A stretch of 64,000 bases of DNA from assembly GCF_025698545.1 (NCBI RefSeq), contig NC_068576.1, positions 48,911,890-48,975,889 of the forward strand, read 5' to 3'. A program made the position numbers and the translations under genes. The stretch is from Gossypium raimondii. Its lineage: Eukaryota; Streptophyta; Magnoliopsida; Malvales; Malvaceae. The notes beneath the pieces were generated by a model, which saw nothing but the letters and a program-made list of their open reading frames with translations, was not told where the DNA came from and made no database searches. Below are positions 1-64,000 of this stretch, one piece after another; within the stretch, counting starts at the first letter, position 1, and the number at the start of each line of letters is the position of its first letter.

Positions 1-1072
1 TGTAGGTACTTAATTTTAGATTTTGTTATATTCAAATAAAAGAACGTAAAAGAAAAGTTGCCCAGTTGAATGAATTTGATCAAAGACTTTAGTATTTTAT
101 TTTTTTAAATAAAAAATATCATGAATTTAAATTGAACGTAAATTAAGGACAAAATTTTGGACTTTGGAGAGGATTTACACTGTAAAAACAAGCGTCCCTC
201 GCACTCTTCTTCTCTCTCTGACTTTGTTGTAAGCAATTCTGTAGCACTTCTGTCGTTTGATTATATATCCCACAGTCGAAGCTGTCGTTTTATGATCAGA
301 CTCCGCCATTGACGACTCAAAAAAGAAGTATCCTTTCTTGATGATCCAACTGGTAAAACAACGAGAAAAAGTTAAACCCTTCCTTTATTTCCTTCTTTTC
401 ATCGGAACTCTCTGTTGTCTTTTTTCCTTGCAAAATTTCTTCCTTTAAAAAAAAAAAAATTTGTTACTATTTCCCTAGTGCTGAATCTTATCTTTCTTTG
501 CATTTTTCTAATTTTTCCTTCTTTTTTCTCGTATTGCCATTTAATAGTTACCTCCAATTTGTGTTGCTCTCTTTGGCAATGCTCACCATTTTTCTGCTAG
601 ATCAACTTTTCACCATAATTTGTTGGCTGATTTTAAGAAGTTCAGTTACTAGATTCCTTTTTTTCTGACTCAAATGTCTTCCTTTAGCTTAACTAGATAT
701 AAACCTCATAATTCATCTGTGTTCTGTTCGTATATTTAATATTTTTTTTTTATAAATTGTGGTATGTTAACAATTCGAACCATATGGATTTTTGTTCATG
801 TCGTGTTCATGTATCGTGTTACGTTTTTAGTTTTTTTCTAAATTATGTTGTGTTAGACAGAAAAGAGTGGTGACATTGATAGAGTAGTTCGGTGCTTCAG
901 TTTGAATTACATTTCATGGCTTAGGTTTTGGAACCCTTTTTCTTTTTTTGTTATGTTTATATTGCACGATTTGTGGTGCCAACAAGGATCACTGTCTATG
1001 CAAAGCTAAGCAAATCATTTGATACGCATATTATAAACTTTGCTCATTTTCCAGTCTTTTCCGTTTTGCAGG
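1..1072 (+). other. upstream region and probable 5' UTR/intron of the PHD chimera
   Basis: No long coding frame is credible here. The stretch near 180-420 is pyrimidine-rich and looks like a transcribed plant leader. A plausible 5' UTR donor (ctg followed by gtaaaa) lies near 351. The sequence ttttgcag at 1064-1071 looks like a splice acceptor immediately before the first coding exon. The start of transcription cannot be fixed from sequence alone. Confidence 0.4.
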
Positions 1073-4000
1073 ATGATCGAGCCTTGCGATATATGCGGTG
1101 ATATAGGCTTTGTAGAGGATATCATAACTTGCTTTGAGTGCAAAATTGCAAAGGAACACGGGTTCGGTTATTCTTACCTTTTGCCTTATGTTTGGTTTCA
1201 CTTGAACTGCTCTCTTTTTTGTTTTAAATTCTGCTTTTTGATTACCATGTTTATCGTTGTATTTTACGAACACGGTTATTTTGGAAACCTCAGTTTAGGT
1301 CCCCCGAGATTGATCACTAACATTGAAGTATACCCTGTTTTCTCGTCCCCCCCCCCCCTCCGCTTTCAGCTATTGCATGCGCGAAGTTCTCTTGACTATC
1401 CCCGAAATTTGGTTCTGTGAAGAGTGTAGGTTAAGCAAGGCCATAGTTCCCGAGTCTGTTACAGAGGAAGATGTTCCTATGTCTTCCACTTCAATTACTT
1501 CTGAAAGTGTCTGTACCAGCCTGCCTTCGCACAAACCAGTTGATCAAGAAAATGAAAAGGCTTCAAAATCAAACACCTCTGAGACTTTGAATCCAGAAGC
1601 GTTAATTGAGAATCAAAAGATATTAGGTTCTGCTTGTAAGCAAGGGGCTGCCACAGTTGGGAATGTGAAGAAGTCATCAGTTTCAACAAAATCTGAACAT
1701 TTAGTGAGAAATTTGGTCTCAGGTCTTGATCAGTTGAGTACCATGGAAACTGCATCGAAGAGCAGTCCAACAAGGTTGAAAGTTGCTTCTGCAAAGGCAT
1801 CCATAAAGAAATTTAAAGCAAGTCATGATCATAGAAAAGTACGACATAGCAGTTCAAAGGTCTGGTCTACGACCCCACAGAAAGCAATCCAAACATCAAA
1901 AACTTTAAAAGGTGAGAAAGCGATTTGCATGCATTTGTTGATGATTGAAGCATTTATTGGAACTGACAATTGAATCTGCATATTCATATTTAGTTCCTAT
2001 GCATTATTTATATTCAAAGCTTGACTTTCGTTTAATCATATTGCCTATAATACATTATATCACTTGTGTTTCTTAGTCAATCAAAAGATGCAGTTTGTTC
2101 TAAATTGAATCAATTCATGAACACTGCTTCCTTTAGTTCCGTGTGCCGTAAATAGATATCTTATATACCTAATAGTCTAATGTGGCTACTCTTATGATTT
2201 CTGTTTTGGATGAAGAAACTTCTGCTACATATGAAAAGGAGTCGCATGATACTAATGTGCTCGGTGAAAAGATCGAAACCTCACGGTCACAACAAAGGGA
2301 TGGTGAGGATGTCTCTCCTGAGGGATCAGCTAGCTTACCTGTAAATACGATAGCGAGCACTTTAACCAAGTCAGATCTAGAAAAGATAGCTATGGAGTAT
2401 CACATAGACACTAATAGGTACCATCTTTCTCTTCCTAAATCATCCGAGAGAGCAAATTCGTATTTCCCATGTAAACACACATTTTGCATCTATGCTGATG
2501 CCTTTAAGGCCGGGCTTCGTCTTCCTCTTCATCCTCTAATTTCGGAGATCCTCAGTGAGTTCAGTGTTGCTCCTACTCAGATTCCTCCAAACTCGTGGCG
2601 GGTACTGATTTGTTTTATTTCATTTTGTTATTCTCAAAAAGTAACTCCTACGGTGAACCTCTTTCGTGCAATCTGCTCTCTCAAAGATCACTCAGGGGAG
2701 AGCAACAAGGGGTGGTGGTTCTTTAGTGCTCGGATTGGATTCAAGCTGTTTGAGGGTTTTCCGAGCTCCATCAAGGGTTGGAGGCATAGGTTTTTTATAA
2801 TTCGAACATCTGAGAGAGACACATTAGGCGTTAACACGAAGTGGGGCCCTCCCAATAGTGCGGCAAATCAGTTGCCAACTCTTTCAGCTATGGAGGTCAA
2901 ATCACTGGATGACCTTGTAGCTGCAGCGACAAACAACCCACCTGACATTAGAGTTTTGTTGTCGGAAGAGGCCTTAATTCAAGCTGGAATCAGTTCAACA
3001 ATACTAAAACCGAAGGTGTCTAATGGTGGTATGGTCGATATACTCAACTCCATTATTTTCCTCAATGTTTTTATTTGAGTTCATGCTCTTGTTTTCATTT
3101 GATTTAGAGATAAAGCAGCGTCATAGCTTGTCTCCATCCGGTCTAGTGAGGGCCTTACAGAGAAAAAGAGCTGCCACAGATTCTGGGAAAAGCGCTTTGT
3201 CTGGTCTTCCTTGTCAAGAGCCAATCTTAATAAATGTCGATCAGGAGGATCTGCCCGAAAGCAAGAGGTCAAAGGAATCTCTGCAACCTATGGAACAAAC
3301 CGATTTATTGCAACCTAAAGAGCTAACGAATCGGTCACAAGAGATTTACCCTCCTGTGACCTCCCCTGCTCAAGATACTCCTCATGAAGGCCTTCCTCTA
3401 CAAGCTTCCCCAGAGTCTAATATCCGGCACATTGCAGGAGCGTCAGTTCACGCAGTTAGCTCAGTTTACTTCAATACTGCAACAGACAACCTCCCCCTTT
3501 CAAATGCTGGAGTGAGGCAGACAGGATCCGTGGAGTACACTATGGAACAATCAGTTTTCACTCATCCTGCTCTTGCAAGGAAGCTGATCAGTCAAATGGT
3601 TCTTCCGCACGACTGTGATTCCGTGGCTCAGAAGGATACTTTGGTCATGGCTCAGGAGCTTATGTGCCTAGCAATGGAGGTAAGTCTTGTTCTTTCCATT
3701 TTTAGTAGACGAAGCAATATTAAACACGGCAAGGAAGTGATAACTAAAACACGAAATGGTATGAAAAAACTAATATGAACATGACATGAATACACAATTG
3801 CTTCAAAATCTAGGTAATATGAATTATTAGCATATCAAAATTTATATTTATATAACAGTGCGATTATGACACAACAAAATACATGAATTGGTGGGGTTTA
3901 ATTTTGGATACTTGGTTGCTGATGGGCAGGACGCGACCTGGAAAATGGCAGTGTCTGAAAAGTTGATCAAGATGCAACATGAGATCAACATGTTGAAGGA

Positions 4001-4454
4001 AGAAAGGAACGCACTAAGAGCAGAGCTTGAATCGCAGAAGATGGCGGTGGCTGAGTGTGAGTCGACAAGGAAAACGACACTGGAGCTTCAAAGGTTGGAG
4101 GAGGAGGTTGAACGGCTCGAGATCAGGTTAAAGGAGACTGAGGAAAAAGCCTGGACATGGGAGGATCAGTTCATTAAGCTAGAGAGGAGGTTGAAACAGG
4201 CTGATGACCGGGCAGCATCAGCTGAAAGAAAAGTTGTTGTGGCCGAAGAAAAATGGCGGCAGTCTGAAATGACAAAGTCGAGGGTTGCTGAGGAGACACT
4301 TAAGAATTTCAAGGCTTCCGAAGAATTCCGGCATGAAGTTGAGGATTATCACGCTGAAGCCTACGGCATGGGGTTAAATGTCGCCATCGAGAAGATCAAG
4401 AGGCAATTTCCAAATCTAGATCTATCGATTATCAATTTTTATTCCGAGGATTAA
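1073..4454 (+). CDS. PHD-finger protein fused to a putative gypsy-type transposon domain and coiled coil
   Basis: Five exons join in frame: 1073-1161, 1370-1911, 2216-3028, 3108-3679 and 3930-4454. They total 2541 nt, giving 846 aa plus stop. Residues about 5-50 form a C4HC3 PHD finger, with CDIC, CFEC, H, C and CEEC all present. A Ser/Lys-rich linker follows. At about residues 250-420 a region matches the putative gypsy-type transposon domain (PF04195-like), from TLTKSDLEKIAMEYHIDT to PPNSWRVLICFISF. A Pro/Ser-rich stretch and a long heptad coiled coil in the last exon follow, ending in the AEAYGMGLN...FPNLDLS tail usual for that family. The first two exons match the AIPP2-like gene at 22 kb, with the same intron phases (2, then 1). 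I infer a chimera of a duplicated PHD reader and a transposon-derived gene. The weakest point is the acceptor at 2214-2215, so the two halves could instead be separate transcripts. The acceptor before exon 2 contains a run of 12 C. Confidence 0.6.
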
Positions 4455-6604
4455 TGAGGAGCCTATTGAGCTGTGACAGATTTTCCAGGTTAATCATCGT
4501 AAACTTACCACCTAGTCTTGATCTGTTTGGGGCCATTTATTGGATATCTCCTTAATTTGTAACTAAGGAAATCTCTAGCAATGAAGAACTTTATAGCACC
4601 TTTAGTTCACTGTAATGAAATAAGGTGATAATGGAATAGTCATTATGTAATAATGGGATAGGGTTATAATAGAATTAAATAGACATAACAAGTTGGATGA
4701 AATTGAATGAGTCTTATAATAATATTTACGAGTTTGATTGAAGTGAATAGATATGTAATAGCAAATAAAAACTAACTCAGAAAGACAAAATGCCCTTTAA
4801 TAAAATAAATTAAAATTTTATTTTTATAAAAATATTAAAAATCAAAAGCTTTAAATATTAAAATGATAATTTTATCCTTAGATTAAATTTAATTAATAAG
4901 ATATGATATACAACATTTATATAAAAATTAAAACATTATTATATAAATTATTCTTGTGCTTATTCTATCTTCACCCTCTCTCATTTAATCAATTTATAAT
5001 ATTCTTTTAAGGGGAATAACAAACACTCGTTGTATGCACTACAAGCTTTATCAACACAATAAAGGCTTCAGTCTCAGCATCAATAGAATATCAGGAGCGA
5101 TTGTAAGCACTTAATACAATAAATAAATTAGCCCCAAATGGTCCAAAGCGGAGGGCATAAATCGGCAAAAGAACTGAGCCTTCACCAAACTAAAGAGGAT
5201 GGCGACAAAATTAACCCAAAAATCACTCACAAAAGTAAGACTAAAAAGCGTACTGCAAGAGTACACTTATTAAATAATGAAAAAATATATATAAATTAGA
5301 CAACACGAGTACAAACCGACTCATGAAATCATTTATTATTCTGAAATACTCTCAAAACAGAAATAGATTAAGAAGTCAACAAAGAGCTACTCACTTTGTA
5401 AAAAAAAAATTGCCGGTAGTTGATCCATCACAAAGATAACAAAGATACCCATTAATAGATCTGTAAACCGAAAAGAGAGAAAGCGCATTGAGTAAATGAG
5501 AAGAAAAAAGAAAGAGTCATTGTTGGACAAAAGCAAAAAGATAAGAAACAAATGACTTGATTTAATCACTTTATAATTAATTTACTATTATTCTTTGTTT
5601 AATCTATATTAAAAATAATACAATATATAAAATATTTATATAAAGTATAAAATAATCATTTAATGGGTAAATTCATCCCCATTTCTTCTCTTCTTCAATT
5701 CACTCTCTCCCCTCTCACGTAACAGTATCATAAATTTTGAGAAACCCAAATCAAAGTTATCAAAGATTTAAACATATTTTCCAATCTTTATGTGTTTTGC
5801 TTTGAAACTCAACTTTCTACCACCAAAAAGCAATCTTGATTTCTGCAAAAAAATTTCTCCCCAATTTGGTTCAACGAAATGAGTTGAAGCAAAAAGATGA
5901 AGAATGAAACTAAAACTTCTCCAAAAATAGTGAAAGAAAAGTGACTCAACTTGTAAATTAATCTATTCATGGTTTTACTGAATAACCAATTTAGCATTTT
6001 TTCTCCCGAATGGCCGTTCAACAACTTTTCAGAATAATCAAGAAATAATTTATTCAGCGTTTTTAACATTCACATACTAACATTACTATTACATTGAACC
6101 AAAGCTACTGTTACCACAAATCCAAGTTACATGTTCTTATCTTACTGTCTTCAATATTTCAGTGCTTTCAGAGTTTCTACAGCATGTTATGAAACTTAAA
6201 ATTCAAGTCGAAAGCAACTCACGAGTTCTATGTCCCTTGAAGTTGGATGTGTCGGCTCGAAATGAGTATTTATTATTATCATTATTATTTTTCATATTTC
6301 TATAGTTAAGTCCAGATATGTGTTGGAATATCATAGGTTGTTCCCTTAACTTTGCATTTATTTTCTAACACAAATGTACACCTAGTTGACGATGCAATTC
6401 ATGTTCAATGATTAAGAAATTGAATTAAACTGTTGTTGCTGATTCTATCCAATAAATATACAAAATTGAATAATTAGCAAAGTCATAAAACAAATTAAAT
6501 TGATTATTAAAATTCATTTTATTAATATTTAAATTTAGCCTCTAAAATTTATGATAAAATAGCATGGTACCATGGAAAGTGATCACCCCTAAGAATTTTA
6601 TTGG
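4455..6604. other. AT-rich intergenic sequence
   Basis: This is the 3' flank of the PHD chimera followed by AT-rich DNA. Reading frames are short and low in complexity, and I see no domain, RNA gene or clear element here. Confidence 0.5.
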
Positions 6605-6842
6605 TGGAACGTTTGGTATATATTAGAATGTAACTCTTCACGTTCGATACGATGAAAAGTTGAAATATGATATGTGATTCCAATATTTGGTATATAAAAA
6701 TATTTTATTTTCTTTATTTTCCCGCAAGCAATAAAAATGATTCCTTTGATAGTTAGTCGGAATTGTACGATAAATATAATCACATTCCCAATAAACACAT
6801 TTCATTAAAATCTTACCATAAAAGTTGTACCAAACACAAATA
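6605..6842. mobile_element. possible MITE
   Basis: The left end reads cgtttggtatatattag. The right end, on the reverse strand, reads tgtgtttggtacaactttt. The two share a TTTGGTA-type inverted terminus around about 240 bp of non-coding DNA. Internal parts such as ggaatgtgatta also look symmetrical. No target duplication could be confirmed. It lies just outside the LINE insertion site. Confidence 0.3.
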
Positions 6843-6861
6843 CATATTTCTATTTAATAGT

Positions 6862-6882
6862 TAATATATATAATATCTAATT
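6862..6882. repeat. LINE target-site duplication, left copy
   Basis: These 21 bases, beginning taatatatataatatctaat, are identical to 12557-12577. They abut the T-run that is the LINE poly(A) tail read on the opposite strand. Confidence 0.85.
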
Positions 6883-7203
6883 TTTTTTTTTAAAAATAAA
6901 TCCGTTTATAGCAATTGGGCCTGAGTAACAAGCATGAGAAGTCCATCAGCAAAAACCCAAAACAAAACAAACAAAACAAACTTGAAAAAACAAAACAACA
7001 GAAAGCGAAAAGATTAAACACAAAGAAAACAAATAAACACCGTCTTCTCCAACCAGCAAACTTCAGGCACTGTGAGAATCTACTACACCCAGTAAAATAA
7101 ATGGTAGAGATCTTCCAAATTCGACAACCGGATAAGAAAGCAGTTGAGAAAGGCCCTTCTGTATCAGTATTCCTCAACTCCAACGCTGAAATAGAAAAAT
7201 GGG

Positions 7204-10200
7204 TTATGGAGGTCGCCCACTCCGACGATCCGAATCAGCCACTTCTAAAACTTTCAAAGGCGCATCTTCCACCCAAAATGAATCCCCTTCTGCTTGCATA
7301 CCCTCAACAACCAATGCATGCGCTGCTCCATTCCCTTCTCTTGCAACGAACTGGAATCGACAACAGTGGAACTTCCTAGCCAGGTTCTTCACATCCCAGG
7401 TAAATGGTCTAGACTCCGAATAATCCTCACTTGACTTTTGAATATTATTAACCACCAGCCTCAAATCACTCTCAAGGATCACCCTTGAAAAACCCATATC
7501 CAGGGCAAATTGAAGCCCATGAAGAACAGCAATCGCTTCTGCTATTACCACCGAAAGAACCAGATTATGTCTTTGAAAACCCGACCCCATTATAAAACCC
7601 TCATAGTTTCTAATAATGAAGCCTGTTACTGCTCGATTATTTGCGATCGACACCCCTGCATCAACATTAACTTTGAACCACCCTTGCAGAGGAGGCGACC
7701 ATTTTACCATGAATCTCGGTTGATGATGCTTCAATGACTCGGCACTACTACGATATTCCGACCCAAAACTCCAGATGAAGGTAACAATTTCCTCCAAACT
7801 TTGCACCTTTCTTTCATGAACAAATTTATTTCGAGAGAACCAAATCGCCCAAATAGAAACAGCGATTAACCATTTCCTGTTCTTTGCAGAATTCTTCAAC
7901 AACCAACTCAACCACTCATTAAAATTCACCAAAGAACTCGGCCACTAGATATCTAACTTAGACCATACTTGTGCAGCAAACAAGCAATCTCGAACGGCAT
8001 GAGCAGAAGATTCATACCCATGGCCACAACGCGGACAACAATGAACAGATGACAATCTCCTGTAATGTAAGTTTTGAAAAGTAGGCACATAATTTTGGGC
8101 AAATTTCCAGATTAAAATGTGAATTTTTGAAGGAGACTCTAAACTCCATATCTGCTTGAACAATTCTTGCTCGTTGCTGCTTACATTAGAGTTATTCAAT
8201 AGCATTTTATAACCACTCTTTACAGAATAGATACCTGAATTTTCGCTACACCACACAACTTTATCTGGTTGATCAGTATGGGGAATAGGAAGACTCAAAA
8301 TCTGGTCAGCTTCTTCCACTGAAAAAGTTGAATAAACAAGATATCTATTCCAACGATTAGGTTCCTTCAGAATTAAATCAGCCACCCAATCCAACCCAAC
8401 CACCCTGTCTGTAGAAATAGAACGTTGATCTTTTCCTGGCAACCAATAATCTTTCCATATTGACACCGATGTTCCAGACCCAATTCTCCATTTCAAATCA
8501 GATCCTAACAGACCTTTAGCACACCAAATACTTCGCCAAACAAAAGACGGATTCACTCCTAACGAGGCTTCCATAAAATCTGAACCCCTATAGTACTTTG
8601 CTTTGAGCAGACGCGCAACTAAGGAATTCAGATTTTCTAAAAGCCGCCAACCTTGTTTAGCAAGGAGTGCAATGTTGAATTTGGCCAAATCTCGAAAACC
8701 CATCCCACCCTCTGCTTTTGGTACCGCCAGCTTCTTCCACGAACACCAATGAAGCCCTTTTTTCCCTGCTTTCTTTTGCCACCAAAATCGGGCCATAACC
8801 GCTTCTAAATCCCTACAAACAACTGCTGGTAACAGAAAGCAATTCATAGCATAAAGAGGAATAGCTTGGAGAACAGCTCTGATAAGTACCTCCCTCCCCC
8901 CTATAGAAAGTAATCTCGAACTCTAACAAGAGACTCTTTTTATAAGCTTTTCTTTAAGTTCCTTAAAAGCCCTCTGCTTGTTTCGCCCCACCATTGATGG
9001 AAGACCAAGGTAATTCTCCATATTTTGATTCCTATTAACCCCCAGAACCCTACAAACCTCCTCTCTATTAGACTGATCAACATTGGAACTGAAAAATAAC
9101 CCTGACTTGTTAAGATTAACTTCCTGACCAGAACACATCGCATAGGTTTCTAAAATTTCTTTGATCACCAATGCTCCATTGGCAGACGCATCTCCAAAAA
9201 TAAGACTATCATCTGCAAAAAATAAGTGGGTAATTCGTGGGGCTTGTCTACTAACCCGGAAACCATTAAGAACTCCCCTTGACACAGCCCTTCTAAGCAG
9301 AGTCGACAATCCTTCACCACATATAAGGAATAAATAAGGACTGATAGGATCCCCTTGACAGAGGCCCCGAGATGGGAAAAATAATTCACCCACCTCTCCA
9401 TTTATAACCACAGAATACGATACCGTTGTCACACAAACCATAACTTTCTCAATGCACCAATCCGAAAACCCCAACCGTCTAAGCATAACAAGCATAAAAT
9501 TCCATTCAACCCAGTCATAAGCTTTACTCATATCTAATTTTAAAGCAAATGACCCTTTCCTCCCATTACGCTTCCTCTTCATGGAATGTAAAGTTTCATA
9601 AGCAGCTATGATATTGTCCGTAATGAGTCTTCCCGGTACAAAAGCGCTCTGTGCTTCATCAATACAAACATGAAGTACCTTTTGGAATCTATTCACCAGC
9701 ATCTTTGAAATGATTTTATATAAAATATTACAAAGACTAATAGGTCTAAATTGATTCATGCACCGTGGAGAACTGACCTTAGGGATTAAAACAATTCTTG
9801 TACTATTAATTTCAGCCATATTATGCACCCCCTGCATCATCTCAATACAAAAATTAGCAACATCTCCTCCCACTATGTGCCAAAACCTTTGGTAAAAAAT
9901 TGCCCCTATCCCATCTTCGCCAGAAGCTTTTAACGGACTCATGGCTTTAAGAGCTGAACACACCTCTTCGTATGTAAACCCCTTCTCCAGGTCCTTGTTC
10001 ATCTGTTGGGAAATACATGGCTCAACACCTTCCAAAATGGAACTTGGATCACCAACACTTTTCGCTGTAAATAAAGAGGTAAAATAATCAGTGGCCAACC
10101 GTAATAAATCATCATTGTTCGCATACCTATTACCCTCGCCATCCACTAAATCTTCCACCTTATTTCTCCTACTCCGATCCGTTGTTGATTGGTAAAAAAA

Positions 10201-11265
10201 ACGAGTATTCCTATCCCCGTTTTTCAACCAATTTGCTCGAGCTCTCTGTTCCTAATAAAGCTCTTCTCGGTCTGCCTCCATATTAATCTGCAGCTTTGAC
10301 TCCACAATATCCCCAAGAATCTCGTCCGAAGGGACTTCTTCATTTAGTCGGAGTAACTGTTTTTCCAACTCTTTCTTTGTGAACAACTTCTTCTTTTTAA
10401 TGCCCTTAAACCATTTTTCAAGGCCCAACCCCAAAACCTTTATCTTTATTGGAACCGTCCCCACACTCTCAGCCCAAATTCTTTTCACCTCCTCTTCACA
10501 TGAATCCTCCAATAGCCATGAAGCTTCAAATCTAAACTGCCACTTCTTCGAATGATAAGACTCAAAATTTGAATTAAGCAACAGAGGGCAATGTTCAGAA
10601 AAAGCATGAGACAGATGATTTAATTTAAAATTGGGAAATAAATCCCACCAAGACTGATTCGCAATACCTCTATCAAGGCGTTCCCGAATGTTATTAGCTC
10701 TCATACGTCCTCTCTCCCAAGTAAACCATTGACCACTGTAACCAATATCGGTTAAAGAACAATCATCCATCGCTTCACGAAATCTACACATCTGCCTTTC
10801 CTTCCGCGGCAACCCCCATTTCTTCTCAGTTGAATACACAATTTCGTTAAAATCTCCAATAACAACCCAAGGAATCTGTGGGGAATCATTCAGGGTACGA
10901 AGTAAATTCCATGATGCTTCACGTAAATTCTCCTCTGGAGCTCCATAAAATCCCGTACATCTCCAAGTTCTCCCCTCCGAATCTTTATCGAACATAACAT
11001 CAATATGCCTATTCGAAAAGGAGCGAAGAGAGACTTTGCAGTCATTATTCCAACCTAACGATAATCCTCCGCTTCTACCATTTGAATCTACATCAATTCC
11101 ATTCAGAAAACCACACTTCCGTCTAACCTTCTCCATTTGACAACCTTGAAGTTTTGTCTCTATTAAAAAAACCACCGTGGGACTTATATCTCTCAGCTTA
11201 TGCCGGAGACGATTGACAGTTCGAGGTCTCCCCAAACCCCGAACATTCCAGCTTAGGAGTTTCAT
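7204..11265 (-). pseudogene. LINE ORF2: endonuclease, reverse transcriptase, zf-RVT, RNase H
   Basis: One minus-strand frame of 1354 codons is broken only by three TAG stops, at 10252-10254, 8923-8925 and 7945-7947. The AP-like endonuclease at the N-terminus shows WNVRGLGRP, IETKL and GDFNE. The reverse transcriptase shows CQGDPISPYLF and the catalytic FADD. The zf-RVT region shows CPRCGHGYESSAHAVRDC. The C-terminal RNase H shows VNVDAGVS and later acidic residues. Each stop sits where the flanking family pattern continues in frame, so they look like point nonsense changes and not indels. The protein would be the element's target-primed reverse transcription enzyme. This copy cannot make it without readthrough. 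Confidence 0.9.
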
Positions 11266-12440
11266 CTCTCCCGGCTGGCCTGTTCAGTAAGGCCTGCCGA
11301 TCTTGAATTATTTTGTACTTGCAAAGAAGTAACGATAGCTTCACTTGAATCATAATCAGAAACTCGCGAAACAATAGGGTGAATTTTAGGTCTTTTAAGT
11401 CCATCACTGTACATTATTGGACTATTGGCTTCTTCATGCGCTACCATCTCTACGTCGAATTCAGCATTTCCTTGGGTCCTCACCCCAATATTAACTGGGC
11501 CTGTATTAACACCAGCCTTTGGGCTTATATTAAGAACAGCCTTTCCTTTATCTTACACCAAAATAGAAACAGAATCTTTTTGGCTAATCCCCCCATTCAC
11601 TCCATTAAATCCCATATTTGATGTCGGAATCCCTACCTTCCATCTTTCCTCCGTTGATCCCGTATTGCCAAAATTAGCCTGTTTCTTTCCATCGTCTTCC
11701 ACAATCCATTTACTCTTTCATGATTGGTTTCTTCGTGATTGGGCTCGTAGGGAGATATCCCACTTGAAAACATCTATTGACTGTGGCTGAATAACTCTTA
11801 ATGGACAAAAACTCTCTCCATGTCCTAATATTCCACATAAAAAACAAAATAATGTCAGCTTTTCATACTCAAATCGTACATAAACCGATTCACCGTTTTT
11901 CAACGCTATTCTCTTTTTTCTTTTGAGAGGCTTCCGAATATCCACTTTCACCCTAACTCTCATAATGCGTTTATACCCCAACTGAGCAGCAGCAGAATCA
12001 TACTCAATGAATTCCCCAATGAAGTTTCCCAGTTGGTGTGCCACTGCGTCTGCCATGAATCCGAGAGGGAGATCATATATTAGTATCCAAAAATCCACCC
12101 AGTGCAACGGAACACACAAAGGATCCTCGCCCTGTTGCAACCGATGGAAAATCAGAAGATGAGAATTGAAATTCCAAGGCCCGTTCTTTATTACCCTCTC
12201 CACATCCACTTCGTAGTAAAATCGAAATAAATATCTTTCCTTCCCTAGATCAGAGATTGAAACACCACCTATAGGATGCCACACACTTGCTAACGTCGAT
12301 CTCATTGCTTGGAAATGAACAACACTAGAAGTAAGAAAAACTCCCACTAAGCAGTTCACATAGGAGATCTCTTGGTTTGGCACCTCCCTTTCCAAATGAA
12401 TAACTTCATCTTCTTCATCATCCAGAGAAAGCCCCGCCAT
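11262..12440 (-). pseudogene. LINE ORF1: DUF4283-like gag with CCHC knuckle
   Basis: I place the start at the Met of MAGLSLDDEEDE (12440). An in-frame Met four codons upstream is also possible. The N-terminal region has the DUF4283-like pattern seen in plant LINE ORF1 (GPWNFNSHLLIFHR, then the WVDFWILIYDLPLGFM stretch). It is followed by the knuckle CFLCGILGHGESFC (CX2CX4HX4C). The frame is interrupted by TGA at 11718-11720 and TAA at 11553-11555, then stays open to a TGA that overlaps the ORF2 start. The protein is expected to bind element RNA. Confidence 0.82.
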
Positions 12441-12499
12441 TGAACTTTCCATTAAGAGACAAACAAAACCCAAAAGAGACAGAACAGAAAAAAAACCAA

Positions 12500-12545
12500 A
12501 GTAGCGTGTCAAGAGACAGTAGAAAAAGCGTGTCAAGAGACAGAA
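12500..12545 (-). repeat. short tandem repeat at the LINE 5' end
   Basis: The unit gcgtgtcaagagacag occurs twice, about 27 bp apart, at the extreme 5' end of the minus-strand LINE. Repeated 5' monomers with promoter activity are known in some LINEs. Whether this pair has any such role is unknown. Confidence 0.55.
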
Positions 12546-12556
12546 GAAATTTTTTA

Positions 12557-12577
12557 TAATATATATAATATCTAATT
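12557..12577. repeat. LINE target-site duplication, right copy
   Basis: Identical over 21 bases to 6862-6882. It marks the 5' boundary of the minus-strand LINE. Confidence 0.85.
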
Positions 12578-13064
12578 ATATACAATATCAATACATAATT
12601 ATATTATGAAGTATATGTTAAAAAAGAAATATGATTTAGAGTTGATTAAGTTAACAAAGGAAAAGTATAGTTAGTATCGTATACTTTAAGAAAGGATTAA
12701 ATTGAAAAAATTAAACTAAATATATGATCAATAAAATTACGATGCAAAAAAGCATGTGGTTCCAATACATGAAGACTTTGAAGCTAAAAATAATTAGTAA
12801 TCATGTTCAAATTCGATACTATGAATGAGGTATTGATACATTTTTTAAATCATAAAATTACTTTAAATTATTCGGAAAAGAATTTAAGATTCTTTAATTG
12901 AAATTTTAATAAAAGAATATAATTTTTTAGAAAGAGATTTGATATCATATGGAATCTCGATAAAATCAGAAAAGAAAGCAAGAGTTGGAGATTGTAACTG
13001 AAAATTTTGATGTGACCTTCCTTATTCGTATTTGTTAACAAGTCGGGTGAGGGGTGTTACATTA
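12578..13064. other. AT-rich intergenic sequence
   Basis: About 490 bp of AT-rich DNA. I see no gene, repeat boundary or regulatory motif in it. Confidence 0.5.
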
Positions 13065-13366
13065 GACGGAAAATTTGGGTTGAATTGCACATTTAATCCC
13101 TATTTTTTCTCTTTTAAAGCAATTTAATTCTTTTTCTTTTCTTTTATTTTTTTAACACTCACTTCCATTTCTTTCTCTTTTTTTTTCCTTTTATTTCTTA
13201 AACTTTCTCTTCTTTTCATTACAAAATATTTATGAAATAAAGGAGATAAACTTAACTTGTTGATTGATATTATTATATTTTAAACTACTCAAACCCAAAC
13301 AATAAAATTAAACCCAAATACAATTTCTAAAATTGGAATCCGTAATAAAATTTAATTCATCTAAAA
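13065..13366. repeat. left arm of a foldback (inverted-repeat) structure
   Basis: This arm matches the reverse complement of 15983-16235. Shared blocks include aattgca...taatcccta, ggagataaactta, tgttgatt, caaacaataaaattaaa and tttaattcatct, with gaps between them. The arm is pyrimidine-rich in its outer part. It may be one end of an older MITE-like element now split by the LTR-like block at 13559-15874. Confidence 0.65.
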
Positions 13367-13558
13367 GGTAAATATTTAAGTTCAAACCTTAAAAATATAT
13401 AGTTAGGAGGGTTGCTACAAACCCGAACATAAACTATGAAATAAACATGAAAAAGTACAAAGAAATAAAATTTTAAAAAATTTTGGAATATACTCATATT
13501 ATACGCAAAAAATATATTGTTCTCTTACCTTTTATCAATTCCCATTATTTGGTTTTTA

Positions 13559-15874
13559 TGTTGGGGTTTCACTTTTCTCTTAAGCCTCATCTCGTACAAA
13601 TTAACTCACCCATTGGATGTGAGTTTTTGCTCATTAGTGATGAGCAAAACAGACCGTGTTAGGTTTATTGGTTCAATTGGTTAGAAAACAAGTATGAAAA
13701 ACGTAGCAGAAAATAAGTTTAAGAGGAAAATTAGAGCTTTAAACTTTTTTCTAAAAATAAAAATTTGGTTGTGATATCTAAAATAATAAACACTTAATCA
13801 AAATTATAATTTTTCGATTCGTTTAAAATAAACGCTTCAACCGAGTAGTCTTTTATGTTATCCTTAAGCTTACGTCTGAGAGTGTGGGCTCGCTTCGAAT
13901 TAGAAAATTTTCCACAAAATTGCTAGTGAGGTAATTTCACAATTTTTCTAAACTTCTAGGCCAAGTTGTAAATAAAAAATATCTCTAAAAATCTTCTAAA
14001 ATATTTTTTTCAGAGAATTTTCTCTCTATAACTTTCTCTTGAATTTAAGTCTATGAGAAATAATGAGTCAAAGCTCTCTTTATATAGGGAGAGTTTAGAA
14101 AGTTCAGCTACGATCAAACTTAATTATTTTAATATTAAATTTATTAAAATATTATTATTTTGTAATAGTTAATCTGAAATCAAATTATCCGGTAGAGCCC
14201 CAGTAGAAGTGTAATTCTTCTGCTACTCAACCGTCGAAGAACCACTATCGCCAACCACTGGAATATCGTCGTTGCAGCCGTTGGCACCGTCATGCCTGAT
14301 GATGTTGTCGCAGGTGCAACACCCTCATGACACCCCGAGTCGATTTTGATGATGTTGGTTTGATTCGAGCCAATGACGGTTTGATCGGTCCAGTTCAGCC
14401 ATCGGTTGAACTGTCGGTCCAGTTTCACATACATTGAGCCTGGTTCAACCAATTTTGGGTCTCGATCTCAATTTTCAATCTTAAATCCAATTTTAAAGTT
14501 CAATTACCCATTAGCCAATTGTTTGACTTAGAAAATTAATTTCTAAAAATATCATATTTATTTTAATTAATTTGATTAATTTAATTATGCTTGATCAAAA
14601 TTTTCCCAAAAATCACTAAAAGTTTTTAAAATTAAATTTTCAATAAAATTCTTTAATCAAAATTTCTAGTTGAATAATTCTCACGACCGACCAATTTAAT
14701 TTCATATAAATTAAATCGACTCAATTAAATTAGTTCCAAATTCGTATAATTTTCTTCTGATTTAAATTTAGTCTGATCGAGTTTTTGTTGAGCTAATGGA
14801 GAGACCAATCAAACATATATAATTAGACTCTAGTAGTTGTAATTATGTTCAGCAGTATCGTTCCGATAATTCGCAATTTACTTAATCATGGAGTCAGTCC
14901 ACAATAAGTATCATAATTGAAAACTCCTTATTGTATACTTTTTACGAAAGCAATTCATCCAATTGTTTTGTCTAATGACCTCATCATGTGTGTGTTACCC
15001 TTATATGACATTCTTAATTCCTTTGAGTTAAATTCGTTCACTTAATACAATCCTATTTTTTCCTATTGTCACTATCGTATCTTTTTAATTATTAATATGA
15101 TCGCTGTCAACAAATGATTATGATAAATTGTTCGTTTGAGAACAAGCAACCCGTGACCACGTTCCATATTTATCAATCAACACAATGTCAATGAGAGGAT
15201 ATCGTTAACTAATGAGCTATGAATTCCATTGTTACTAGTAAAGTCATGTCATACACAAATCATGTACCCAACATACTTGCTATGCACTTGTTCATCTTTA
15301 GAGCATAAGCCACCACTTATATCAAAGCACATGAGTTATATACGCATGATCGGTGACTAACTCAGGATTTAGATAAATCACACCATGAATGTGACAAGTG
15401 AATTAATTCACAAACAGATTCAAGATTAATTCAACTTGGTTCAATCCAATGTATCATTCTTCCCATGAATACATCTATGTCTCTACCCATGGAGTCAACT
15501 GTTACGATAGCCAATACTAGCCATCTCCCCAATTGGAATTATAGAAAACATAATAATCTTTTTAAGTATTTGAATTAAATGGTTACTTTTATTCTTTTAC
15601 GAGATTACAGACATGTTTAAATTATTTATTGAAGTAAGTTGTCTTTCTCGCAATGTAAACGTTCTTACGGTGCCACTTATCATCAGTTTTAACTTAGATA
15701 ACCAATGAGCTAATATTTATTTGTCACAATTATGCTATGCACGCAAAACATGAAAGACAAAAACACAAAATATATAATAGTGAAATGTGAAATTAATTTT
15801 ATTTATTTATTTATCATTCAAATACATAAAAAACAGTTACATGTTTACTATAATATGAGTACATTTCCCAACAC
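13559..15874 (-). mobile_element. LTR-like block, possible solo LTR or LARD remnant
   Basis: About 2.3 kb bounded by tgttgggg on the left and ttcccaaca on the right, which are TG...CA ends with short inverted termini. Read on the minus strand, a TATA-like CTATATAAAG lies at about 14077-14087. No gag or pol reading frame exists inside. The 90-codon minus frame near 14180-14452 has no domain I recognise and is probably chance. I found no clean 5-bp target duplication, so the ends are provisional. It sits between the two foldback arms. Confidence 0.45.
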
Positions 15875-15982
15875 AATTCTAACTTGTTTAAGTTAGGCGG
15901 TGAAAGAGTAAGAACGATGGAATATAATACATAAAATTTTACTGACGATTTAGGTTTTATTTTAAATTTCTTAAAATTTAAT

Positions 15983-16235
15983 TTTTTAGATGAATTAAAT
16001 TTTGTTTTGGTTTTAATTTTTAAAAATTGGATTTGAATTTAATTTTATTGTTTGATTTTGAGTACTTTTATTATAATTGTAGAGTCTTAACATACAATGA
16101 TATTAATCAACAAACTAAGTTTATCTCCTTTTACTTCTCAAATATCTTGTAAAAAGAGAAAAAGAATGAGGAAAATAAAGAAAATGAAATAGTATAGGGA
16201 TTAGATATGCAATTTGACTTAAAATTTTCATTCGA
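15983..16235. repeat. right arm of the foldback structure
   Basis: Inverted partner of 13065-13366 (see that entry). The two arms together flank about 2.6 kb. Confidence 0.65.
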
Positions 16236-16529
16236 ATGATGATTTAACGTGGTAGTTAATAGTTTAGTGACCAAAATATTGCAAATTGTTAACATTAGTG
16301 ACCATTTTGTAACAAACTAAAGTTTGATAACAAAAACATAATTTAAACCATACATAATTGACTATTTCTATACTTTACCCATTTTATTTTCCAAATTTTA
16401 AGTTGTTTTTATTAATTTTTATATTAAGGTATAAAATATGAAAATACCTTATAATATTTATTAATTATTTAAAATATGATATTTTGGTACTTTTATTTAT
16501 TAAGTTGGTGACACCAAGCCATCAATAGG

Positions 16530-16925
16530 GCGAATGTACTTGAAAAGTCCCTTGCTATCGAAATTGGATCAAATTTATCTCTCTATTATCAAATGGATCA
16601 ATTTAGTCCTACTACTAAAAAGAATCAAAGAAATCTAAATTTCAATAAAATTATCATTTATTGTTCAACAATTGACATTTACGATTAACATGGTTAATAT
16701 TTTGAATGTTTTTATGGTATTGCAAATGGAATTTTTGTTTGGAGTTAAACCGGAGATGAAAAATAGTTTTCATGTCATTTTTTAAACATTATATGTTAAC
16801 TTTGGTATACTTTGGCATTATTTGATATTTTTAATAGTAAAATGATTAAATTGATTCATTTAATAATAAAATGACTAAATTAATCCTGTCCATATAATAG
16901 AGGGACTTCAGAGGCAAATTTACCT
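16530..16925. mobile_element. MITE with imperfect inverted ends
   Basis: The left end (gtacttgaaaagtcccttgc, then ggatcaatttagtcctact) pairs with the reverse complement of the right end (gcctctgaagtccctctat, then gaatcaatttaatcatttt). About 400 bp are non-coding. This is a common plant MITE layout. I could not define a target duplication. Confidence 0.5.
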
Positions 16926-17290
16926 AAACAATAGTGTTGATACGTAGAAATATGATCGGATGAAAAATTTGTAAAATATCATTTGAAACAAAAATTAAGG
17001 TTGAAATGGTAAAATTAAATATTTAAGATGTTTGGTGGTTTAGATTTAAATATCATTATTTGTATATTTTTCCTAAGTTCAAATTTTGTTTTATAAATTT
17101 TATATAAAAGTGTGAAAATATAAAAATATTCTTTACATATTTTTTAATATTTTCATTTATTAAGTCGGTATTGAGATCATTTACGACACTAATTCAACTC
17201 CACATCACATCAGTAAGTATTAGATTATTACAGGTAAAAATACAACTTATGTAAACATATATATTTATTAAACTTTTATATTAAAACTAG

Positions 17291-17925
17291 TGTCATGGGG
17301 CTAGACCTTTCGTCTCGCAATCCGTGCGGCCTTAGACGATCCGTTTGCTCCAAACTCGCCTAAGTCAGCCTTTACGCCCAAAAGTGAGGATTCCTTAGAA
17401 CTCCTCCAAGGCACCAATTTGTATAGCGGAAGCGATTGTGCCAAAAGAAGTTACAAAAGAACAACAGAAAGCCAAAGAAAGAATGCACACAAAGTGTTTG
17501 AGTAAATGCTCAAGGAATTCTATTACTCTTAAGAATTCACCTTACAATGGATGAGTACAAATGAGGGGGAGGCTCTCTATTTATAGTTGAGCTCCCCCAA
17601 GACCGACGGTCAAGATACATTTACATCGACGGACAATATTCACTATATCCCTTGATTTTAGGGATTTACAAGATTTGCCATATCAAATCAAATCTAATCT
17701 TTACAAGATATGATTCTCTCTATCTTCTAAGATTAGTTACCAAAATTAGCTTAAGTTGCCATGTCTTTATCATCGGGCCAACCAGGCTTCAATCTGACAG
17801 GCTTCTTCAATAGTTCTCTGAATCGGGCCAGTTCTTGTGGGCTAAATGTTCCCCATCTAATTGATAGAACTCTATGGGGCGTTTCTTGTGCCATGGTCAC
17901 GGGCTTTGCACTTTGGTCCGTGACA
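17291..17925 (-). repeat. 3' LTR of the gag-protease element
   Basis: 635 bp starting tgtcatgggg and ending tccgtgaca on the + strand. A TATAAATAG box in minus sense lies at 17577-17585. Its inner edge is next to the purine tract gagtaggggagaa (minus sense). Confidence 0.9.
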
Positions 17926-17938
17926 TTCTCCCCTACTC
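17926..17938 (-). other. polypurine tract of the LTR element
   Basis: In minus sense the bases gagtaggggagaa directly precede the 3' LTR. This is where a plus-strand primer tract is expected in an LTR retrotransposon. Confidence 0.6.
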
Positions 17939-18089
17939 ATTCTCGCAATGCCCTCGTTGCGACTTCTGGATGACACTGACTTGATTCACCTTGGAACTTT
18001 CTCGTTGCCTCGGCTTCTTCCCGACTTGTCTTGCAAACGGGTTGTCCCTTCCTTCGAAACCTATGCCTCGGCTTCCGTCGCCTCTTATC

Positions 18090-20201
18090 TTAAACCGTTG
18101 CGCTCGTTGGTACATTCTGTTGGCAAGAAGTCTTCGATTTAACTTGCCCCAATTTCGACTTGTTTCCACTGGAATCCCCTGGATTCTCACATCTCGGCTT
18201 TGTCCCGCCCACAGTTCCTTGGCCTCTTTGCTTATGAACTTTGAAAGGGCCCCTACGACTTTGCCAAGCCAACAAGTCAGAATTCAAAACACTATCAGAG
18301 TGTTTGCAATGTACCTTACTCGTAGCATTTACTCGTCTCGACTGTTTTTGCATCGCTCCTTTCCCCTCGAAGCTCGATGCACAACCCACATTTCCCAAAG
18401 GTGTCGGCTCTATAGTAGATCCCGCAGGCTTCATATAGGTCTCTTGCGCCACTAACACTTCTGAAGGGGCTTTCGTAGCATTCCGTTTTGACGATTTAAT
18501 GTTTCTCCCATACGAAACATCTTCGACTAGTTGGATTGACGATAACACCTTAATCCCAACCTTCACATCCCGCTGTACCGGCACAACACTTTTTGTTGAC
18601 GGGCCGGTGACAATATGGATTTGATCGGCCCATGGTTGCAGAGTTGCCTGAATCTTGACAAGGCAGTTTAAGCCAAGCACAAAATCGTAATCATGTAATC
18701 GGATTACCTCGAATTCTTCATTGCTCTTCCATTCGCCGATTTGTAGTTCCACATCACAAACTACTCCCACAGTTGGGGCTTTCTCGGAAGTTGCTATCTT
18801 GATCTTCTTATTCGATTTCCTAATCGATAGGCCAAGCTTCTTCGCAGCCTTTTCCGACATGAACAAGTCCGATGCTCCCGTATCAATAAGAGCACTCCGC
18901 TTCTGACCCGCAATGTTGATGTCCACAAACATCAACCCATTTTCACCATTCCTCTTCCCAGGAATGAGCACCATCGAATTGACCCTTGATGTCTTCTCTT
19001 CGATAGGCTTCGTCTCTTCCTTCGGCTCCTCTTTCTTCTGGGTTGCCAAAATCATCACTTTATTTGGACATTTTCGCGCCATGTGTGGTCTTTGACAAAT
19101 GAAGCATTTTATTCTCTTCCTCTTGTCCCTTGGGTCGTTGAATCCCCGCTTCGCATCTCTTGGTTTCCCATTGCCACTTGTACTATCAGTATTGTTGCCC
19201 CCATCGCTATGTCCCCTTTCATCTTCTTCATGGTTTCTCTCACCATTGCCCTTTCCATTGGGCTTAGATGACTCGAACTTGTCTTCTGTTGGACCAAGCT
19301 CGACAAAGAACTCTGCTTCGGCCATGGCTACAGTAAGTTCGGTGATTCCTTGCCTACGCAACTCATGCTTTGCCCACGGCTTTAACCCATCTTCGAACCA
19401 ATAGAAAGCTTCTTTCTCGCTCAAGTCGGAGATTTGAAGCATCAACTCGCTAAATGCCCTCACATACTCCCGAACAGTTCCTTGTTGCGTGAGACGACGC
19501 AACTTTGCCCGAGCCTCCTTCTCGGCATACTGAGGGTAAAACTGCTTCTTCAACTCTCTTTGGAACTCCTCCCAAGTCCCAATCGTGTTCCCGCCACGTT
19601 TCTCATCCGTGGACCTCCGACGCCACCACAAGAGAGCTACATCAGTAAAATAGATTGAAGCAGTGTTTACCTTAATGTCATTATCCTCGATGCCCATCGC
19701 TCGGAAGTATTGCTCCATTTCCCACAAGAAGTTGTCCACATCCCTTGCGGATCGTGCACCCTTAAACTTCTCCGGTTTGGGAACATCCATTGCTTGTTGC
19801 TTCGGTCTTGAAGACAACATCCCATTACTCAAAGCGGCTTTGTAAATCGTGAGCTCCCCCTTGAGCTCCTCTATTTCTTTCTTCATGGCTAACACCATAT
19901 CCTCGAGATACTCATCCCTCTCTGCCAGCTTTTCCTCAGTGGACTCGAGTAATTCCTTTATCTTTTCCCTATTTGCATCGAGAGAATCCAACACAAAATC
20001 TCTGAGTTGCTCTTCCATCGAGTCAAACCCATCCGTGCGTCCCTCGACCAATTCAAGCGTCTCTTTCACGTTCCCTACGGATTCCTCGAGATTAACCACT
20101 CGATTTTCCAAAGCTGTCAGCATTTCCCTCGAGCGACTAGCTTTTCTGGTTCTCCCACGGGTCTCCATTGGTTCACTTTGACCAACGACTTCTTTCGACA
20201 T
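18090..20201 (-). CDS. gag-aspartic protease polyprotein of the LTR element
   Basis: An intact 703-aa frame starting MSKEVVGQSEPMETRG. The N-terminal part (to about residue 130) is a predicted coiled coil rich in Glu and Lys. A retrotransposon gag domain follows at about 135-300 (LLWWRRRS, TWEEFQRELKKQFYP, GTVREYVRAF). A zinc knuckle CFICQRPHMARKC lies near 366-378 with spacing CX2CX3HX4C, one residue shorter than the standard knuckle. A retropepsin-like domain follows near 440 with the catalytic ALIDTGASDLF. The frame stops after the protease with no pol domains. It would make particle protein and protease for non-autonomous retrotransposition. The absence of nonsense changes over 2.1 kb suggests a young copy. 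Confidence 0.9.
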   Translation of the reverse strand: MSKEVVGQSEPMETRGRTRKASRSREMLTALENRVVNLEESVGNVKETLELVEGRTDGFDSMEEQLRDFVLDSLDANREKIKELLESTEEKLAERDEYLEDMVLAMKKEIEELKGELTIYKAALSNGMLSSRPKQQAMDVPKPEKFKGARSARDVDNFLWEMEQYFRAMGIEDNDIKVNTASIYFTDVALLWWRRRSTDEKRGGNTIGTWEEFQRELKKQFYPQYAEKEARAKLRRLTQQGTVREYVRAFSELMLQISDLSEKEAFYWFEDGLKPWAKHELRRQGITELTVAMAEAEFFVELGPTEDKFESSKPNGKGNGERNHEEDERGHSDGGNNTDSTSGNGKPRDAKRGFNDPRDKRKRIKCFICQRPHMARKCPNKVMILATQKKEEPKEETKPIEEKTSRVNSMVLIPGKRNGENGLMFVDINIAGQKRSALIDTGASDLFMSEKAAKKLGLSIRKSNKKIKIATSEKAPTVGVVCDVELQIGEWKSNEEFEVIRLHDYDFVLGLNCLVKIQATLQPWADQIHIVTGPSTKSVVPVQRDVKVGIKVLSSIQLVEDVSYGRNIKSSKRNATKAPSEVLVAQETYMKPAGSTIEPTPLGNVGCASSFEGKGAMQKQSRRVNATSKVHCKHSDSVLNSDLLAWQSRRGPFKVHKQRGQGTVGGTKPRCENPGDSSGNKSKLGQVKSKTSCQQNVPTSATV

Positions 20202-20248
20202 TCCAACGGTGCCTTCGAACCAACTCGAATATCACTTGGTTCAAACTT

Positions 20249-20261
20249 GGCTCGAATACCA
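20249..20261 (-). other. primer-binding-like site
   Basis: In minus sense, two bases after the 5' LTR, the sequence reads TGGTATTCGAGCC. It resembles the initiator-Met primer site TGGTATCAGAGC used by many plant LTR elements, with a few mismatches. Confidence 0.45.
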
Positions 20262-20263
20262 CT

Positions 20264-20898
20264 TGTCACGGGGCTAGACCTTTCGTCTCGCAATCCGTGC
20301 GGCCTTAGATGATCCGTTTGCTCCAAACTCGCCTAAGTCAGCCTTTACGCCCAAAAGTGAGGATTCCTTAGAACTCCTTCAAGGCACCAATTTGTATAGC
20401 GGAAGCGATTGTGCCAAAAGAAGTTACAAAAGAACAACAGAAAGCCAAAGAAAGAATGCACACAAAGTGTTTGAGTAAATGCTCAAGGAATTCTATTACT
20501 CTTAAGAATTCACCTTACAATGGATGAGTACAAATGATGGGGAGGCTCTCTATTTATAGTTGAGCTCCCCCAAAACCGACGGTCAAGATACATTTACATC
20601 GATGGACGATATTCACTATATCCCTTGATTTTAGGGATTTACAAGATTTGCCATATCAAATCTAATCTAATCTTTACAAGATATGATTCTCTCTATCTTC
20701 TAAGATTAGTTATCAAAATTAGCCTAAGTTGCCATGTCTTTATCATCGGGCCAACGAGGCTTCAATCTGACAGGCTTCTTCAATAGTTCTCTGAATCGGG
20801 CCAGTTTTTGTGGGCTAAATGTCCCCCATCTAATCGATAGACCTCTATGGGGCGTTTCTTGTGCCATGGTCACGGGCTTTGCACTTTGGCCCGTGACA
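20264..20898 (-). repeat. 5' LTR of the gag-protease element
   Basis: 635 bp, the same length as the other LTR, starting tgtcacgggg and ending cccgtgaca on the + strand. It should hold the element's promoter. Confidence 0.9.
20550..20558 (-). promoter_or_regulatory. TATA box in the 5' LTR
   Basis: In minus sense the bases read TATAAATAG. The box lies mid-LTR, as expected for the U3 promoter driving gag on the minus strand. The same box is in the other LTR at 17577-17585. Confidence 0.5.
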
Positions 20899-22125
20899 CT
20901 AGCGGGTTGTGGTCAACGAAGTCACACCGTCATCAAAGAGAGTGGGAAAAAAATTGTTTCAATTTACGTTGGTGACCAGCACTGGAGCATGAAATTACAG
21001 AGGGAAGCCGTTTCATTTTCTTAAGAAGTTTGTTTTGTTTTTATTTTTATGTTATTCAGATTTTTTTATCGTTTCTATCAGCTGTTTAGTTTTATTTCTT
21101 CAAGTTTGGTATTTAATGCATAATATTGTTTTATTAAAAAAAAAGTTAAAAAAGATATTCTCATAAACTTTATTATATTTATATACTAATATTAGAAATG
21201 AAATAATCATAAACTTTTAAAATTATCACAAATCTATTAAAAACAAATATCATCACAAACCTCATTTATTTAATAAAATATTTTTAATATTACTTTTAAT
21301 ATCGTGACTGGTACTAGTAGAAAAGAAAGGATTCCACTGTTTGGATTCCACTGTTTTTCCACCGAGTTTCTTCTCAATTTCTTCCAATTTCTCATCTTCT
21401 TCCTTTGTAAGGAAGGGGTTGCACTAATCTTTCTTCCTTTGGGTGTTTTCTTTCTCTTTCTTCCACCAGAGAAAACGCATAAAAAAACCCAAAACCCGAA
21501 AGCTCAAAACAAGTCAGCACAAAAAGAAAAAAAACAATTTATATACAGTGTGACTCACCACGAAACTTGCATGGGACAATCAAGAGAAACCCACTTGGTA
21601 CAATGCTCAACAACCTCGAAACTTTCCATTCATCGTCTCTATTTCTGGACTTTTTTTTTTTAAAAGTTGCCAATGTACTTTTTTTAGCATGGTTGGTTTC
21701 AGGCATGGTGTTCATTGTTATTATAGTGTACTGTTAGAAACAATAATAGGAAAAGTTCTTTGGGTGGCGGTGGCCATTTTCAAGTCAACCTTTTGATCTT
21801 GTTAAACAATGAAATATATTTGATGTTGTAAAGATGGGATTTTATTCTTTCAAAAAAAAAAAAAAAAGAAATACATTGTTCACGCTGTCCTAGTTAAACT
21901 GTGGGATTATAAATGTTTGGTTTATATCAAATGCTCAAATGCACTTCTGTTATTGAAGTAATATACATGATGTTGAATACCTAATGATTGTGCAAAGGTT
22001 CCGTGTTGTTTAATTGAATTTTTTGATTGTAATCAAAGCTTTTTTCAACTTCATTTTATTTGTATTGATTATTTGCTTGTTATTAAGTGGCCAATGATAT
22101 TTCGAAATTCTTATAGGGGGTTGCC
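20899..22125 (+). other. upstream region of the AIPP2-like gene
   Basis: No convincing coding frame. The pyrimidine-rich run at about 21330-21410 (ttctcatcttcttcctttg followed by taagg) resembles a plant 5' UTR exon with a donor at its end. Such an exon would splice to the acceptor at 22136-22137. Homopolymer A runs at about 21133 and 21850 are present. The LTR element is inserted at the left edge and may affect expression. Confidence 0.4.
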
Positions 22126-25100
22126 ATGTTTCTACAGGACAAGATATGTGATATATGTGGTGATGTTGGTTTTGAGGAACTAATTAGAAGCTGTTCTCAA
22201 TGCACCATGGGACGCCATCTGTAAGATATCAATCGATTACTCTCTTAAGGCATTGCTTGTTTGGGGGATATAAACGAATAAGGAAGAAAGAATGTTTTAA
22301 TCTAATAGTTAAATGATAAAGTAGGAAAATTGCTATGAAACCTACCAATAAGAGTAAAATATGTTCCATTCTTCCAAACATGCTAAGCCTTATATGTTCT
22401 CAATGCACCGTTGGATGTCATTTGTATGATAACCATCGGTTGATCTTAAAGCTTTTGCCTGCTCGGGAGGAGAACAGATAAGGAAAAAAGAATGTTTAAT
22501 CTAATAGTTATGTGATAAAGTAGGAAAATGGCATTGGAACCTAACGATTACAGTAAAATATTTTCCATTCTTGCAAACAAGCAGAGTCTTTCATGTTTGA
22601 TATGCTTTTATTTCCTTTTGTGTTTTTATGTTATTGTCATGATTGTTTGGTTTCCTTTTCCTAACTTTTATCAATTACATTTCAGAATCAGCTGCATCTG
22701 ATTCTGAAACTACTATCAAGTATCACCCTAAATTACTTGCCTGGGTTAGAATAATAACATCTGAAACTGATTGCTTCATGTGTAGTTATATATTATATTT
22801 ATTCAACTCTCAGTTCTGAATCTGATATGTTTTCTTTTCTTTCTTTTTCTTTGGAAGCTATTGCATGAGGGTTGTAGTGAGGGATGACTTGGAAGATTGG
22901 ATATGTGAAGGATGCCTTTCGAAGAATGATATAAATTCTCTGAATTCTGGCCAGGCAGAAAATGTTATGGATTCCTCTACAAAAGTTTATTTTGACTTAT
23001 GGGGACAGGTTCCACGTAAAAGGCGAAAAGCTGTTGAAACTGGGAAAGTGAAGTTCCTTCCTACTGAGGAAGTCATTAAGCTATCATCCCTCTTACCGTT
23101 ACCAAAAAGGGCATTTCCTTCAAATAGTAACTCAGGGTTAAAACCTGTGCCTGCAAAATTCACTCTATCTCCATCGAAGAGGGTGTTTATGGGATCCAAA
23201 TACGCTGGCCCTTGTTATAACCCAATAAAGGTAAGAAGAAATCCTACTTTTCTACAGTTAGGATCTGATAACGTTCCTAGAGGCCGAGGTGGGCAGATCA
23301 GTGCATCTATTAGGCATCAACATTCAGTTGAAAGGCCAAACAAGTCAAAAGGTGATAAATTCGCTGACTTTTTGCTAATTCTTTTGTTTTTGCATAAACT
23401 TTGTCTTGAGAATGTTGAAATATGTAAAGATGAAAGAAGTTCCACATGGTGTGTTTATGTACATTAGATGTAATCATGTAAAAGCCTTTAATTTAACTTT
23501 TCTATCAAGCTGCTGGAGTAGGTTCTTCAGGATACAGCAAGATAAACATTGTGATTGACTAGGCGTATTTTTGAGTTGGTTGGTATAAATCATGATAAAT
23601 ATATTTTGAACGAAATCATGATATATTTTGAGTTTTTGCTGGAGTCAATACTACACGATTTCAATTTTTTGTTATTCTTTATGATACCTTATGTCTTAAA
23701 TCAAGTTTGTTTATTTTCCTAAAGTTTCAGCTTTGACAAAAATGTAGGTTTCTTTTCCTGTTGGGAAAATGAGAAAATAAAGCACTTGAACTTTATGTTA
23801 ATTTTATTTTCAAGAAACAAAAACTTGTATAGGCATGGTTGGCAGGTTTGGTATAGGAATGAAAAAAATGGTGTCCTTGCATTTTATTTTGCATGAATAA
23901 TAGGCCTACTTCTCATCCTAGGAATTTGCAGGTATGATAGAGTCCCCTCTCTGTCTGTCTCTCCGAGTTTCTACTACTAAGTAGCACTTCTGATATTCAA
24001 TTATAGAATCGATTCCGATCAAGCTGAAAAAGCCCTATATTATTAGTAAGCTAGCGCCTCAAACTAAAGCGCTAACGAGCAAGAAAAGGGCCCCTTACTA
24101 TAGGCGTTAGCACTTTAGAAGGATTGCAGCTAGCTGACCTTTCTTGATATCATATCGTTTTCTTGTGTGTTACAGCACCTTATATGGGGCTCTCTTAGTA
24201 ATGTTGACTTCTATGCCCCAATGCAGAAGATGAAGAAAAGGCTTCTCGGACACCTGCAAAGCAGTATGGTAGTAATGAAGAGCCAGTATCTTCTGTTATG
24301 GCTGCTAATGAAGTCACGGGTGATGTTGATTCTAAAGCAACGAACACAATGAAAGAGACGTTGTCTATTGCCAATGCAGGCAAGAAATTTTCTCAATTGA
24401 TATCATTTTGACATGTTTTTTAGTTTATGTGTTTTTCGTTAAATTAAAACAATAAATCCAAGATTTGCTTTGGAAAAGTTTTATTGTTAGAAAGGTGAAA
24501 ATCTTTTGTTCCAAACTTCTATGATAGTAGCTGTAAAGTTATGATCTTATGTATTATACCTATTACCTTGTAATTAGGATTCAGTTTCTAACACTCATCA
24601 ATATGACTTCCATGTAACTGTATTTTGAGCTTAATTTTTACTGGAATTTACTTGTATGCCAGACCTTTTTATGTGATGATATTTCTGGTCTTAGCAAATC
24701 AATGTTTGAGCTTAGTTTTCAATCTGCATGGTGCTACATGATAAGAAGCATTGATTTTTCAAGTAAATAAAGTGGTCCAAATTGGCTTTTATAAAGCTAC
24801 TGTTGCTGTAGTTTGTTATTTGAGTTTATCCTTCACTTATATTGCAGTTGTCAGCTACTTGATTAACATTATAGTCTTAGCTTCTTGTGGCAAATTATCT
24901 GCTCGTATTGTATGTTATTTTTTCAGTAGAAAGAGCCCATCTTGTTCCCAACAAAGAGAATGTTTGCAAAGGGAAGATATCAGATACCATCCTACCTAAT
25001 AAAGAGCTCACAGTTCTTCATACTAAGACCGAGGATGCTATGAGATCGAGCCGACCTTCACCATCAAGGCATCATACAACTATTATGAGTTCAGGCAAAA

Positions 25101-26906
25101 TTAATTCTAAACTTGATTTTCTAATTTTGTATGGCATCTATCATCCAGGTTTTATCATCTTCAGGTTATGGTGGTGATACTGATTATATTGAAACTTTTT
25201 CTAGTTGATCAATGTTTGACATGCTCTTTAAACAAACTCCTTCTCAGGTCAAAACATTCATGGTGCTGCTGAACCTGAGAACTCTGATGTCCCGAAAACA
25301 GAAACCTGGAGTCGACTTAAGGTTTCCTTATATCGACCACATGCTCCTTCTCTACATCCTACCTGGATGTAAGTTAGCATGCCGTTTACCGATATTGCAC
25401 GCACAGTATTCTTTCTTATTATATTCCCAAAATTTCAACCTGTTGAGAATTCTATCAAGATAATTCATATAATAGAACAATGGCATGGATTTCTTGAGGA
25501 TTAATTACTTTGATCTATAGTTGTTTAAAAGGCTTTTAAACAAGCATTCATCACTCTCAATAATGCTGTTATTTTTAGCATATTAGTGTCTCTTCTATGC
25601 TTATGACATCAAAACTCTAAAGCGGTCTGTCTCAGTTTACCTATACTGCTTGAAACTATGTTTACTCGGACTCAGATGTGTCAGATACGGGTTTGCGATT
25701 TTCTATGTATTTGGAGAGTCGTATCCTCATAGCTCATGTCCAAAACTCTGGTACTTTAGAGAAAAATGAAGTCTGAACAACAGAAGCCTGAAAACTTCAT
25801 AAGTTTCTATTCTACATATGTATTCTAGCATGCAATTTGCATGTAGAGTTTGCATTCATTGCTACTTTCAGTATGTTTTATTTCACAGTATTGACCTTTC
25901 CCCTCCTCTTTTAGGGGAGGTTTCAAATTCTTCAATACCACGGGTGAGTTGTATGGTGATTTCCTGGCTCTACCACCATGCAGAGTTCATCGTAAAGCAT
26001 ATGAGTTTTCGAAGAAAATGCCTGCAGTTCTTCAGGTTAATCTGCTTCAACAGTGGCACCTTCACTCTCATATACTCCAGAATGGTTGTTTAGATCTTCT
26101 TGACATTGCTTTATACTTTTGTCCAGTAGACATGGAAAGGTCTGCTTCAACGTGTAAATTATGGATTAAATTAATTTAAAGTTTCGATTTTCAACTTATC
26201 TTACTTCCATGTCATCTTGGAAATGTAGATCTCAAGGGAATTACAACAAACTATTTCAGCTCATGGGGAAGGAAAATTCAGTGATGATAAGTTACATTGA
26301 TGATTTGGAGTTGTTGATATTTACATCTGAACAGTTACATGCAGATTCGTGGGGTAAGTCTCTAGCTTTCTGAGGGCTTCCCTTCAGAACAGTTTGTTTA
26401 GTGTGAGTGTTGGATATTGGAATGCGTCTAGCACAGATATCTTTGATTTCCTTTAAGTCTTATTATGTATTTGAAGAGTCTTTTGAGGGTCATATTCCCA
26501 TACCCTTGCCTGACAAGGTGTCAGACACTGCTACTTGAAGAAAAACGAAGAGTCAGCACTAAAAAGGCATTATATATTCAAAATTTATTTTATTCTAACA
26601 TGGATATATCCGTGTCCAACCCTCACACGAGTCCGAGTAATACAGATTATTTCTTCTTTGAATACTACTCTCCTTCATATTTTCTTCATTTTTAGTTGTC
26701 CAGGGAACATTCATTGTACTATTTTAATTACATTCATAGGTGTGTTTACCGGGTCAAATAAGGAGTTTTTTGGTGGAGTCTTCCGCCGAGTGAAGGAACA
26801 TCAGAAGCTTCCTTCATTGGTTTCTCATACACAAGATGCAGGTGAAGCTGATGACATGGTAAGTGGAAAAATGGTAGGGATTTCGAACATGGCTCTTTCG
26901 AAATGA
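22126..26906 (+). CDS. AIPP2/PAIPP2-like PHD-finger protein
   Basis: Eight exons join in frame: 22126-22220, 22858-23351, 24227-24379, 24927-25094, 25248-25368, 25915-26139, 26229-26353 and 26740-26906. They give 515 aa if translation starts at 22126. The acceptor at 22136-22137 suggests a further upstream exon, so the start is uncertain. A C4HC3 PHD finger (CDIC, CSQC, H, C, CEGC) occupies about residues 8-50. The C-terminal region has the AIPP2-family pattern GELYGDFLALPPCRVHRKAY, DIALYFCPVDMER, ELLIFTSEQLHADSW and GVFRRVK. In Arabidopsis, AIPP2 and PAIPP2 bind unmodified H3K4 and act with a BAH protein and CPL2 in transcriptional repression. That role here is inferred. Introns 3 (24380-24926) and 4 (25095-25247) begin with GC. 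Confidence 0.85.
22192..22590 (+). repeat. tandem duplication inside intron 1, including a PHD exon fragment
   Basis: Copy 1 starts at about 22192 (tgttctcaatgcacc) and copy 2 at about 22395, with an offset near 203 bp. The copies share blocks such as aatctaatagtta, gtgataaagtaggaaaat and agtaaaatattttcc. Copy 2 therefore holds a decayed second copy of the last about 30 bases of exon 1. Its donor reads gtatga instead of gtaaga. Confidence 0.75.
23930..24140. other. possible organelle-derived insert with hairpin in intron 2
   Basis: This stretch is much richer in G+C than the intron around it. Its wording (aagctagcgcc, aaagcgctaacgagcaag, gggccccttactataggcg) is like plant mitochondrial intergenic DNA as I remember it. 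Bases 24064-24077 (ctaaagcgctaacg) and 24104-24117 (cgttagcactttag) pair over 13 of 14 positions as a stem. Its origin is not proven. Confidence 0.3.
25656..25786. mobile_element. intronic MITE-like family, copy A
   Basis: Lies in intron 5 of the AIPP2-like gene. It begins ctatgtttactcggactc and ends gaaaaatgaagtctgaacaa, which is an imperfect inverted end. The interior carries the family pieces tatttggagagtcgtatcct and ggtactttagaga. Confidence 0.6.
26401..26575. mobile_element. intronic MITE-like family, copy B
   Basis: Lies in intron 7 of the AIPP2-like gene. It carries tatttgaagagtcttttga, ggtcatattcccataccc, ggtgtcagacactgctactt and ends gaagaaaaacgaagagtcag, matching copies A and C. 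The left terminus is degraded. Confidence 0.55.
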
Positions 26907-27881
26907 AGACAAGGCGGATAGATTTGTGTGTTGTTGAAGTAAAGAACAAGTTAGTGTAATACATTTGTAAAGCCTGTACACATATTTTCACCCACATAGT
27001 CAGCGATAGTACTAACACCCATCATTTTGGGATAAAACAAAAACCATATCACTATCAGAACGCTTCCTTTTTTGTACCGCTTAGCATTAATCCGTATTAC
27101 TTAGTTTATTATTCCTTTTATATTCTTAGTTTTTTGTTTTGCTTTTAGAATTACAAAAATTTTATGCTTAATGTGAAAATTTATCTTTGTTTTGATTCAT
27201 TAATATTTGTTATTGTACTTTTGAGTTAAAAATAAATTCTAACCATATTTTAATTTTATTTTGAATTTTGTCACTTTATTTTTTTGATCAAATTTTGTCA
27301 TTAAAATTTGATTTGTGATTCAATTTTAATTTAAAATAAATTGAAGGAAGATTTATAAAAAATTTAAAAATAATAATGTAATATAATCTCAACAATTAAT
27401 AAAAGCAGTTATTTATAAAAGGGTAAAGTTAACTTTTTATTTTTCAAGTCTTTTGTTAAATAAAAATTCTATGTTAATTTATTAATTATTAATATTTATA
27501 AAATATTTTTGTTAAATAAATTATCTTTAATTAAAATCATAATTTATGGCAAAATTTAATAAAATTTAAGGTATAATTGTAAAATTCAATCACTTAAAAA
27601 TTGTGGGGTAAATTTAACCAAAATAATGCAGTGGCAAACTTCAATATTTCGGTATGATGGCAAATTTATATTTTTAACCAGAAATTTTATATTGCTTTTC
27701 GGCTGTCACACCATTACATAAACATGCAAGAAAAATGTAAAAAGGTCATGACGCATGATTCAACGTCTTTTACATATTTAATTTTGATCCTTTAATAATA
27801 ATAATTTAATAAATGGTGAAATTCCAGGATACACAAATTCTAGTAGTAATAATATTGAAAAGGCTTAGGCTTTGACTCTTG

Positions 27882-27926
<45 letters not shown>

Positions 27927-29635
27927 CTTTTGAATTATTCTTTTTATTTTTTATAAAGTAAAATTATAAATTAAGAGAATAAATTACATCAACATGATTT
28001 GAACATTATTAAGGTGTCAACAAGAGTCTATTCTCTTATATTATTAATTTTTCCCATTTTGATATTTATATCTTGTCTCATTTTGACACCTAAGCTATTA
28101 TATCGTCCTATTTCACTTCAAGAATTATCGACTTCTAATAAAAATATTTTATTCTCATGCTTTTGTTAGTATTTAAAAAAAAAACAACTCTATAACTATG
28201 CGTGAATTTGAGGTATATACTTTTCATTCTTAGACTTCTCTTCTATAAATTGTTGGCTCTTCAAACGCTAATAAAATTGTGAGACAAAACCATCATTAGA
28301 GACAATACCAACTCATTAGTGATTTGTTGGCTTTTAACAAAGAAAGCTTTGCCAACTTCACTAGATAGAATTTGCCTCTCCTCAATCACATATATATGCA
28401 TGTATATTGGTGTTAAAGGGATTTGCTTAGATGCTTGGATCTTTATGCATACTTGTGTTTAATTGGGTTATTTCTTATGCACGATTGCAAAAATGCATTC
28501 ACATATTCATGACACTTAATGGTCAAATGAACATTCTTATAAAAGATTAAATAAGCAACATATAGCCAATTATTTTTATATCAGTCACACTCTATAGCAG
28601 CGTTTTATTATAATTACCAAATTTGATGTAGAGCTAATTTTTTGTGTTACATTAATCTTCTATAACAGTAATAACGATAAAGCATGAAGTACACTCTTTA
28701 TTAAATTAGTTCTTTGTGATATCAAATTTTGATAAAATTAATTCAACTCTTAAAATGAGTACAGGTGAGATTGAAATTTGATTTGGAATTATGCATTTTC
28801 AATTATTGTATGCTACAAATTTTTAATTTTGAAAAAATGGAATAGTTGTCATGATCCTCGTACGCGTCGCACATCTCTACTAGATGTTTAAGAAAATAAA
28901 ATTTTTGTTGAAAATAATCTTATATAATAAAGTTTATTTTAATGAAATAAAGAATGTGTTTTAAGATTGAGGTCTCTCGAGCCCTAATTTGCACCACCCG
29001 ACATTTTAGATTCATTTGATCATATAGCTAAAAGTACACCGTTTGACTTGATTATTTACCGTGCTGACGTTGCACTCCATATCGATGGTGAACCAATTTG
29101 TGAAAATTCGGAACATAATCCTATCACAGTTTGCCTCGAAATGCTTGGCCTGGTACCATCGAGTATTTAGATGAAGGGCGGCACTTTGAAAATGAAATGG
29201 TTGAAGAACACTTTCCAGAACCTTTCTCCATATGTAATTGTTGCAGATTGTATGTGCAAAACAAGCATATATATATATATACATACACATGAACGGCACT
29301 ATAAAATTTGATGCACCTAAAGGATTTAGAGCGCGTGCGCCGAATGAGCTGATGGAAGCAAGATGTGCCCATAATGACTTAAAGGGTTGCCTTCAAAACT
29401 AATTTCATAAATTCTGAAATTTGATGGATACGCAAATTCGGATAATATTATTCAAAAATTAAAAAACATATATACGATTTAATTATCAAATAAATCAAGT
29501 GAATTCGAATTCTGAATATTCTAAAAACTGCAGTTATAACTCTTAATGCATATTTCTCGAGTATCTTTGATTCTTTAATACACATACATTGCAGGAGCGT
29601 CGTTCCTTTACAGTTGCTGACTGAACATAAAAAAA
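26907..29635. other. AT-rich intergenic sequence
   Basis: 3' flank of the AIPP2-like gene, then about 2.5 kb of AT-rich DNA. Apart from the (TA)n run at 27885-27923 I see no gene, RNA gene or clear element. Confidence 0.5.
27885..27923. repeat. (TA)n microsatellite
   Basis: About 19 uninterrupted TA units. Confidence 0.95.
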
Positions 29636-29982
29636 GTTAAATTATGCCGTAAGTCCCTGTACTCTTCACAAATTAAAAATTTAGTTCCTATACTTTTTTA
29701 TTTTCAGGAATTTAATTCCTCCACTTCTCAATTTTTATTTTTTCCAATTGGTTGGTGTTGACATTCTGAAATAAAACAAAAACCTCATTTGATAGCAATG
29801 CAATAAAAAAAATGTTGTAATGAATCTAAATTTAACAAACTAATTTTAACAGAGTTGACAGTTAAATCAAAATTTTAAAATCTGAAAAATAAAGGGACTA
29901 AATTCTTAAAAATGAAAGTATAAAGACTACATTCCAAATTTATGAAGAGCACAAGGACTTATCATCGCATATTTTGACTTAA
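29636..29982. mobile_element. MITE of about 350 bp
   Basis: The left end (ttatgccgtaagtccctgta, then tttagttcctatactttt) is mirrored by the reverse complement of the right end (atatgcgatgataagtcctt, then gtctttatactttcattt). No coding content. The structure is a common plant MITE type, downstream of the J-protein gene. Confidence 0.6.
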
Positions 29983-30237
29983 AAGAAAACACCATCGGAA
30001 CATATCGTTTCAAGCAGGGTACTAAAGAATTTTGTGGCTGTTTAAAGCCACATTCAATCTATTGAACTCAAAATAAGGGTAACATTTTACACGAATAGAT
30101 CTTTCGATTCAAGACCTGGTCAATGTTCATGTTTTTAATGAAAAAATAAAAAATAAAATCCAAAATCAGAAATGCTACTATTGGATTAGCTGCATTTGAT
30201 AACAAATCAAATAGTGATATAGGATACCTCATTGTTA

Positions 30238-32604
30238 TCATCGGAATTTCAACGTAGCATGACCACTGTCTCCCAAATGCTTATGTAATTTATTCCTGCC
30301 ACAAACACAATACGATCATGAAAAGTGTGATGCCAAATGCTTCTATATTTATTTTTTAATAAATGGCAATCAAAATATAACGTTCACATACTTCGATTGG
30401 AATTCCTCTCCACATGTCTCACATACATTGCCGGAATGCTTTGCCGTTGCCTGGATGTGAATGCATATTTTGACAATAAGCCAAGAAATTAGAGATACAA
30501 GCATAAGTCATTAGTACTAGTACATTCCAAACAAAATGCATTAAGTACATGAAATTATCTTATGGAAATGTGCTCAAAGGTTTCTAGTAGAACTAGTTAG
30601 ATAATCCGTTGTTTCGAGCTTTCCATCTTTATTCCAATGTCATATTCTTCCCCTGCTAACAACTAATTTTGTACCACATGACAACGATTACAACAATTAC
30701 TATAATCAAGAAAGTCTCCAAGCCGAAGTTATTTGTGGCAATAATATGTACATGATATTAACTATAAATACTGCAATGAACTAATGGTTCAACTAAAACC
30801 TTTTTTGTGCGTGCAGATGCATGTAAAGAAGCAAGCAATTATTTAGTTCCTTGTATTCTCTCCATGTACTACATATATCAATGCATATATACATATTATA
30901 AACGGAGGTAACTAGCAATGGTTTCATCAGAAGGTAATATCAATAAAAATGGAGAATAAAGCATACCTTTGCTTTCTTTCCTTTAGATGATTTATTTGAT
31001 TTGGTATTTGTTTCTTTCTTTGTATTCCCTTTTCTATCAGTAGGTTGCTTTGAAACCTTATCACCATTTCCCAATTTATCATCCTTTTCACCACTACTGC
31101 CCTCATCTTCTACAAGTTGCTTCTCTTCCCCATGCAGTGTTCTATCACTTACGCTAGCTTCTTCGTTCTTGCTTTTAGTTTCGTTAACATCAGTTTTCAT
31201 GGCATCATCGCTATTCTTTTTACCCTTCTCTTTCTTCCCTGTTCTGTTTCTCCTTCTGTTTTTCCGGTTACCGTAATTCATAAATTCTCCCTCATCACTT
31301 TCATCTTTGACATGAAATCCTGTAGGCGAAACCATACCCTCGCTCTTGAAAGAAACATTTTTCTTATCTTTCTGCCCGGACACCATTGCTTCAAGAATAC
31401 TATTTTCTTCATCATGATCATTAGCACTATCAACCTCAACCTCCTCTTCATCTTCATCCCCTGCATCAGCATAAAAAAATCCATCATCCCCCTCACTTAG
31501 CTCACCTACTCTATTCTCTCCTTCATCCTCCCTTTCCTCTTCAATCCTTAAACCCTCCCTAAACTTCTCCTCCACATCCGCTTCCACCTCTAAATCCCCT
31601 TCCTCTTCTTCCTCCTCAATTATCGATTCCCTCAATTCCGCCACTTTCTCCTTATGCTTCTTCGATTGTTCATGATTCTTCCATTGCTTCTCACTCTTGA
31701 ACTTCTTCCCGCAGGCCACACAATAGAACTCTTCCTTCTCTCTTTCTTTCTCGTCCATTTCATCCCAATTGTCCACTTCTTCCTCTTCGACTTTCGCCCA
31801 TTCAGGCTCCTCGTAAGCCTTAACTCTTGCCAACCTCTCCTTCTCAAGCTTCCTCTTTCTCTCCCTCTCCTCCTCTTTCTTCCTTTCCATCTCCTCCTTC
31901 CTTTTCACACTCATATCGATAACCCTCTTATCCCTCTTCTTAACAAACTCCGCCAGTCCTCTAACCGTCTCATTATACTCCCTTTTTGCCTTCTTCCTCA
32001 ACTTCTTATTCTCTTCCTCCATAACGCGCCGCGATTTCCGGTTTGGTCCGGCCATAGCATCATACTCATCAACCCAAACAAAATCCATAACCGTAGAAAA
32101 CCCTAACCAATAGTTATAAAAAGCCGTAACTTGACCGTACGGACTCTCTAAATTCCCCATCAAAGGAGCTTCTTTTACGATATCTAAACCTAGCCCTAAC
32201 TTCCTAGCGAAGTTGATTTCATTGGCATAAATTTTAGAGAAAAGGTCAGAATAAACCTTGTAGAAGCCCCGACCGGAGTCGGAGTAACCCGAATAAACGG
32301 TATTGGAGAAGAAAGAGAACAGGTCGGGGACGGGGGAATTGGCGGAGGTGTTGCGATCGGCGAAGAGGATTTGGGAGCGGTGAGAGTCGTACCAAGAGCG
32401 TTCTTTGGGATCAGAAAGGACTTCATAAGCGTGGACCAGCTCTTGGAATTGGGCGGTGGCTTCAGCCTGAGAAAGGCCGGATTGAACGAGCTTGTCGGGG
32501 TGGCGTTGGAGAGCGAGCTTTTTGTAGGCGAAGCGAATTTCATCTTGAGAACAGTCACGGGATAAACCTAAAACCTCATATAGACACCGTTTCTCAGACG
32601 CCAT
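30238..32604 (-). CDS. JJJ1/DNAJC21-type J-domain zinc-finger protein
   Basis: Three exons on the minus strand, 32604-30967, 30450-30392 and 30295-30238, encode 584 aa. The N-terminal J domain ([17 protein letters not shown]) has HPD at residues 35-37. A charged helical region follows. A C2H2 finger of the U1-like type lies near 290-320 ([20 protein letters not shown]). Long acidic and Lys/Glu-rich stretches come next. A second C2H2 finger is encoded by the last two exons ([11 protein letters not shown], then [12 protein letters not shown]). This order is that of yeast Jjj1 and human DNAJC21, which stimulate Hsp70 in late 60S ribosome maturation. That function is inferred. The two small 3' exons complete the second finger, which a single-exon reading would miss. 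A neighbouring carrier gene runs in the same direction. Confidence 0.9.
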
Positions 32605-33004
32605 TGGATGATCAGCGATTGAATCCCACGAAACCCAAGACCTTTCTTTTCCTTCCTCTGTAGATTATGTGTGTTAGAAATGAAGTTATTGAGTCGGTTA
32701 GCTCGTGGGAGCTTGGCGGCCAAGAAAATTTTGGCAGTGGCAAACCCGGTTCTCTCCGTAAACAGAAACTAAATATAACCCCAACAACATAAAGGAAGCC
32801 TCGCTTAAATAATTAATATTTTTATAGAAGATCCCTATTCCATTTGGTTTTCCAGGTCAGGTCCCTTCACTTTTCAAGCAATTTGTATTTAGTGTTTGGT
32901 ATATTTGACTGTTATTCAACCACAGCAATTCTACTTCACTGAGAAGGACGATAATACCTTTCTTAGTTTAATTTCCGAATTATATTCCTTATTATCATTT
33001 TGGT
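32605..33004. other. promoter side of the J-protein gene
   Basis: This region should hold the leader and promoter for the minus-strand J protein. I see no firm TATA box or other signal. Confidence 0.35.
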
Positions 33005-34170
33005 AATAAACTTTGATACTTAAAATCTACTCCTTTACCCATTTTGATATAAAAAGCTTAACCATCTTTTAGAAAAAAGTTGGCCAATCAGGACGTGCCA
33101 TGTTATTAATAGTATGGCAGTTGATCGATAATGTGGCACATTAACTGATGACATGGCAAGTTGGTCACTGATCAATTGTTAACTAGTCAAAAATTATTAA
33201 AAATTATAAAAATGTTTTCTAATATAAAAAATTAGTAAAAATTCATTTAAAATTTTATCTAAACAATATATAAATATATAAAATTATTCAAAAATATCAA
33301 AAGTTCTAATTTTTTAAAAATTTATAAAAGTATTAAAATTTATTTGAAAATTTGAAAATATTTTAAAACTCATGAAAATTCAAAATATATAAAGACTGTA
33401 ACTTTTAAATATGAAAATTTGAAAATCATAAAAAGTTAAAACTAATAAAATTTGTAAAATTATTATAATTTTTACAATCTAAAAATATTGTTTTCTATTT
33501 TTTCTTAAAACTATCTTCTTAAATTTTACAAAATTATACAAATTATTATAATTTAAAAAATATAATTTTAGATTGTAATTTTATAGTATTATTCATTTTA
33601 AAATTTTAATGATTTCAGTATTTTTATATTTAAAAAATTACAAATCCTAAGATTTTTCATAAATTTTTTTACAATTTTAGAACTTTTTAATATTTTTAAA
33701 TTGTATATATTTATACATTTTTAAATAAATTCTAAATTTTAAATGATTTTTACTCATTTTTATAATGTTTTACAAGTTTTATAATCTTTTTTACAATTTT
33801 ATAAATTTTTATAAATTTTAAATAATATATATTTATACAGTTTTAAATAAATTTTAAATTTTTAAATGGTCTTTTTACTAATTTTATAATTTTTACAAGT
33901 TTCTTTTTCATTTTAAAATATATTTTTACAATTTTAAAAGATTTTTAATGATTTTGAATAATCAATGGTTCATCAATAGTCAATTAATGTCGGTCAACAG
34001 TCAACCTACCACATCGCCAGTCAACTACAATGTAATCAATGATGTGGTACGTTTTGATCGATCAATTTTTTTTTACGCTGCAAAACGAATAACACGAGAG
34101 AGTTCAAATATCAAAATGAAATAAAAAATGTTTAGCTGCCAAAATGAGAAAATAACTATAGTTCAAAGCT
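33005..34170. repeat. long AT-rich inverted-repeat element
   Basis: The left part (33005-33240) has cattttgatataaaaagctt, then tgccatgttattaatagtat and tggcagttgatcga. It is echoed in reverse complement by 33930-34170 (cattttgatatttgaac, agctaaacattttttat, taccacatcattgatt, gtagttgactgg). The core is A-rich on the left and T-rich on the right, as in a large palindrome. No coding frame is present. It is probably an old MITE-like or foldback element. Confidence 0.5.
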
Positions 34171-35204
34171 TAAAGTCCAAATTAAAAATAAAGCCTTAAA
34201 AGATAAATATATAGAAAATTACAAACATTTATCAATTCCCCTACGTATACATTATTTAAATTTAAAATTATTTCATTAAAAATTTAAAAATATTTTTATT
34301 TAAATTTCTAAAATACAATAATATTTTAATTTTAAAACATATTTTATTTTAAAATATAATTATATATTTATTATTGGATAAAAATATTTGCTATCGAACA
34401 CATAAGTCCATTTGACGCAATTTTTGAGTTTTATTTATTTATTTAGAGTTAATAGCCAATTACATTTATAAAATGCTATATAAATTTATATAAAATTTTT
34501 AAGTGTTATAAAATCTATTTAACACTTTATTAATTTTTATAAACATTTTTAATTTTATATTTACTTAAATTGTGTAAAATAATAATTAATATATTATGAA
34601 AAAAATTATAAAGTTGATTCGCTGTTGTAAATTGAAACAATAAATTCTAAGTTTTGTTCCAATGCAAATTTCGATCGATACCATCCGCAAAAAGAAAAAA
34701 GAAAAAAAGAAAACGTTAACTAAATTTACCAGCAAAAAAAAAATCAAATTTAAAATTTAAGTATAAGAAATAAATTTATTTTCCTTAAATGGCTGAAAAC
34801 TACAAGAAGACAATATACTTAAATGGCAAAGTAATGGAGCTAATTAGTTAATGTCTGCAAAACATTAAGCATCTCGAAATTGTCATTGCTCTAATTTCGT
34901 TACCTGCAAACCAAAGATCCTTTTCTCAATTTTCTGTTTAAAGATTGTGTTGAGTAGACTTGTTCATGAATTCCACGAGCCAAAAATAATTTCATTCTTA
35001 GGCTCAAATCAGGCAGGCTAAACCCCGACCAATTACTATCTAAAAATATTTAAATATTTTATTATTTAATTATAATTCGGGTTGGCCCGATCCGTATACA
35101 ATTCTAGTGTTAGTTCTGTAATGGCTTCAAAAATATTACCATTAAACAAAGCAAAGTCAAAAACCTTGATTTTCTTTGGATGTCAAAAACTGTTGAATGA
35201 AAAT
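34171..35204. other. AT-rich intergenic sequence
   Basis: 3' flank of the carrier gene (minus strand) and AT-rich spacer. Nothing else is supported. Confidence 0.45.
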
Positions 35205-38200
35205 TCAAGCTACCTCTTTAAAAGAAGATTTCGGTTTCTCGATTGACAAGCTCGTGACTTCTTGCATGTTGTCGTCGTCCAGTTTCTTGTTAAATTGTTC
35301 TCTTAGGAATTCGACAGCCATGAAGGTAAGAGCCGAGGCCGGAATATACCATGTGATCCGGGGGATGCTTCCTCGGAACATTCCCTTTGCGCCTTCAGTT
35401 TTCCAGATTTTATTCATCGCATCCAGCCAGCCATTATAGCTGTTAAACATCCAAATATAGCACCATAGTGGGCGTGTTAAACATAACCCCCCAAAAAAAG
35501 CATGAGGAGACTTGGAAAGAGTAAGGGACTGAGATACCGAACAAATGGTAAACATCTTTATACATGTGGTAATTTTGGTTATCGATGGCTAAAGATTTGC
35601 CCTTGTTAGAAATCTATGAATCCCAACAAAGTTTCGGATGTTTGAGACAATTATAAGTCTGTAGCTACAGATCATTAATAAAAATGTGACAATTTTGATA
35701 CCTTGTGGATGATCCCTGTACTTGCAATCTTGTTTTTATTACATCCAAGGGAGTGGTAAGGTATGCACTAAACCCTGCAGATAATATAAGAGTATTCACA
35801 GTATTCGAGGCACGATAAATTGTGTGTTTAATCATTAAAAAGGACGAAATGGAAACTGCATGGTAGAAGGTGAAGCAAAAGCAAGACAAATACCACCAGC
35901 CAATCCTCCTAGTATGAGTCCCTCCATAGAACCATCAACATGGAAATTAGGAGCCCATTTTTGTCTCCCTTTCTCGGTCAAATCTTTCAGGGCTTCGTAG
36001 AACATAACCTGCATGGTGGGTCATTTATTCTGTTTAATATTGAATTAAAAGATGCAGATAGCGTGAACATAAGCTGGACACTTTCATAGGAATTCTGTTA
36101 CTAAAATGATTACAGTAAGGGCCATGAAAAAGAGAAAATGATATCAATAGTCAGTTATCCCTCAATTGAGACACAGAAGTAATCAACCCGGTGATTTAGT
36201 TTATGCATTTAGAAAATCATACTTATAAATGCTGACAAACTTAAAGCAATATTAATGATGAGCTCATTATCCATTCATGGAGAAAGAATGTGTGTGTGTG
36301 TGGGGGGGGGGAGGGGTTGGATAGAGAAAATTGAAGACAAAGCAATTTTAGGTATGTTGTATAGGCAACACCTTGATAATCACTTTAGTCACCTATGATA
36401 TTATCAAACATTGAAAGATAAGAACAAAACCGGCAAACTTAGAATAAATACATACTGTCTGCAGATAAATCTGAAATAACTTTTCGTACCATAAGACCAG
36501 CGAATGGCACATCCCTTGCAAGTGTGGACCAGTACCTGAAAAGGAACAATAAGAAGAATGAATTTCATCAATAGTCCAAAAATTTAGAATACTCCCAATT
36601 TCGGAAAACTATCTTTAACAGTAAGGTTAAAATCAAGTTCTGCACGGATCCAATCCAGGAGAACTATAGCATTTAAGGAGACATGCTGTTATATGCCCCT
36701 ACATGCCAAACAACACAAGATGAAAAGGAATAGGGAAGAGAGGGGAGATATAACTAGAGCGAACTCAGGCCATCTAAAATGTAAGGTCGTATAAAATCCT
36801 CAAAAGGATAGGAACGTTCAAATCAGAAATGATGAACATATGATATCAAGCATCTATAAGCATATTTGGTTGGAGTTGGACGGCATACTTGTTTGCATGT
36901 GGAAATCCAAGTATTTATCTAACAGTAAATATAATATAAAAGGGAAGAAATAATTACCCAGCATATAATCCCTTAAGTCCTTGCTCTTTCCATATTGAAT
37001 GCCCAGCTTGGAACATTCCTGTGTAATAACCATACATTTCTGCACCGGATTTCATTTGCATTTTGTCTTTCATAATAGCAGAATTCCAAGAGTTACTCGA
37101 GCCTTGAACCTGCATGCGTTGCTTCATCACTTCACATGGAACATATACAAAAGAACCAAGTGTATCACCTGAAAATCAAGGAGAATTACAAGATAGAAAT
37201 CAGAGCTCACTCATGCATTTCAATTGCTGATTAGTTGAAATCATAAAACATGAAAGTGTTCTGCCCTCCAAAGCTTTATTCATTCAAATCAAAAGCAACT
37301 AAAATTGAAACAGCTAGTATCAGAAAGTGCACTTCATTGTCGAAGTTGGAGCAAAAAAAATAAGAAACAAGAAGGGCGATCCGAAAGTGAGCAATGACTA
37401 GAATGTTAATCATACCATAGTTGTAACTATTATGCAAGAAAATTAGGTGGAAGAATATTACTAAATGAAAATAACGTTCCGGAACAGCTTACCAACAGCT
37501 CCAGCAATGAAATGTGCCCAGTGGCCCCCAAGGTTAGGATGTGACTCTTCAATCCATTTTTTAGTGGACTCTATGAAACCAAAGTATGTTGCTCCAGTAG
37601 CTAGAGATCCAGTAATTCCAGGAGCTATACCCCTATAGAAGCCTACAAATATGATCAGTCCAGACAAACTGGGTAACATGGTAGATGTATAGTACATGAT
37701 TAAAGAAGGGAACCAATACACAAAATCCAATTCAAATATGCTACATGGAGCGCATAAGTTAATTGGAAATGTTAGAATCATTGCAAAATGTAACCGGATG
37801 ACCACAGACAAAATAAGCTAAGTGACTGAATATACCTCTTAAGCCATCTGCAACCCAGACAGTTTGAACCATCTGCACTATGCTCTTTTGACTCTGCTAG
37901 CAATAGAAACAAAAATGTATCAACAAACAAGCACTGGAGACAAACAGAAATCTGGTAGAAAATTCTGTTTTCATCCCCTACCACGACCCCAAACAAAGAT
38001 TGAATATAAGATATTCCCTCCAAAACTGTAAATCCCTGTTCCATTATTGAATGTCATCATACCTGACTTCCACTAAGAAGAACTTGACTTTGAATTCTTG
38101 TCTTTATGGTATCAATGGGATGCATCATCCCCTCTCCAAAGGCTCCCGCAATGGCTCCCCATACAAACTCTCTCCATACTATATCAAAATCATAAAAGTG

Positions 38201-38738
38201 CATTTAAAAAAAAAAAAAGAAATCCATAGACCACAGATTATTTAAGCATTTTCTTTTTTTAAGCCCATTATAAGACATCAATGAAACTAAGTCGGGAAAA
38301 ACTAAAAATAAAAAAGGGTATTTCATTTCATTCTTAAGACCAGATAAGAACTTGTTGCAAAAATACTAATTGGAAACAAAACTTCAATCCCATTTCTTCA
38401 ACAAGGAAAACCAAGGAAGGGGGGAGAACAAATGTTCTATTTCAAGTTATAAAACCAATGCTATATTTCTATTTTCTATAACGAAATCAAATGAATCACA
38501 AACAACTTAATTGGGCCAATTGCATGTATTTGTTCTGTTTGAACAGAGCATTGCACCGAGGTAAAACGAGTAAAACTCCTTTCTTTTTCTTCTATTTCCC
38601 AAACAGAGCAAAGCAGCAGTAAAAGGAAGGAGAAAGCAGCTAATTACCAAAGAACTGATCTCGATTGTGAGTGGCTTTGTTGGTTGAATGAGACAATGGG
38701 GCATCAAATTTGGTTGAAGTTGAGCTTTTATTCGCCAT
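35205..38738 (-). CDS. mitochondrial carrier family (SLC25-type) protein
   Basis: Nine minus-strand exons: 38738-38648, 38178-38063, 37893-37836, 37642-37493, 37168-36958, 36535-36490, 36008-35894, 35774-35702 and 35439-35205. They total 1095 nt, or 364 aa. The three carrier repeats are marked by PIDTIKTR, PCEVMKQR and PLDVIKTR, which fit the PX[DE]XX[KR] signature. Glycine-rich helix starts such as GAIAGAFGEG and GGLAGGFSAYLTT are also present. The family exchanges metabolites across the inner mitochondrial membrane. The substrate cannot be read from sequence. The length and the tail MQEVTSLSIEKPKSSFKEVA remind me of the uncharacterised Arabidopsis carrier At1g74240. If so, the adjacent J protein (At1g74250 type) would be conserved gene order. 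The gene is divergent from the ATP synthase gene. Confidence 0.92.
36289..36311. repeat. GT microsatellite followed by a G run
   Basis: A short (TG)n tract leading into about ten G, within intron 6 of the carrier gene. Confidence 0.8.
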
Positions 38739-39610
38739 TTGAAGATCGAAGTTTCAGAGTTCTATTTTCTTCCTCTTTGCTCTTTGAATCTATTACAAAC
38801 AAATTTCACTTTTTTTTTTTCAGTAGGGTTTAGGGTTTAAACTTCAAAAGAAAAAATTCAATTGAAGAAAATTTTTTTAGGACAACCCGGTTTGCTGTAA
38901 TAAAAAATTATCACTTTGTTCAGTTGGGTTTAGGGTCTTACTCTGTTGCACCGCACGGTCCGCTGTCTTCGAGGATTATGAGTCGGGTTAGGATTTGAAT
39001 ATTTATGGGCAAACTACACCTAAGGTTATTAAACTAACAGTAAGTTTACATATAACTCATTCAGCTTCAAAACGTTACAAAATAGTCATTACATTATTTG
39101 AAATTTTCTCTTTTACAGTTCAACTTTTTAATGAAATAATTTTAAATGTCACCTGTGAACTAAAATCAAATAGTTTTTTTCTCTAATCTCTAACATTGAT
39201 TTTTAAATCGGCTTGAATCTAAGGAATGTTCTTCTACTTGTTGATAAGTATTGATCCACCATACCAATTGTCGAATTCTCGTTTGGAGCTCACTAGGTGA
39301 ATTTTTTTTAAATAAAAACTTAACAGCCTAGTGACTTAATTAAAAACTTATTAATAGTTTAGTAACCTTGAGTGTAGTTTATCCAATTGTTTATTTAGCT
39401 TTTCTTTCCCCAGTTTGATCGGACAACTTGAATTGAGAAAACGATGTCGTATGAGGGTTTGCTTGAATCCTTCCATTTCATTATTCTGTTTTTTTTCATT
39501 TTCATTTTTACGATAACAGTAAAACACACTGACCTCAGAAAGAGCACCCAAAAGAAAAAACACTGATCAACGAAGGATTTCTAGGGTTTTTTTTTCCGTA
39601 TCAGTAAGCG
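38739..39610. promoter_or_regulatory. shared divergent upstream region of carrier and ATP synthase genes
   Basis: 872 bp separate the two start codons, which point in opposite directions. Both products are mitochondrial inner-membrane proteins, so joint control is possible. GGGTTTAGGGTTTA-like telo-box wording occurs at about 38824-38839 (agtagggtttagggttta) and again near 38926 (ggtttagggt). Such telo boxes are frequent near plant genes for translation and mitochondrial components. A MITE occupies 39007-39384. Confidence 0.45.
39007..39384. mobile_element. MITE in the divergent promoter
   Basis: The left end gggcaaactacacctaaggt, then tattaaactaacagtaag, is matched by the reverse complement of the right end, ggataaactacactcaaggt, then tactaaactattaataag. 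About 378 bp are non-coding. Confidence 0.7.
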
Positions 39611-42600
39611 ATGGCAATGGCTGCTCTCAGACGCGAAGGGAGGCGTTTCGCCCCTCTGATTGCTCCCCGTCCAATTACCGCTGTCCGATCCTCTCCTATC
39701 GTTCCCACTCACGAGTACCGATCTCATTTTCTTGATCTCTCGCCACATCATCTCTCATACATTTTCATCGCATTTATCCTTTATCTTGATTTCTGGTTCT
39801 ATGATTAGAAAATCAGGCAAAAACAAACTTCTTTGATTTTTTTTATCCCGTTTCCCTAATTTCTTTCCTGGTAACCAAACGGAAGATATTCTATTTCGCG
39901 TCTGGGAGTGATTCAGTTTTCACTGTTCCGAGCGAATAAAATTTTGCGTAATGTACTTTTCGAGTTTTTTGCCCTTCTAATTTTGTGTATATTTTCCCCC
40001 ATTTTTTAAAAAATGAACGTTTTTTTTAAAGTAAGTATGGTTTCATTTATCTGTAATGAAATTAATGGTTTACATTTTCTGGTGATCGTTTCTTTTTCTT
40101 TTGCGATGAAATACGTATCTGAAATAAAGTTTAAACAGTTGGTAGTGGCGTTTTCAATTATTCTATTTTCCTGAAGAATGGACAAAAAGATGAAAATATC
40201 AAAATTTTGATTGAACCTTATAAGATTTATAATGAAATTCATATGTTCGGGTTTTTTTTATGTGATGTGAAGTACTAAATAAATTAATTTGGATGACAGA
40301 GATGAGGGTCCGATTGGTGTTCGTTATATTTCAACCCAAGTCGGTAAGATATGTTTTATTTTCTCTTTGTTTTTTTGTTTTTTTATATGATGCTATACAT
40401 ACTTGCTTGTTGCCTTCTCTTTTACAGTCCGGGTTCTTTTTGAAGGTTGTACTTGTAACTTGGGTGGTGATCTATTATTCTGATAAATTATTTATGCAGT
40501 TAGAAACCGGATGAAGAGTGTTAAGAATATTCAGAAAATTACAAAGGCTATGAAGATGGTTGCTGCCTCAAAGTTGAGAGCAGTTCAAACTAAAGCTGAG
40601 AATTCCCGAGGCCTCTGGCAGCCATTTACTGCACTTCTTGGTGATCTTCCCAGTATGTCCACTAACAAGCCTCTGATATGTACCCTTTGCTGAACAAACT
40701 CAATTGAAGTTGGTTGTGTTCTCATTGCATTTTGCTTAATGTTTGTTATCAAGTTGTTTACTGCTAGTTTGTTCTCTGCTCCATTTATGTTGAGCTGATG
40801 CTCATGTTCTGAATTGTATGGGGCAGTGGCTTAGTTTTTCATCCTACCCTCTCTATCTAGAAGGTTTACACAAATGTAACTTATATATTTGATTGATAAC
40901 AGAACAATTTTGGCAGACTAGCTGCCTTTTAAAAATTCCTCTTTGGTTCGTAGTGTATGTTTGAAAATTAGGTGAATATATTCTCATAAAATCATGAATA
41001 TGTTTGTATGCACTTGTTTGTTTAAAGAGGCTCTGATTAGTTATAACATTGACTCCCTATCAATACTAGCTTGATCAGTTAATGGCTAGTATTAGCTCGA
41101 TCAATGATACCTATGCATAGTAGTGAATATAACTGAAGTTTTAGAAAACTGGATGCTAAATATATACTCCCCATCTAAAAGGTGCTACGTTAGTTGGATT
41201 TGAGTGAGTTTCGGATATGGGTGTGTCCAATTTGGGTATATTCAATTTGTTAAAAAGATTTTCCATGTATATGTAGTGTTCTTGAAGGGTCATATCCCTC
41301 TATACCCATGTCTGAAAATGTGTTGGACATAGGTGTCGGACATGGTTTCTTCAAGAAAAATGAAAAGTCAGAGCAACATAGAATGGGGAAGTGTTTTAGT
41401 TTTAACCTGTTAATTAACCATTAATAACATGCTTTTGAAATATAAGGTTATAGGGTCTTTGCCTGCCTACTATCTTGTTTTATCCTTGTGCAGTTCTGCT
41501 ATATTGTTTAATGATCTTTTACAGTTTTACTTGTATCAAATGTATCTTTTTTTTTTCTTGTCAGCCTCATTTTATTAATATATCTTGTGACATTGTTAGG
41601 TGTTGATGTCAAGAAGAACGTTGTTGTAACCATCTCTTCTGACAAAGGTCTCTGTGGTGGAATTAACTCTACATCAGTCAAGATAAGCAAAGGGATCTAT
41701 AAGTTGAACTCTGGTATATCTCCAAAGGAACTCATAATTTCTATTTTTTAATCTTTTCCCCCCCTTATTTGGTGCCTTTTGGGTTCTTCTTATAAGTTAA
41801 ATATCTTTATTTCTGTAGGCCCTGAAAAAGAAACAAAATATGTAATTCTGGGAGAGAAGGCAAAGGCTCAATTGGTTCGTGACTCAAAGAAGGACATTGA
41901 GTTGATCATAACTGAGCTGCAGAAGAATCCTTTGAGCTACACTCAGGTCTGTTACTGTGCTTTCATTTGCATTCGGCAGTTCCCAAATGGAAGAACCTTT
42001 TAGTGCAAGTTGAAAATTTGATTGCTATAATGAATGCTCGATTCATTCTTTAAGGCCTTCTGTTGGTCATGCAGGAACAGGATATTTAGACCTAATATCT
42101 TATGTTTCAGTAAATGCACTGGTTGTCGACTGTTTCCTTGTGATTTAGCCCAGAAGGTGCCAAATTGAGATAATCTGGTCATATGATTGGCAAGAACCTG
42201 TAATTATAGAGTTTAATGTGATAATTGAAGATAATTAAGGTTTGTTGGTATAAAAAAACAAGGCTTCTCTTTTTATGGAAAAAATACACATAAAGGTTCA
42301 ATCGACCTGCTGGCCTGGGATGTGAATAATATACACAATAGTAATATAAGGTAGCATTGAAGTTTGGAGGACAGATGCTGATCCTAGATCTCATTTTTCA
42401 CAATGAACGCCTTAATAGCCCTCTCATATAGGGTTAGCAATTTCTTCACCCAAGCCAAAGCAAATTCTTATATAATTGTTCTTTATCAGTTAAATGAGCT
42501 AATGTTTATATTAGCTTTTCAGCTATTGTCCTCTCACTCTGAGTTGATCTCCGAAGTAGGAGCTATTAAAATTGATTGAATGGAGTTGTAAATTAAAGGA

Positions 42601-44103
42601 AAACATAATAATGGAAGGAAACCTTATATAGACCTTTTGTATCAAATTCTAGACCAAGGGAAACATAACATTAACACAAACTGATATCAATTCAAGCTTA
42701 AATAGTACTCCGATCATCTAACATAATAAAGACGGCAATTCCAAATTTTCTTGAAGTTTAATCTTGACTTTCTTCAATCTACTTTTGTGGAATCACCTTG
42801 TCTTTGATAAATATCTGTCTTCTTTTCAATGCTGTAGATTTCAATTGATTGTCTTAACATCTCTTGGATGGACTGGAATTTTCTGATGGAGATGGATTTC
42901 CATTTTATGGACCTTTTCTATTTCTTTTCGCCATACTTACAAATATTTGCACCTTCAGGTCTCTGTTCTTGCTGATGAGATCTTAAAGAATGTGGAGTAT
43001 GATGCCTTGAGGATTGTCTTCAACAAGTTTCACTCAGTAGTTTCATTTGTGCCGACAGTCTCAACTGTATTATCACCTGAAGTGAGTAAATCTTTCAGAT
43101 TGATAGTTATTTTAACCCTGGTTAGTTGCTGCTCTGGTTATTCTCTGTTTTCTTTTTAATTTGGTGTTTATTTGTATAGATTGTTGAAAGGGAATCTGAA
43201 TCTGGGGGAAAGCTTGGTGAACTAGACTCCTATGAAGTCGAGGGTGGTGAGACAAAGGGTGAAATACTTCAAAATCTGGCTGAGTTCCAGTTCTCTTGTG
43301 TAAGTCCCTGCTGTTTGAAAGAAATGTCCTTATTTCTTGTTATTCTGCATGAAAGTCATACCATGAAGGCATGAACTATAGGACTAAATAAAATGTTTCA
43401 GAATTTTGAATTTAATTGATACCCTAAGTCATTGAGAGTTGTTTTATGGTGACAAGATTAATACAAATGATTCCTATGATTTCAGAGATAAAAATAAAAG
43501 CATAATTGGTCATGTTCCTATGGTTTTTATAGAGCTCTATGTTTCCTTGTTGTTAATTCTTCTGGCCAGTGTTGCCGCGGCAAAACCTTTATCATCTCTT
43601 TGTCTAAGGAATCTGGATGAACAAGTACTAACAGTTGCAATTTAATCCGTCATCTTGAGTATGCATAAACCACCTTATCTTCTACTGGAATGTGCTATAG
43701 TCTCTGTAATTTGCCATCTAAGCATTCTTGTATTTCCCCCAGGTCATGTTCAATGCGGTATTGGAGAATGCTTGTAGTGAGCAAGGAGCAAGGATGTCTG
43801 CTATGGATAGCTCAAGCAGAAACGCCGGCGACATGCTTGATCGCCTGACTCTTACATATAACAGGTCTCCTGCCTCCCTCGTTTTCATATACATTAACTT
43901 TCATATGAATTGGTTTATACACTTCATTAGTATTCTGTTGTCACTTATGTTGCATGGAACCACATTTGTTTTACCTTTTATTCCTTTTTCATAGCTGAAG
44001 TAGATTGTTTTTTTGGCCATATTTGTGTTTCAGAACCCGTCAAGCTTCAATCACCACGGAGTTGATTGAGATTATATCTGGAGCATCGGCACTGGAAGGT
44101 TAA
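39611..44103 (+). CDS. ATP3: mitochondrial F1-ATP synthase gamma subunit
   Basis: Nine exons: 39611-39714, 40300-40343, 40500-40652, 41600-41713, 41819-41946, 42959-43081, 43180-43299, 43743-43864 and 44034-44103. They total 978 nt, or 325 aa, the length I expect for the plant mitochondrial form. The Arg-rich N-terminus ([20 protein letters not shown]) is a mitochondrial presequence. The mature protein has the two shaft helices: [20 protein letters not shown] near the N-terminus and [19 protein letters not shown] at the C-terminus. The central domain has [13 protein letters not shown]. The subunit is the rotating central stalk coupling proton flow to ATP synthesis. The chloroplast-specific cysteine insert is absent, which supports the mitochondrial assignment. 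An intronic MITE copy lies at 41185-41381. Confidence 0.97.
41185..41381. mobile_element. intronic MITE-like family, copy C
   Basis: Lies in intron 3 of the ATP synthase gamma gene. It begins ctacgttagttggattt and ends aaaagtcagagcaacatag. The interior has gggtcatatccctctatacc and ggtgtcggacatggtttctt. This is the best preserved right end of the family. Confidence 0.65.
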
Positions 44104-44886
44104 TTTCAAATATTTTTCACTGCTAGATTTTTCCGGACGGTAATGAAATAAAATGTCTGTGCACTGTTTTTTTCTCTATACTTGTGCTTTTTTGAGTGTT
44201 TTGTTGAGGCTCTTCAATAATCTCCCCCAGTATTAAATCTTCATTTCTGGGAATTAAAATTACTTTTTTCGATTGTTTCACCTAGCCTTTTGGTTCATGC
44301 AACACTGAAAATTCAATGATATTGGAAGGATATATCCTGCTTTTATTTTTCCCCTCTATAAAATATTCACTTAGCTTTCTCTTGTTTTATTTTGGTATTT
44401 TTCCGAACTCAATAGTAAATGACAATAATCCTCATTTTTTCAAGTACCTATGAAAATAGCATGACTCAAAAAAATTGAACATATATATCTGGTGCATATT
44501 TCATCATTGAACAGGAAAAATATATAATTCAAATATGTACAATAACTTACATGAAAAATAATATGAATGCAATAAGAGTATATGAATTATTTGTGTTTAA
44601 ATTTATATAAATAAATGTCTTGAAAATATTATTATGATAAATAAAAATATATAAATACATGAATTGTCAATTCTAGGATATAGATATTCAGGTTGATGTG
44701 TATTATAAATTAAAAAGATTATTGGGTATATAAAAATGTAAACTATTTTACATATTTGAAAATTTTCATTTTCATTCCTTTTCCTTAACGTAATAATTTT
44801 CTAGGTTATGTTGCAAAAAGAATATATTCATATTGAAGGTAGAAATAGAAAGTCAAGAAAACAAACCCCATAAAGATGGAAATCAG
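44104..44886. other. convergent intergenic region
   Basis: The 3' ends of ATP synthase gamma (+) and RBOH (minus) face each other here across 783 bp of AT-rich DNA. No other feature is visible. Confidence 0.5.
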
Positions 44887-47800
44887 CTAATAATTCTCCT
44901 TGTGAAACACAAATATTGTGCTGGTTTTGGTGGAGAATTTGGTGCACAACTTCTCCAACTCTCTGGCCAACGTCATTGGTCCACAGTAGAAAACCCCTGT
45001 CCAAACACCAAACACCCCAACTTTCTCAGCAGTTGATTGATATATATATAAAAAACAGTAATCCACGTTGTTACCGACACATACACTAAGATGTCTCGGA
45101 AATGTACAAATATTCGATACTCACGTAAAAATTTACAAGTAACATAGATGGTTACATGGCTTGTATTCAAACCTAAGATAGTGAAAGTTGAGGTTTTCTT
45201 ACCAATCCTTGCCCCTCTATGTCTTCTAGCTAATTTTGAGAAGATGTTGAACCAATTTGGTCGTCCAAATTGTGTGTGTAACTGCAATACCTTATCACTT
45301 TTAAATTACAATATTTTGTTTCCGTATTCACATCATAAAACATCTCATGTTTTAATTACATCAACCTAATAAATTTACCTATCATATAATAATTCAAGAT
45401 TCTTATTATAAATAACACAAAATAATAATTGACTAACATGACACAATTACATGACATGAATACAATAAAAAGTAACTAATGCATGAACATGTCAAAATCT
45501 ATATAACATAAATTATAAACATGTCAAAGTCTACATAAATATGGCATAGAAACACGATATGAACCTAGTTTAATTGAGTTCATACTCACCGGGGTTCGAG
45601 AGACAATGTCAATTCCATACTTGGCTTGATACAGAGATTGAATAATTGTGATTAAAGCCGACCGAGCATCACCCTCTTGATATACACTGGTTAGGAAATT
45701 GAATACCTCTACAACAGCCTAAATAAATAGATTTTCTATCAAACGCAGTTTAAGCATAATAACTAGGATTGCTTCTAAGTAAAATATTTCCTTTTGTTTC
45801 TGAATTTGTTATCATTAACATTTGGGACAGGGTAAAGACAATAAATAAAAAAAATTGGATCGGAAGTTAAACTGGTATGACTTCTTAATCATCGGTTCAA
45901 TCGGTCTAACAAATTATTTAATTAACAATACGTATTTGGATTAAAGATATGATCTTTAATAGCTGACCCAGAGATTCAAGGTTAAAATTTTTACAGATTG
46001 AATCGGTTTTCTACTATTTTATCGGATTTCCCCTTTTTAAAGATGTATGAGATCGTATAGACCACTAGTCATCTACTGAATAAGTTCAATTGACCGGTTC
46101 AATCTGGTTTTTTCAATGATATATATAGAATTAACAAGGATACTGTTGAGACTAGAGATTAACCTGCTTTTGGTTTGCGTCTGCTATTTCCTTCATGACA
46201 TCCGTGAACCAATTAAAAGAGCTTTGTTCTCTTGTAACCCAATAAAGATAAGCTTTTAATGGAATTTTCTCAAGGCTGCCTTCTCCACAAGCTGCCTACA
46301 TTATGTTCAAAACACTTGCAGTCAATCTAAGAATGAGAATTTATTTGCTATGTTGCTTAGAAGTTAGACCCTTTGTATTTTCAAAACTGTGTGTTTGACA
46401 CTTGTAGTCATGTTCGGAAATATATGAAAAAATTTAGATCAGTGTCAAACACATATCAGTATTCAACACTCAATTCAAGTCTGAATAACATAGTCTACTT
46501 GAATTAAATTTCATAAGAACGTATTGAAGAACACAGGAAGACGAAGTTATTACATGATTAATGGAGGACTTTTTGAGGCGGGTAGCAATATCTTTGAGGA
46601 TGCTAACGAAAGGAGTGATTCCTATGCCAAGACCAACCATTATCACAATATCATACTTGATGTGGTCTTGAGAAGAAGCACCATAAGGTCCATCGATATA
46701 TATTTTTGGATACTGCTTTAGTCCTGTTAGTATTGCCTGAAAAAAAAAAAAAAAGTGAAGTTCATTTCATTATTGCTCTTCATTTTGTCCGAAGTATTTA
46801 TGTTTGAATATTTATTTGACACATATTTGGATATGATTTAAAGATATATTCCTTCAAAAGTTCTTCAAATACATGAAAAAAATTGAATATATCCATATTG
46901 AACATACATCTGTATTCGATGTTTGCTCTTGAGTCCAAATAATAGAAACTTAGAAAGGATTGAATATACCTAAACCAGACATATAATTATATCTGACATT
47001 TATACCCAAATCTGAATATATATACACATTTACCTCCTCGAAGAGACTATATAGCTGACAGCTCCAGTCCCCAAGAGTTTTGATATGCACACTCAAGTAA
47101 TCATCTTCTGGTCCACAAGTTAGGGAGAATGGATGCCTGAGGACCAAAAGTAGTAGTATAATATCATTGAGAGGGGTGCACAATAAAAAAAAAAATTGAA
47201 ATGTTATTCAACAAGTTAGCTATTGCCAATTGATTGAAGCAATTAAATTCGGTTTAATTAGTTTTCAAATTTTTAAAATTGAAACTGAACCAACCGAATA
47301 TTAATCTCTACATTTGAAACATCTAGCTTAGGTTGTAAAATATTATGACAGCATGCATCATCAAGTACTTTACCATTCAAAGGGTGAAATTTGAGGACAT
47401 TGGATGAAAATATACATGCCACTTTTGTGCCTAAAACCTTTTGGTTTTTGCAGTTTGAGAGACAACACCTTTCCTGGATATAAGCTTACCTGCCATTGCA
47501 ATTCAGAAACACCAAAATGGATTTTATGAAAGTAATAATTCTTCTCTTTGCATCTAATAATTGTTAAAGAAAAATTAGCAAAAAGAAAAAAGTTCTATAG
47601 AAACTATATACCTTCAAGATTTCTACTGCAGAAAACCCTGATCTTATAGCTCGAGTTATCCTCTCTCCAGCATATAATAAAACCGGTATGGCGATGTACA
47701 TCCATGTCTACAAAACAACGTTCTTAGCATCACAACTCATGTCATAGTTAATCAAATACAATTTCGGAGATTACAGGGATTCAATGCTATGAGATTATAC

Positions 47801-50800
47801 TTCCTATGTACTCAGACTCGGGTGTATATTTGGAGGTCTTTGGAAGATCATACATGTCATAGGTGTCAAACACGAGTACTCTAAGAATAATGAAGAGTCG
47901 AAACAAGATAGCATACTTCACTAACTGACTGCATTAGCTACCCTCTCTCTTGCAATCAATTTTCCTAGGCTTCTAACTGTATTACTCGAACACGGATGCC
48001 AGTGATATGATGATTATATGTTTGGCACAGTATATTTAATAATTTTTTCAAGGTTTTCATGTACTTTTAGAATCTTTGGAGGATTATGTCTGCATATCCA
48101 TGTCAATATCATAATACCGGATACAGATATGGGGCATGGATGCTTCAAAGTTGACAAGAAGTTGCTATATTTAGTACAGCAATGATTTAGGGTGAGCATA
48201 ACATTTGCTATATATTATAATAATGTTATAAAATCAGGACATACTATTGCTTACCGTTTTTTCAACTAAATTATCTGTGAGGAAGAGGAACATTGAGTGA
48301 ACAATGAGCAAAGCATAAACCGGAACAAACAGATGGTGGGAGTACCAAAACGTATTGTATCCGGTGACCTTTCTGACGGATTTCGGAAGGGACGGAGACT
48401 GGCGACGAGGCCACTTGGTGGCTAATGGAAATGCTATCATCATTAACACCACCATAGCAATCCCTGATGCAACCTCAGTTGTGGACAATATCTGGAAATA
48501 TGATGGTTGCTGATACCCAAAGTTAGCTGCTATAGTTTGTCGAAAAACAGACCGATCTGATCCACTAATTCTTGGGAAATCACAGGCCAGATGTGTGCCT
48601 CCATGGAGGATAATACCAATCACTATCCCTCCTGCAATTACCTGCAAAATAATTGTTAACATCAACTTTTGCAAAATCTAACAAGCTTTGAATAGGCAGA
48701 AACAATGACTTACTTTATGAAAGTTGATGTTGTCATTAAATGGAATAACGGAGTTAAGGCCAGGGTTGTTCCGCAGCCATGTTATTGTATTTCGACAAAC
48801 AGGTAGAAGGATCAAAGCCATGTTGAATTTCAAGGTCTCAGCAGCTCCCTTTGCAGTGGATAAACAATAACCCATCACTTGAAAGGCTGCTCGATGACTG
48901 TATTGGATGAATTTCCACGTGAAAAGTGCAAAGCAAATCGTCAACCACAACCCAATAATCCATGTTCGTCTCCAATATGAACGAAACAATATCTCCGCCT
49001 TTGATATTGGCTCTTGCTGTTGACCATGATTCTTTTTATATGAAATTGTTGATGAGCCTTTTGGTAAGCTTGCTTTGCAAAGTGCTTCAAATTCCGATGC
49101 CTGCAAAAATCAATACTTAAATCATAAGTTCTTGTGCGATATGGTTAACTTTGTAATGCCTAAAGTTGATATTGTGAACTTTTTTGTATGATATCTGTAT
49201 TTTCTTATAATATCTAAATTCAAATTTGTATAATTTATTATTTGTATTAAGTTTAAGTATTATTATTTAAATTCAAATTAAATATGATTAATAATTATTT
49301 AAAAAAAAATTAAAAAGTATAACAAATAATGAATTTGAATTCAAATTTATATATCCATATTTATTCATTAAAGTAAAATGAAATCAAGTAATAAATATAT
49401 GACATTTAATATATACATCTACTCTAAATTTATTGTAGAGATTAATTTTAATATTCACACTTCAGAATTATCCATAGTATCTTAATATGCAATAATGAAT
49501 CAAATATTTGCAACTATATATATTCTAAATAATATAACATGCAAGTTTCACTCAAGTTGACCTGTGGGTCGAATTACCCACTGAAATCCGAAGTTTCTTT
49601 TGAAATTTGAGAGGATTTAAACAGTTTAAAAATTAGGCTTAGGACGAAAAATTAAACCATTAAAAAATGGGCCGACTTAAGCTAAAACATCAAGGCTTGA
49701 GTCTAATTTGACTTGACTCATTTTTTAAATTTGTAATATATTATATAATTTATAATACATAAAAATTAAAATTATAGTAATACATAATACTATAATGTAA
49801 ACATTAAAAAATATGTTAAGTTGTCTATAATTAAACTTTAAATAAATGAAAAAACTAAAATTATTAAATATCTAACTAAAATGTAGTGTATATATATGTG
49901 TGTGTAAATTAAAAAACAATATAAGTAACTTAAAATAGACTTGAGTTTACCATTTACAAATATAAGTGGACATTGATAAATTTTGTAATTCATATTTCAG
50001 GCCGAACAAAACTAGGACAAATATAAAAATGTTAATATTACATAAAAACTCAACCCGTCTCATAAACATTTCTACTCCATATTTAAATACGTAATGTGTT
50101 TTCAACTCCTCAATAAATAACATAAATTTGCATTTTACCATCTATATAATAACTTAATTATTGTACATAATTATTACTAACTAATTTTAATAAATTATTA
50201 AATTATTACTATTTAGTTGCTGATAAAGTCATTTCGAGAAAATTAAATATTCATAATTAAATTAATATATAATATTGTTTTAAAATAATTTAAGAAATAA
50301 CCAAAATTTTAGTACAAAATATAATAATCTAAAATATATACTATATATTTTTAACTTCAAGTGTTACGTATTAGAATAAATAGGGTAAATTAAAACTTTA
50401 GAATCTATATTAATAAATAAATTTTAAGTAATTGTTACTAATTAATTTTGATTAAAAAATCTCATATAATTTCTATTTAGTTTCTAATAAAGTCATTTCG
50501 CATCCAATGTTTAGAAATTTTAAATAATTTATGAATTTACCAAAATTTTAGTACAAAAATCCAAATAATTGAAGAACTAACCAAGAAATGTATATTATAT
50601 ATTGGAGATTAATAGTATATAAATACAGGTAACTATTTGTTTGGTTCAAGTCGTGCTTTGGACTTGCAATTGTTATTTTACAATAGGGTATGAACTTTTA
50701 TTTATCCTAACTAGGCTCTAAACTTGAAATTTTAAGCTCAATGTGAGAATAATTGTCAAGTTCAAGTCCTAATGTGGTAGTAGTTGCCTAAAGTCCAGAC

Positions 50801-52201
50801 TTCAATATGTGAACAATTGTCAAATTCAAGACTAGACTTAAAGAGCAGGTTAACAAATAATGATTAAAGCCGTAGGAGTAGTTATAAAATAAAGCTTAAT
50901 AATAGCTAATGGAACAGTTATGGACAGGGATGATAAAATTTATTAAAAGATAATACAATTTAAAATTATGGGGCTATCACATTGTGTTACTTTATATTTC
51001 CATATTATTGAATGGTGAGATGAAAGTGAAATACCTGGATATAGCCTCGATGTTGAAGGTCAAGGGCTTCCATGATTAAAGCAGCGTATTCTTCGGCTTC
51101 CTTATTTTTTATTGCCAATTTATTTATAGGTGAAATTAACGAGATAACCTATACAATTTGTGTTAGAAGATTTTAGTCTTTTTCTGTAAATTTATGAAAA
51201 TACAAGAAAAGAAATAAATAAATAAATTAGTACATTCACCTGCTTCATCTCCCTCTCATCAATTCTTCCATCCATATTTCTATCACAGCTGAGGAAAATT
51301 ACCAAAAACCAATTATATCACTGTTATTCAGAAGGAATAATTTAAATATATAATGATAAAGGAGGGGGTAATTACAGGTCAAAGAATAAAAGAATCCTAG
51401 AATCCAACCAAGGATCGGTCATGCGACACCAATAACTGTGAAGTTCACTTTTGGTGATATCCCTTTTCCAATCCCTTCTTCCTCCTCTCATTGCTCTTAA
51501 TACCTCTTTTCCAAATTCCGCCGTTTCCCCCATTCCTGCATCACATTTTCAACCCATCCTTAATGTGCACTGAAATTTATTCTTTAATTAAAACCCTTTT
51601 TAAATTAAACTGAATACTACGTCCAAATCAATTTCATTTTTCTTTTTTATATAATAAGATGAAAATGTGTAGTCTTAAAATTCGGTGAAATGCATAAAAA
51701 CAAAAAAGAATATTAAGTAAAAGGCCAAAGCATGCTTATCTGCCGCCGGCCTTTCACATGCACTTTTTTTACGTGTCGCTATGAGAGCTAGCAAGTAGCT
51801 CTGAGCGTTAACCTTTTCATGTTTTTTTTTCCCTCACCTATGCAAGAACCAAAATCCGACCATTTCACAACCTCTTGATGCCCATTTCGGCCGCCTTTAA
51901 CGGTGGCCAGCTGGTTGAATCGGTTGACTACATTCCCCCACTCGTTCCCTTCTGCGTCGAGGAACCTCAGCCGTTCGCCGTCGTGAGACCAGCCGGCTAA
52001 CGATAACATCCCTCCACTCTCCGACATAAGGAGGGGGCGGAACGGCGGTGATTCGGCGGTTTGTTGAAGCGGAGAGAAGGGAAGAGGAACAACGCTAGCA
52101 CTACAAGAAGAAGAGGAAGAGGAATAGGAAGAAGAAGAAGGTGAGAGAGAGATGGCAATGGTGACTGAGTCAGAGAAAGGAGCTGCATCATCAATCTCCA
52201 T
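44887..52201 (-). CDS. respiratory burst oxidase homolog (NADPH oxidase)
   Basis: Fourteen minus-strand exons: 52201-51838, 51535-51376, 51288-51240, 51148-51035, 49100-48714, 48641-48255, 47707-47612, 47489-47374, 47136-47034, 46736-46554, 46295-46164, 45718-45590, 45281-45203 and 44996-44887. They total 2409 nt, or 802 aa. The start [12 protein letters not shown] is chosen; an upstream in-frame Met would add 67 residues rich in Phe and Ser. The N-terminal region has EF-hand loop [12 protein letters not shown] (about 177-188). A ferric reductase-like membrane domain follows, with haem-ligand histidines in GTHLACDFP and [18 protein letters not shown]. The FAD site is HPFSL near 559. The NADPH site has [15 protein letters not shown] and YWVTRE, and the C-terminus is VFHKENY. 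It makes apoplastic superoxide at the plasma membrane, activated by Ca2+ and N-terminal phosphorylation (family knowledge). The subtype is not assigned. The protein is shorter than most RBOHs (about 830-950 aa). Confidence 0.94.
46348..46493. mobile_element. intronic MITE-like family, copy D
   Basis: Lies between RBOH exons 11 and 10. It begins ctatgttgcttagaagttag and ends caagtctgaataacatag, which are inverted ends of the family. The interior has gtgtcaaacacatatcag. Confidence 0.55.
47804..47911. mobile_element. intronic MITE-like family, copy E
   Basis: Lies in RBOH intron 6. It begins ctatgtactcagactcgggt and ends aatgaagagtcgaaacaaga. The interior has tatttggaggtctttgga and ggtgtcaaacacgagtactc. 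At 108 bp this is the shortest copy. Confidence 0.65.
47977..48170. mobile_element. intronic MITE-like family, copy F
   Basis: Also in RBOH intron 6, less than 70 bp from copy E. It begins ctgtattactcgaacacgga and contains gaatctttggaggattatgt and ggggcatggatgcttcaa. The right end is decayed. Confidence 0.5.
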
Positions 52202-52477
52202 TGATAGCAATGGGTTTGGTTTCTTGAGCTGAGAGGTTTGAAATGGTGTTAAATTTCCATGGTTCCTTGGAGGAAACGAAAATGAATTAGAGTGATGGAA
52301 AGAGAAGTAATTTTCAGAAAATGGGAGGTGAAGTTGGAGTGGAATTGAGGAGGTAAGTGGGAAGAAATGGGAATAAAATATAGTTGTTAAATTAAGAACC
52401 AATTGGAGTTGGTCTAAGAATTTGTATTATTTGTGGAAAGTGTTTTGGTTTTATTGGAGTTGGGATCTGCATTTTCT

Positions 52478-52488
52478 CATATATATAT
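52478..52488 (-). promoter_or_regulatory. candidate RBOH TATA box
   Basis: The run catatatatat lies about 280 bp upstream of the chosen RBOH start on the minus strand. The spacing allows a leader of about 250 nt. No other evidence. Confidence 0.35.
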
Positions 52489-53174
52489 GGTTGAGTGTGG
52501 AGAATTATCTAGCAATTAAGTTTTTGAGTAGACGATTAACATTATACATACTACTTACTTATTAGTTTTCTCACTTTTTAATATCATTTATTCAAATAAA
52601 TATTTTTAAGAATATGTTTCTTTTAGGATATGAATTGAGTGAAGATATTAACACCTATTCCGTTGAGATCAAGGTAATTATTATAAAATGATTATAGTAC
52701 TTCAAACACATGTAGGTGTCGAGTTTCTTGTGAAATATTTAAAATTTAAATGATAACAATATAATTTAATTCTAAACTTGACGTTCACTATATTGAGTTT
52801 TGAATAATATTTTAAAGAATAAGAATAATGCAATATGAAAATAATTTAACGAAAATTTAAATAGACCTCGACACTCGTGGGTGTCGAGTTTAGTTTTAAA
52901 ATCCTAATTCTAAAACTTATAAATACACAACCAAACTTAGTCTTATTCTACATTCTATCGTAGAAGTACTCTAATTTTAAAACCTATAAATAAACAACCA
53001 AACTTATTAGTATCCTCTTCTACATTCTATTGTAGTCTACATACTTTATTATCTCCAAATTCTAATTTCCAAGCATACCGTAATGGTTGTTCACTTATTG
53101 AAATCCTTATGACATGTTGCCGAGAATGCAACAATATTGGAGTATTCTCTTGTAGCTCAAGCTCACAGTAATAT
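52489..53174. other. AT-rich upstream region of RBOH
   Basis: The phrase cctcgacactcgtgggtgtcg at about 52866 is part of a short local repeat. A block near 52910-52945 (aaatcctaattctaaaactt, then ataaatacacaaccaaactt) recurs in slightly changed form at about 52970-53010. Nothing coding is seen. Confidence 0.4.
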
Positions 53175-53640
53175 GTGTTTAGATTTGCTTGACAATAGAA
53201 TTGTTACTTAGTTGACGAATGTTGATTTTTATCACGCTAGTTGAATTGGAAAACTTACTTTTGTGTTGTCACTCATATTTGTTCTAATTGAATGATGGAG
53301 ACTCGTGATCAATATGTTTCATCTCTCATGCAACAACGCAATAATAGCCATGAAAGATGTAGTGTTGTTAGCGGTGCGTCTTATAATGAGAAGAACCACA
53401 ATCTAGGTGAGGTCCTTTATTGAGTGTTCAAAATTAGTACCAACCTTAAGTTTGATTTCCAAAGGCATCAAATTAAAATGAGATGGTTAAAGACTAGTTT
53501 CAAGCATCTCCCAAAGAATCCAACACTTGATGATATTGATTGTAATGCTAGAGCATAGATTCTTCACTTGGTCAAATGTGTGTTAATGCCAAAAAGTTTG
53601 ATAACCTATTTCATACCATATACCTCTCATTGTTATCAAT
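53175..53640 (+). pseudogene. plant mobile domain (PMD, PF10536-like) pseudogene fragment
   Basis: Broken translations follow the plant mobile domain in order: DFYHAS then stop then IGK, WRLVINMFHLSCNNAIIAMKD after a stop, then a frame change, then IKMRWLKTSFKHLP, and after another stop ILHLVKCVLMP. These correspond to the family's GFYxxxxIGxxxxD, ERWRPETHTFHLPxGExTITLxDV and IxMxWLxxxFxxL segments as I remember them. At least four stops and a frame change are visible, so it is dead. PMD genes are partly host genes and partly transposon-borne. Nothing here tells which this was. Confidence 0.55.
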
Positions 53641-54237
53641 TTTTTAAACGGATGATACTTATAGTTAGGGGTTTGTCGTTTTGACATGCGTATATTAGGG
53701 TGTTATGCAATGCATGTAGAGAGTGTAGAAGTATGTAAAAGTCAGGTCAAACCAACTAATCGATCATTTCAATTGATTTCATTTTTTTTGGGTTGATTCG
53801 GTTGTAAGTTGGTTTGAAAAGCCGAGTAAAACGATAAATCAATTTAATTTTGATTTTGGAAAATCAAAATCGAATTAATTAACTTTAAATATTTTTTTTT
53901 ATTTTTTTAAAATATATAAATCGAAACCCATTTCATATCAAACTTTAACCCAATTACTAAAATGAAATCAAAATACTAAACCAAGTAAATTCTTCACTCC
54001 AATTTTACCTATTACCAAAACATAATTGTCTATAGAATTTGTGTTGTATTATATTGTGTTGGACTAATTGTTACGTAGTAATTTACATGTTTTTATTTCT
54101 TAGGAAAATGTATATTAATGTGATTTAGTCGATTTTTTGACCGAAACTCAATTTTCCTTTGTCTAGAAGGTAAAAGTAGAATTCTTTGTCTAAATTCTTA
54201 AACTCTAAACGAATTCAAAATAAACAAAAAAAAGTTA

Positions 54238-56539
54238 TATTGGGGATCGACCCGATTAAGTAACGAACAAGTAAAAATAGCGGAAGAAATTGAAAAATTA
54301 AGAAACCCTCCAAAGAGGATAAAAAACCACAAGCAAAAATAATTTTACTATAATAGCAAAAGAATGAATAGTATAAAAGATGGAGATAAAAACTAAACCC
54401 CGAAACCCGAAAACAAAGAACCCTCAAAACGTAAACACAAAATTCTTCAAAAGTGTTATGGGTTCTAATCTTTAATTTGTGTTTTTCTAAAGTTGTAAAA
54501 GAGCCCATTTATAGGCTAAATTCGTAGGTCAAATAATAAAATAATCTAGACTAATCAGAGTTCGACTGAAACAAATAAACAAAGTTTAACTGAGAGATTA
54601 TCTCTCAAATTTAACTAAAATATGAGTCATACTCAACAAAACTCCACTTTGACTCGTATTTCCATAACGCCATCTTTGTCAAAACCCGCCATGAGCCTAT
54701 CTTGAACTATGTAAGGAATTAACTGAGTCGAATTTGTACTTAAGAGGCTGGAAGACTTCTAGCCTTTAACTTTGTGCACTGCCAAATCAAAACTAACTCG
54801 GGTCTGATTTTCACGAACACAATGCCCTAACTTTTCAAAACCAGCATCCAAAAGAGAACCTCTCTTCAACGAAACGATCATACATTTTTTTCTTCTATGA
54901 CCAAGTTGCCTCTGCTCCAAACGAGTTGACTTCGACTCTATAACGGACGAGGGACATCCGATTTCACCGGTCACTGTAGAACCTTCTAGAATATAAAGAC
55001 TGTCGGTCTTTTTACCTTTTAACAAAATGAGAGCCCACGAGACACCTTAGTGTCCTTCGACTCGATGTTGATTCTGCAACCTTTCGAGTCTAAAATACTC
55101 AAGGAGATGAGATTCTTTTGTAAATCAGGTACATACCTAGCATTTGAGAGTGTACTAATTGTCCCATCATGCATCCTAATTTTAACAGTACCAATATCAA
55201 TTACCTTACTGGATGAATTGTTTTCCATGCACACAACTCCACCTTCAACCGAACTGTATGTGGAGAACTATTATCTATTGGGACATATGTGGAAAGAACA
55301 TCTCGAATCTAGGATCTACTCAGACGTAAGCTCAGAGCTATCGCTCGTTGACACTAACAAGAAATTATCACCGCTTTCGTTGGCCAAATTAGCACCAGCT
55401 ACATTTTTTTCGTTACTCTCAGCAACCTTTTATTTCGTAGTTTATAACAATTTGCTTTGACATGACCTAACTTCTTACAATAATGACACTTTTTGTCTCG
55501 CTTGTTTGATACTACCAAAACGAAAACTTGCCTATCTGCTTGCTATCCAAACCAAACACATTATTGAGTTTGTCTTTACTCAATAAATGACCATTCACAT
55601 CCTCAAATGAGATTTTGTCTCTGCCATAAATCAGGGTCTCTCTAAAAGACTTGTATGAAGATGGTAAAGAGCACAATAATAGCATAGCCTGATTTTCATC
55701 GTTAATTTTAACCTTAACATTCTTTAAATCATTCAAAAGAGTAATAAATTGATTAATGTGATCTCTAAGAAGCTCACATTCTTTCATGTGAAATGTAAAT
55801 AGACGTTATTTCAACACTAAACGGTTAGCCAGAGACTTAGTCCCATAAAGAGTTTCTAACCTTTTCCACAAGGCGGATGAGGTTTTCTCCACCAATACCT
55901 CCTGCTACCCTATTCGTGAGGCACAACTGGATTGCAGATATTGTCTTTTCATCAAGCTCTCCCCATTCTATATGATCTAGATTCTCAAGCACAACTGTAA
56001 GATCTTTTTCAGGCCGGTTTGAACTAGAATTGTTATCATCCGAACTTGGGACAGATTGAAATTTATGAAAACATCGAACTTCTCAATGTCAAACCTTGTT
56101 GTTGCCATCTCTGAATGGGCTAATCTACAAAAACTAAACTACCTATGATAGCACTTGTTGGGAATCGACCCGATTAAGTAACGAATAAGTAAATATAGCG
56201 AAAGAAATTGAGAAATTGAACACACAAATTTAACGTGGAAAAACCCTATAAAAAACTACGGGTAAATATAATTTTACTATAATGGAAAAAGAACGAATAA
56301 TATAAAAGATTGAGATAAAAACTAACCCGAAAACAAAGAACCCTCAAAACGTAAACACAAAATTCTCCAAAAGTGTTATGGATTCTAATATTTAATGAAT
56401 GTTTTTCTAAGGTTATAAAAGAACCTATTTATAAACTAAATTAAGTAAGTCAAATAACAATAAAATAAATTAGACTAAAACAAAATTTAACTGGAAGATT
56501 ATTTCTTAAATTTGATTGAAATATGAGTCATACTCAACA
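54238..56539 (-). mobile_element. decayed, internally deleted copia-type LTR element
   Basis: Two similar LTR-like blocks (54238-54638 and 56156-56539) end in TCAACA. The right one starts TGTTGGG and the left one has decayed to tattggg. They share atcgacccgattaagtaacg, aaccctcaaaacgtaaacac and atatgagtcatactcaaca. The 1.5-kb interior, in minus sense, has gag and pre-integrase fragments. A primer-like TGCTATCATAGG follows the right LTR. Reverse transcriptase and integrase are missing. The LTRs differ much more than those of the element at 17 kb, so this insertion is older. Confidence 0.82.
54759..55787 (-). pseudogene. copia gag and gag-pre-integrase fragments
   Basis: In minus order, a gag (UBN2-like) piece reads LLRDHINQFITLLNDLKNVK and LLCSLPSSYKSFRETLIYG. 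A piece around the protease/pre-integrase junction reads DIGTVKIRMHDGTIS, ARYVPDLQKNLISLS. Then comes a pre-integrase piece KKTDSLYILEGSTVTGE with a scrambled LGH region. Frameshifts separate the pieces and the zinc knuckle region is broken. It makes no functional protein. Confidence 0.78.
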
Positions 56540-58727
56540 GACTATTTTATATGTTAATAAGCCAATTCAATAAATTTAAAATAAATAAAAAATTAAAAAA
56601 ATTCTGTAACGAATGATAGGAGCAAAATGGACTAATAAAAACCGATACAATTGATAGCAATCGAAATTTAAACCAAAATATTGTAGGATGAAAATTTCAG
56701 ATTAATATGAAGAAGAAAGCAAAACAAATTTGGAATGACACTTATTAAAATGATGTCATAAAAATATATTAAATTAAATGACCTACCAAATATAATTAAT
56801 ATATTAAATTACCCAGGTTGGTGGGAAGAAAAGATTAAACGGAAGCCAAAGAGGTTTTGTTGGAAGATGGATGCGAGAGTAGGAGAGCAGGTAAGAGTGT
56901 AGAGCTCAAGTCATCAAATTAGGGGTTCGGAAAATGGATTTTGAAAAATTAATTTTTTTAAATAAATATTTTTTATGTTTGAATAAATTTTCGTAATATA
57001 TATTTTTGTTTGATAAACTTTTTGAAATTTATTTTCAGTTCATTTGAAAATAAAAATTAGTTTATAATAAAAATATTTTATATAGATTTAATAATAATTA
57101 ATATTTAATTAAAATTTAACTTGAAGTTATATATATTATATATAAAAGTGGATATGACACATTGAAACTGGAAAAGAAACATTAAAATTAAGCAAAATTA
57201 AAACAAATATTCATATTTATATTATTAAAATCTTCATCTTTTATATTATAAAATATTTATAAATTTTAATATACATTTATTATTGAAATTGTTATGAAAT
57301 ATTAATATAACAATTTCAATAAAATATTAAAAATATTACTTAAAATTTAAGATTATTATTAATGTTAAAATTACCATCAAAATAAAATTTTAATTTAACT
57401 ATTTTACTTTTTACTTTTTAAGTAAACATTAAATAATTTTATTAAAATAAAAATAATATTGATTTAATTAATAACTCATTATATGATTAAACATTGAAAT
57501 TTATAATCTTTTAGATTAATATTTTAATAATTTTAAATTTAAAATATATTATTAATAAATAATATTTGACTTTCTTAAGTTACTCGTAAAAAGTTATTTT
57601 CTAAAAATGATTTAAACTTTTCAAAGAGGAAGCCATTTTCTAGGAAAATGAGTTTATTGTCTTTTATTAATAAGGGCTAGTTCTCTATTATTGTTAAGGT
57701 TCAAAAGTGATTTTGAGAATTGTTGTGAAAAAAAATGGTTTGTTAGTTTAATGTATTATCTATTGTTGTTAAAATGTTGATTTTAGAGATGATGCTGAGA
57801 AGTAAAAATAAGTTAACTTAAATGGTATTTAAATCATTTGATATCCTAATACATAAAATATAAAATTTAAATATTTTTAAACAATTTATATAAATTATTT
57901 GTAAAGTTAAATTTAAACATATAAACCATATTAAAGAAAATTAAGATTTTTCTTATTAATTACATGCTGATTGCTAAATACTAAGTATACATTTGATTGC
58001 TATGTATTTATTTAGTTGTAAAATAAATGTGACAATCAATTAAATTTTTTAGTTTGAATGATATAAATGAGAATATTTTGATAATTTTATATCCGAAAGT
58101 TAAGAGCTTAAAATTCTATTTTTTAATTTTGATTTTCATAACTGACGGAAATAAAAATGTTTTTTATTCAAAAGCCAAATAAAGTTTAAGTCATTTTTGT
58201 GAATCAAATATTTTACTGAAGTAAACACATGGATATATTAAAAATATACTTTCTCATAAATCATTTTTCGTCAAAGTAACACATCCAAATATTCTTTTTT
58301 ATCATATTATATTTTAATAAAATATTCATATAAATGTAGTGGGTGTTAGAATTTCAAGTTTCTAAGTTAAAATGTGTGGATTTGATTAAATTTATTTTAT
58401 TTGGTTAGTTTGAATTTAATAATTAATTGTATCGTAATAATTAAATTTAATGATAAATATTAATATAAATGTAAATATCTATTAAAAAAGAAATATAAAT
58501 TTCTACCCAACGTTTCTTATAACCAAATCCTTCCTAATATTATTTTCCTACACGGTGGAAGTCATGAGCTGTGCTTTCTCTATGGTATAATTTTATTTTC
58601 TTTTATTAAAATTTGGTGTGGTTGGGAATTGGGATAGATGGATTTCAATGATTGATTTATTACTAAAATATATAACAAATAGCAATTATATCAAGGGGCT
58701 GGTAGGTAAATGAAAAATTTTCAATTT
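56540..58727. other. AT-rich intergenic sequence
   Basis: Over 2 kb of very AT-rich DNA with no credible reading frame, RNA gene or defined element. Confidence 0.45.
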
Positions 58728-59351
58728 AAGGCTTCCTTTGGATGCAGAATCAGCCATGGTGAGATGGAATTTTGAAAGAATATTCTTTTTCCTTGTACGG
58801 TGTTTGGAGAAACAATGGTGAGGTGTAGTTAAAGGTTTGAACCTCACTACTAGCCTCATTTCCAACTGGAGGTAAAAGCTTCAGTTTAAATACAGTGGGC
58901 AGTCAAGTTTTATTGCAAACAAAAATGCCCATATTTTTATTTATTATTTTACAAGTTTATCCTTGGAAGTTAAAGTATTTTCATTTATTAATTATCATTT
59001 TATCTAATAAATAATTTAAATTAATTATATAATTCATTAAAATATTGGAAGATATATTTTAATATTTTATTAAATAAATTTATAAACTCACATATTTTAA
59101 TAATTTTAAAAAGTAAAATAATTTAAAAAACTTCTATTATATATCAGTTCTAATCTAATGTCCTTAATAGTCGTTTTTTATTCTCACCTCACCGCTACAG
59201 CTACGTTTGAATCCAAACACACACTCCACTATTGTTTCTAATCTCACCGCTACGGTATCTAATCTCACCGCTACAGTAACTAGTCTCACCGCCACCGCTG
59301 TTTTTAACCTCACCAGAGGTAAACACACCGCCTATCCAAACTAGCCCTAAG
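58728..59351. mobile_element. hAT-like non-autonomous element or MITE
   Basis: The left end aaggcttcctttggatgcag is matched by the reverse complement of the right end, cttagggctagtttggatag. This follows the common plant pattern GGGCTNGTTTGGAT. The right subterminal part carries repeats of ctcaccgctac (59180-59300), and the left has the complementary ggtgag motif several times. Such subterminal motifs are typical transposase-binding clusters in hAT-like elements. No transposase is encoded. A target duplication was not confirmed. Confidence 0.6.
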
Positions 59352-60835
59352 TCTTTTATAATTTATAAAATTTTAAATTAGTAATATTAAAATTATATTT
59401 TAATCCCCTCAAAAATAATAATTTAATTTTTTAAAATTTATAAAGATATAGACTATTAAAATAATAAAGTTATATTTTTACGATAGTAAAAATATACAAT
59501 TGAATTTTGACCAAATTTTTTTTTCTAACTCTAAATTACAAAATTTAAATTTAAATAATTTATTGGTATTATCAAATCCAGTCCACCCGAATTACAAACT
59601 TTTTATGAAATTAAAGACTCCGCCCATAATCCAACCATCAACGCATATAGGTGGTTTCATTTTCTTCGGTACCTTTGAACAAAATCCCCTGACCATTAAA
59701 ATTCAGAGATTAAAACAAGAGATTTAGTGATCCAATTTCTTTTTCTAATTTAAGACTTTGCGTCAACTGGATTAACTCCGTCTTGCTTCACAAATATTTA
59801 ATAATAAAATTTAATTGATAATTGATAAATTTAATTGAAAGTAAAATTATTTCAAATTTATCTTGCATATATATATTTTAAATATAATAATGCACACAGA
59901 TATATAATACTTACTTTCAAATAAATTAAAAATATTTGAAATCACGATTGTTTTGGCTAAAAACTAACCCATAAGAATATAAAAGGAATAGTTGATTCTA
60001 GTTATTGCTCTGAGCACAACTACATATACATTAAATTATAAAAATATAAAATTATGGCTGGTCTAGCACACAATTCGATACAACTCAAATGGAACAATTC
60101 TACTCGTATTCTATAAACTATAAGTATTTTATACAAATGCAAATGCTAAATCAAATTTATAGTTAGGAAAAATTAAAATCAATGAATAAAACTTATTTAC
60201 AAAAATCTGTTTGAAATAATAGAGAAAATAAAGTAGTAAGTAAGAGGAAAGAGGTAATAAGATAGGGTTAATTTTGACTTAATATTTTTTTAACTTTTCC
60301 ATCTACATCTACATGAGAAACTAATTTACCCGTCTTTTATCATATGAATTATGTTACCATGTTGACGAGAAAATAACTCTTAAAGAGTGCTTTCACCGTT
60401 AATGTTTTTTTGATCTCTACGCATTTCACCGCTCCACTGGAATTTCTCTCTGCCCCTACCGTACTCCAGTTTAGTAGCTTCCACCGCTTGTACACCAAAA
60501 ATAAATACAACTTAGTACACCAAACCGAATCACTTTTCAACAGATTAAATTTCAAGAAAAGTATCATACCAAATATTACCTATTTATACAGATAAAACTT
60601 ACAAATCATTTGTTAAAAATGTAGTTAATTATTAAAAAAAAAGTTTAACTAGGTGTCAACGTATGATTTATTCTCTCTCGATATAAACTTATTTACTATC
60701 AAGTATCAATAATATCAAATATAAAGCTTTCCTTGAATCTTAACTTAATTATCATTATCATTATTGCCTGTAGAGGAAAATATGGTTTTATCCCTTTATT
60801 GAAGCGCGTTTATCATTATACAAGTTTGAACTTGT
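59352..60835. other. AT-rich intergenic sequence
   Basis: Short frames here (for example 59500-59727 and 60349-60567) are low in complexity and have no recognised domain. I treat them as chance. Confidence 0.45.
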
Positions 60836-61045
60836 TCATACAAAAATGATAGGATTACGATTACGTTTAAAGTATTGTCCAGTGGTCGTGAGATCATTTT
60901 CTTCGCTTAATATTTCCTCTAAAGAATGTGGATTTCCCAACGAATCAAATGGTGAGGGTTTGGGTTTAATAGGGTCATGAATAAAAGATAAAGTAGTTGA
61001 ACGGCCTGTTGGATGTGGTTGAGTCAAGTGTTGTTGATCCTGCAT
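60836..61045 (-). CDS. hypothetical small protein, 69 aa
   Basis: A minus-strand frame starting MQDQQHLTQPHPTGRSTT and containing FDSLGNPHSLEEILSEEND. It is hydrophilic, Pro-rich at the start and of normal complexity, unlike the AT-driven frames around it. I do not recognise a family and see no signal peptide or membrane segment. It could be a small gene, one exon of a larger one, or chance. It lies 1.1 kb upstream of the POLAR-like gene on the opposite strand. Confidence 0.25.
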   Translation of the reverse strand: MQDQQHLTQPHPTGRSTTLSFIHDPIKPKPSPFDSLGNPHSLEEILSEENDLTTTGQYFKRNRNPIIFV

Positions 61046-62139
61046 TTTAATTTGGGTTAGCTATAATGTTTCACTTTGTATCAGCTGGATATTCACATAG
61101 TTAAGTGTTGATTTTTTATTTGTTTGGGTTAGCATAGATTCCAAGAGTGAAAATCTCATTTATAGTGACAGTAAATTTTATAGTGAAAAGGGTAGAAAAC
61201 ATAATTGAGTAAAAAGAAAGGATATGGATGGAGTTGAAATGTAGTTTGTGTAGATAACACAGCAACGGGTCTTTTTCTTCCATGGAATCCCCATCTCTAT
61301 GTATTCAAAGCTCACAATTCAAAACAAGGCTCTTCTTTCAAACTCGGTCTCTTAGGTTTCACTTCACAACTTACCTAAATTCTCAAACAAGAAGGAAAAA
61401 CTTTACCATCCTTTCAGTTCTGTTGATCTTATTATTCAGTTGAAGCAGGCAAACTACTTTATCAGCATCATTTTGGGGTAAAATATGGGTTCCTTCTGTT
61501 GATTAATTTCTGCAGTTTTCATCTTGTATTCCAAACGGGTAAAGCTTGGATTCTTACATCATTTTCACAATCATGTGTTTGTCTTGGGAACACTAGTGTT
61601 TTGTTCGTTCCCTTTGGGTTTTCTATTGGTTAGTTTATTAAATTTCTGGAATTGAGAGTTTCAATCTTAGCTTGCATATTGTTTCCAGCTTTATGAGGGA
61701 TTGGCAAACTATTGTATTAATAATAATTCAAGAAGATTCAGTTCTTTAATTGATTATTGATTGTGCTGAATTGCTCAAGTTGTGTGGCCAATGATATTTT
61801 CGCTTTCAGAATTGGATTCATGGGAATTGTTCTTTCGAGGTTTTCAATGTCGAAAATGGAAAGTCAAGTTTTGTGCTATTGAACTTGGTAGTTTCTGAAA
61901 TGGATTCGTTTAAGCTGCTTCCATCTTAGCTTGCATATTGTTTTTCAGTTTTATGAGGAATTGGTATAATATTGTATGATTCAAGAAGATTCCATCCTAT
62001 AATTAATTATTATGCTGATGTTTGAGTTGTAAGGCCAATGTATGTTCTCTTTTTCAAACTTGGATTGATGGAAGTTGTAGATGTCGATAATCGAAATAAG
62101 GACTTAGTTTTTGTGTTGTAGAACTCGGTAGTTACAGAA
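61046..62139 (+). other. upstream and leader region of the POLAR-like gene
   Basis: The section 61260-62139 reads like leader or 5' intron sequence. Two segments of about 220 bp (about 61610-61800 and 61870-62050) look like a tandem duplication. Both contain tcttagcttgcatattgttt, then ttatgaggrattgg, attcaagaagattc, aattgatta and ggccaatg. Confidence 0.45.
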
Positions 62140-64000
62140 ATGGATTCATGGCTTGTTGCAACAGCTGCTGGTTATTTTGCTGAATATTGGCAAAATCTTT
62201 TGAGTGATAGGACTCGCTTTCCTGAGCTAAGAACTCAAGGGACTGAAACCAGGAACGGTCCCTTGTCTTCGACAAAGGGACTCCAGCAAGATGTTTCTTC
62301 AGATGGAAGAGAGTTTTCAACTAGGAAAGTATCAGATTCTTATAGACATTATGTGGTTTCAGCTGCACAAGTGGATTCCGATAGCGGATTCGATAGTGAA
62401 ATGGTGGGAAGTTCAGGACATCACATGGATCACAATTTAGTTTCTCAATCAAGAGAAGATCAATGTAGAAAGGGGCCTAGAAGTGACACTATGAGGAAAA
62501 GAAGCACACTTGAAACTAGATATTCATATGGTCATTTACTTAAACCTTTTAGTTCCTTAGATAGTTGCATAATGGCTCACCTATATATGGAACATGTTAA
62601 TATGGAAGAATACATACTTACTTTCCCTCCATCATCACCGACTGCAATATCGAGACCATTGATTGTAACTGATGGAAGCCAAATAATCAGCAGAGCAAGT
62701 GGCAGTTTTCCCAATGGATCAAATCGAACCGCAGAGAGTAAGTTGCATAATCTAGCCACTTTTGAAACGAGTGGAAATGTTTTCGGGATTCCTCCGTTGC
62801 CAAAAGTCAAGTCTTCAGATCTCCGCAAGAAGTTGAAATTTAAGAGAGGAAACCGGTATAGTGGAAGACAAAGCATTCCTTGCAAAATGGATACTGCAAA
62901 CCGGTTTCATTCACAAAAGGGTACTACTTTCGCATCATTGTTCAATTTTGTTTTTACCCTTTATATTAATATGCAGTTTGTTTTCGGTAGTTCTATGTTA
63001 CTCGGGCTCTAGAGTCGGTGCTGAATCAGTATGTGTTTGACACCGTTGCATTTTATTGCTACTTTGTACAAGCTTAAGCTTGATGTAGAAGAACATGATT
63101 TGGCATTTAGTTTAGTTTAGTTTAGTTATTTTTCTCTATATTTCACGGTCGCTTGTTAAATTCAATGTATTCATCTTAATACTTATTCATTCATTAACAT
63201 ACCAGGTCCGGATGATGGAGCGTTTCTGTTTTCTCTCGGTATTTTTATGGGCATAGTATCTTCTTGTATCAGAAATCGAAGGGAAGTGTTGAAATTGAGA
63301 GGGTTGTTAAAGCATACAGAGAATGTAGTTCAAGATCTTCATGATGAGCTCGAGATGAAAGATCCGGTGACAGTGAAGGAGATAGCTAATGAGAAGTACG
63401 AATCAGGGGAGACGTATGATGATTCCTTTCATGACAGGGTATCATCTTCCGTGGAACAGAATTTCAATAATTCCAAACGATGTTATGGTGGAGAATCATA
63501 TTATGATAAGGTAGGGGAAAGTTCAGAGTCAATGAGTCAAATCGAAGCTGAGCTCGAAGCTGAACTCGAGAGGTTGGGTCTAAACATGAACGTATCTAAC
63601 CTGGAGGGAAGATTGTCTGATCTTGATGAGGTAACGCATCGTCTAATGACTCATTGCTTCATTTGCACATTTCTAGCGACTTCGTTCTACTTTTTACTCT
63701 CTTGCCAATCAATATTGGTGTCGTGATTGCTTCATTTTTCCACAATGGCAGTGCTGTATATTGAATGTTTCAAACATTTTATCGGAGTTAGGAACAAACA
63801 ATAATAAGCATAACATGATGGAAATCTTTTTCCTTGCCTGAAAACTTGCTTGGATGTTCTGACAATACAGCTAAAAACTGATGCAGCTTGACCCGGATTT
63901 TGCCGAACGTGAATTGAGATCCGATATGATCAATGCGCAGGCTCTTGTCAAATCTGTTTCAAATGAAGATAGCCGTGACACTTCTACTACTCATTCCAGA
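62140..64000 (+). CDS. POLAR-like protein (3' end beyond the window)
   Basis: Exons 62140-62920, 63206-63630 and 63887 onward join in frame (phases 1, then 0). The third exon is open to the window edge, so the protein is partial here, with at least 440 aa visible. The N-terminus MDSWLVATAAGYFAEYWQNL is conserved in this family. The middle part is Ser-rich and probably disordered. The C-terminal half has RNRREVLKLRGLLKHTENVV, a coiled coil, the repeat IEAELEAELERLGLNMNVSN, and LDPDFAERELRSD. These match plant POLAR and POLAR-like proteins. In Arabidopsis these act as polarised scaffolds with BASL in asymmetric divisions of the stomatal lineage. Function here is by family only. Confidence 0.85.

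What the first reader, a model, noticed from the sequence alone, without database searches (positions are those of the whole stretch)
1073..4454. PHD histone reader joined to a gypsy-type transposon protein
The first two exons are a complete C4HC3 PHD finger plus linker, homologous to the AIPP2-like gene at 22 kb. The next three exons carry a PF04195-like transposon domain and a coiled coil. All five exons close to 847 codons with conventional GT-AG borders, and the first two introns have the same phases (2 and 1) as in the paralogue. A chromatin reader that has lost its AIPP2 C-terminus and gained a transposon domain would be a new domain combination. It could redirect or block the repressor complex.
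Basis: partly seen in the sequence, partly recalled or inferred. Interest (0 to 1): 0.78.

Follow-up and report, generated by a model that had tools for sequence, protein, structure and literature searches.

The report
PHD-finger gene fused to transposon domain
A plant gene appears to join a zinc finger from a gene-silencing protein family to a protein domain otherwise known from jumping genes; both parts are really there, but no transcript yet proves that they are made as one protein.

Summary
The observation largely holds. Five stretches (1073-4454) join by GT-AG introns into an open 845/846-aa frame with all C4HC3 ligands of a PHD finger (scores below Pfam cut-offs) and a clear PF04195 domain (E 1.2e-12). 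PF04195 is TRP28, the antisense-ORF domain of Retand LTR elements; a 2025 survey reports no similarity outside transposons. Here no LTR, pol or sister copy was found, and it ranks first of 133 scored PF04195 matches in its genome. It keeps 6 of 6 signature residues; 13 alignable copies keep 1-3.

I favour one chimeric host gene: the PHD half of an AIPP2-like duplicate with a TRP28 protein in place of its C-terminus. The junction is unproven. Only one weak acceptor (2215) of 12 AGs keeps the frame, better-looking ones truncate, and ATG 2194 would allow two genes.

"Histone reader" is doubtful: of eight H3-contact positions named for PAIPP2 two are unchanged, and Asp306 is Ile, while three related genes of the same genome keep Asp. 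The region corresponding to the CPL2-binding C-terminus was not found, so a competitor of AIPP2-type repression is the likeliest role; that is inference.

The parts
1073..1161 (+). Exon 1: ATG and first half of the PHD finger (C-x2-C ... C-x2-C-x5-H); an acceptor-like TTTTGCAG|G lies just before the ATG
   Evidence: Translation; PF25054 match residues 7-47, below cut-off
1162..1369 (+). Intron 1, phase 2, weak donor GG|GTTCGG, good acceptor CTTTCAG
   Evidence: Same position and phase in gene 2 and in L035, L036, L059
1370..1911 (+). Exon 2: second half of the PHD finger plus a linker of about 160 aa, basic at its end (net +9 over 40 residues), donor AAAAG|GTGAGA
   Evidence: the 22-kb gene's second exon ends in the same way and phase (AAAAG|GTGATA, by eye)
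1912..2215 (+). Intron 2, phase 1, 69% A+T, weak acceptor GGATGAAG|AA; the disputed junction
   Evidence: Only 1 of the 12 AGs between 2019 and 2297 keeps the frame open; contains ATG 2194 in frame with exon 3; A+T
2209..2242 (+). DNA across the acceptor that resembles the start of exon 3 of the 22-kb gene (24229-24265)
   Evidence: Local alignment with one in-frame 3-base gap; 5 of 5000 anchored and 20 of 3000 unanchored random windows reach the score (noticed before it was tested)
2216..3025 (+). Exon 3: leader of about 50 aa, TRP28/PF04195 domain (protein residues 302-366) and the stretch after it
   Evidence: Pfam; best of the scored PF04195 matches of the genome; end 3028 is an equally open alternative
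3108..3679 (+). Exon 4: Ser/Pro/Gln-rich middle part, strong donor GGAG|GTAAGT
3680..3929 (+). Intron 4, carrying at 3740-3888 a dispersed repeat (16 other places listed)
3930..4454 (+). Exon 5: long coiled coil (by eye) and C-terminal tail, stop TAA
   Evidence: none of the 64 other rows reaches this part

Best explanation
One chimeric host gene. A diverged member of the plant AIPP2-like PHD family, perhaps a local duplicate of the 22-kb gene, kept its first two exons (PHD plus basic linker) and probably the start of its third, and lost the rest of its C-terminus. In its place it carries a long TRP28 protein (leader, PF04195 domain, middle part, coiled coil, tail) derived from an old Retand-type antisense ORF. 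Shown: both halves are open, collinear and frame-compatible; no second copy was found; no AIPP2-type C-terminus was found beside them. Inferred: that intron 2 is spliced to 2215, and what the protein does. Most likely function: a PHD-PBR protein that can still dock on the BAH protein AIPP3 but cannot recruit the phosphatase CPL2, and that dimerises or binds DNA through the coiled coil and TRP28. It would then compete with, or redirect, AIPP2-type repression, as the domesticated transposase ALP1 does with PRC2. It is unlikely to read unmodified H3K4 in the PAIPP2 manner.
For: Open 845/846-aa frame, GT-AG; PF04195 far above cut-off. Real frame best of the sense frames in 5 of 5 exons, intron 2 negative (stops were penalised). 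Exon 2 ends like the second exon of the 22-kb gene, same phase. The DNA at 2209-2242 resembles the start of that gene's exon 3: 5 of 5000 anchored and 20 of 3000 unanchored random windows reach the score (noticed before testing; the first two codons of the match fall in the intron of my model, so the acceptor would have moved). Nothing like an AIPP2 N- or C-terminus within 1-22 kb or 9.9 kb upstream (best non-PHD match E 0.07), while gene 2's own exons were recovered as control. No second DNA copy listed (that search skips very common words). For the TRP28 half the 64 other rows are 18-33% identical and 49 of the 64 carry stops inside (69 of 465 candidates scored). TRP28 signature 6/6 against 1-3/6 in 13 alignable copies of 14 tried. 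Domain roles of AIPP2 from PMC7718874. Gene 2 also uses an AAG acceptor.
Against: The fusing acceptor at 2215 is weak. Better-looking acceptors at 2076 and 2136 truncate the protein after 220 and 224 aa. ATG 2194 in frame offers a separate start. The donor of intron 1 is weak. PHD scores are below Pfam cut-offs. Linker, exon 2 and intron DNA show no similarity to gene 2 above shuffles. An in-frame junction alone is not rare by chance. No RNA, no orthologue and no selection test was available. CHG depletion did not separate host genes from transposons (a host DnaJ-type gene 0.68, 14 TRP28 copies 0.63-0.92, LINE 1.02, exons 3-5 1.15). The C-terminus search could miss a strongly diverged remnant.
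Confidence: 0.55

Rival explanations
1. Two neighbouring genes, or one bicistronic transcript: a short PHD-linker protein (about 210-230 aa) ending in or just after intron 2, and a separate TRP28 gene starting at ATG 2194.
For: ATG 2194 opens the TRP28 frame 22 bases before the proposed exon 3. Acceptors 2076 and 2136 would end the PHD protein after 220 and 224 aa. Reading through the exon-2 donor stops at 1973.
Against: ATG 2194 has a poor context (CTTATGA; judged from recalled consensus). The leader has the best codon score of its frames and the DNA across the acceptor resembles gene 2 exon 3. A PHD gene shorn of its C-terminus with nothing joined to it would be expected to decay, yet is open.
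Confidence: 0.3
2. A decaying locus: a truncated AIPP2-like duplicate beside a stranded Retand ORF, both silent, with the open frames not yet broken.
For: Weak splice sites at introns 1 and 2. PHD contact residues changed. Transposon-rich neighbourhood: LINE 7204-12575, LTR element 17291-20898.
Against: No stop or frameshift in 845 codons. No sister copy was found, so the insertion is probably not recent, and an old neutral copy should carry stops, as 49 of the 64 other rows do.
Confidence: 0.12

Closest known systems
AIPP2 / PAIPP2 (Arabidopsis PHD proteins of the BAH-PHD-CPL2 complex; PMC7718874), and the AIPP2-like gene at 22-27 kb
   Same: C4HC3 PHD of the same family (25/49 identical to genes L035/L036, 23/48 to the 22-kb gene), same phase-2 intron inside the PHD, basic stretch after it.
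   Different: No AIPP2-type C-terminus found, no long N-terminus, most H3-contact residues changed, TRP28 plus coiled coil instead
TRP28 (PF04195) antisense ORF proteins of Retand LTR retrotransposons (PMC11963269)
   Same: PF04195 domain with all six signature residues
   Different: Outside any recognisable Retand element, no second copy found, split by introns, preceded in frame by a PHD finger
ALP1, a domesticated PIF/Harbinger transposase in PRC2 that antagonises Polycomb silencing (PMC4671723, abstract read)
   Same: Transposon protein taken into Polycomb-linked repression as an antagonist; proposed here by analogy only
   Different: Different transposon class, genetic and proteomic proof exists for ALP1, and no PHD fusion is mentioned in its abstract
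Plant mobile domain proteins (PMD is an extra-ORF domain of 57% of Ogre elements, PMC6317226, one passage; host members MAIN/MAIL1 recalled, from no call)
   Same: An extra-ORF domain of gypsy elements that also occurs in a host gene
   Different: Unrelated domain

Membership tests
AIPP2/PAIPP2 family | C4HC3 PHD finger with the phase-2 intron after the His | tested here: met
   All eight ligands present; intron at the same place in gene 1, gene 2, L035, L036, L059
AIPP2/PAIPP2 family | H3K4me0-contact residues (V285, G292, L298, I300, C301, D306, P322, G324 in PAIPP2) | tested here: not met
   Only C301 and P322 identical; D306 is Ile; L035, L036 and L059 keep D306, P322 and G324 (positions from PMC7718874, register set by me)
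AIPP2/PAIPP2 family | C-terminal region that binds CPL2 | tested here: not met
   No match to gene 2's C-terminal exons in window 1-22 kb or 9.9 kb upstream; gene 2's own C-terminus found as control. A strongly diverged remnant could be missed
AIPP2/PAIPP2 family | Binding to AIPP3 through PHD-PBR | not testable with these tools
   Basic stretch after the PHD present (+9 over 40 residues); binding needs an experiment
PHD_pln (PF25054) | Score above the curated cut-off | tested here: not met
   24.5 bits, cut-off 29.8
TRP28 / Retand antisense ORF protein | PF04195 above cut-off | tested here: met
   48.3 bits, cut-off 26.2
TRP28 / Retand antisense ORF protein | Six conserved positions G21, P25, L34, P46, N47, F55 | tested here: met
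   6 of 6 at the exact spacing; 13 alignable copies of 14 tried have 1-3 of 6
TRP28 / Retand antisense ORF protein | Lies between pol and the 3' LTR of an element | tested here: not met
   No repeat pair flanks it at E 1e-8, no ORF of 100 aa or more between 4455 and 6889, the next scanned ORFs are a LINE; 4400-6900 could not be searched genome-wide
Domesticated transposon gene | Conservation and purifying selection across species | not testable with these tools
   No other plant genome held

The most novel reading that the evidence does not exclude
A functional host gene in which a Retand TRP28 protein has been fused to an AIPP2-type PHD-PBR module, giving a CPL2-less competitor that lets target genes, or Retand elements themselves, escape H3K27me3-linked repression. 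It would be the first TRP28 protein shown outside a transposon and the first handle on what TRP28 does.
Probability: 0.2. Interest if true: 0.78.

Novelty: new variant of a known kind. Interest (0 to 1): 0.52.

Why it matters
TRP28 is encoded by 97% of the clusters of recently active Retand elements, and its function and origin are unknown (PMC11963269, passages). A host version without sister copies, next to a module with known partners (AIPP3, and by absence CPL2), would make TRP28 function testable by ordinary interaction assays. It is also a candidate for a transposon protein inserted into Polycomb-linked repression, a route shown for ALP1 (PMC4671723).

Tried and rejected
Histone reader: weakened by the contact-residue comparison. 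Recent transposon insertion: rejected for lack of flanking repeats, pol ORFs and sister copies. Homology of linkers and of intron and exon-2 DNA with the 22-kb gene: not found. AIPP2 terminal remnants: not found. CpG/CHG depletion as a transposon mark: not discriminating. A first codon-score run trained on segments partly in wrong frames (62 stops among 1556 codons) was discarded and repeated with open frames (its 'downstream' region overlaps its own background set and is no independent control). In one search the anchor for L006 sat on a neighbouring motif; read by eye the right place also has 3 of 6. AlphaFold2 on exon 3 alone, without an alignment: mean pLDDT 37, unusable, so no fold search was made. 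Viral contigs: no relative. PDB: no relative of the TRP28 half; PHD half weakly like UHRF1 (E 0.0015) and ATXR5 (E 0.014) PHD fingers. Literature for a TRP28 host gene or a PHD-TRP28 fusion: 13 of 13 papers listed; 10 of 10; 5 of 5; 15 of 101; 15 of 6366; 13 of 14; none listed shows one by title and start of abstract. Only open-licence papers are held and two lists were cut, so absence is not shown. Host identity: 750.8 Mb with 13 chromosome-size contigs suggests a diploid cotton (inference only).

Full report
What is there. The window lies at 48.91-48.98 Mb of contig C12 of a 750.8-Mb plant genome. On the + strand, 1073-4454 holds five stretches that join by GT-AG introns into an open frame of 845 aa (donor 3026) or 846 aa (donor 3029). 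Pfam finds PF04195 strongly (E 1.2e-12, 48.3 bits, cut-off 26.2) and a plant PHD finger below the curated cut-offs (PF25054 24.5 of 29.8 bits; PF00628 15.1 of 24). All eight zinc ligands of the C4HC3 pattern are present. Stop-free frames of this length do not arise by shuffling (0 of 2000 for each half). In a codon-usage test the real frame was the best sense frame in 5 of 5 exons, while intron 2 and intron 4 were negative in every frame. That test penalises stops and was trained on 3083 codons that include ORFs of unproven coding status, so it is mild support.

What the second half is. PF04195 is the TRP28 domain. A 2025 survey of Retand LTR retrotransposons (PMC11963269; section 11 part 1 and passages read) found antisense ORFs with it in 97% of clusters of recently active elements, calls its function unknown, predicts DNA binding, and states that no similarity was found outside transposable elements. 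The survey names six well-conserved positions; the window copy has all six at the exact spacing. Of 14 genomic copies tried (of 133 matches listed), 13 could be aligned and had one to three; L004 could not be aligned. In the whole-genome search the window copy ranks first of 133 matches (53.5 bits, next 43.9), with 150 of 520 candidates scored. For the 635-aa half, the 64 other rows (69 of 465 candidates scored) match only within query residues 46-233, at 18-33% identity, and 49 of the 64 carry stops inside. At DNA level, 1000-4600 matches only itself, except for a dispersed repeat inside intron 4 (16 places); that search skips very common words. No repeat pair flanks the unit, no ORF of 100 aa or more follows before 6890, and the next ORFs scanned on the minus strand belong to a LINE. 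So I see no sign of a resident Retand copy.

What the first half is. The PHD is 25/49 identical to genes on C11 and C2 (L035, L036) and 23/48 to the gene at 22-27 kb. The phase-2 intron inside the PHD is common to all five genes compared. Exon 2 runs on through a linker of about 160 aa as in the 22-kb gene and ends in a similar donor in the same phase. The linker peptides are no more alike than shuffles (109 of 500 reach the score), and exon 2, intron 1 and intron 2 DNA likewise (42, 25 and 100 of 100). L059 also has a long exon 2, so this structure is not unique to the pair. The PHD-linker half has no close relative in the genome by protein search: two self matches and two weak ones, L035 at E 0.058 and L036 at E 0.27.

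The junction. Only the acceptor at 2215, of the 12 AGs between 2019 and 2297, keeps the fusion open; the pyrimidine-rich acceptors at 2076 and 2136 would end the protein after 220 and 224 residues. The 2215 acceptor (GGATGAAG) is weak, though gene 2's first intron also ends in AAG. An in-frame ATG at 2194 could start a separate TRP28 gene. In favour of fusion, the DNA at 2209-2242 resembles the start of exon 3 of the 22-kb gene at 24229-24265 with one in-frame three-base gap (in the reading frame, DEE-TSATYEKE against DEEKASRTPAKQ). 5 of 5000 random windows reach the anchored score and 20 of 3000 the unanchored score. I noticed this match before testing it. In my splice model its first two codons fall inside the intron, so the acceptor would have moved about nine bases downstream. 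It counts as moderate support that intron 2 is the old one and that the TRP28 unit sits inside the old third exon. Gene 2's terminal exons, and ORFs of L036 and L051, match nothing but the PHD in window 1-22 kb or in the 9.9 kb upstream (best other E 0.07), while gene 2's own exons were recovered; a strongly diverged remnant could be missed.

How it may work. In Arabidopsis the PHD-PBR part of AIPP2/PAIPP2 is needed to bind the H3K27me3 reader AIPP3, and the C-terminus alone binds the Pol II CTD phosphatase CPL2 (PMC7718874, section 6). The PHD of PAIPP2 reads unmodified H3K4, and the D306K change abolishes this (passages). Placed on that numbering, the window PHD keeps only C301 and P322 of the eight named positions, with Ile at 306 and a gap at 324. 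L035, L036 and L059 keep Asp306, Pro322 and Gly324. The 22-kb gene has lost these three as well. I therefore expect no PAIPP2-like H3 reading. What remains is a possible AIPP3-docking module without the CPL2 arm, joined to a coiled coil and a domain predicted to bind DNA. That is the outline of a competitor or re-targeting factor, comparable in effect to ALP1, a domesticated transposase that antagonises Polycomb silencing inside PRC2 (PMC4671723, abstract read). This step is inference.

What could not be done. No transcript data, no other plant genome, no selection test. AlphaFold2 on exon 3 alone gave mean pLDDT 37, so no fold comparison was made. A genome search of 4400-6900 did not complete. 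CHG/CpG depletion did not separate host genes from transposons. Literature searches (two of the lists cut) showed no host TRP28 gene and no PHD-TRP28 fusion among the titles and abstract starts listed; only open-licence papers are held.

Verdict. The parts are real as sequence. They are most likely a chimeric host gene of AIPP2-like PHD and Retand TRP28 origin (0.55), with two adjacent genes the main rival (0.30). It is a new variant of a known kind, domesticated transposon domains in host chimeras, and worth an RNA check first. Odds for the readings are as I first wrote them, except that the decaying-locus rival is set to 0.12 from 0.13 because the fourth row overlaps with the first.

Noticed in passing
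window 22126-26860 (+), ends approximate: AIPP2-like gene with a C-terminal part that the window gene lacks; its PHD also lacks the PAIPP2 contact residues D306, P322 and G324 (Met, Leu, gap), so it may not read H3K4 either.
   Followed up: partly
window 22192-22398 and 22395-22597: Tandem duplication (78% identical) that copied the end of the first PHD exon of the 22-kb gene into its own intron 1.
   Followed up: no
window 17291-20898: LTR element with 635-bp LTRs 97.5% identical and a 713-aa gag-protease ORF; no reverse transcriptase match in that ORF, so probably a young non-autonomous element.
   Followed up: no
window 7204-12575 (-): L1-type LINE in consecutive ORFs: DUF4283/zinc knuckle, endonuclease, RT, zf-RVT and RNase H domains.
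   Followed up: no
window 3740-3888: Dispersed repeat in intron 4 of the chimeric gene, 71-85% identical to 16 other places in the genome.
   Followed up: no
window 30943-32664 (-): Single 574-aa ORF with DnaJ, zuotin-homology and C2H2 jaz domains, with a low CHG ratio (0.68) for a host gene.
   Followed up: no
L059 (C12:51901809-51901904, -): Another AIPP2-type gene about 3 Mb away on the same contig, D306, P322 and G324 kept, linker and exon 3 different from the window genes.
   Followed up: partly
window 54240-54638 and 56158-56539: Pair of direct repeats, 77% identical, unidentified.
   Followed up: no
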